Shown one piece after another: positions 1 through 30,655 of a stretch of 30,655 bases of DNA. The stretch is from a virus: IMG/VR virus record IMGVR_UViG_3300042465_006921, positions 1-30,655 of that record; one strand, given 5' to 3'. The notes under the pieces are model-generated. The model searched no databases. It was not told the origin of the DNA and saw nothing but the letters and a program-made list of their open reading frames with translations. Each line of letters begins with the position of its first letter. Position 1 is the stretch's first letter. Position numbers and translations under genes: made by a program.

Positions 1-69
1 GCATATATGCGCGGCAAAGTTGATGGCCAAGAAGCCGATCGTGATTTTCTTAATCGCCGTCAAAGCTGA
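1..69 (+). CDS. C-terminal end of an upstream gene (partial)
   Basis: Reading frame 1 is open from the window edge to a TGA at 67-69 and gives the last 22 residues of a protein ending in DFLNRRQS. The tail is charged and holds no motif I recognise. It lies 15 bases before the next start codon on the same strand, so it is probably co-transcribed with the sugar/modification block. Function cannot be assigned from this fragment. Confidence 0.5.
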   Translation, partial: AYMRGKVDGQEADRDFLNRRQS

Positions 70-84
70 TCATATATACATCAT

Positions 85-1143
85 ATGAGTTTAGACTATA
101 CAACCACTCTTGTTGTTGACTTTGATGATACCATTGCTATCACGCACAATCGCGATTGGGTGAATGCAACGCCAAATGAAGCACTGGTAAACAAATTAAA
201 TCAACTGTATGACGACGGTTGGAGCATTCATATTGTCACTGCACGAGGTCAGCTCTCATGCGCTGGTGATTGTGAAGCGGCCGACTGCAAGTACCGATCA
301 CAAATTGAGGAATGGCTTGCCCAGCATGATGTAAAGTATACATCGCTTAGCTTTCAAAAGAAGCTAGCGGCATACTATATTGATGACAAAGGTATTACAC
401 CAGAACAGTTTGTTGACAGTTTTGAACGCAAGAAGTTGGTTGGTGGCTGGAGCGGTGATGCTGTGTATTATGATAAAGTAACAAACAGCGTTTACAAGAC
501 ATCAGCCAAGACACCCAGCGTCATATGCTGGTTTAATGCCGCAGCTGGTTTAGGTTACAACGTTCCACGCATTGACAGCGTGATTGGCAACACTATACGC
601 ATGCAATACTTGCATGAATATTTTGGAAGTATTCAATCCGTGTTGCGCACAGTTCACAGCTTTAGACAGCACCAGCCATTCTATAGTCAACATGTAAGCA
701 GTGACGCATACGTCTCGCGCTGTCGTGAACGCGTTAAGCAGGTGTTGAGCATTGCTGATTACAGCTTTGTTTATATTTTGCTAAACAGTGCAATGGCGCA
801 TACACCATCATCCTTTGGTCATGGCGATTGCAGCATCAGCAACATTATGACGCATGATAGCTCCGGACAAAGCGTTTACTTTATTGATCCAATCAATGAC
901 CCTACACTATACAGCTCATGGGTCATAGACATTGCCAAACTATACACTACAATTGCTTTAACCGACTCTTGTGATTCTGCGCTTGAACTTATTGAAGACA
1001 GCGAATTGGTGCCCATTGAAGTTCTTAAGGCGCACGAGATTGGACACCTGTGTCGCATGTATCCATATGCGCACAATAAAGAAGATTTATTACAACACTT
1101 AAAAAACAAAATTGATGCTGCTAGACAAACAATCCTTAGCTAA
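85..1143 (+). CDS. HAD-like phosphatase fused to APH/choline-kinase-like kinase
   Basis: A 352-residue protein with two visible domains. Residues 8-110 look like a HAD-superfamily hydrolase: the nucleophile motif DFDDT is at 12-16, a motif II-like IVTARG at 50-55 and an acidic motif YIDD at 98-101. Residues 120-345 look like an aminoglycoside-phosphotransferase/choline-kinase fold: the catalytic loop is HGDCSISN (H246, D248, N253) and the metal-binding Asp is in FIDP (D268). A phosphatase joined to a small-molecule kinase, next to a cytidylyltransferase, an epimerase and a glycosyltransferase, suggests phosphorylation of a sugar or polyol before nucleotide activation. The substrate is unknown. 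The start at 85 follows AT-rich DNA without a Shine-Dalgarno. Its 3' end overlaps the original start of the cytidylyltransferase gene (1115). Confidence 0.72.
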   Translation: MSLDYTTTLVVDFDDTIAITHNRDWVNATPNEALVNKLNQLYDDGWSIHIVTARGQLSCAGDCEAADCKYRSQIEEWLAQHDVKYTSLSFQKKLAAYYIDDKGITPEQFVDSFERKKLVGGWSGDAVYYDKVTNSVYKTSAKTPSVICWFNAAAGLGYNVPRIDSVIGNTIRMQYLHEYFGSIQSVLRTVHSFRQHQPFYSQHVSSDAYVSRCRERVKQVLSIADYSFVYILLNSAMAHTPSSFGHGDCSISNIMTHDSSGQSVYFIDPINDPTLYSSWVIDIAKLYTTIALTDSCDSALELIEDSELVPIEVLKAHEIGHLCRMYPYAHNKEDLLQHLKNKIDAARQTILS

Positions 1144-1192
1144 ACTTATTGGCAAACCCATTGAAGAAATTCGTATAGGCTTTACGGCATCA

Positions 1193-1210
1193 ACCTTTGA
1201 TCTCAAAGGT
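1193..1210 (+). repeat. 8-bp inverted repeat at the insertion junction
   Basis: ACCTTTGATCTCAAAGGT pairs eight bases on either side of a 2-base centre (7 bp with a 4-base loop as RNA). It spans the exact point where similarity to the intact cytidylyltransferase ends (after GATCTC). No T-run follows, so it is unlikely to be an intrinsic terminator. It may be a product of the insertion or may cap early transcripts. Confidence 0.4.
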
Positions 1211-1225
1211 CAAACTAGCGTGCTG

Positions 1226-1233
1226 TATAAATA
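1226..1233 (+). promoter_or_regulatory. T4-type late promoter for the GIY-YIG endonuclease
   Basis: Exact TATAAATA, the late promoter octamer used by T4 sigma factor gp55. It lies only 5 bases before the ATG at 1239. In T4 the transcript begins about 6 bases after the octamer, which would put the 5' end on or next to the start codon. Unlike the other endonuclease insertions, I see no convincing hairpin covering this start. Confidence 0.75.
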
Positions 1234-1238
1234 ACTGT

Positions 1239-1937
1239 ATGATAGGCTACATCTATAGAACAACAAACAAAATTAACGGGAAAACATACATCGGAAAAAA
1301 GCACAAACAAATTTTTGTAGATTCATATTATGGATCTGGCATAGTAATTTCCTCTGCTATTAAAAAGTATGGTAAGGAAAACTTCGAAGTTGTTTTAATA
1401 GCTACAGCCGATTCATTGGAAGATCTAAATCTTTTAGAACGTCAATTTATTTTGAATGAACAGCCAAAATATAATTTAGCTCCTGGTGGTGATGGCGGTG
1501 ACATCATTTCTAATTTAGAAAATAAGAATGACATCAGAAGCAGAGCAACAGCTGGTATAAAGAAATGGCATGCTTCTTTAACAGAAGAAGAAAAGGAAGA
1601 ATGGATTTGTTCTATTAAAAAAGCTAGGGAAGGCCAAGGGAATTTTAGAGAAGGGTACATACCAACCGATGGTCATCGTAAAAAGTCATCAGTGTCAAAT
1701 ACCGAGGCATGGAATAACTTGACAGCCGAAGAACGATCACAAAGGTTGCAAAATCATTCTAAGGCAATGAGTAAGCGGCAAGGACAACAAACCCACAATT
1801 CACAACAGATTGAAATAAATGGAATCATTTACGCAAGCCTTACTAAAGCAGCAGCAGCTTTAGGATTAAAACGCCACATATTACAAAATAAAATAAAAAA
1901 AGGGCAAATAAAATGTACATTAATAAAAAAGAAATAG
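1239..1937 (+). CDS. GIY-YIG homing endonuclease
   Basis: A 232-residue protein. The N-terminal nuclease domain has GYI at 3-5 and YIG at 17-19, the usual spacing for GIY-YIG enzymes, then a YYGSG segment, the helix KKYGKENF, and the catalytic Glu candidate E67 in LLERQF. The middle is charged and probably a linker. Residues about 190-225 (INGIIYASLTKAAAALGL) resemble the NUMOD/helix-turn-helix DNA-binding modules found at the ends of homing endonucleases. I chose ATG 1239 rather than the longer TTG frame because the GIY domain and the late promoter both begin there. The gene is more AT-rich than its neighbours, which suggests separate ancestry. Its 3' end overlaps the rebuilt cytidylyltransferase start by 25 bases. 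No intein is present at this insertion. Confidence 0.88.
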   Translation: MIGYIYRTTNKINGKTYIGKKHKQIFVDSYYGSGIVISSAIKKYGKENFEVVLIATADSLEDLNLLERQFILNEQPKYNLAPGGDGGDIISNLENKNDIRSRATAGIKKWHASLTEEEKEEWICSIKKAREGQGNFREGYIPTDGHRKKSSVSNTEAWNNLTAEERSQRLQNHSKAMSKRQGQQTHNSQQIEINGIIYASLTKAAAALGLKRHILQNKIKKGQIKCTLIKKK

Positions 1938-2365
1938 CAAAAAAACTAAATAAAGATGTAACCGAGGTTATAATTGGTTTCAGCTGTTCCACCTTCGATC
2001 TCTTTCATGCAGGCCATACCGTAATGCTTATGGAAGCAAAACAGTTGTGTGACTATCTTATTGTAGGCCTGTTGGTTGATCCTACAAAGGACCGCGCTGA
2101 CACAAAGAATGCACCCGTGCAAAGTGTATTTGAGCGCTACCTGCAAGTATCGGCATGCAAATATGTGGATGAAATTATTCCCTTTGAAACCGAAAAGGAT
2201 TTGCAAGATATGATTCTTACCATTAACCCTGACGTTCGTATTGTTGGCGAAGAATATCAGCATAGTGATCACACTGGAAAAGGCTTATGCCCAATTCATT
2301 ACAACAAAAGACGGCACAGCTTCTCTACAAGTGAGTTGAGAGCGCGTGTGGTTGCAAAAAAATAA
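1913..2365 (+). CDS. TagD-like (glycerol-3-phosphate-type) cytidylyltransferase
   Basis: A 150-residue protein of the nucleotidyltransferase (HIGH) superfamily. The active site HAGH is at 32-35 in STFDLFHAGH, and the C-terminal ISxTxxR-like motif is FSTSELR at 137-143. Length and motifs match glycerol-3-phosphate cytidylyltransferases such as TagD, which transfer CMP from CTP to a phosphorylated alcohol and release pyrophosphate. Related enzymes act on other sugar or alcohol phosphates, so the substrate is not certain. The first 30 codons are a diverged second copy of the fragment at 1115-1204. The start at 1913 lies inside the endonuclease gene and may be translationally coupled to it. Its place between the kinase and the epimerase suggests that it activates a phosphorylated sugar or polyol. 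Confidence 0.82.
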   Translation: MYINKKEIAKKLNKDVTEVIIGFSCSTFDLFHAGHTVMLMEAKQLCDYLIVGLLVDPTKDRADTKNAPVQSVFERYLQVSACKYVDEIIPFETEKDLQDMILTINPDVRIVGEEYQHSDHTGKGLCPIHYNKRRHSFSTSELRARVVAKK

Positions 2366-2382
2366 CAAGCATATATAACATT

Positions 2383-3402
2383 ATGAACATATTAATTACT
2401 GGAGGCTGCGGCTTTGTTGGAACCAATCTTATTCCTAGTTTGTTAGAACTGGGGCATAGCGTGGTTGTGTTTGACAATCTTGCGCACGGCTCATACATTC
2501 CTGAAGTGCATGACCGTGCACGCTTTTTTAAATGCGATATTCGTGACCGCGAAGCAATGCATTTGCACATTGGCAATCTTAAACCTGACATTACTTTTCA
2601 CTTTGCTGGATTGGTGAGCATCTATGATTGCCATCGCGATCCAGCCGCTGCGGTGGCCAACAACATTGTTGGCAGCGTCAATGTATTTGATGCATTGCTT
2701 GCCGCAGGTTGCCCGCGCGTTGTTTTCTCAGAGACAAGCGCAGTATATGAAAACTGCGAGCTGCTTCAAGATGGTTACTTTGAAGGGCAAAGCGATCCTA
2801 CTACGGTGTATGCAACTACTAAAGCAGCGGTCGCATTGCTTGCTGAAAGTTATGCGCGCACCAAAGGATTGCGTTATACTGCATTGCGTTACTTTAATAT
2901 TGCTGGGCCTATTCAAGACTATAAGCGCACCGTGCCTCCATTGTTTGCAGGCTTTGCTATTCGCATGATGGGCGGTAATGCTCCAATCGTCTTTGGTGAT
3001 GGTAACCGTCGGCGTGACTTTATTCACGTTGATGATGTCAATGACTTTCACGTTCAATGCTTAACTGATGATCGTACTATTGGTCAAACATACAATCTTG
3101 GACGCGGCGAAAGTTGTAGTTTGTTTGAAATTGGTGATGCTGTTGCAACCATACTTAAAGCTCGTGGTTATACTTTACCAGACACTGTACAATATTCATA
3201 CATGCCTGAAATTAATGGTGAAGCGTATGAAATATTTGCGGATATTCGCAAGGCACTCTCGCTTGCTTGGAAGCCAAAGAAAAGCATTGCTGTTGCGCTT
3301 GATGATACAATTGCCTACCTTGAAAAGGAAATTGAGCGAGGCAGCATTGATCCATTAACCTACATGGTTGATTTAAATATTGACAGCGTTAAGATTGCGT
3401 AA
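2383..3402 (+). CDS. NAD-dependent nucleotide-sugar epimerase/dehydratase (extended SDR)
   Basis: A 339-residue protein with an N-terminal Rossmann motif GGCGFVG at 7-13. The SDR catalytic residues are present: the Ser/Thr region SETS at 116-119 and Y143/K147 in VYATTK. The substrate-domain signature RRDFIHVDDV is characteristic of UDP-glucose 4-epimerase-like enzymes. It probably interconverts or oxidises a nucleotide-activated sugar in the cytoplasm. Start 2383 is 17 bases after the cytidylyltransferase stop, and the stop abuts the next gene, so this is one operon. The exact sugar cannot be read from the sequence. Confidence 0.88.
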   Translation: MNILITGGCGFVGTNLIPSLLELGHSVVVFDNLAHGSYIPEVHDRARFFKCDIRDREAMHLHIGNLKPDITFHFAGLVSIYDCHRDPAAAVANNIVGSVNVFDALLAAGCPRVVFSETSAVYENCELLQDGYFEGQSDPTTVYATTKAAVALLAESYARTKGLRYTALRYFNIAGPIQDYKRTVPPLFAGFAIRMMGGNAPIVFGDGNRRRDFIHVDDVNDFHVQCLTDDRTIGQTYNLGRGESCSLFEIGDAVATILKARGYTLPDTVQYSYMPEINGEAYEIFADIRKALSLAWKPKKSIAVALDDTIAYLEKEIERGSIDPLTYMVDLNIDSVKIA

Positions 3403-3403
3403 T

Positions 3404-4660
3404 ATGAATATATACGTAGGAAAGATTGGCAAGAGTATATTGTTTAATCGCAATTCATGGGGTAATATTGGAGGCGACTGTGAAGCACCCAAGTATTATG
3501 AAAACTTATTTGCACGCAATCCTAGCATTACATTTTACTTGTTGGGCTGCAATGACTTTTCTCGCTTAAGCAGCAGTGAAAAACAACGGGTCAATGTGAA
3601 TGGCAATGTGATTGACATTTGGGGTAAGGCGTTTGTGGATTGGAAAAAGAACAATCCAATGCACAGCAGCCTGCACAATATAGAATACCTTAAAGAATAT
3701 ATTGCGCTCAATCATGTAAAGTTTGATGCTGGCATTGTATTGGCTGGCCCAACTGGTACCACCAACATTCCATTTAAGGTTACCAAAATGCGTAACCCCA
3801 GCGAGATTGCTAGTCCTCTTGAGATGCTGTGCAAATATGTTGCGCCCATGACCGATTGGATGAATGATAATCGCCACATTCCATACATTCTCGTTGTCAA
3901 TGACCCGCGCTTTTGGCCGTGCAATGCACGCGATTGGATACATATGCCTAGCATTGTATTGTCGCAATATGATGAAGTTACGCACATAACAGTTCGTAAA
4001 AATTATACGGACAATGCAACAGTTGTTCACGCCATTCCTAGCACCTATAGTGCAATGGAAACCATCTTTCTCATTGGGCAAGACAAAGAAAAGCAAAGTG
4101 CTGAAACCGAAACAACATCGTTGGATACATTCTTTGGCTCAGCTGCTCCTGAAGCAAGTGGCCAAAAGGACATAAACTTTATGATTGTGCTTAATGAAGG
4201 GCGTCCTTCACGATACAACCTGTTGAAACAAACCATTCTTAATGATGTACAAGACGCAGCAATCTATGGCAAATGGGATGAGCGTACAGTGGGCTCTGAC
4301 TCACGATTCAAAGGCAGCTTACCGTTCCATGAATTGCAAACCATATTGCCTCGTGTAAAATATACATATTGTATTCCCATCAAAAAAGGATGGGTTACCA
4401 TGAAGTTCTGGGAGATGGCACATTATGGAATTATACCATTCCTGCATCCAACTTATGACGAGCAAAACCATTTGAATGCTCCACCATTCTTGCGCGTAAA
4501 GGACAGCAAAGACCTGTTTAAAAAAATACAGTTTCTTGAGGCCAATCCTGATGCATATGTGGCGCTTGCTGATGCCATCGCTGATATGTTAAAGCCGGCA
4601 TACTATTCAGGAGAACACTTGAATAGTGTTACACTAGAAGCTTTAAACAAAATCATATAA
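3404..4660 (+). CDS. GT-B-like glycosyltransferase, possibly DNA-modifying
   Basis: A 418-residue protein. The C-terminal third contains KFWEMAHYGIIPFLHPTYD (about residues 336-354), a pattern typical of the nucleotide-sugar binding half of GT-B glycosyltransferases, including the alpha-glucosyltransferase type of T4-like phages. The N-terminal half begins MNIYVGKIGKSILFN and has no motif I can name. A start at 3404 (ATG one base after the epimerase TAA) fits better than the longer frame from 3380. The neighbours (an epimerase upstream, a cytosine methyltransferase downstream) suggest that it moves a nucleotide-activated sugar onto a modified base in DNA. Glycan or lipid transfer remains possible. 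Confidence 0.6.
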   Translation: MNIYVGKIGKSILFNRNSWGNIGGDCEAPKYYENLFARNPSITFYLLGCNDFSRLSSSEKQRVNVNGNVIDIWGKAFVDWKKNNPMHSSLHNIEYLKEYIALNHVKFDAGIVLAGPTGTTNIPFKVTKMRNPSEIASPLEMLCKYVAPMTDWMNDNRHIPYILVVNDPRFWPCNARDWIHMPSIVLSQYDEVTHITVRKNYTDNATVVHAIPSTYSAMETIFLIGQDKEKQSAETETTSLDTFFGSAAPEASGQKDINFMIVLNEGRPSRYNLLKQTILNDVQDAAIYGKWDERTVGSDSRFKGSLPFHELQTILPRVKYTYCIPIKKGWVTMKFWEMAHYGIIPFLHPTYDEQNHLNAPPFLRVKDSKDLFKKIQFLEANPDAYVALADAIADMLKPAYYSGEHLNSVTLEALNKII

Positions 4661-4672
4661 ATTGATTCAACA

Positions 4673-5947
4673 ATGCACGACAACACACAAAACAAATATA
4701 CATACGCATCAATTGTACCGCTTATTGGCGGTGAAAGTTTAGGTATTCAGGAAGCGTTAAATGGGCAATTGCCAGAATATGTATTGTCATACAGTCCATT
4801 TGCGAGCAATGATGATCATTACATTCAATACATTCGCAATACCAAAGGATGGGATGGTGACTATGTGTTCCTGGATGAACAGCCTGATCATGTTGCGCCG
4901 TATGTTGATGTTGTCAATTCTACATGCCCATGTGCAGGCCTAAGCAGCTTTAGCACTGCCAGCAGTGCCGATAGCGCAATCAATGAATGGTTGTATCGCA
5001 CCGCTGAATATGTACTTGACAAGGTATCTCCTAAAGTATTTTGGGGTGAGAATGCTCCGCGGCTATACAGTAAGATGGGCAAACCGGTTGCCGATCGTTT
5101 GTTTGAAATTGGCCAAAAGTATGGTTATAGCTTAAACCTTTACTATACTGAAAGTCGATTGCACGGGTTGTCTCAGAAACGAGGCCGCACGTTTTACTTC
5201 TTTACCAAAAGCGTGAGCGCGCCACTCTTTAGTTGGTTTGCTGTTGCAGGAGAACCCATTGAAAACATCTTTAATATGCCGTATGCTCCAGGTGACCCTA
5301 TGAATATTCTATGCAATGAAGAAGATCCCAATAAGAATGGATGGGCAGCCTATGCAATGCACAAGACAGGTACCACCAATATTAAAGAGCTGTATGACAC
5401 TCTAAACAATACACAAAATCTTATTGTGTGGGCTGACGGTGGATTGGGTGACAATCTTACGGTTGTGGCAGAGTGGATGGATGAAAACGGCTATGCTATA
5501 ACCGCGGGCCGTGCTCGTGATATGGCCGTCAAACGTGCAAAAGGTATGGGTTACTGGGCACACGGTATTACACTTGCCAAAGGCATTATTCCAAGTCTGA
5601 TTGGCGCGTTACCATTCTGGATGATTAATCCATTTACTCAAACTTTTCCAACTGTGCGCGACTGTCTCCGCATCATGAAGATGCCTGAAGACTTTAATCT
5701 TTCAAGCATTTATCCGCTTAAAAGAAAGATTAATCACATTTGCCAAAATGTACCGGTAAGCACTGCGCGTGATATGATGTACAATGTAATTAAATATCTT
5801 GATGGCGATGTTGTGTGGAGCGAAAGCAACTATACCAAACAAAGCAATAAGAGTCAAACAGTTGAATATCCTACGCGAGCGGAAGCAAATGATTCTCATA
5901 AACTTGATGAATTTTTTAGTTTACAACACAAGAAAAACCTGTTATAA
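4673..5947 (+). CDS. Cytosine-C5 DNA methyltransferase
   Basis: A 424-residue protein carrying the C5-methyltransferase motifs in order. Motif I is a variant, PLIGGESLGIQEAL (16-29). Motif IV is TCPCAGLS (84-91) with catalytic Cys87, where most relatives have PPCQGFS. Motif VI is WGENAP (124-129) and motif VIII is QKRGRTF (168-174). Motif IX-like FPTVRDCLRIMKMPEDF and motif X-like CQNVPVSTA are in the C-terminal part. The enzyme should transfer a one-carbon group to C5 of cytosine in DNA, giving 5-methylcytosine if it uses ordinary S-adenosylmethionine. The substitutions in motifs I and IV are worth noting. Next to a glycosyltransferase and sugar-activation genes it may prepare the base for further modification. 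No TET/JBP-type oxygenase is visible in this window. The gene ends 22 bases before uvsX. Confidence 0.82.
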   Translation: MHDNTQNKYTYASIVPLIGGESLGIQEALNGQLPEYVLSYSPFASNDDHYIQYIRNTKGWDGDYVFLDEQPDHVAPYVDVVNSTCPCAGLSSFSTASSADSAINEWLYRTAEYVLDKVSPKVFWGENAPRLYSKMGKPVADRLFEIGQKYGYSLNLYYTESRLHGLSQKRGRTFYFFTKSVSAPLFSWFAVAGEPIENIFNMPYAPGDPMNILCNEEDPNKNGWAAYAMHKTGTTNIKELYDTLNNTQNLIVWADGGLGDNLTVVAEWMDENGYAITAGRARDMAVKRAKGMGYWAHGITLAKGIIPSLIGALPFWMINPFTQTFPTVRDCLRIMKMPEDFNLSSIYPLKRKINHICQNVPVSTARDMMYNVIKYLDGDVVWSESNYTKQSNKSQTVEYPTRAEANDSHKLDEFFSLQHKKNLL

Positions 5948-5969
5948 TAATATCTCAACGAAATAATAT

Positions 5970-6206
5970 ATGTCATCTGTACTAGAAAAACTAAAAAAGA
6001 ATTGCCGAATTAAAGAAGCCGACGTCTTGGCTGACAGCGATTTTTATGCTGAAAAAGATATCACATCCACAAGTGTGCCAATGGTCAATGTCGCGCTAAG
6101 CGGCAGTATTGACGGTGGATTGACCAGTGGACTTACCGTTCTCGCTGGTCCATCAAAGCATTTTAAATGCCTTAGCGGAGATACTCCAATCTCTGTATAT
6201 TATTAA
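5970..6206 (+). CDS. uvsX: UvsX recombinase, piece 1 of 3, with a 12-residue N-intein
   Basis: Encodes 78 residues. Residues 1-66 are the N-terminus of a T4 UvsX/RecA-type recombinase, ending in the middle of the Walker A loop (GPSKHFK; T4 UvsX has GPSKSFK at this place). Residues 67-78, CLSGDTPISVYY, are the first block of an intein followed by TAA. The next extein residue (Thr) is found at 7888 after a C-intein, so the P-loop can only be completed by protein trans-splicing. UvsX coats single-stranded DNA and drives strand exchange in recombination-dependent replication. The start has no Shine-Dalgarno, only AT-rich sequence. Confidence 0.9.
   Translation: MSSVLEKLKKNCRIKEADVLADSDFYAEKDITSTSVPMVNVALSGSIDGGLTSGLTVLAGPSKHFKCLSGDTPISVYY
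6168..6203 (+). other. N-intein of UvsX split intein 1 (12 residues)
   Basis: CLSGDTPISVYY is intein block A with the nucleophilic Cys1. The usual N-intein also includes block B (G-x-x-H), but here block B lies on the downstream piece (TAGDKH, 7678-7695). The split point is therefore very early, an atypical arrangement known from a few environmental phage inteins. Splicing activity is inferred from motifs only. Confidence 0.85.
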
Positions 6207-6212
6207 GAATTA

Positions 6213-6272
6213 CTTTAGCTGGTCCATGGTAAAATACATATTTGTATAAATACTTCCATGGACCAGCTAAAG
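6213..6272 (+). promoter_or_regulatory. Perfect 17-bp inverted repeat around the late promoter and start codon
   Basis: The arms are CTTTAGCTGGTCCATGG (6213-6229) and its exact reverse complement (6256-6272), separated by a 26-base loop. The loop contains the late promoter at 6245-6252, and the 3' arm contains the endonuclease ATG (6258) and its first five codons. RNA read through from uvsX would hide the start codon in a strong stem. A transcript begun at the late promoter would lack the 5' arm and leave the start free. The logic parallels the published control of I-TevI in the T4 td intron. Confidence 0.85.
6245..6252 (+). promoter_or_regulatory. T4-type late promoter for the Vsr-like endonuclease
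   Basis: Exact TATAAATA located in the loop of the 6213-6272 inverted repeat, 5 bases before ATG 6258. The predicted 5' end of the late RNA falls at about the start codon, so this mRNA may be leaderless. Confidence 0.8.
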
Positions 6273-7535
6273 CATAAAATACAAAATATTCTAATAAATT
6301 ATACCGACGCCTGCATAAGCGAATTGTCTAAAAAATTCGCCAATGCCAATAATGTTAAAAAATCAGACATACTAAATTATTTAAGAAATAAGTATAATAT
6401 AGTGGGTTGCCCAACTAGAGGTCAGCGTAACTATTGGATACTCAGAGGATATTCTAAAACTGAAGCTGAAATTAAAATTAAAGAATATTCTCATGTGTAC
6501 TCAACGATGGCGGTCGAGTCTATTATGAATAGACACAACATAAGTAAATCTGAGGCAGAGAATATTGTTAAAGATAGAGTATGTAAAATGAAAAAAACAT
6601 ATGAATCAATGTCAGATGAAATGATTGCCAACTTAAATAAACGAAAGGCTTCAAATTCACTTAAAAATTGTATTTCTAAATATGGTAAAGAGCATGGCAG
6701 CTTAATATATGAACAAAGAATTCAACAGCTGAAAGATAATGTGTCTTTAGACGGTTATATCAAGAGACATGGGATTGATGAAGGTACACGCTTATACAAA
6801 GAATTTTGTGAAAAAACTCAAAAGCAAAATACTCGGTCAGGTTACATTGAACGCTATGGCAGCCAAGATGGACCAATAAAATATGCGCACACACAAAATA
6901 AAAAATCCTTTTCGCATACTTTGGCAGGTTACATTGAACGCTACGGGCATGAAGACGGTCTTATAAGATATACTAAAAGACAACAAACTTATATTGAATC
7001 ACTATATGGAAACAAAACAGAAGATGAGCTTACGGCATTTCATAAATCCCAAGGGCTAACATATAAAGATGCCGTTGCAAAGCATGGACTGCTTGCCGCT
7101 AATTCCATTTTTAACAGCAGAGGCGCTAGCGCTGCTAAAGCGTCAACAGAATCTTTAAGAGTCTTAATACCATTTTATAAGTATGTAAGAAGAAGTGGAA
7201 TTGCCAAATCAGACATTTATTGGGGAATTAATGGATCAGTCGAATACTTTATAAGAGAAAATGAAAAATTTGTCACTTTTGATTTTACAATTAGATCTAT
7301 TCGTGTTATAATTGAATATAACGGAACGGTATGGCATGCAAAAAATCCAAACGACACATTAAAACACCCGTATGGAAAAACCGCTTCTGAAGTATATGCT
7401 TACGATAAACAAAAATATGAAATGGCCGAGAGACAAGGCTTTACAATAATTACGGTATGGTCTGATATACCACATAAAGAAAATTTACACAATCTAATAA
7501 AACAATATGAAAACGTTAAATACAACATACGCTGA
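6258..7535 (+). CDS. Vsr-like (EDxHD-family) homing endonuclease with tandem repeats
   Basis: A 425-residue protein. The C-terminal part (about 300-410) has the pattern of the Vsr-like homing nucleases described from fractured phage genes: YWGINGS, then FDFTI (D342), IEYNGTVWH (E353, H360) and a final ITVWSD. The middle carries a degenerate repeat of the type GYIxRYGxxDGxxxY at about 139-156, 167-185, 196-213, 225-243 and 271-285, probably a DNA-reading array. The N-terminal 130 residues are charged and helical. It lies between two halves of a UvsX intein, so its likely target is an uninterrupted uvsX at the Walker A codons. It is AT-rich compared with uvsX. Its end overlaps the next uvsX piece by 29 bases. 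Confidence 0.82.
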   Translation: MDQLKHKIQNILINYTDACISELSKKFANANNVKKSDILNYLRNKYNIVGCPTRGQRNYWILRGYSKTEAEIKIKEYSHVYSTMAVESIMNRHNISKSEAENIVKDRVCKMKKTYESMSDEMIANLNKRKASNSLKNCISKYGKEHGSLIYEQRIQQLKDNVSLDGYIKRHGIDEGTRLYKEFCEKTQKQNTRSGYIERYGSQDGPIKYAHTQNKKSFSHTLAGYIERYGHEDGLIRYTKRQQTYIESLYGNKTEDELTAFHKSQGLTYKDAVAKHGLLAANSIFNSRGASAAKASTESLRVLIPFYKYVRRSGIAKSDIYWGINGSVEYFIRENEKFVTFDFTIRSIRVIIEYNGTVWHAKNPNDTLKHPYGKTASEVYAYDKQKYEMAERQGFTIITVWSDIPHKENLHNLIKQYENVKYNIR

Positions 7536-7887
7536 ATTGCATAAATTGGTTCAGGAAAATCCGGATATTAAATATCACGTAAAAACTAGTACAGGTAAGT
7601 TCACACAAATTAATGCAACCGTCTGCAAACAATCCGATACATATGATATTGAGTTTTCTAATGGCGTTGTTTTAACAGCAGGCGACAAACATTGTTTCAT
7701 GGACAATGCCGGTTTACCTGTTGCAACCGAATCATTATTACCTGGGCAGGTTGTTCAAACGCTTAGTGGTAATGTAACATGTGTAGGCCGCTCCAATTTT
7801 AAAGTAAATCAGGAAGTATATGATATTTCTATTGATGCGCCTCATTGGTATACAAATGACGATACACATGGTATTATTCATCACAAT
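7507..7887 (+). other. C-intein of UvsX split intein 1 (127 residues)
   Basis: This part contains block B (LTAGDKHCFM at about 56-65) and C-terminal blocks F/G (VYDISIDAPHWYTN, GIIHHN). It ends in His-Asn with Thr as the first extein residue, all as needed for splicing. Only block A is missing and is supplied by the 12-residue partner encoded at 6168-6203. Confidence 0.85.
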
Positions 7888-8604
7888 ACTAGCTTTGCAT
7901 TGCTTATGGCAGGTGCATACCTTAAGAAACATAAAGACGCTTGCCTTATGTTTTATGATAGTGAATTTGGTAGTCCTCAGCAATACTTTGAAAGCTTTGG
8001 TATTGATACCAATCGAGTCCTGCATATTCCCATCAAGAATATTGAAGAACTTAAGTTTGATATTGTGAATCAACTTGAGCAAATGGAGCGCAAGGACAAA
8101 GTAATTATTGTTATTGATAGTGTTGGTAACCTTGCGTCCAAAAAAGAATTGGAAGATGCAATGAATGAAAAAAGCGTGGCCGACATGACGCGCGCTAAAG
8201 CGCTTAAAGGATTGTTCCGTATGGTTACGCCATACCTTACAATGAAAAACATTAGCCTACTTGCAATCAATCATACCTACCTCGAGATTGGTCTTTTCCC
8301 TAAGTCGATCGTTAGCGGAGGATGTGTTGCTGCTGGAACTCTTATTACTCTGCCTGATGGAACAACCAAAGCCGTTGAAGACTTTATTGCTGGTGATACT
8401 GTCCAAACGCTTGACGGCCCTAAAGAAGTTACTGCGGTCTGGAATCCAGACACACTTGAAGAAGGTGAACCTGAATGTTATGAAGTTACATTTGAAGACG
8501 GCCATAGTGTCATTTGCAGTGATGCACACAAATTCATGATTGATGACCTTTGGGTTGAAGCAAAAGATCTGAGAATCGGACAAGATTGTAAAGTATTAGC
8601 TTAA
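7507..8604 (+). CDS. uvsX: UvsX recombinase, piece 2 of 3: C-intein 1, extein, N-intein 2
   Basis: A 365-residue protein with three parts. Residues 1-127 are the C-part of intein 1, ending GIIHHN. Residues 128-272 are the central UvsX extein from TSFALL through a Walker B-type segment (VIIVIDSVGN), the SDMTRAKALK helix and INHTY, ending IVSGG. Residues 273-365 are the N-part of intein 2, starting CVAAGTL. T4 UvsX has a GGG-TG sequence at the second break, the conserved L2 DNA-binding region. This piece must therefore be spliced at both ends. The start codon lies within the 3' end of the endonuclease gene, so translation may be coupled. Confidence 0.9.
   Translation: MKTLNTTYAELHKLVQENPDIKYHVKTSTGKFTQINATVCKQSDTYDIEFSNGVVLTAGDKHCFMDNAGLPVATESLLPGQVVQTLSGNVTCVGRSNFKVNQEVYDISIDAPHWYTNDDTHGIIHHNTSFALLMAGAYLKKHKDACLMFYDSEFGSPQQYFESFGIDTNRVLHIPIKNIEELKFDIVNQLEQMERKDKVIIVIDSVGNLASKKELEDAMNEKSVADMTRAKALKGLFRMVTPYLTMKNISLLAINHTYLEIGLFPKSIVSGGCVAAGTLITLPDGTTKAVEDFIAGDTVQTLDGPKEVTAVWNPDTLEEGEPECYEVTFEDGHSVICSDAHKFMIDDLWVEAKDLRIGQDCKVLA
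8323..8601 (+). other. N-intein of UvsX split intein 2 (93 residues)
   Basis: Begins with Cys in CVAAGTLITLPDG (block A) and includes block B-like VICSDAHKFM at about 63-72. It stops after the domain that conventional split inteins carry on their N-piece, so this is a typical split site, unlike intein 1 of the same gene. Confidence 0.88.
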
Positions 8605-8610
8605 GTTAAG

Positions 8611-8671
8611 ATCATCAATTGTATAAATAAGTATGTTAACCACACATACCTATGACATTTAAATTGATGAT
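8611..8671 (+). promoter_or_regulatory. Inverted repeat enclosing late promoter and start of the second UvsX endonuclease
   Basis: ATCATCAATT (8611-8620) is repeated inverted as AATTGATGAT (8662-8671). Between them lie the late promoter (8622-8629), a nested 6-bp stem GTATGT/ACATAC (8631-8636 and 8644-8649) and the ATG at 8652. Read-through RNA could fold so that the start region is closed, whereas late RNA would lack the outer 5' arm. The pairing is weaker than at 6213-6272. Confidence 0.55.
8622..8629 (+). promoter_or_regulatory. T4-type late promoter
   Basis: Exact TATAAATA 22 bases before ATG 8652. The expected late RNA would start near 8635 with a leader of about 17 bases. A 9-codon frame (8633-8662) begins at the same place and overlaps the endonuclease start. 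I do not call it a gene. Confidence 0.78.
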
Positions 8672-9341
8672 AAAAACACATAACATAACAGGTCTCAAAT
8701 ATCTGTGTGTGACTTCCAAAGATGACTATGGATCGTATAGCGGTTCTGGGCATTACTGGAAGTCACATATAAAGACACACGGCAAGGATATTTTTACTGA
8801 GTTATTAGGAACATACCAAACAAAAGAAGAATTGCGAGATGCTGCTATTTTAGCCTCAGCTAAATATGATGTTGTTGAAAGTAGCGAATGGGCAAATTTA
8901 ATTCCTGAAACTGGATATGATTATGACGGCATTACAAGAAAAGGCTGGTTTGGATGGTATGAATCTTTATCAGATGAAGAAATACAGATTAGGAATGCAA
9001 ATATTAGTTTAAAGGTAAAGGAAAGAATCTCTAATACGGATCCTAATATAATATCGGCTCAAAACCAGAAACAACGTCTTAACATATCTAAAGAAGCTGC
9101 AAAAATTAGAAAAACAAAAATTCAAGATGTATATAATACGGGAAAACACGATGCATTATTTAAGAGATATTCAGAAGAAAGAACAGGCGGAAATAATCCT
9201 TGTGCAAAAATAATTATGATTAACGAAATACAGTATGCATGTATTAAAGATGCAGTACATGCTTTAAATTTAACTAGAGCCGTTATATCACGCCGAATTA
9301 AGTCCGATCATACACAATGGAGTAAATGGAATTACGTTTAA
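8652..9341 (+). CDS. Divergent GIY-YIG-type homing endonuclease
   Basis: A 229-residue protein. The segment GLKYLCVTSK...YSGSGHYW..HIKTHGKDIF aligns by eye with the GIY-YIG enzyme at 1239 (GKTYIGKK...YYGSG...IKKYGKENF), with the first GIY motif degenerate and YLC in place of YIG. This pattern occurs in a variant GIY-YIG group in phages. The C-terminal 45 residues (INEIQYACIKDAVHALNLT) resemble the helix-turn-helix module at the end of the 1239 protein. It sits between the halves of UvsX intein 2, so the likely target is the L2-loop codons of uvsX. The gene is AT-rich. It ends 44 bases before the next uvsX piece. Confidence 0.7.
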   Translation: MTFKLMIKTHNITGLKYLCVTSKDDYGSYSGSGHYWKSHIKTHGKDIFTELLGTYQTKEELRDAAILASAKYDVVESSEWANLIPETGYDYDGITRKGWFGWYESLSDEEIQIRNANISLKVKERISNTDPNIISAQNQKQRLNISKEAAKIRKTKIQDVYNTGKHDALFKRYSEERTGGNNPCAKIIMINEIQYACIKDAVHALNLTRAVISRRIKSDHTQWSKWNYV

Positions 9342-9385
9342 AAAGACCTTTACAAACAGAAGAAAATATATTATAATATAACATA

Positions 9386-9490
9386 ATGAAAATTAAAGAA
9401 ATTAAATCAATAGGGCGGCAAAAAGTATATGACCTTAGTGTTAAGGATACCGAGCATTACATTCTTAAGAATGGTGTTGTCACACACAAC
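9386..9490 (+). other. C-intein of UvsX split intein 2 (35 residues)
   Basis: It contains block F (KVYDLSVKDTEHYILKN) and block G (VVTHN) with the terminal His-Asn, followed by Thr as the +1 nucleophile. Its length is usual for naturally split inteins. Confidence 0.9.
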
Positions 9491-9967
9491 ACTGGCATCA
9501 TGTATAGTGCAGACAATGTTTGGATTATTGGCCGCCAACAAGATAAAGATGGTACTGAAATTCAAGGGTATCACTTTGTAATCAATGTAGAAAAGAGTCG
9601 CTTTGTTAAAGAAAAAAGTAAAATTCCAATCAGCGTAAGCTGGGAAGGCGGCGTTCAAAAATGGAGCGGCCTACTGGATGTTGCTATTGACGGTGGTTAT
9701 GTAGTCAAGCCCAAGAATGGATGGTATCAAGCATGGGATAGCGCAAAGAATGTTGAGTTGACTGGCAACCTGCGTGCTGCTCAAACCATGACTAAAGAAT
9801 TCTGGGAGACTGTATTTAAGAATACCGATTTTGCAGCATATCTTAAAAACAAGTATACCATCGGCCTTCGCGATATGATGAATGACGTTGAGGTTAATCT
9901 TGATCGTATTCCTGAGAGTACAATCACCTTTGAAGAATCCGCCGAATCCGCTGAAACAGATGACTGA
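9386..9967 (+). CDS. uvsX: UvsX recombinase, piece 3 of 3, with C-intein 2
   Basis: A 193-residue protein. Residues 1-35 are a standard C-intein ending GVVTHN. Residues 36-193 are the UvsX C-terminus beginning TGIMYSADNVWIIG and containing VEKSRFVKEKSK and VVKPKNGWY, which match T4 UvsX. It ends in an acidic tail (SAESAETDD) like that of T4 UvsX. Joining the three exteins gives 66 + 145 + 158 = 369 residues, near the 391 of T4 UvsX, so nothing appears lost. The start follows an AT-rich stretch with a TATAAT-like element that might be a separate promoter. Confidence 0.9.
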   Translation: MKIKEIKSIGRQKVYDLSVKDTEHYILKNGVVTHNTGIMYSADNVWIIGRQQDKDGTEIQGYHFVINVEKSRFVKEKSKIPISVSWEGGVQKWSGLLDVAIDGGYVVKPKNGWYQAWDSAKNVELTGNLRAAQTMTKEFWETVFKNTDFAAYLKNKYTIGLRDMMNDVEVNLDRIPESTITFEESAESAETDD

Positions 9968-10268
9968 AGCAAAAGACTATATTTTTGTCGAAAATGATTT
10001 ACATAGTGATCAATATTCGATAAAATTATTGTCTGGGCGCTGGGCGGGTGTGATCTATACATATGGACGCACCCGCCTGGTTGAGGACAAAGAAGCTGAT
10101 GTCTTAAAGGTTTCATTTGTTTATAAAATTGAGCGCTGCCCAGAAGCAATGGACAGACAATCATTAGACTGTGACTCTTCCTTTAAGAATCATATTGGAG
10201 ACGTACTAAATCATCTATTATCACAAAGCGAATTTAAAATTGGAAACAACGATGCAAAAGAATCTTGA
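9960..10268 (+). CDS. Small protein between uvsX and gene 41
   Basis: A 102-residue protein. I chose ATG 9960, which overlaps the uvsX stop, rather than the longer frame that begins inside uvsX. The sequence holds YIFVENDLHSDQYSIKLLSG and a repeated-strand pattern suggestive of a small beta-rich fold, with no catalytic motif seen. Its position corresponds to the uvsX-40-41 interval of T4, but I cannot claim homology to gp40. It overlaps the helicase start by 17 bases, so expression is probably coupled to uvsX and the helicase. Confidence 0.65.
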   Translation: MTEAKDYIFVENDLHSDQYSIKLLSGRWAGVIYTYGRTRLVEDKEADVLKVSFVYKIERCPEAMDRQSLDCDSSFKNHIGDVLNHLLSQSEFKIGNNDAKES

Positions 10269-11649
10269 GGAAATAATCATTAAAAACCTGATACAAAATG
10301 AAATGTTTACGCGCAAAGCGCTTCCTCATTTAAAACCAGAATACTTTGAAGGGCAGCATAAAGTATTGTACGAGCTGATCTTATCATTTATTGGCAAGTA
10401 CAATAAGCTGCCAACTAGCAGTGTGCTAGACATTGAGTTTCAAAACAGCGACTATGTTAACCGCAATGACCATCATGAAGTGCTAAGCAGCATTCGTGAT
10501 ATTGATAGTCCTGCAAGCGTTGACTATGATTGGCTGGTGGACAACACTGAAAAGTGGTGTAAGGACCGTGCCGTGCATCTTGCAATTATGGAAGCTGTTA
10601 GTATTATTGACGGGAAAAGCAAAGATCAAACCGAAGGCGCAATTCCAACCATTCTTAGCAATGCATTGAGTGTTACCTTTGATACAAATGTTGGACATGA
10701 CTATCTTGAGAATGCTGAAAGCCGCTATGACTTTTACCACAAGACCGAAGATAAGATTGCCTTTGACCTTGAAATGCTTAACGTCATTACAGGTGGTGGG
10801 ATTCCTCGCAAGACGCTCAACATTATTCTTGCCGGTACAGGTTGCGGAAAAAGTTTGGGTATGTGTCATATGGCTAGTGCAGCTCTTGCAGAAGGGCGCA
10901 ATGTATTGTATATCACAATGGAAATGGCAGAAGAAAAGATTGCTGAGCGTATTGATGCCAATCTTTTTGATGTGCGTATTGATCAGTTAAAGGACTTGAC
11001 TAAAGCATCATTCAATAATAAGGTTAAGGGTATCAGTGATAAAACCAAAGGCAAACTTGTTGTTAAGGAATATCCAACTGCGAGCGCACATGTCGGTCAC
11101 TTCCGTGCATTGTTGCTTGAACTAAAATTAAAAAAGAAGTTTGAGCCAGACATCATTTATATTGACTATCTAAACATTTGCGCGAGCAGCCGCATGAAAG
11201 GATTGAGTGGAAGCATCAATACATATAGTCTTATTAAAAGTATTGCTGAAGAGATTCGTGGATTGGCTGTTGAATTTAATGTACCCATCTGGAGTGCAAC
11301 TCAGGTTACTAGAGCGGGTTACTCATCATCAGACATCGAAATTACAGATACAAGTGAATGCATTGCTATTACTGAATCCGTTACAATGCGAGATGGTCAA
11401 GTTAAGACGCTCGATGAAGTTAAATTGGGTGACCAAATTACAGCAAATGATGAATATAAAACAGTAATGTTTAAGCATCATAATAAGATGAAAGACTGTG
11501 TAAAGATTACAACTGAAAGTGGTAAATCAATAATTGTTTCGAAGGATCATGTATTTCCATGTAAAAGCAATGGGAATGTTAAACGTATTAGTGTTAATAC
11601 TGGATTAATGGTTTCAGACATTCTATCTGTTGTACTCGGCAAAATGTAA
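10252..11649 (+). CDS. 41: Replicative DNA helicase gp41, N-terminal piece with N-intein
   Basis: Encodes 465 residues from ATG 10252. An upstream in-frame TTG at 10240 would add four residues. The first 369 residues are a DnaB/gp41-type hexameric helicase: an N-terminal helical domain, Walker A in AGTGCGKSLG, TMEMAEEKIAERIDANL, Walker B-region IIYIDYLNIC and WSATQVTRAGYSSSDIEITDTSE. The last 96 residues, from CIAITESV, are an N-intein. The extein resumes at 12996 with SFGLPATADLM, as in T4 gp41. The enzyme unwinds DNA 5' to 3' at the fork with the primase. Here it needs trans-splicing to become complete. Confidence 0.92.
   Translation: MQKNLEEIIIKNLIQNEMFTRKALPHLKPEYFEGQHKVLYELILSFIGKYNKLPTSSVLDIEFQNSDYVNRNDHHEVLSSIRDIDSPASVDYDWLVDNTEKWCKDRAVHLAIMEAVSIIDGKSKDQTEGAIPTILSNALSVTFDTNVGHDYLENAESRYDFYHKTEDKIAFDLEMLNVITGGGIPRKTLNIILAGTGCGKSLGMCHMASAALAEGRNVLYITMEMAEEKIAERIDANLFDVRIDQLKDLTKASFNNKVKGISDKTKGKLVVKEYPTASAHVGHFRALLLELKLKKKFEPDIIYIDYLNICASSRMKGLSGSINTYSLIKSIAEEIRGLAVEFNVPIWSATQVTRAGYSSSDIEITDTSECIAITESVTMRDGQVKTLDEVKLGDQITANDEYKTVMFKHHNKMKDCVKITTESGKSIIVSKDHVFPCKSNGNVKRISVNTGLMVSDILSVVLGKM
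11359..11646 (+). other. N-intein of the gp41 split intein (96 residues)
   Basis: It starts with Cys (CIAITESVTMRDGQ) and has the block B-like segment IIVSKDHVFP at about 58-67, with a 29-residue tail to the stop. It lies between TDTSE and SFGLP of the helicase. The layout matches environmental gp41 split inteins, but I recall the well-studied gp41-1 and gp41-8 inteins at different extein sites. Confidence 0.87.
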
Positions 11650-11653
11650 TTAT

Positions 11654-11661
11654 TATAAATA
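11654..11661 (+). promoter_or_regulatory. T4-type late promoter with a weak start-codon hairpin
   Basis: Exact TATAAATA 19 bases before ATG 11681. TATCAT (11663-11668) can pair with ATGATA (11681-11686), which includes the start codon, and GTAATT (11646-11651) with AATTAC (11689-11694). A late RNA starting near 11667 would lose most of the 5' arms. The stems are only 6 bp each and could be chance. Confidence 0.72.
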
Positions 11662-11680
11662 ATATCATACTACAGATTTT

Positions 11681-12742
11681 ATGATAGCAATTACCGATCC
11701 ATTAGAGAGAAAACCTATACGAGACATAATTAATAAATTGCCTGATGATAAGAAACAATATTTCATTAAATTTATAGCTGAATACATTGGTCATGAAAAA
11801 CTATCATCGTCACTTAAGCGTAAATATGAATTGTTTAAAGATATACTGGTGAATAATGAAAATTCATATTTTTCATTATTCACAGAATACAATTCATCCA
11901 ATAATCAATATCGTAAAGTGGATATTAGACATGGCTTAGGCTCAAGTAAAAAGTTAAAAACCGCATACGAGGCGAGGCCTAAAGCAGTGAATGTAAATTC
12001 ATGCTTTACGATTACTTATTGGATGGCTAAAGGCTTATCTACTGAAGAAGCTAAAAAGAAGGTTTCTGAATTGCAAAGAAAAAACGCAAAGAAAAAGCAT
12101 CATAAATTTAAATTGAACGGCTTAAGTTATAAAGAGTATCTACCCAATTGTATTGAATATTGGATTGCTAGAGGATATGATTTAAACGAGTCGGAAATTC
12201 TTAGGAAACAAATTTCTATAAAATCTGAGTTATCATATGTGAATTATATTGAAAAATACGGGTTTGATATAGGTACGGCTAAATTAAAAGCACAGCACGA
12301 AAAAAGAAAAGCTACATTGATTGAACGGTTTGGCACAACGGTATTAAATGGTAAATGTTCAAAGGAATCACTTAAATTTTTCATTCCACTTTATAAAAGT
12401 ATTAGAAAACTTGGTGTTAATAAAAATGATATCTTTTGGGGTATTCGTGGAAGTAAAGAATTTGCGCATCATTATAATGGCATGAACTTCTTTTATGATT
12501 TTACAATTAAATCATTAAAAATAACAATTGAATATAATGGTGCATTTTGGCATGCGCGTCCTGAAACTGAGTGGAAAGGCTTTGGATCTAAAGAAGAAAA
12601 CCTTGCTTATAACCATATTAAAGAAAATACTATTAAACAGTACGGCCATGATTTATACATTGTATGGTCGGATGAAGATCTTGAATTAAAAAGAAATACT
12701 ATAACACAAAATATTAAAGAAAAATACTATGCAACCGCTTGA
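11681..12742 (+). CDS. Vsr-like (EDxHD-family) homing endonuclease
   Basis: A 353-residue protein. The C-terminal 125 residues match the endonuclease at 6258 segment by segment: FIPLYKSIRKLGVNKNDIFWGIRGS, YDFTI (D273), IEYNGAFWH (E284, H291) and a final LYIVWSDED. The N-terminal half is lysine-rich, with segments CFTITYWMAKGLSTEEA and CIEYWIARGYDLNESE that look like a duplicated DNA-binding unit, plus one YIEKYGFDIG repeat like those of the 6258 protein. It lies between the gp41 intein halves and probably targets an uninterrupted gene 41. It is AT-rich. Its last 14 bases overlap the C-terminal gp41 piece. Confidence 0.82.
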   Translation: MIAITDPLERKPIRDIINKLPDDKKQYFIKFIAEYIGHEKLSSSLKRKYELFKDILVNNENSYFSLFTEYNSSNNQYRKVDIRHGLGSSKKLKTAYEARPKAVNVNSCFTITYWMAKGLSTEEAKKKVSELQRKNAKKKHHKFKLNGLSYKEYLPNCIEYWIARGYDLNESEILRKQISIKSELSYVNYIEKYGFDIGTAKLKAQHEKRKATLIERFGTTVLNGKCSKESLKFFIPLYKSIRKLGVNKNDIFWGIRGSKEFAHHYNGMNFFYDFTIKSLKITIEYNGAFWHARPETEWKGFGSKEENLAYNHIKENTIKQYGHDLYIVWSDEDLELKRNTITQNIKEKYYATA

Positions 12743-12995
12743 AGAATATTGTCTAATTAAAGCAAATGAGCTTATCACAAAGGGTATGGTATCTGAACAT
12801 ACCGATGTTTTTGAATTAACTGATATGTTAATTGCGCTTGAAACTGAAAAAATTGATAAGAATACGAAAAGTGATCATAACTTAAATTATAATGATCCTA
12901 TTGTTTCTATTGAGGATGTTGGTAAGGTTGAAACTACAGATATTTCAACCTCAGGTGATAACCTATTTTACTGCAATAGCATTTTAACAAAAAAC
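12729..12995 (+). other. C-intein of the gp41 split intein (89 residues, Lys-Asn end)
   Basis: The conventional C-intein begins near residue 57 (PIVSIEDVGKVETTDISTSG) and ends NSILTKN before Ser. The usual penultimate His is Lys. About 55 further residues (acidic and helical, starting MQPLEEYCLI) precede it, with no counterpart I recognise in other C-inteins. They may aid association with the partner or be left over from the insertion. Confidence 0.8.
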
Positions 12996-13289
12996 AGTTT
13001 TGGACTACCTGCAACCGCTGACTTGATGATTGCATTTATTCGTACAGAACAACTTGACAAGATGAATCAAATTATGGTTAAGCAACTCAAAAATCGTTAC
13101 AATGATCCAACCACCAACAAACGATTTACCATTGGTGTTGATCTGGCAAAGATGAGGCTGTATGATGTTAGTGATCCTACCGCAAATATTATGGCCGATG
13201 ATTCTTCTCAATCTGCTCCACAAACTCCTTTTGCTGCAGGGCGAAGCGGAGCAGCACGAAGCAATAAGTTTGACGATTTTAAAATCTAA
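12729..13289 (+). CDS. 41: Replicative DNA helicase gp41, C-terminal piece with C-intein
   Basis: A 186-residue protein. Residues 1-89 are an unusually long C-intein. Residues 90-186 resume the helicase at SFGLPATADLMIAFIRTEQL and continue through MVKQLKNRYNDP and KRFTIGVD to a C-terminus ending SNKFDDFKI. The spliced helicase would be 369 + 97 = 466 residues, close to the 475 of T4 gp41. The start lies within the end of the endonuclease gene. A late promoter for the following gene begins 7 bases after the stop. Confidence 0.9.
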   Translation: MQPLEEYCLIKANELITKGMVSEHTDVFELTDMLIALETEKIDKNTKSDHNLNYNDPIVSIEDVGKVETTDISTSGDNLFYCNSILTKNSFGLPATADLMIAFIRTEQLDKMNQIMVKQLKNRYNDPTTNKRFTIGVDLAKMRLYDVSDPTANIMADDSSQSAPQTPFAAGRSGAARSNKFDDFKI

Positions 13290-13295
13290 CTTTAT

Positions 13296-13303
13296 TATAA
13301 ATA
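13296..13303 (+). promoter_or_regulatory. T4-type late promoter
   Basis: Exact TATAAATA 6 bases before ATG 13310. It opens the late gene block and separates it from the replication genes. The predicted RNA 5' end is within a base or two of the start codon. Confidence 0.85.
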
Positions 13304-13309
13304 ACATAT

Positions 13310-14908
13310 ATGTCAAACGTAGTAAGTTTTAAAAGTTATTTGGCTGAGGCCATGTCAAACTCGTCAACCGACAAAGCAGCATTCCTAATTGCCAAATATC
13401 TTAAAAAGAAGACTGGCGTTGTCATGTTTCGTTATCCCGGTCTTGAAGCATTTAAGAACAGTGATGGCGCAGGTTTTGGTTTGCGTTTCTATTCCACCAA
13501 GAAGAATGTTTCATTGCGTTTCAACTGGAAAAGCGCTAGTCAAGCAGGCTTTGTCAATCTTGCAAGTATTGATTACTGGAACGGTAAAGCACCGGCTCCA
13601 TTCCACATTGAATTTGATCAAAGCGTAAGTATTGTTAAAGTATTGCCGCTTGTTGCTGATGCGCTTAAAGACAACAGCATCGATTTGGGTAAGATTCGTA
13701 CCATGCCCGATGATGTGCCGCTCAATGAAGACATTAGCTATGATTTTTTAGCTGAGGCCGCAAGTCCAGTAGATATTCTTAATGATATTTTAGATATGGT
13801 CACCGAGCCTTCCTTCGCAAAAGGCAAGGTATATACCAAACACAAGAGTGCTGGTCAGAAGATTTTTGATCAGCTTGAAACCACATACCCATCACTGTTT
13901 GTCAAAACTGGCACAAAGTTCACATGGGCTGGTAAGGCAAAGGACATTGCAAAGATTCGTAAAGAACAAGGCGCATTGCTTGATGCAACTGGCAGTGTTG
14001 AAGCAAAAGTAACACGCGGCGCAGCTAAAGAAAAGTATGTTGTATCTCAAGAAATCAATGCACTTGAAAGCGATCAAGAACGACTTAGCTTTGAAGCGCA
14101 GTTGGTTGACCTTGAAAACCTTGTTAAACTAACTGTTAGTGGTGCAGCAAATGCATTGTTTGTTAGCGGCAAAGGCGGTGTTGGCAAAACACATACCACC
14201 GAACAAATCCTAGGCAACCTTGGATTGCGTGATGGCGCTGGTTACTTTAAAAATACTGGCAGCGCTAGTGCGGCTGGTTTATACAGTTTGCTGTTCCGCT
14301 TTAAGGACAAAATCATCTTCTTTGATGACTCTGATGATGCATTGGGCGATCAAGAAGCGCGCAACCTGTTGAAGGCGGCCACCGATACCAAGAAGATTCG
14401 CAAATTGGTATGGAACAAAATGGGCAAGAACGTTGTTGATCCTGACGAAATGACGGATGAAGAAATTCTTGATGCCGGTTTGATTCCTCGCTATTTTGAA
14501 TTTACTGGTAAAGTTATTTTTATTAGTAACCTGCCACTAAACAAATTGGATCCAGATGGTGCGTTGCGTACACGCGCATTTATTATTAACATTGATCCAA
14601 CCGAAACAGAAATTTACGAATTTATGGACAAGATTGTTGGCAACATCACACTTGAAGATGGTTTGGAGTTGGATATGGAGGCCCGCAAACATGTGGTTGA
14701 CTTGCTGCGCAAAGGCAAAAGCAAACAAAGTGCTAACCTTCGCAAACTATCACGCGGCCTAAACATGAGTGCTGGTGCTATTGCGAGCGGTGTTGAAGTA
14801 AGTGATGCAGACTTGTTTCGCATGATTGAAACATATGCTACTCCAATACTTGGGTTTCTTTCAATTGGGCTGGCAACGCTTCATGCGGTGGCTTCTTCAA
14901 TTTGCTAA
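13310..14908 (+). CDS. AAA+ type ATPase with N-terminal capsid-targeting-like peptide
   Basis: A 532-residue protein. It begins MSNVVSFKSYLAEA, resembling the T4 capsid-targeting sequence (MKTYQEFIAEA), with a possible prohead-protease cut after LAE. A second FLAEA is at 146-150. The ATPase domain has Walker A SGKGGVGKTHT (286-296), Walker B IIFFDD (335-340), a sensor-like IFISNLP and an arginine region LRTRAF, as in AAA+ enzymes. The C-terminal 25 residues (ILGFLSIGLATLHAV) are hydrophobic and might be a membrane segment. It is probably an internal head protein delivered with the DNA, but its substrate is unknown. It is expressed from its own late promoter. Confidence 0.75.
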   Translation: MSNVVSFKSYLAEAMSNSSTDKAAFLIAKYLKKKTGVVMFRYPGLEAFKNSDGAGFGLRFYSTKKNVSLRFNWKSASQAGFVNLASIDYWNGKAPAPFHIEFDQSVSIVKVLPLVADALKDNSIDLGKIRTMPDDVPLNEDISYDFLAEAASPVDILNDILDMVTEPSFAKGKVYTKHKSAGQKIFDQLETTYPSLFVKTGTKFTWAGKAKDIAKIRKEQGALLDATGSVEAKVTRGAAKEKYVVSQEINALESDQERLSFEAQLVDLENLVKLTVSGAANALFVSGKGGVGKTHTTEQILGNLGLRDGAGYFKNTGSASAAGLYSLLFRFKDKIIFFDDSDDALGDQEARNLLKAATDTKKIRKLVWNKMGKNVVDPDEMTDEEILDAGLIPRYFEFTGKVIFISNLPLNKLDPDGALRTRAFIINIDPTETEIYEFMDKIVGNITLEDGLELDMEARKHVVDLLRKGKSKQSANLRKLSRGLNMSAGAIASGVEVSDADLFRMIETYATPILGFLSIGLATLHAVASSIC

Positions 14909-15358
14909 ATGATTAAATTTAGTATATACGGCTGCAGTAAAGATAAGCGATTAAAACGTCGCGTCGGTGCTGCAGCCGTTTTCTTTTTAAAACAGCTCCT
15001 ACCGCGCAAGCGCAACATTGATGTGCGCATAAAGTTGGTTAAAGACCTGCTAGCTAAAGAAAATAATTATGGCGAATGTTATGACTTGGATGTATCGCCA
15101 GGCCACAAGTACTATACTATACGGCTAGACTATGCTGATGCTGATACGGTAATACGTACGCTTGCGCATGAAATGGTTCACGTCAAACAATTTGCGCGTG
15201 GCGAATTGCGCATGTTGTATACTGGTTATTGCGCCAAATGGAAAGGCGAAAAGTATCCTGATGATATTGAATATGAAACTTCTCCATGGGAAGTTGAAGC
15301 AAACCATATAGAGCCATTGCTGTCGGCCAAGTTTATTGACAAATACCCTATGGTATAA
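14909..15358 (+). CDS. SprT-like zinc metallopeptidase
   Basis: A 149-residue protein. The zinc-binding HExxH is HEMVH (H87, E88, H91) in TLAHEMVHVKQFARGE, and a third ligand may come from WEVEANHIEP about 35 residues later. The pattern and length resemble SprT-like proteins common in T4-like phages. The N-terminal 35 residues are basic (KDKRLKRR, LPRKR), which could favour DNA or RNA contact. The start lies directly after the ATPase stop, so the two are co-transcribed. No capsid-targeting peptide is visible. The biological substrate is not known. Confidence 0.72.
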   Translation: MIKFSIYGCSKDKRLKRRVGAAAVFFLKQLLPRKRNIDVRIKLVKDLLAKENNYGECYDLDVSPGHKYYTIRLDYADADTVIRTLAHEMVHVKQFARGELRMLYTGYCAKWKGEKYPDDIEYETSPWEVEANHIEPLLSAKFIDKYPMV

Positions 15359-15361
15359 ATA
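15354..15361 (+). promoter_or_regulatory. T4-type late promoter
   Basis: Exact TATAAATA overlapping the metallopeptidase stop codon, 15 bases before ATG 15377. A leader of about 10 bases is expected. Confidence 0.82.
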
Positions 15362-15376
15362 ACTATACTTCACGTT

Positions 15377-16291
15377 ATGTCTAGCTTAGCCGGAAAAGAA
15401 TTATATAAGTACGATTGGCGCGCCGAAGTCTTTCTTAAAAAGCTTAAGAACAACGAGCCTTTTGAATTGGAAAATGGTAAAAAGGTGATATTCATACCAG
15501 CCAAAGATGTTATCAATATCATCACCAAAAGGTTGCCAACCACTGGTATACGATTACTTGACGCCAAAGGCAATGCATATTCCTTAAAGGATGTATCAAA
15601 GAATGCCGAATTTGGTGGCCGCGGAAGCGGCGGTGGAACAGTTAAAGAAGACCGCGAATTATTGTCTTTAATAGAGCAAATTGATGCAGCAAAAAGTGAG
15701 AATGCAGCGGCCACAATCAAAATAAAGGTTGGTAATAAAACCTATGACGTGTATGGCGCGGCTAGCACTGCAGGAACACCAAAGAGCGACTTTCACTTGT
15801 TGGATATTGATGGTAAAGAGATTGTTTGGTTATCTCATAAAGATGGCAATAAAGCAAAAGACTTTCAACAATGGGGCGGTATAAGTGCGGCAAAGGAACC
15901 AACTATTTTCTCTCATAAAGAAACACAAAAGTTTATTGCCGATCTTAAACGTGAATACCCAAACGGCTTACCGCCTGCAACTACTCTATATCGTAATATT
16001 AAAGATGATAAGCTAAAAATGCTTAGTGTATATGGCAATAAGTATGGAACAACGCTTGGGCAACAAAATGTTAGTATGCTATTGCAAGGTGCCGTCAAAT
16101 TGGTTAAGAAAGGCAAACATTATGAATTATCGGCTAATCATGTTCATTATAATGGTGATAGCGTAGATGGCGATGGATATGATCCAGTTCTTATGGCTAT
16201 ATACAAAGGCGATCGCAGCGATGCTGGCGTAAAAGGTACACGTATTGTAATTAGTCCAGTGGGTGGACGTAAAGGAATAGAATTCAAATGA
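15377..16291 (+). CDS. Conserved late protein with ELYKYDWR domain, possible nuclease
   Basis: A 304-residue protein. Residues 6-90 (GKELYKYDWRAEVFL to FGGRGSGGG) form a domain shared with the next gene. A later segment, PKSDFHLLDIDGKEIVWLSHKDG followed by AKDFQQWGG, resembles the core of PD-(D/E)xK nucleases, with Ser in place of the usual acidic residue before x-Lys. This is a pattern guess, not a firm assignment. Unlike its paralogue it lacks a capsid-targeting peptide. It has its own late promoter and overlaps the next gene by ATGA, so the two probably act together. Confidence 0.55.
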   Translation: MSSLAGKELYKYDWRAEVFLKKLKNNEPFELENGKKVIFIPAKDVINIITKRLPTTGIRLLDAKGNAYSLKDVSKNAEFGGRGSGGGTVKEDRELLSLIEQIDAAKSENAAATIKIKVGNKTYDVYGAASTAGTPKSDFHLLDIDGKEIVWLSHKDGNKAKDFQQWGGISAAKEPTIFSHKETQKFIADLKREYPNGLPPATTLYRNIKDDKLKMLSVYGNKYGTTLGQQNVSMLLQGAVKLVKKGKHYELSANHVHYNGDSVDGDGYDPVLMAIYKGDRSDAGVKGTRIVISPVGGRKGIEFK

Positions 16292-17595
16292 TAGCATTTA
16301 AACAACACTATTTAACAGAAGTTGCAAACTTAGCAGCAGCCGAATTGTACAAGTATGATTGGCGTGTTGATATGTTTCTTGACAAGTATAAAAACGCTCA
16401 GCCGTTACAATTGGTTGCGGGCGGTCAAGTAATACTCAAATATGACAAAACCATTGCTGCTGCGGTCAAAGCCAAGGACAATCCCAATAAGATTGTTTTT
16501 CGCGCTGCAACTGGCAACACAACCTACACGCTTAAAGACTTTGCAAAGAGTAAAGAATTTGGTGGCGGTGGCGGAAAAGGCGCTGGTGCAGATGTTACAC
16601 GCACCACCGAGAGTGCACAGGCTGTATATGCAGCTGCACGATGGGCTGGTAGCAAAAACTATACTGCTATTGATCTTGAGCGCGCCTACAAAGGTTGTAA
16701 AGTAGATGAGCCGCTTGAAGGCATTCTAAACGGATTGTCGCCGGCATGGCGTGACAGCTGTATTCTTGGCGCTGAAGCGCTGCATAAGAAATATGGCAAA
16801 AAGAATTACACATTCCATCGTGGCAGTGACTGGGTAGACTCTCTTGAGACTGTGTTTAAGAAACTAAACAGTGCCGAAAAGGTATTTTCAAATGTCAACA
16901 AGTGGAGTCCAGCCGACATCTATATGGTGAGCCCTGCTGGCGCAGCAGTTAAACTTTTAGCAGCAACCAACATTATTGAATTGAATGGGCTGTTACTTGA
17001 AGCATTGCGCAACGGCGATATAGTTGGTGTGTCACTTAAACTGCTTAAGGGCGGTGTCAAGCTGTCAACTTATAATGCAGGTGATAAAAAGCATACCATT
17101 GAATTTGACAGATTCACAACTGGCACCAAAGGATTTTTTGGCGGTAAAGATATCTATATGTATTTTTCACATGATGGCAAAATACAATTCCGTACTTTTC
17201 CAGAAACTTTCCAAGGAGAAATCAAAGGTAGGAATGCTAACCAAGGCAAACTTAGTTATGGGCCAATTCAAACAGTATTGCGCCACCTTAAATTGCCACA
17301 GCTTATTGACATCAAGACATTGCGGAAAGCATTGGCCGAAAGCGATCGCAAGGTTTACGCAGAGTTTTACAAGAATTATACACGTTATGCGATGGACACA
17401 TCCAAACTCTCACTTGACTCATTCATTGAAGAGTGTAAAAGCAAAGGCGACAGTTGGGTCTTTAGCAAATACCTAGGATGCCAGCTTATAGATATAGTTA
17501 AGACTAGCGGCCGTGAAGACGACTTTATTACTTCTTGTATACAATATGCAAGCAGCTCAAGTGACCTGAGTGCACCATTTATCAAATTAGAATAA
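16288..17595 (+). CDS. Putative packaged protein, paralogue of the previous gene, possible nuclease
   Basis: A 435-residue protein. The N-terminus MIAFKQHYLTEVA resembles a capsid-targeting peptide. Residues 12-100 (ELYKYDWRVDMFL to EFGGGGGKG) repeat the domain of the upstream protein. A C-terminal region holds KWSPADIYMV and, about 35 residues on, GDIVGVSLKLLKGG. This fits a PD-(D/E)xK-like layout with SxK, as in some restriction enzymes, but the match is by eye. If packaged, it would enter the host with the DNA. The start overlaps the preceding stop (ATGA). Confidence 0.55.
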   Translation: MIAFKQHYLTEVANLAAAELYKYDWRVDMFLDKYKNAQPLQLVAGGQVILKYDKTIAAAVKAKDNPNKIVFRAATGNTTYTLKDFAKSKEFGGGGGKGAGADVTRTTESAQAVYAAARWAGSKNYTAIDLERAYKGCKVDEPLEGILNGLSPAWRDSCILGAEALHKKYGKKNYTFHRGSDWVDSLETVFKKLNSAEKVFSNVNKWSPADIYMVSPAGAAVKLLAATNIIELNGLLLEALRNGDIVGVSLKLLKGGVKLSTYNAGDKKHTIEFDRFTTGTKGFFGGKDIYMYFSHDGKIQFRTFPETFQGEIKGRNANQGKLSYGPIQTVLRHLKLPQLIDIKTLRKALAESDRKVYAEFYKNYTRYAMDTSKLSLDSFIEECKSKGDSWVFSKYLGCQLIDIVKTSGREDDFITSCIQYASSSSDLSAPFIKLE

Positions 17596-17596
17596 C

Positions 17597-18835
17597 ATGT
17601 TATCATTTAAACAACACATAGCCGAAGCGAGTGTCGCTGGCAAGAATGTTCATATGCAACACCTAGAAGATGCTGTATTATACAGCGGAGTCAATGGCAC
17701 GCGTGATGCAATCAACGCGCTGCGCAGCTTACGCGATATGTTGGCTGGCAACAGCAAAGGCGCAGTGGATGTTACCGTTAAATGGGATGGCGCTCCCGCG
17801 GTGTTTTGTGGGATTGATCCGTCTGATGGCGCATTCTTTGTGGCCAAGAAAGGTATTTTCAACAAAAACCCAAAGGTATACAAGAGTGTTGCAGATGTAA
17901 AAGCTGACACGAGCGGTGAACTCGCAGACAAGTTGAGCGTTGCTTATGTTGAATTAAAGAAACTTGGTATTAAAAATGTTATACAAGGAGACCTGATGTT
18001 TACCAAGGGCGACCTGAAGACGGCTACCATTGATGGCGAGTCGTATGTTGTGTTTCAACCCAACACGCTTGCATACGCTGTTCCATCCGATAGTGAACTT
18101 GCTGATAAACTAAAGGCCGCAAATGTTGGCATTGTATTTCACACCTCATACAACGGCAGTAGCTTTGAGAGTATGACTGCCAGTTATGGGGTAGACACAA
18201 CCAAACTAAAGAAGGTGCCTAGTGTATGGTATCAAGATGCAACGCTGCATGACTTGAGCGGTAAGGCTACATTGACGGCGGATGATACCGCAAAAGTAAC
18301 AGCTGCGTTGTCAGCTGCTGGCAAGATTTTCCAAAAGATTAGCAGCACCACTCTTAAAGCTATTGAAGAAGATCCTGAATTTGCAACCACTCTTGAAACA
18401 TACAACAACTCATATGTTCGCAAAGGCCAAACGGTGACCGATACAAAGTCGCACGTTGCAGGACTAATTGCTTGGGCAACCAAAAAGTTTGATGCAGATA
18501 TTGCCAGCAAGAAAAGCCAAAAAGGGCAAGCTGCCGCTGGTGCACGCAAAGATGATTACCTGTCATTCTTTAGCGACAGCAATCGAGCCAATCTTGACCT
18601 GATGTATCAGTTGCAAAACGCAATTGCCGCGGCCAAACTAATTATTATAGCAAAGCTTGACAGCCTCAAAAAGATAAATACATTTGTGCAAACAAGTGAT
18701 GGCTATCGCGTAACAAGTCAAGAAGGCTTTGTTGCAATTGACCGTCTTAAAGGCGGTGCTGTTAAACTGGTTGACCGCATGACATTCTCTAAAAATAATT
18801 TTGATCCAAACATAATCAAAGGCTGGCAAAAATGA
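17597..18835 (+). CDS. ATP-dependent polynucleotide-ligase-like protein with capsid-targeting peptide
   Basis: A 412-residue protein. The N-terminus MLSFKQHIAEAS closely matches the T4 internal-protein signal (QEFIAEAS), with a predicted cut after IAE. VKWDGAPAVF carries the nucleotidyl-accepting Lys (K62) of ligase motif I (KxDGxxxxF). A motif IV-like EGFVAIDR begins at 376, and motif V may be GAVKLVDR. I recall related T4-like phage proteins of unknown function with a KWDGAPA motif (annotated DUF6267). It may join DNA or RNA ends, or use the fold for another nucleotidyl transfer. It forms part of the packaged-protein operon. Confidence 0.68.
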   Translation: MLSFKQHIAEASVAGKNVHMQHLEDAVLYSGVNGTRDAINALRSLRDMLAGNSKGAVDVTVKWDGAPAVFCGIDPSDGAFFVAKKGIFNKNPKVYKSVADVKADTSGELADKLSVAYVELKKLGIKNVIQGDLMFTKGDLKTATIDGESYVVFQPNTLAYAVPSDSELADKLKAANVGIVFHTSYNGSSFESMTASYGVDTTKLKKVPSVWYQDATLHDLSGKATLTADDTAKVTAALSAAGKIFQKISSTTLKAIEEDPEFATTLETYNNSYVRKGQTVTDTKSHVAGLIAWATKKFDADIASKKSQKGQAAAGARKDDYLSFFSDSNRANLDLMYQLQNAIAAAKLIIIAKLDSLKKINTFVQTSDGYRVTSQEGFVAIDRLKGGAVKLVDRMTFSKNNFDPNIIKGWQK

Positions 18836-18882
18836 ATATACAAAACGATCCATTGGTAGAGATAGCACGCGCCATTCTTGAA
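18832..18882 (+). repeat. NIQxDPLVE leader repeat, copy 1
   Basis: A 51-base coding repeat that also occurs at 19514 and 20208. The DNA is strongly similar across copies, with most differences synonymous. Confidence 0.8.
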
Positions 18883-19503
18883 GGAGCATCACACAAGTTT
18901 GGCGATACTGTAGCAGCATCCAGCATTGAGGCTGGCGAGTTTACATATGCGACACAAAAGATTGACCATAAGTATGGCAACTTTGATGAGTACTTGGATC
19001 CCACTGAAGGTGGAGGCGGAGGCACATCTGGTATGTTTGTTGACAAACAATGGGAAAAATTCTATAAAGCAAACGACCTGCGTTTTACAGTATTTAGTTA
19101 TATGCTTGATCTCTTTACTCCTAAGAGCGCAACCTTACTAGCATTTTCAAAACGTATGATGCAATTTCCGCCTCATAAAAGCAGCCCAGAAAAGTATGAC
19201 CTGATTGATGAGGTTAGAGCAACATACACACATGTTGGAGTTGTTCGTACAACAGAACGCTATCGCCTGATTGTTGATGAGTCAACCTATAAAGCATTGC
19301 CGCAGGATGTGATTGGCAACACAACATATGACTATAGTTTTCATGCTGGTGAAGGAACTGTCGCTAGTTTTCTGATGGCAATTGGCGACAGCGAAGGCGA
19401 TGTCAAAAGCAAACTTAAAAAGGCATTGGGCAAAGTCAAGGCAGAATATATTGGCAACGCAACAGAACTCAAATATGCGCAAAAGCGCGCAGTAGGACGC
19501 TAA
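18832..19503 (+). CDS. Putative internal head protein, NIQxDPLVE family (unknown function)
   Basis: A 223-residue protein starting MNIQNDPLVEIARAILEGAS. The first 17 codons recur in the next two genes, while the rest of the three proteins differ. AILE-G matches the prohead-protease rule (I/L-x-E then small residue), so the leader is probably removed in the capsid. The body has a glycine-rich stretch (GGGGGTSG) near residue 62 and no motif I recognise. Translation is probably coupled to the upstream gene through an ATGA overlap. Confidence 0.62.
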   Translation: MNIQNDPLVEIARAILEGASHKFGDTVAASSIEAGEFTYATQKIDHKYGNFDEYLDPTEGGGGGTSGMFVDKQWEKFYKANDLRFTVFSYMLDLFTPKSATLLAFSKRMMQFPPHKSSPEKYDLIDEVRATYTHVGVVRTTERYRLIVDESTYKALPQDVIGNTTYDYSFHAGEGTVASFLMAIGDSEGDVKSKLKKALGKVKAEYIGNATELKYAQKRAVGR

Positions 19504-19504
19504 T

Positions 19505-20194
19505 ATGAATTGTTTAAATATACAACACGACCCATTGGTAGAGATTGCGCGCGCGATGCTTGAAGGCAATTCAACGGCAGCCAAAAGAAAAGCTCATTTC
19601 TCTAAGCAAAGCAAGATGTCTGATTCCAATGCCGCTGCATATAAACCGGCGCCTGGAGATGCAGCAGCTGAAACAGTTCCTTCGCAGTATACCAAAGCGT
19701 ATGCTGCAAAATATGATAAAGAATCTGTTGATTTTGATCAAGACCAAACACTCGACGAAGCAGCACAATTGGCTGGCCTAAAGACCAAATCAGAAAAAAG
19801 TGGAATATCATATGGTATACTTAAACAAGTATTTGATCGAGGAATGGCTGCATGGAAAACAGGTCATCGCCCAGGAGCAGGCCAACACCAATGGGCATAT
19901 GCACGCGTCAACAGTTTTATAATGGGTGGTAAAACACGAACAACCGGTGATGCTGACTTGTGGGCAAAACATAGCGGCAAAAAAGAATCATTGGAAGAAG
20001 AAAGCTGGGAAGATGGATATGAGCGGCGCGTAATTAAAGTTACTAGTGCTGAGCATAAACAACAGGGACACCTGTGGAGAATCAAAGGGAAAGCTGATGC
20101 ATCAAAAACCATAAAATATTACAAAACCAAACCAGACTTTGAAGAATTTGTAAAGCAAATGAAAAGAGTTGCTGGTCACGAATTTGGCGGATAA
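19505..20194 (+). CDS. Putative internal head protein, DUF5824-like, NIQxDPLVE leader
   Basis: A 229-residue protein. The leader MNCLNIQHDPLVEIARAMLE is followed by Gly, a candidate prohead-protease cut after MLE. Residues about 98-155 include GILKQVFDRGMAAWKTGHRP and YARVNSFIMGGK, a conserved phage domain that I recall as DUF5824, of unknown function. The first third after the leader is low-complexity and charged. It lies between two other proteins with the same leader, so joint packaging is likely. Confidence 0.68.
   Translation: MNCLNIQHDPLVEIARAMLEGNSTAAKRKAHFSKQSKMSDSNAAAYKPAPGDAAAETVPSQYTKAYAAKYDKESVDFDQDQTLDEAAQLAGLKTKSEKSGISYGILKQVFDRGMAAWKTGHRPGAGQHQWAYARVNSFIMGGKTRTTGDADLWAKHSGKKESLEEESWEDGYERRVIKVTSAEHKQQGHLWRIKGKADASKTIKYYKTKPDFEEFVKQMKRVAGHEFGG
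19514..19564 (+). repeat. NIQxDPLVE leader repeat, copy 2
   Basis: Second copy of the 51-base leader repeat. The aligned start codon has become TTA (Leu), and the real start is three codons upstream. Confidence 0.8.
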
Positions 20195-20207
20195 AGTTTA
20201 AACGCGT

Positions 20208-20258
20208 ATGAATATACAAGACGATCCGTTAGTAGAGCTAGCACGTGCTATACTTGAG
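20208..20258 (+). repeat. NIQxDPLVE leader repeat, copy 3
   Basis: Third copy of the leader repeat. Here the cleavage-site flanking residue is Thr instead of Gly. Confidence 0.8.
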
Positions 20259-21029
20259 ACACAGCAATTGGATGAAGGCTTTAAGGAATTGCTGTTTGCG
20301 CTGTTTTCAATAGGCGCCGGAATGTATGAAGTGGATTATATAGCTGACTTGCTAAATAAACACAATGTACCAGCTACACAACAGGTTGACACAGTACAAA
20401 AATTGCAGCAACAGTTAAAAGACCCGCGATTTGATAGTGCAGCCGTAAAGGTTATAGGCAAATTGCAAAACAGTACTGTTGTTAAAGGCAGTAAAGCCCA
20501 AGTGGTAAGCGCCGCACGCTCTTTTATATTGCCCAATGAAGTGTTTGGCAAAAATATAGAAAACCCAAATAACGACCAATTGATGACGCCTTACCGCGAC
20601 GATGCAGGATTGTGGACAATTGGTGTTGGTCATCTGATGGGCAACGGCTCTGCTGCTGCAAAAGACGCATGGGTTAAGGCGCGTGTCTCGGCTGGCAAAA
20701 GCACTATAATCACACGCGCTGAGGCGCTTAAGATGTTTGATGCCGATGTTGAAAAACATTATGAACGCGCGTATATCAAATTTAAAGGTGTGTGGAACGG
20801 CTTATCGGTGCAATTAAAGGTTGCTCTTGTAGATATATCTTATCGCGGCGACCTGGAGAAAGCTGGTGCAAAAGATTTTGACTTTGTGCAATCAATTAAA
20901 AAAGGTTTGTTTAAAACCGCAGCAAAACAATACCTAGATCACTCTGAATATAAAAAGCGTTCATCCGTAAAACCTGATGGCGTAGTTAAGCGTATGCAAA
21001 CCAATGCTAATCTTATAGCAAAAGGATAA
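20208..21029 (+). CDS. T4-type lysozyme-like internal head protein
   Basis: A 273-residue protein. It carries the leader MNIQDDPLVELARAILE, with a possible cut after ILE, and then about 90 residues of helical linker. The C-terminal part has the GH24 muramidase signature YRDDAGLWTIGVGH (129-142), which supplies the Asp and Thr of the T4 lysozyme active site. The catalytic Glu is not at the usual spacing, but E111 or E118 could serve. An enzyme packaged in the head would locally open peptidoglycan during DNA entry, or act as a structural lysozyme. The separate endolysin at 24132 makes that role more likely than host lysis. Confidence 0.72.
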   Translation: MNIQDDPLVELARAILETQQLDEGFKELLFALFSIGAGMYEVDYIADLLNKHNVPATQQVDTVQKLQQQLKDPRFDSAAVKVIGKLQNSTVVKGSKAQVVSAARSFILPNEVFGKNIENPNNDQLMTPYRDDAGLWTIGVGHLMGNGSAAAKDAWVKARVSAGKSTIITRAEALKMFDADVEKHYERAYIKFKGVWNGLSVQLKVALVDISYRGDLEKAGAKDFDFVQSIKKGLFKTAAKQYLDHSEYKKRSSVKPDGVVKRMQTNANLIAKG

Positions 21030-21037
21030 TATAAATA
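21030..21037 (+). promoter_or_regulatory. T4-type late promoter
   Basis: Exact TATAAATA starting one base after the lysozyme-like stop, 7 bases before ATG 21045. Confidence 0.82.
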
Positions 21038-21044
21038 TAGCAAT

Positions 21045-21488
21045 ATGAGCAAACCATTTTCTTTTCATGACATGATGGCTGTTGATCCAACCCAAGGGAG
21101 TTGGAATGACGCTATCGGATTAATTGCATACCAATACAAAAAGCGTCGCCGTGGGCTAATCGGTGAAAGCTCTGATGAATTGACACCAACTGCAGAAGAG
21201 ACTAGCCTTAAAGAATCTCCTTTTGCATTTAATCGTGAACAGGCATTAAAAAATATTGCGGCTGATTTGGATGCTGCATATAAAAAAGATAAGGAAACCA
21301 CATTAAGAGTTAATCGTTTGCTTGGGCAGCTAGTTGAGGCCGCGTACAAATGCTTTGAAATTACAAATATCAGAGAAAAAGACCTGTTTAAATACAATTT
21401 GCTCAAAGCAATATCAAATCAAGCCGACAAGAACGTTGATAAACTTGATACTTTTGAATTGGCCAAGGCAGTTCATGGTAAAAAATGA
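21045..21488 (+). CDS. Conserved hypothetical late protein
   Basis: A 147-residue protein beginning MSKPFSFHDMMAVDPTQG and including YKKRRRG near residue 27. The second half is helical and charged (QALKNIAADLDAAYKKDKET). No enzyme motif or membrane segment is seen. It has its own late promoter and is followed within 14 bases by the nucleotidyltransferase gene, so a virion or assembly role is plausible. Function unknown. Confidence 0.6.
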   Translation: MSKPFSFHDMMAVDPTQGSWNDAIGLIAYQYKKRRRGLIGESSDELTPTAEETSLKESPFAFNREQALKNIAADLDAAYKKDKETTLRVNRLLGQLVEAAYKCFEITNIREKDLFKYNLLKAISNQADKNVDKLDTFELAKAVHGKK

Positions 21489-21496
21489 TATAAATC
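21489..21496 (+). promoter_or_regulatory. Late-promoter variant TATAAATC
   Basis: Seven of eight bases match the late octamer, 5 bases before ATG 21502. This spacing is the same as for the exact copies, which supports a weak late promoter. Confidence 0.5.
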
Positions 21497-21501
21497 ATAA
21501 T

Positions 21502-22350
21502 ATGATCAAGTCCTTTAAGAGTTTTACTGAAGAACGCACCAATGGTGTAGTGGTTACCTTTGGTCGCTACAATCCACCAACAGTTGGACATGAAAAATTA
21601 TTTGATGCTGTCTCAAAAATTGCAAAAGGCAAAAACTTTCTAATCTATTCGTCACAAAGCCAAGACGCAAAAAACCCGTTGGGCTATGATGACAAGATTA
21701 AGTTTCTTCGCAAAATGTTTCCATCATATGGCCGCAGCATTATATCTGATAAAAGCGTAAAGAATGTATTTGATGTTGCTGTTAAAGCATATGACACTGG
21801 TTATACCAAATTGACGCTTGTTGTTGGTAGTGATCGCACTGATGAATTCACCAAGCTCTTAAATAAATATGATGGCATTAAAGCAGCACACGGTTATTAC
21901 GTATTCCGCGATGGCATTGAAGTAAAGAGCGCCGGTGAACGCGATCCTGACAGCGATGGTGTTGCTGGTATGAGTGCTAGCAAAATGCGAGCAGCTGCAG
22001 CAGACAATGATCTTGAATCATTTGCAAAAGGAGTACCCAAAACATTTGGTGATGTGAAAGACTTGTTTAATGCGGTGCGCGTTGGACTGGGTCTTAAAGA
22101 AAGCCACAACTTCCGCAAGCACGTACAATTTGTACCTGTTTCAGAAAATCGTGAACGCTATATTGCTGGCGAGATTTTCAACAAAGGCGATGTGGTATAC
22201 AGCATCAAAACTGGTGAAGCCGAATTGATGATCTTGGAACAAAAACCAAACTATGTGGTGTGTAAGAACCTGCATACACTGGCCGAAAGCAAAATCTTTG
22301 TTGCGGATCTCCGCCTTACCTTAGAACAAACACAACCATTAACAGTATGA
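21502..22350 (+). CDS. Cytidylyltransferase-like nucleotidyltransferase with capsid-targeting-like peptide
   Basis: A 282-residue protein. The N-terminus MIKSFKSFTEE resembles a capsid-targeting peptide. FGRYNPPTVGHEKLF holds the TxGH form of the HIGH nucleotidyltransferase motif (27-30), and GMSASKMR near 154-161 is the C-terminal ISxTxxR-like motif. NMN adenylyltransferases and PPATs share this fold. The C-terminal 100 residues are separate (NFRKHVQFVPVSENRE onward), possibly a small beta domain. I chose ATG 21502 because the longer frame runs back through the previous gene. NAD or CoA chemistry after injection is possible but unproven. Confidence 0.72.
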   Translation: MIKSFKSFTEERTNGVVVTFGRYNPPTVGHEKLFDAVSKIAKGKNFLIYSSQSQDAKNPLGYDDKIKFLRKMFPSYGRSIISDKSVKNVFDVAVKAYDTGYTKLTLVVGSDRTDEFTKLLNKYDGIKAAHGYYVFRDGIEVKSAGERDPDSDGVAGMSASKMRAAAADNDLESFAKGVPKTFGDVKDLFNAVRVGLGLKESHNFRKHVQFVPVSENRERYIAGEIFNKGDVVYSIKTGEAELMILEQKPNYVVCKNLHTLAESKIFVADLRLTLEQTQPLTV

Positions 22351-22751
22351 AAAATTTAGTAGAAGAAAGACAAAAACGCATTGTGCAATTGGCAACGCAC
22401 AGTCCTTATGATGACTTGATTGCAAGCTTCGTTGAAAGCACAGCGGACTTTGAAAGCCTTAGTATTCTTGATATTAAAGAAAAGTATCATGCATTCATTG
22501 AAGAAAACACACCACCTGATTATGAAGATGGCGGTATTGTTGTTGGAGAATGCTTTAAGATTCGTTGTGTTGAGAGCCATGGCGGTTGCCGCATTGGTGA
22601 AACCTACAACGGCCGCTGGGTGCCAGGCGAAACTGCTAACGTGCTACGCCTGCAAGTCGAAGATCTCCCTGGTGCTACTCAACACCCAATTGCTTTTTAC
22701 AATAAAAATACAAACTACGTCTCAATCCCAAAACAATTCAAACTATTATGA
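22347..22751 (+). CDS. Hypothetical late protein
   Basis: A 134-residue protein starting MKNLVEERQKRIVQLATHSP. The first 60 residues look helical. The rest looks beta-rich, with two cysteines near residues 70-78 (CFKIRCVESHGGC) and a third in the same segment. No known motif. ATGA overlaps at both ends tie it to the nucleotidyltransferase and to the next gene. Function unknown. Confidence 0.6.
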   Translation: MKNLVEERQKRIVQLATHSPYDDLIASFVESTADFESLSILDIKEKYHAFIEENTPPDYEDGGIVVGECFKIRCVESHGGCRIGETYNGRWVPGETANVLRLQVEDLPGATQHPIAFYNKNTNYVSIPKQFKLL

Positions 22752-23503
22752 AAACACTATCACAAATCCTAAATTCACCAACGGCCGTTGACCTCGTTGA
22801 AGGTACTGCATGGAAAATTCTTAATACAACACTTCGCGGCCTTGGCTTTGAAGCAGCTACCGGTTCAGACCTGCGTTCGTTTAAAGGAATCGCTAAAGAC
22901 GACATTTACAATCTATATGGTATTCCAATGCGCGCTGGCAAGTGGGCCGATGTATGGTTTGTTATTCTTGAAGATGGCTATGCAATTGTCAACGACGAAA
23001 AGGTGACCATGTTTGATCATATGGGTGATGCTCTTAAAGCTATTCAAAAGATTGGCGTTCAACAGAAGAAGAACGTTACAGAAGAGACACTTGAAGAAAA
23101 GTTGAGTGCGGATGACGAGGCAGGTGTATGGATCAGCGATTTTGTAAAGAGTGATGACCCACGTTTTGAAGGCAAAAGTAAAAAGGAACGCATCAAGATG
23201 GCACTAGGCGCTTATTATGCGGCCCAAAACGAAGAGTTTGAGACCGAAGGTGTTCAACTGGATGAAGAAGTTGACTATTATAAATTCAAACAATTGGCTA
23301 TCCTTGGATTGCTATCGCCGGCCGACGCAAACAAAGCAGCACTTGGTATGAAAGCTATTGAAGGCGGCCATCCTCCAACTCAAGAACAAAAAGCAATCAT
23401 TGGCGATACTCTTGTGCTGTTGGTCAACATGATTACGGGTGATAGCGCGGTATTGAATAAATTAAAGAAGACTGCGCGCGACGCAAAAAACACCGCTGCA
23501 TAA
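22748..23503 (+). CDS. Conserved phage protein with MKT-type leader
   Basis: A 251-residue protein. It begins MKTLSQILNSPTAVDLVEG, similar to the leader of the 26301 gene and to the MKT start of the T4 capsid-targeting sequence. Residues about 117-152 (EAGVWISDFVKSDDPRFEGK) form a segment I have seen in several phage head-associated proteins. The rest is helical. Role unknown. The operon position and leader suggest a capsid interior component. Confidence 0.58.
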   Translation: MKTLSQILNSPTAVDLVEGTAWKILNTTLRGLGFEAATGSDLRSFKGIAKDDIYNLYGIPMRAGKWADVWFVILEDGYAIVNDEKVTMFDHMGDALKAIQKIGVQQKKNVTEETLEEKLSADDEAGVWISDFVKSDDPRFEGKSKKERIKMALGAYYAAQNEEFETEGVQLDEEVDYYKFKQLAILGLLSPADANKAALGMKAIEGGHPPTQEQKAIIGDTLVLLVNMITGDSAVLNKLKKTARDAKNTAA

Positions 23504-23919
23504 TGTTTGCGCTTGGCATGCACTTTTGGAACGCGCAGGCAGCTGCTCTACCCGCGGGCATTGGCAGCGACAATCCCGCAAATGCGGCCGAGCCAAATGC
23601 TACGGCATGGGTGCTGATGGATGGGCCATGGTACAACACTGCAGGCAATCCAAGTTCTGGATTTATTGGCGGTCAAAGTTGGAGAAAAATGGCTCCAGGA
23701 GCATCTGTAAATGGTAAAACGTCTTATACATATGGAGATGAGACTGTGAACTGGACTGGATCTGTATGGCAGTACACCAACACAGGTTTGGGTGTTATTT
23801 CATCATCAACTGCTAATGTTACATATCCTTGGTTAGCAACAAATTGGACCAACGGTTTCACTGCAGCAAAAATTACGTCGTCATATGTAAAAACTACAAA
23901 TTATCCAGCTGTTCCATAA
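23503..23919 (+). CDS. Hypothetical Trp/Asn/Gly-rich protein
   Basis: A 138-residue protein. The start overlaps the preceding stop (TAATG). It is rich in Trp, Asn, Thr and Gly (DGPWYNTAGNPSSGFIGGQSW), as in beta-structured tail or fibre decorations, but there is no recognisable domain. The first 15 residues are mildly hydrophobic (FALGMHFWNAQAAALPAG) but not a convincing signal peptide. It may be structural. Low confidence in any role. Confidence 0.5.
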   Translation: MFALGMHFWNAQAAALPAGIGSDNPANAAEPNATAWVLMDGPWYNTAGNPSSGFIGGQSWRKMAPGASVNGKTSYTYGDETVNWTGSVWQYTNTGLGVISSSTANVTYPWLATNWTNGFTAAKITSSYVKTTNYPAVP

Positions 23920-24131
23920 TCAATTGGATCCAATTGTTCATTGGCCGTATCGGATAAATAACAATACTCCCTTCGGGAACCTACGGTTAATCTAATCGGT
24001 AATAGCTGCCTTGATTAAGAAGCCTTAATGTATTAAAGGTTATACAACGCCTCGCCGTTTGCTATAAAGTATTATACAACAAGCCATTAATCTTGTAAAG
24101 GATAAAATTCATAAATTAGAAAAATAAACAA
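23920..24131 (+). other. 212-base gap without a gene; palindrome at its start
   Basis: It starts with the 16-base perfect palindrome CAATTGGATCCAATTG (23921-23936) right after a stop codon; as RNA this would be a 6-bp stem with loop GATC. A late-promoter-like GATAAATA is at 23953-23960. The sequence TTATACAAC occurs twice near 24039 and 24073. I see no tRNA, no convincing ORF and no T-rich terminator. It may hold a small RNA or transcript end. Confidence 0.4.
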
Positions 24132-24908
24132 ATGGAATTGGACAAAAGAAAACAAATTGTTAAGAGTGTTCAAGCTGCATTAGGACTAGACCCGGATGGT
24201 GTTGACGGTCTAATCACATGGGCAGCTATTGCGTCTAAGGTTGGTGCTGTCGCGCCCGCTCCTGATATAGCAGTGGTTGCTAGTACGCCACCCGTCGGCA
24301 TCAGCGCCAACGCATATAAACTTATTCTTAAATATGAAGTGGGTGGCGGCCTGGATTATTACAATAAAGCGCTAAAGCACCCATGTTACCCAGGCGGGCA
24401 AAGCGGTGTTACCATTGGCATTGGCTATGATATGGGTTACAATAGCGCAGCACAATTTGCAACAGACTGGAAAGACATGTTGCCATCCGACACATATCTT
24501 CGTCTAGCGCTGCACCTTGGCAAAAAAAGCGGCGCAGCAGCCGCAGCAATACCCAGCGTTAAAGATATTAGCATATCGTGGGAAAGTGCACAAAGCGTGT
24601 TTAAAACCAATACACTCCCACGGTTTATTAAAGAAACCATACGTACTTTTCCAGGTGCTCAAGCATTGCATGCCGATGCTTTTGGCACTCTTGTGAGTTT
24701 GGTATTTAATCGCGGCGGCAGCACCACTGGCAGCTCCCGCACCGAAATGTTAAATATAAAGGATGCTATTGCGCACAACCGGCCTGACATATACAACTAT
24801 ATTGCACAGCAAATTGTTGCTATGAAACGCCTTTGGGTTGGCAAAGGTTTGGATGGTTTGCTTACACGCCGCGATGAAGAAGCGCGTCTGGTCAAAAGCT
24901 GCGCTTGA
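24132..24908 (+). CDS. Endolysin with peptidoglycan-binding-like N-terminus
   Basis: A 258-residue protein. Residues 8-37 (IVKSVQAALGLDPDGVDG) look like a short peptidoglycan-binding repeat. The catalytic part has E69 in KYEVGGG and then HPCYPGGQSGVTIGIGYDMGY (83-103), the pattern of GH24-related muramidases in phage endolysins, with LVFNRGG further on. It should cut the glycan strands at the end of infection. No signal peptide or membrane segment is seen, so export probably needs a holin, and none is visible nearby. The start follows the non-coding gap. An exact late promoter is absent, but GATAAATA lies upstream. Confidence 0.8.
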   Translation: MELDKRKQIVKSVQAALGLDPDGVDGLITWAAIASKVGAVAPAPDIAVVASTPPVGISANAYKLILKYEVGGGLDYYNKALKHPCYPGGQSGVTIGIGYDMGYNSAAQFATDWKDMLPSDTYLRLALHLGKKSGAAAAAIPSVKDISISWESAQSVFKTNTLPRFIKETIRTFPGAQALHADAFGTLVSLVFNRGGSTTGSSRTEMLNIKDAIAHNRPDIYNYIAQQIVAMKRLWVGKGLDGLLTRRDEEARLVKSCA

Positions 24909-24963
24909 TAGACGCATTTAACAAAGAGCGACTGTTCACGTTTTGGCACAATAGTCTGTTTAG

Positions 24964-24971
24964 TATAAATA
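24964..24971 (+). promoter_or_regulatory. T4-type late promoter
   Basis: Exact TATAAATA 7 bases before ATG 24979, in the 70-base gap after the endolysin. Confidence 0.84.
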
Positions 24972-24978
24972 CATTGTT

Positions 24979-26304
24979 ATGCCACACTATACTGCTCCTC
25001 GCACGTTGTCTCGCAAAATTGAGGACTACCTTGATTACGGGTTTACCTCAACGTCCACTACGTCGGCCACATCCACCTCAACTGCATTTGATGGCTTCGG
25101 GCGCGCACGTGTAGCCGAACCATACACACTATTTGATAGCCAACATCGCTATGCTGAAAATAACAAATGGAATAATGTTTTTACTGGTACTGGTGCATCA
25201 ACATATGTTGAAAATGAAAGTGCTGTAAATCTCACGGCGCCAGCTGGTGCCGGAACAGTTATTAGACAAAGTAATGTTGTATTTCCATATCAGCCTGGCA
25301 AATCATTGTTGTTGATGTGTAGTTTTGCATTTAGTGAAGCAACATTGGTCAACTCTAAAACCGTTACACAACGTATTGGTTATTTTAATGCTGATAATGG
25401 AATATTTCTTGAACAGACAAATGGCGCGCCTGATGTTGCAACAGCTCGTAATGGTGGTGGATTGCGTCTTGTATTGCGCTCTGACAGTGTTACTGCTGGC
25501 ACTGGCAACTCAGTTGATTTTGCAGTTGAACAAGCAAATTGGAATGGTGATAAGTTTAATGGCACTGGAAGCAGTGGGCGAACGCTTGATGTATCAAAGG
25601 CTAATATCTTTTGGATGGATGTTGAATGGCTTGGTGTTGGCGATGTACGCTGTGGTTTTGTTGTTGATGGAAAAATGGTGGTAGCGCACACATTCCATAA
25701 TGACAACATGAATGCTACTTCTTACATGACAACCGCGGTGTTGCCTATAAGATATGAATTGACCAACACTGGAACGACTAGTCCATATGTTAAGCAAATA
25801 TGTAATACTGTAATTAGTGAAGGTGGTTTTAATCCAACTAGCATTACATACAACCAATTAGCAACCGCTAATATATCAAATCTTCGCACTGCTGCCACGG
25901 ATGGGTTATTCTATAACGTTGTTTCAATACGATTAGCTACCGGTAAAACTGATGCTATAATTATTCCCACTGACATTGAATTGTTAGGAGAAAGTAACAA
26001 ATCATATCAATGGGCTTTACTTCGGAACGCCACATTTGGCACCACTCCCACATGGACAACACATGCTGATTGTGGCACAACCCAATTTACAACAAGTGTA
26101 TCAACGGTCACTGGTGGTGTATTGGTAAAGACTGGATATTTCACAAGTAACAGTGGAAGTGTTGCCTCAACTATTGCTGGTGATATTGCATTACAAATTG
26201 GCAGAACTATTGCTGGTGTGTCTGATACATATACTGTGGCTATTACATCGACTGGCACAAACGCAAGATATACAGGAAGCCTTGCATGGTATCAAATCAT
26301 ATGA
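24979..26304 (+). CDS. Virion structural protein (tail/neck-type)
   Basis: A 441-residue protein. A Ser/Thr-rich linker (TSTSTTSATSTSTAFD) is followed by DGFGRARVAEPYTLFDSQHRY, a signature I associate with structural proteins of marine and freshwater T4-like phages. The rest is beta-rich, with many Thr, Asn and Gly and no enzymatic motif. It is probably a particle surface or tail component. Expressed from its own late promoter. Which structure it belongs to cannot be told from sequence alone. Confidence 0.68.
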   Translation: MPHYTAPRTLSRKIEDYLDYGFTSTSTTSATSTSTAFDGFGRARVAEPYTLFDSQHRYAENNKWNNVFTGTGASTYVENESAVNLTAPAGAGTVIRQSNVVFPYQPGKSLLLMCSFAFSEATLVNSKTVTQRIGYFNADNGIFLEQTNGAPDVATARNGGGLRLVLRSDSVTAGTGNSVDFAVEQANWNGDKFNGTGSSGRTLDVSKANIFWMDVEWLGVGDVRCGFVVDGKMVVAHTFHNDNMNATSYMTTAVLPIRYELTNTGTTSPYVKQICNTVISEGGFNPTSITYNQLATANISNLRTAATDGLFYNVVSIRLATGKTDAIIIPTDIELLGESNKSYQWALLRNATFGTTPTWTTHADCGTTQFTTSVSTVTGGVLVKTGYFTSNSGSVASTIAGDIALQIGRTIAGVSDTYTVAITSTGTNARYTGSLAWYQII

Positions 26305-26636
26305 AGACATTACAACAAATCCTAGAGACTCCAACATTTACTCTGTTTGAAGAAGCGGAATATGATGGGCGAGCAGTAACGCTCAACAAGCCATTTCGCA
26401 GCGATGACGATAAACATAAGTTTTATGTATATGTCAAAAACGAAAAAGACAATGTAATCAAACTTGGTTTTGGTGATCCCAACATGGAAATCAAGCGTGA
26501 TGACCCAGCGCGTCTAAAAAGTTATCGTGCACGCCACCGTTGCGATACCAATCCAGGCCCAAAGTGGAAAGCTAACTATTGGAGCTGCCGTTTTTGGGAA
26601 GCTGGCAAGAGTGTTAGCGACTTGCTTAAGAAGTAA
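26301..26636 (+). CDS. Conserved phage protein with MKT leader
   Basis: A 111-residue protein. I chose ATG 26301, overlapping the preceding stop (ATGA); a longer frame starts at 26286. The leader MKTLQQILETPT resembles that of 22748. The body holds FGDPNMEIKRDDPARLKSYR followed by RARHRCD and WSCRFW, a segment widely conserved in phages whose function I cannot name. The Cys/His content hints at metal binding. It is probably a small packaged or head-associated protein. Confidence 0.66.
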   Translation: MKTLQQILETPTFTLFEEAEYDGRAVTLNKPFRSDDDKHKFYVYVKNEKDNVIKLGFGDPNMEIKRDDPARLKSYRARHRCDTNPGPKWKANYWSCRFWEAGKSVSDLLKK

Positions 26637-26638
26637 GT

Positions 26639-26646
26639 GATAAATA
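26639..26646 (+). promoter_or_regulatory. Late-promoter variant GATAAATA
   Basis: One base differs from TATAAATA; 9 bases before ATG 26656. It probably acts as a weaker late promoter. Confidence 0.5.
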
Positions 26647-26655
26647 CGTTTTGAT

Positions 26656-27024
26656 ATGAAACGTGTTCATGAATTGACCGAGAAGAATTTTCTACTGTAT
26701 GCCGCAAACAATTATGATAATCCGCGTTGCCTTGATGTAAAGGAATTTCATGAAGATGTTAATCGCTTTAAGTACGTTAAAAAACTGCTAAAGAAATACC
26801 AAGAAAAAGGCATACTTCAGGAACGGCTGATTCTTAATCATCTTATTGTAATACACAATATGTTTCACATCGCACCAGCCACCCACATGTGTTTCTTTAA
26901 GATTAGCGAAACGCATTGGCCGGCATTAAAAACATTTTTACTCTATCTTAACTATATACCTGACGGCGAATATCTTAATATACCAATCGACTTGCGCGTA
27001 GCGCGGTCACTTCAAAAATTATAA
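26656..27024 (+). CDS. Conserved T4-like phage protein of unknown function
   Basis: A 122-residue, mostly helical protein. The stretches FKYVKKLLKKYQEKG, LILNHLIVIHNMF and WPALKTFLLYLNYIPDG are strongly conserved in cyanophage-type T4-like genomes as far as I recall. No catalytic residues or leader are seen. It lies in a three-gene late run before nrdB. A structural or assembly role is an inference from context only. Confidence 0.66.
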   Translation: MKRVHELTEKNFLLYAANNYDNPRCLDVKEFHEDVNRFKYVKKLLKKYQEKGILQERLILNHLIVIHNMFHIAPATHMCFFKISETHWPALKTFLLYLNYIPDGEYLNIPIDLRVARSLQKL

Positions 27025-27027
27025 ATA
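27020..27027 (+). promoter_or_regulatory. T4-type late promoter overlapping a stop codon
   Basis: Exact TATAAATA that includes the TAA of the previous gene (27022-27024). It is only 4 bases from ATG 27032, the tightest spacing in the window. Confidence 0.82.
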
Positions 27028-27031
27028 ACAT

Positions 27032-27616
27032 ATGGGATTCTTTTCTACTGCGACAGACACATATTTTGCATTTCGCTTTCTGCGATTGCTAACAACTCCT
27101 TGGGAAAAAACTGGAGCATACAAATTGGGTCTAATTGATGCTGAAGGCAAAGTATTGCGTAAGCCAGTTGACATGAGCGAGCGCAGCAAATATAATATTT
27201 TTCACAGGTTGGTGTTTCGTATCAAACGGCTGCTCAATAAGATTCCATTTGGTAAAACAACAGCTGCTAGCTATCTTGCTGCATTGTGGCTTATTAAAGA
27301 ACACACTGGATTGAGCGACAAAACCATCGCGCGAGTATTGCATGAAGCAACAGGTGTTGCTGTTGATACACAAACTCTAACGGAAAGTACATGGTATGTT
27401 AATGCTGACAACACGCTGCAGCATGGAGTATATTCACTTGCACGCAATGTGCCGTTCCCTACCACCGGTGAAGAGTTGCAAATTATAAATACCCAAGTAA
27501 CAGTAAAAGAAGATGCTGTGGCAGTTGGCACCATTTTGGGTGTACCAGTATATGCAGTGCATCATGTTAAAAGCAAACAAACTCTATTTGTAACACCACA
27601 CGATCTTAAAAGATGA
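27032..27616 (+). CDS. Conserved T4-like late protein
   Basis: A 194-residue protein. The N-terminus TDTYFAFRFLRLLTTPWEKT and the basic segment FHRLVFRIKRLLNKIPFGKT are characteristic of a family common to T4-like marine phages. The second half has a helical segment and then strands ending TLFVTPHDLKR. No enzyme motif is seen. The late promoter and neighbours support a particle or assembly role. Function unknown. Confidence 0.68.
   Translation: MGFFSTATDTYFAFRFLRLLTTPWEKTGAYKLGLIDAEGKVLRKPVDMSERSKYNIFHRLVFRIKRLLNKIPFGKTTAASYLAALWLIKEHTGLSDKTIARVLHEATGVAVDTQTLTESTWYVNADNTLQHGVYSLARNVPFPTTGEELQIINTQVTVKEDAVAVGTILGVPVYAVHHVKSKQTLFVTPHDLKR
27484..27491 (+). promoter_or_regulatory. Possible internal late promoter
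   Basis: Exact TATAAATA inside the 27032 coding region, about 120 bases upstream of ATG 27613. It could drive that gene, but may also be a chance match because it encodes ordinary residues (IINT). Confidence 0.3.
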
Positions 27617-28134
27617 ACGCTAAAGAAGATACAACCACCGCAAATGTTGCTCTACCGCCCACTGGCAACCGCCCGCATGACAACAGCGACACTATGATTC
27701 GTCGCAAAAAGTTTATGCAGTTTGATGTTAAGAGTGATACTTTTCGCAAGTTTGAAACTGGTCGCAATAAGTTTGAGCGCTGGAGCAAATACTTAAATCT
27801 ACAAGATGACTCTGAAAAAGCAATTTATGATTATGCAATGAAAAACAGCGATCACACCATTGTATTGCGCAATGGAGATACTGGTGCAATGCGCAGTATA
27901 CGCCGGCGAGCGCTCAATGAAGCTGATGAAAAAATAACCAACTTTGAGGGATTCTTTAAACCAGTTGACATTCAAATTGACTATGACCCAACTCAATTAA
28001 AAGCAGGTATAGACGTAGAATCAGAACACACACCTCATAAAGAAATTGCTACCATAATAGCTAAACATCATTTAGCTGAGGATCCTGAGTACTACGTTAA
28101 GCTTAAGAAGTACGTCGAGACTAAAGGCGCATAA
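27613..28134 (+). CDS. Conserved phage protein with DUF5661-like C-terminus
   Basis: A 173-residue protein. The central part (FMQFDVKSDTFRKFETGRNK, then FERWSKYLNL) is conserved in T4-like phages. The C-terminus VESEHTPHKEIATIIAKHHL followed by AEDPEYY matches a pattern I recall as DUF5661, of unknown function. The start overlaps the previous stop. It is the last gene before the promoter-terminator region, so it probably ends the late run. Mostly helical, no leader. Confidence 0.66.
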   Translation: MNAKEDTTTANVALPPTGNRPHDNSDTMIRRKKFMQFDVKSDTFRKFETGRNKFERWSKYLNLQDDSEKAIYDYAMKNSDHTIVLRNGDTGAMRSIRRRALNEADEKITNFEGFFKPVDIQIDYDPTQLKAGIDVESEHTPHKEIATIIAKHHLAEDPEYYVKLKKYVETKGA

Positions 28135-28149
28135 ACTGTAAAATAAAGA

Positions 28150-28178
28150 TTTACATACGCGCGCATTCCATATATAAT
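28150..28178 (+). promoter_or_regulatory. Strong sigma70-like promoter upstream of nrdB
   Basis: TTTACA (28150-28155), a 17-base spacer, and TATAAT (28173-28178). This is one mismatch from consensus with ideal spacing, so it should work with host RNA polymerase early in infection. The expected start is near 28185, just before the hairpin at 28187-28219. Confidence 0.75.
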
Positions 28179-28186
28179 TTGTATAC

Positions 28187-28219
28187 AAGGTAGGCTACTT
28201 GATGGTAGCCTATTTTTTT
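28187..28219 (+). terminator. Intrinsic terminator
   Basis: TAGGCTAC (28191-28198), loop TTGATG and GTAGCCTA (28205-28212) form an 8-bp stem followed by seven T (28213-28219). AAGG before the stem can pair with the first Ts to lengthen it. It points toward nrdB. It would end late read-through from upstream, but it also lies directly after the promoter at 28150-28178. Confidence 0.85.
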
Positions 28220-28240
28220 GCTAAACTTTCCTTAAACTAC

Positions 28241-29236
28241 ATGAATAACAACAATACCGCAATAACCATCTTCGATGAACAAACTAGCAGAAAACCAAAT
28301 CGTTATCCATGGACTGAAGAGTTTATAAATGCTATGCATTCTGGGTTTTGGACCGACAAAGAATTTTCCTTTCAGCCTGACCTGCACGACTTTAAAACAG
28401 TTCTTGATGATCGTAGGCGCGAAATTGTTATACGCACACTAAGCGCAGTTGGTCAAATTGAAGTTGCGGTCAAAACTTTTTGGGCAAAGCTTGGCGATAA
28501 TCTACCGCACCCATCATTGCAAGACCTGGGCTTTGTTATGGCCAACACTGAAGTGATTCACAACAATGCCTACGAACGTCTGATTAGTGTATTGGATATG
28601 GAAGATGTGTTTGAAGAGAATCTTAAATTGGAATGGATTCAGGGCCGGGTCAAATATCTTAAAAAGTATACGCACCGCTTCTATAAGGACAGCAACAAAC
28701 AATATCTGTATGCGTTAACGCTCTTTACATTGTTTGTTGAGAATGTTAGCCTGTTTAGTCAGTTTTATATTATCAATTGGTTTAAGACTTTTGAAAATGT
28801 GTTGACACATGCTGACCAACAAGTTAAGTATACGCGCAACGAAGAAAACATCCATGCGCTTGTTGGTATTAAAATCATCAATACCATGCGGCAGGAATTG
28901 CCAGAAATGTTTGATGACGAATTGGAAGAGCGTATTGTTGCGGCTTCGCTTGAAGCATACAAGGCAGAAAGTAAGATTGTTGATTGGATGATTAACGGTA
29001 TCAATGAGCCTGGTTTAAGCGCGCCAATTCTTAAAGAGTTTATCAAGAATCGTATCAATGAAAGCATGTCACAAATCGGATTCCGCAAACCATTTGAAAT
29101 TGATGAAGCATTGATTGCTGAAACAATGTGGTTTGATGAACAGCTGCATGGCAACAACATGACTGACTTTTTTGCATCGCGCCCTGTTGAATATAGCAAG
29201 AAAAACCAAAGCTTTGGTGAGGACGACTTGTTCTAA
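28241..29236 (+). CDS. nrdB: Ribonucleotide reductase class Ia, small (beta) subunit
   Basis: A 331-residue protein from ATG 28241. A longer frame from 28199 would start within the terminator. The di-iron ligands are readable: E74 in GQIEVAV, E104 and H107 in NTEVIHNNAY, E167 in FVENVSLF, and E201 and H204 in EENIHAL. Y111 lies four residues after the first His, where the radical Tyr122 of E. coli NrdB sits, so it is a tyrosyl-radical enzyme. The C-terminal FGEDDLF would dock into the large subunit. Together with NrdA it makes deoxyribonucleotides for phage replication. Its early-type promoter is at 28150-28178. Confidence 0.93.
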   Translation: MNNNNTAITIFDEQTSRKPNRYPWTEEFINAMHSGFWTDKEFSFQPDLHDFKTVLDDRRREIVIRTLSAVGQIEVAVKTFWAKLGDNLPHPSLQDLGFVMANTEVIHNNAYERLISVLDMEDVFEENLKLEWIQGRVKYLKKYTHRFYKDSNKQYLYALTLFTLFVENVSLFSQFYIINWFKTFENVLTHADQQVKYTRNEENIHALVGIKIINTMRQELPEMFDDELEERIVAASLEAYKAESKIVDWMINGINEPGLSAPILKEFIKNRINESMSQIGFRKPFEIDEALIAETMWFDEQLHGNNMTDFFASRPVEYSKKNQSFGEDDLF

Positions 29237-29252
29237 TATATAACTTTAGATT

Positions 29253-30335
29253 ATGAGTACAGAAGATATTTACTGGCTAAACAAAGACAGCCGAAAGTTC
29301 CTGAGCAGAGGGTATGTCCTTGAAGAAAACGGCGAAACAGCAGAAAGCCGCATGCGCGATATTGCGGAGGCTGCTGAAAAACGACTGCAGCTGCCTGGCT
29401 TTGCGGACAAATTTGAAAGCTATCTACACAAAGGATACTATTCACTAAGCAGTCCTATTTGGAGCAACAGCGGCCGTGAACGAGGTTTGCCAATAAGTTG
29501 TTTTGGAACATACATTAGCGACACTCTTGAAGAGATTGCTGGTTATAAAATTGCTGAAATCTCCATGATGACAAAGAATGGCGGTGGCACAAGTGCATAC
29601 TTTGGTGCATTGCGCGGCCGCGGTACTCCTATTAGCACTGGCGGAACAAGCACTGGCGCGGTACACTTTATGGAGCTGTATGACAAGCTGATGAGTGTGG
29701 TGTCACAAGGCAATGTGCGTCGCGGCAGCTTTGCGGCATACCTGCCAATTGACCATCCTGACATTGAAGAATTTCTAAAGATTAAAGGTGAAGGCCATAC
29801 CATTCAAGACATGAGTATTGGTGTTACTGTTAGTGATGAATGGATGCGCAAGATGATTGATGGCGATAAAGACGCGCGTAAGACCTGGGGATTGGTAATT
29901 AAAAAGCGCTTTGAGAGCGGCTATCCATACTTATTCTTTAGTGATACCGCAAACAATGGTGCGCCTCAAGTATACAAGGACAAAGGCAAACTCATTCATG
30001 CAAGTAATCTTTGCTTAACCGGCGATACACTAATCGATGTATCAATTAATTCAGACGGAAGCGACCATAAATCAATTACACTTGAAGAATTCTGCTTTCT
30101 ATTTAAATTAAATATTTGGGATAAGATATTTGTCAAATCGGTTAAAGATGATCAATCTATTTGGGCACAGGTTACTGTTGCAGAAAAGACTGGAAAAACA
30201 AATGAACTGATAGAAATCCTTAGTGATTGCGGGAAGACAATCAGATGCACGCCAGATCATAAGATTTTAACAAAAAACCGAGATTGGGTATGTGCTAAAG
30301 ATCTTGTTGAATCGGATGAATTGATATTAGAATAA
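29253..30335 (+). CDS. nrdA: Ribonucleotide reductase large (alpha) subunit, N-terminal piece with N-intein
   Basis: A 360-residue protein. Residues 1-253 are the start of a class I alpha subunit, with LSSPIWSNSG, GLPISCFGTYI, NGGGTSAYFGALRGRG and GAVHFMELYDKL, ending KLIHASNL. No N-terminal ATP cone is present, so allosteric control by dATP may be absent. Residues 254-360, from CLTGDTLIDVSINSDG, are an N-intein ending at a stop. The extein should resume downstream of the HNH gene, beyond the window. The break is in the conserved SNLC region of NrdA. The arrangement resembles environmental NrdA split inteins. The gene follows nrdB by 16 bases. Confidence 0.92.
   Translation: MSTEDIYWLNKDSRKFLSRGYVLEENGETAESRMRDIAEAAEKRLQLPGFADKFESYLHKGYYSLSSPIWSNSGRERGLPISCFGTYISDTLEEIAGYKIAEISMMTKNGGGTSAYFGALRGRGTPISTGGTSTGAVHFMELYDKLMSVVSQGNVRRGSFAAYLPIDHPDIEEFLKIKGEGHTIQDMSIGVTVSDEWMRKMIDGDKDARKTWGLVIKKRFESGYPYLFFSDTANNGAPQVYKDKGKLIHASNLCLTGDTLIDVSINSDGSDHKSITLEEFCFLFKLNIWDKIFVKSVKDDQSIWAQVTVAEKTGKTNELIEILSDCGKTIRCTPDHKILTKNRDWVCAKDLVESDELILE
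30012..30332 (+). other. N-intein of the NrdA split intein (107 residues)
   Basis: Starts with Cys (CLTGDTLIDV). The block B-like segment TIRCTPDHKILTKN is near 77-89, and it ends AKDLVESDELILE. The pattern CLTGD...TPDHK...AKDL..DDEL matches my memory of the NrdA-2 group of split inteins. Its C-partner should lie beyond the right edge. Confidence 0.88.
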
Positions 30336-30351
30336 ATCCTTATGTTCTGAA

Positions 30352-30378
30352 ATACTCTTTATTATAAATACTGAGTAT
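30352..30378 (+). promoter_or_regulatory. Late promoter inside a small hairpin that covers the HNH start
   Basis: The exact late octamer TATAAATA is at 30363-30370. It lies in the loop of a 6-bp inverted repeat, ATACTC (30352-30357) and GAGTAT (30373-30378), whose 3' arm covers the first two bases of the ATG at 30377. AATCC (30335-30339) can pair with GGATT (30379-30383) to extend it. A late RNA would start near 30376 and lack the 5' arm. This is the same layout as 6213-6272 but with a much weaker stem. Confidence 0.65.
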
Positions 30379-30655
30379 GGATTATAAACAAATATACAAC
30401 GAATTGATTGTTTCAGCTAAATCTAAAAGTAGAACAAAAGATAAAATTGAAGAGTATTACGAATCGCACCACGTAATCCCCGATTTTATGTTTTCTACTA
30501 GGAGAGGAAAGGGCCCAAGCGGTCACTTACCAGGAAATTCAGAATACACAGAAAATAAAGTTTTGCTAACTGCTAGAGAGCATTTCTTTGCTCATTTATT
30601 ACTTTGCAGAATATACCGAAGAACCCGTTATGAATATTCATGTTTATCGTCATTA
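30377..30655 (+). CDS. HNH homing endonuclease (partial, runs off the window)
   Basis: The first 93 residues are present. YYESHHVIPDFM gives the HH of the HNH motif, followed by the central Asn region (TENKVLLTAREHFFAHLLL), with REHFFAH supplying the last His. The combination KIYNELI-type start, HHVIP and LLTAREHF..H is typical of phage HNH endonucleases. It sits between halves of an NrdA intein, so the likely target is an uninterrupted nrdA. It is AT-rich. Confidence 0.85.
   Translation, partial: MDYKQIYNELIVSAKSKSRTKDKIEEYYESHHVIPDFMFSTRRGKGPSGHLPGNSEYTENKVLLTAREHFFAHLLLCRIYRRTRYEYSCLSSL

What the first reader, a model, noticed from the sequence alone, without database searches (positions are those of the whole stretch)
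5970..9967. UvsX is encoded as three separate polypeptides joined by two different split inteins
Pieces at 5970, 7507 and 9386 together give a complete 369-residue UvsX only if two trans-splicing reactions occur in order. The middle piece is spliced at both ends, so the two inteins must not cross-react. One is split very early and the other conventionally. Two split inteins in one essential recombinase, each with its own endonuclease, is an extreme form of the known fractured-gene layout.
Basis: partly seen in the sequence, partly recalled or inferred. Interest (0 to 1): 0.93.

Follow-up and report, generated by a model that had tools for sequence, protein, structure and literature searches.

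The report
Phage recombinase assembled from three polypeptides
A T4-like phage encodes its DNA-recombination enzyme UvsX as three separate proteins that carry the halves of two different split inteins, so a working enzyme probably needs two protein-splicing reactions; related phages show that this multi-split layout recurs, and one intein half is only 12 residues long, shorter than any natural one I found described.

Summary
Three ORFs (5970-6206, 7507-8604, 9386-9967) carry 66 + 145 + 158 UvsX residues, 369 in all, separated by two complete split inteins. Intein 1 sits inside the Walker A motif (GPSKHFK|T). It is split after the second strand, with a natural N-half of only 12 residues; the literature held the shortest characterised. 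Intein 2 sits at SGG|TGIMYSAD and is conventionally split (93/35). Both gaps hold homing-endonuclease-type genes: Vsr-like at site 1, I-TevI/Seg-like at site 2. Near-identical relatives have clean empty sites, and other phages carry the site-1 intein in cis. The cis form folds as a confident intein closest to VidaL. Intein 2 and the exteins are under purifying selection. No intact second uvsX occurs in the record or in the longer relatives checked. Corrections: splicing order need not be fixed; UvsX is not strictly essential in T4; the layout is not unique. L090 also has both sites occupied, L105 has a different three-piece uvsX, and dnaB is in three pieces in L016. The same phage also splits dnaB and nrdA. 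The site-1 endonuclease lies behind a strong hairpin with a late promoter in its loop. Splicing itself remains inferred. New variant of the known fractured-gene kind.

The parts
5970..6167 (+). UvsX N-extein (66 aa), ends inside Walker A GPSKHFK
   Evidence: PHROG UvsX-like E 1.3e-13; 100% aa identity to L002, 0 nonsynonymous vs 11 synonymous changes
6168..6203 (+). IntN of intein 1, CLSGDTPISVYY, 12 aa, then stop TAA
   Evidence: homologous to 14-aa IntN in L094, L089, L140 and to the cis intein in L087
6213..6272 (+). 17-bp perfect hairpin covering the endonuclease start codon
   Evidence: MFE -32.9 kcal/mol, z -8.9, 0 of 200 shuffles
6245..6252 (+). T4-type late promoter box TATAAATA in the hairpin loop
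   Evidence: 11 exact boxes in window, expected 2.8, all on + strand
6258..7535 (+). Vsr-like homing endonuclease gene of intein 1 (425 aa)
   Evidence: TIGR00632 vsr E 0.0097; 37% to site-1 endonuclease of L090; 41% over 111 aa to dnaB endonuclease; 3R3P 'Mobile intron protein' E 0.17
7507..7887 (+). IntC of intein 1 (127 aa, ends HHN), 29-nt overlap with the endonuclease ORF
   Evidence: 52% to L094; invariant His and terminal HN in six alleles
7888..8322 (+). UvsX middle extein (145 aa)
   Evidence: Pfam RecA E 3.9e-8, PHROG 1.1e-61; dN/dS 0.03 vs L002
8323..8601 (+). IntN of intein 2 (93 aa)
   Evidence: TIGR01445 intein_Nterm E 6.3e-7 above cut-off; dN/dS 0.09-0.11
8622..8629 (+). TATAAATA late promoter box of the site-2 endonuclease
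   Evidence: also in L005 and L004
8652..9341 (+). I-TevI/Seg-like (GIY-YIG-type) homing endonuclease gene of intein 2 (229 aa)
   Evidence: PHROG 314 homing endonuclease E 2.9e-10; Pfam I-TevI_DNA-bd 23 bits, below cut-off 27
9386..9490 (+). IntC of intein 2 (35 aa, ends THN)
   Evidence: TIGR01443 intein_Cterm E 3.4e-8 above cut-off; dN/dS 0.02
9491..9964 (+). UvsX C-extein (158 aa)
   Evidence: Pfam T4_UVSX_C E 6.8e-13; PHROG 18112 E 1e-66
11359..12995 (+). third split intein, in dnaB helicase (TDTSE|S), with Vsr-like endonuclease 11681-12742 and TATAAATA at 11654
   Evidence: exact empty site in L002
30012..30335 (+). N-half of a fourth split intein, in nrdA (29253-30335); TATAAATA 30363 and HNH-like ORF 30377 follow, C-half beyond the window

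Best explanation
The phage makes UvsX by two protein trans-splicing reactions. IntN1 (12 aa) on piece 1 pairs with IntC1 (127 aa) on piece 2, completes a Hint fold, and joins GPSKHFK to TSFALL, creating the ATP-binding Walker A loop. IntN2 (93 aa) on piece 2 pairs with IntC2 (35 aa) on piece 3 and joins SGG to TGIMYS. Either reaction may come first, and no fragment alone should hold a complete ATPase. Each intein arrived as a unit with a homing endonuclease gene that cuts empty uvsX alleles. The endonuclease of intein 1 is kept silent on the early uvsX message by a hairpin and is expressed late from a promoter inside it. Shown: the coding pieces, intein motifs, exact insertions, empty and cis alleles, purifying selection on intein 2 and the exteins, predicted fold of the cis site-1 relative, hairpin and promoter box. 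Inferred: splicing activity, orthogonality, endonuclease activity and timing.
For: Exact 369-residue reconstruction. Insertions exact against empty alleles. Cis forms of intein 1 (L087, L092) and of intein 2 (L111) read through as single proteins. Six IntC1 alleles, 30-50% identical to the L087 reference, keep the block-B and block-F His and the terminal HN. AF2 model of the cis site-1 intein has pLDDT 94.7, and its split point lies just after strand 7-12. Best PDB match by TM-score is VidaL 6VGV, a natural S1-split intein (TM 0.84, 2.0 A); published splicing half-time about 1 min (PMC13014065). Purifying selection: IntN2 dN/dS 0.09-0.11, IntC2 0.02, N-extein 0 nonsynonymous vs 11 synonymous. 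Cultured phages Yersinia TG1 (162 kb) and Vibrio vB_VmeM-32 (200 kb) carry only a site-2-split uvsX. The 146-kb G005 has two split pieces and no intact copy. An 11-aa IntN is reported for the artificially split M86 intein (PMC13014065).
Against: No biochemical or proteomic data. A natural 12-aa IntN has no characterised precedent that I found. Intein 1 matches no HMM library entry directly. Its selection cannot be measured because the closest allele is 52% identical. The record is a 30.6-kb fragment, so an intact uvsX elsewhere in this genome is not excluded.
Confidence: 0.85

Rival explanations
1. The pieces do not splice (at one or both sites) but assemble non-covalently into an active UvsX, as known for the mobE-interrupted ribonucleotide reductase of phage Aeh1.
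For: An endonuclease-interrupted RNR gene in Aeh1 is recorded in PMC2988022; that it works without splicing is own knowledge. The 12-aa IntN1 is shorter than any characterised natural one found here.
Against: Intein catalytic residues are kept at both sites and intein-2 halves evolve at dN/dS 0.02-0.11. Site 1 cuts the Walker A loop itself, and the same intein exists in cis, where it must splice to give UvsX.
Confidence: 0.06
2. uvsX is a decaying gene broken by homing endonucleases, replaced by another recombinase elsewhere in the genome.
For: The record is a fragment; some related endonucleases are decayed (91-aa remnant in L089).
Against: Strong purifying selection on exteins and intein 2. 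Longer relatives and complete cultured phages hold split uvsX and no intact second copy. The layout recurs in L090.
Confidence: 0.06
3. Assembly chimera of empty and occupied alleles.
For: The material is metagenomic (IMG/VR record), and relatives with and without the element exist.
Against: L001/L084 (100% over 13 kb across both sites) and L108 (99.97%, site-2 side) agree. L090 shows the same double occupancy in a different lineage.
Confidence: 0.01

Closest known systems
Fractured genes with split inteins and a homing endonuclease between the halves (Dassa et al. 2009; gp41, NrdA and NrdJ split inteins; paper not held here, layout from own knowledge)
   Same: Replication-pathway gene of a T4-like phage cut by a split intein, with a free-standing endonuclease (Vsr-like, related to I-Bth0305I) in the gap; also seen here in dnaB and nrdA.
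   Different: Two split inteins in one gene give three polypeptides; one is split after 12 residues within Walker A.
uvsX with one split intein at SGG|TG, as in Yersinia phage TG1 (KP202158) and Vibrio phage vB_VmeM-32 (KU160494)
   Same: Same site, conventional split, homing endonuclease gene in the gap.
   Different: No intein at the Walker A site; two pieces instead of three.
VidaL intein (PDB 6VGV; IntN 16 aa) and PolB16 OarG intein (IntN 15 aa)
   Same: Natural split after strand 2 (S1) with a very short IntN; the cis site-1 model is closest to VidaL.
   Different: IntN is 12 aa here; sequence similarity to VidaL is weak (profile E 0.34). The dnaB Walker A split intein of L016 is the clear VidaL homologue (E 1e-13).
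Engineered tandem protein trans-splicing of three segments (PMC12707363)
   Same: Three segments joined by two orthogonal split inteins.
   Different: Designed in the laboratory; here it is natural.
Hairpin plus late-promoter control of T4 I-TevI, SegB and Aeh1 MobE (PMC2988022)
   Same: Stable RNA structure over the start region on read-through transcripts; late promoter placed so that late transcripts lack the 5' arm.
   Different: Here the promoter box lies in the loop and ends 5 nt before the ATG, so the late message may be leaderless.

Membership tests
Split intein (intein 2) | Block A Cys1, block B S/TxxH, block F/G ending HN, +1 nucleophile | tested here: met
   CVAAGT, SDAH, THN|T; TIGR01445 and TIGR01443 above cut-off
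Split intein (intein 1) | Same catalytic residues | tested here: met
   CLSGDT, block B has GDKH (usual S/T replaced by G, seen in most alleles), PHWY, HHN|T
Split intein (intein 1) | Hint fold | tested here: met
   AF2 model of the cis homologue L087, pLDDT 94.7; the Foldseek hits shown are inteins or intein-like domains. Tested on the homologue, not on the window's own split pair
Split intein | Trans-splicing activity | not testable with these tools
Atypical S1-split intein | Split directly after strand 2, short IntN (15-16 aa in known S1 cases) | tested here: met
   Split after residue 12, between model strands 7-12 and 16-21; shorter than the 15 aa called shortest in PMC10189870
Fractured gene | Homing endonuclease gene between the intein halves, empty alleles in relatives | tested here: met
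Vsr-like (EDxHD, I-Bth0305I) homing endonuclease | Vsr-like fold and catalytic motif | tested here: inconclusive
   TIGR00632 E 0.0097, 3R3P E 0.17; the AF2 model failed (pLDDT 44.7)
UvsX recombinase | Walker A, RecA core, T4 UvsX C-terminal domain, full length after splicing | tested here: met

The most novel reading that the evidence does not exclude
This is a natural tandem trans-splicing system in which recombinase activity in the phage is gated by post-translational assembly: a 12-residue N-intein, the shortest natural one, closes the Walker A site, and the two joints (with those of dnaB and nrdA in the same phage) act as checkpoints on when recombination and replication start, rather than as mere parasites.
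Probability: 0.1. Interest if true: 0.88.

Novelty: new variant of a known kind. Interest (0 to 1): 0.7.

Why it matters
I found no description of a natural protein that needs two separate trans-splicing events; three-segment assembly is described, in the papers held, only as an engineered method. The window and its relatives supply natural intein pairs that must work side by side in one cell, including a 12-residue IntN that is easy to synthesise for protein labelling. The set of empty, cis, split, split-with-endonuclease and split-with-remnant alleles at one Walker A site gives a way to trace how an intein becomes split. The layout also raises a direct question: why a phage tolerates, or uses, the assembly of its recombinase, helicase and ribonucleotide reductase from pieces.

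Tried and rejected
Chance ORFs and frameshift/readthrough: rejected (exact empty sites, second stop four codons on). RNA introns: Rfam gives nothing credible in 5500-13500. Mis-assembly: rejected. Direct HMM proof of intein 1: none in Pfam or NCBIfam, so its identity rests on cis homologues, motifs, a profile match to the gp41-1 intein (E 8e-5) and the model. AF2 of the site-1 endonuclease failed and was not searched. The site-1 pattern found nothing in genome contigs. Only one contig matched GPSKxFKCxxGDT, because other alleles differ in those residues. Co-divergence of site-1 intein and extein: Spearman 0.33, p 0.14 with non-independent pairs, so neither vertical descent nor transfer is shown. 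Papers on UvsX split inteins: no hit for the combined search; Dassa 2009 and Neugebauer 2017 are not held, so a prior report of a UvsX site-1 split intein (I recall the name 'VidaL UvsX-2') cannot be excluded.
Full report
OBSERVATION. The three ORFs exist as stated. Piece 1 (5970-6206) holds 66 UvsX residues ending GPSKHFK, then CLSGDTPISVYY and a stop. Piece 2 (7507-8604) holds a 127-residue IntC ending HHN, 145 UvsX residues, and a 93-residue IntN. Piece 3 (9386-9967) holds a 35-residue IntC ending THN and 158 UvsX residues. Joined at the intein borders they give 369 residues, 41.3 kDa, colinear with intact UvsX of many phages. PHROGs and Pfam place each extein in UvsX/RecA. The DNA is found again without mismatch in L001 and L084 (one IMG/VR contig) across both sites, and at 99.97% in L108 (another contig) over the site-2 side.

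INSERTIONS ARE EXACT AND MOBILE. L002, 84-92% identical in DNA to most of the flanking region, runs GGTCCATCAAAGCACTTTAAG|ACTAGCTTT with no site-1 element but has intein 2 with a different endonuclease. L016 has an intact uvsX with both sites empty. The dnaB intein is missing in L002 at the exact border 11358|12996. Gain or loss at each site is therefore recent.

INTEIN 1. Relatives were found by pattern and protein scans. L087 and L092 carry it in cis, uninterrupted; L094-L096, L089/L091 and L140 carry it split with 14-residue IntN; L090 carries the C half behind a Vsr-like endonuclease. The gap content varies: a sense Vsr-like gene (window, L090), a GIY-YIG-type gene on the opposite strand (L094), a 91-aa remnant (L089), or a short spacer (L140). 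All six aligned IntC keep the block-B His, PHWY and HN; the usual S/T of block B is Gly in most. The AF2 model of the L087 cis intein has pLDDT 94.7. The Foldseek matches listed are inteins or intein-like domains; VidaL (6VGV) has the best TM-score, 0.84. The split falls between strands 7-12 and 16-21, the S1 position. Papers residues the shortest natural IntN characterised (PMC10189870; PMC13014065). Here it is 12. An 11-residue IntN works in an artificially split intein, so 12 is plausible.

INTEIN 2. Both halves pass the NCBIfam intein cut-offs. The site is commonly occupied in T4-like phages, usually split, sometimes in cis, including cultured phages TG1 and vB_VmeM-32 with only the split gene in the complete genome. 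Between the window and L002/L005 dN/dS is 0.09-0.11 for IntN2 and 0.02 for IntC2; against L002 the N-extein has 0 nonsynonymous and 11 synonymous differences.

HOW IT MOST LIKELY WORKS. Two trans-splicing reactions, independent in order, assemble UvsX. Cross-pairing is unlikely because IntN1 + IntC2 would lack the middle of the fold, and intein 1 and 2 share 28% over 90 residues. Piece 2 has the IntC-extein-IntN order that would cyclise the middle extein if its own two halves could pair, so orthogonality matters (inference). Walker A is not formed until intein 1 has spliced.

ENDONUCLEASES AND CONTROL. The 425-aa ORF is Vsr-like (E 0.0097), with a weak profile match to 3R3P (E 0.17), and is related to the dnaB endonuclease and to the L090 one. 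The 229-aa ORF belongs to a homing-endonuclease PHROG. TATAAATA, the T4 late promoter box, occurs 11 times in the window, all on the plus strand, against 2.8 expected, and lies 5-22 nt before all four endonuclease-type ORFs that follow split-intein N halves. At 6213-6272 a 17-bp perfect hairpin (-32.9 kcal/mol, z -8.9) holds the box in its loop and the start codon in its 3' arm. L002 has the same design at its different site-2 endonuclease (-25.6 kcal/mol, z -8.1). This matches the control described for I-TevI, SegB and MobE (PMC2988022): off on early read-through messages, on late. The effect on expression is inferred.

HOW UNUSUAL. In an intein-biased sample of 119 distinct uvsX alleles, 36 have site 1 empty and site 2 split, and two lineages (window, L090) have both sites occupied (the window's own lineage is listed there twice because one of its fetched loci was cut). 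L105 has another three-piece uvsX with an 11-residue middle extein, plus a dnaB split at Walker A and a second N-intein at the gp41 site. L016 has dnaB in three pieces; L005 shows the same Walker A split before its contig ends. The dnaB Walker A intein is homologous to VidaL (E 1e-13). So the window is one of several multi-split cases. No paper found in the library describes a natural double-split gene, but key papers are not held.

VERDICT. Observation confirmed; interpretation supported with the corrections above; new variant of a known kind.

Noticed in passing
window 30012-30335 and 30363-30655: nrdA ends in an N-intein half (CLTGDTLIDVS..., 107 aa), followed by TATAAATA and an HNH-like ORF running off the contig: a fourth split intein in this phage.
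   Followed up: partly
window 1226-1239, 6245-6258, 13296-13310, 21030-21045, 24964-24979, 27020-27032, 30363-30377: Seven of 11 TATAAATA boxes end only 4-7 nt before an ATG, so late transcripts may start at or next to the start codon (leaderless late mRNAs).
   Followed up: partly
window 1197-1937: Free-standing GIY-YIG homing endonuclease (PHROG 314 E 1.3e-35); the true start is probably ATG 1239 (MIGYIYRTTNKINGKTYIGKK), just after a late promoter box.
   Followed up: partly
L105 (reverse strand, about 3744-7709 in reversed coordinates): uvsX in three pieces with a middle extein of only 11 residues (SMFPTAVISGG), each gap with a GIY-YIG-type gene; dnaB is also split at Walker A with a 16-aa IntN.
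   Followed up: partly
L016 7153-11423 and L005 2206-4269: dnaB in three pieces in L016 (L005 shows the first split before its contig ends): a VidaL-like split intein (IntN 18 aa) inside Walker A, then a gp41-site intein.
   Followed up: partly
L094 4970-6001: A GIY-YIG-type endonuclease with repeated DPEWKATTGK units lies in antisense between the halves of the site-1 split intein.
   Followed up: no
window 6258-7535, L090 3-827: The site-1 endonuclease carries tandem GYIxRxGxxxG repeats of about 30 residues, before its Vsr-like domain; their role is unknown.
   Followed up: no
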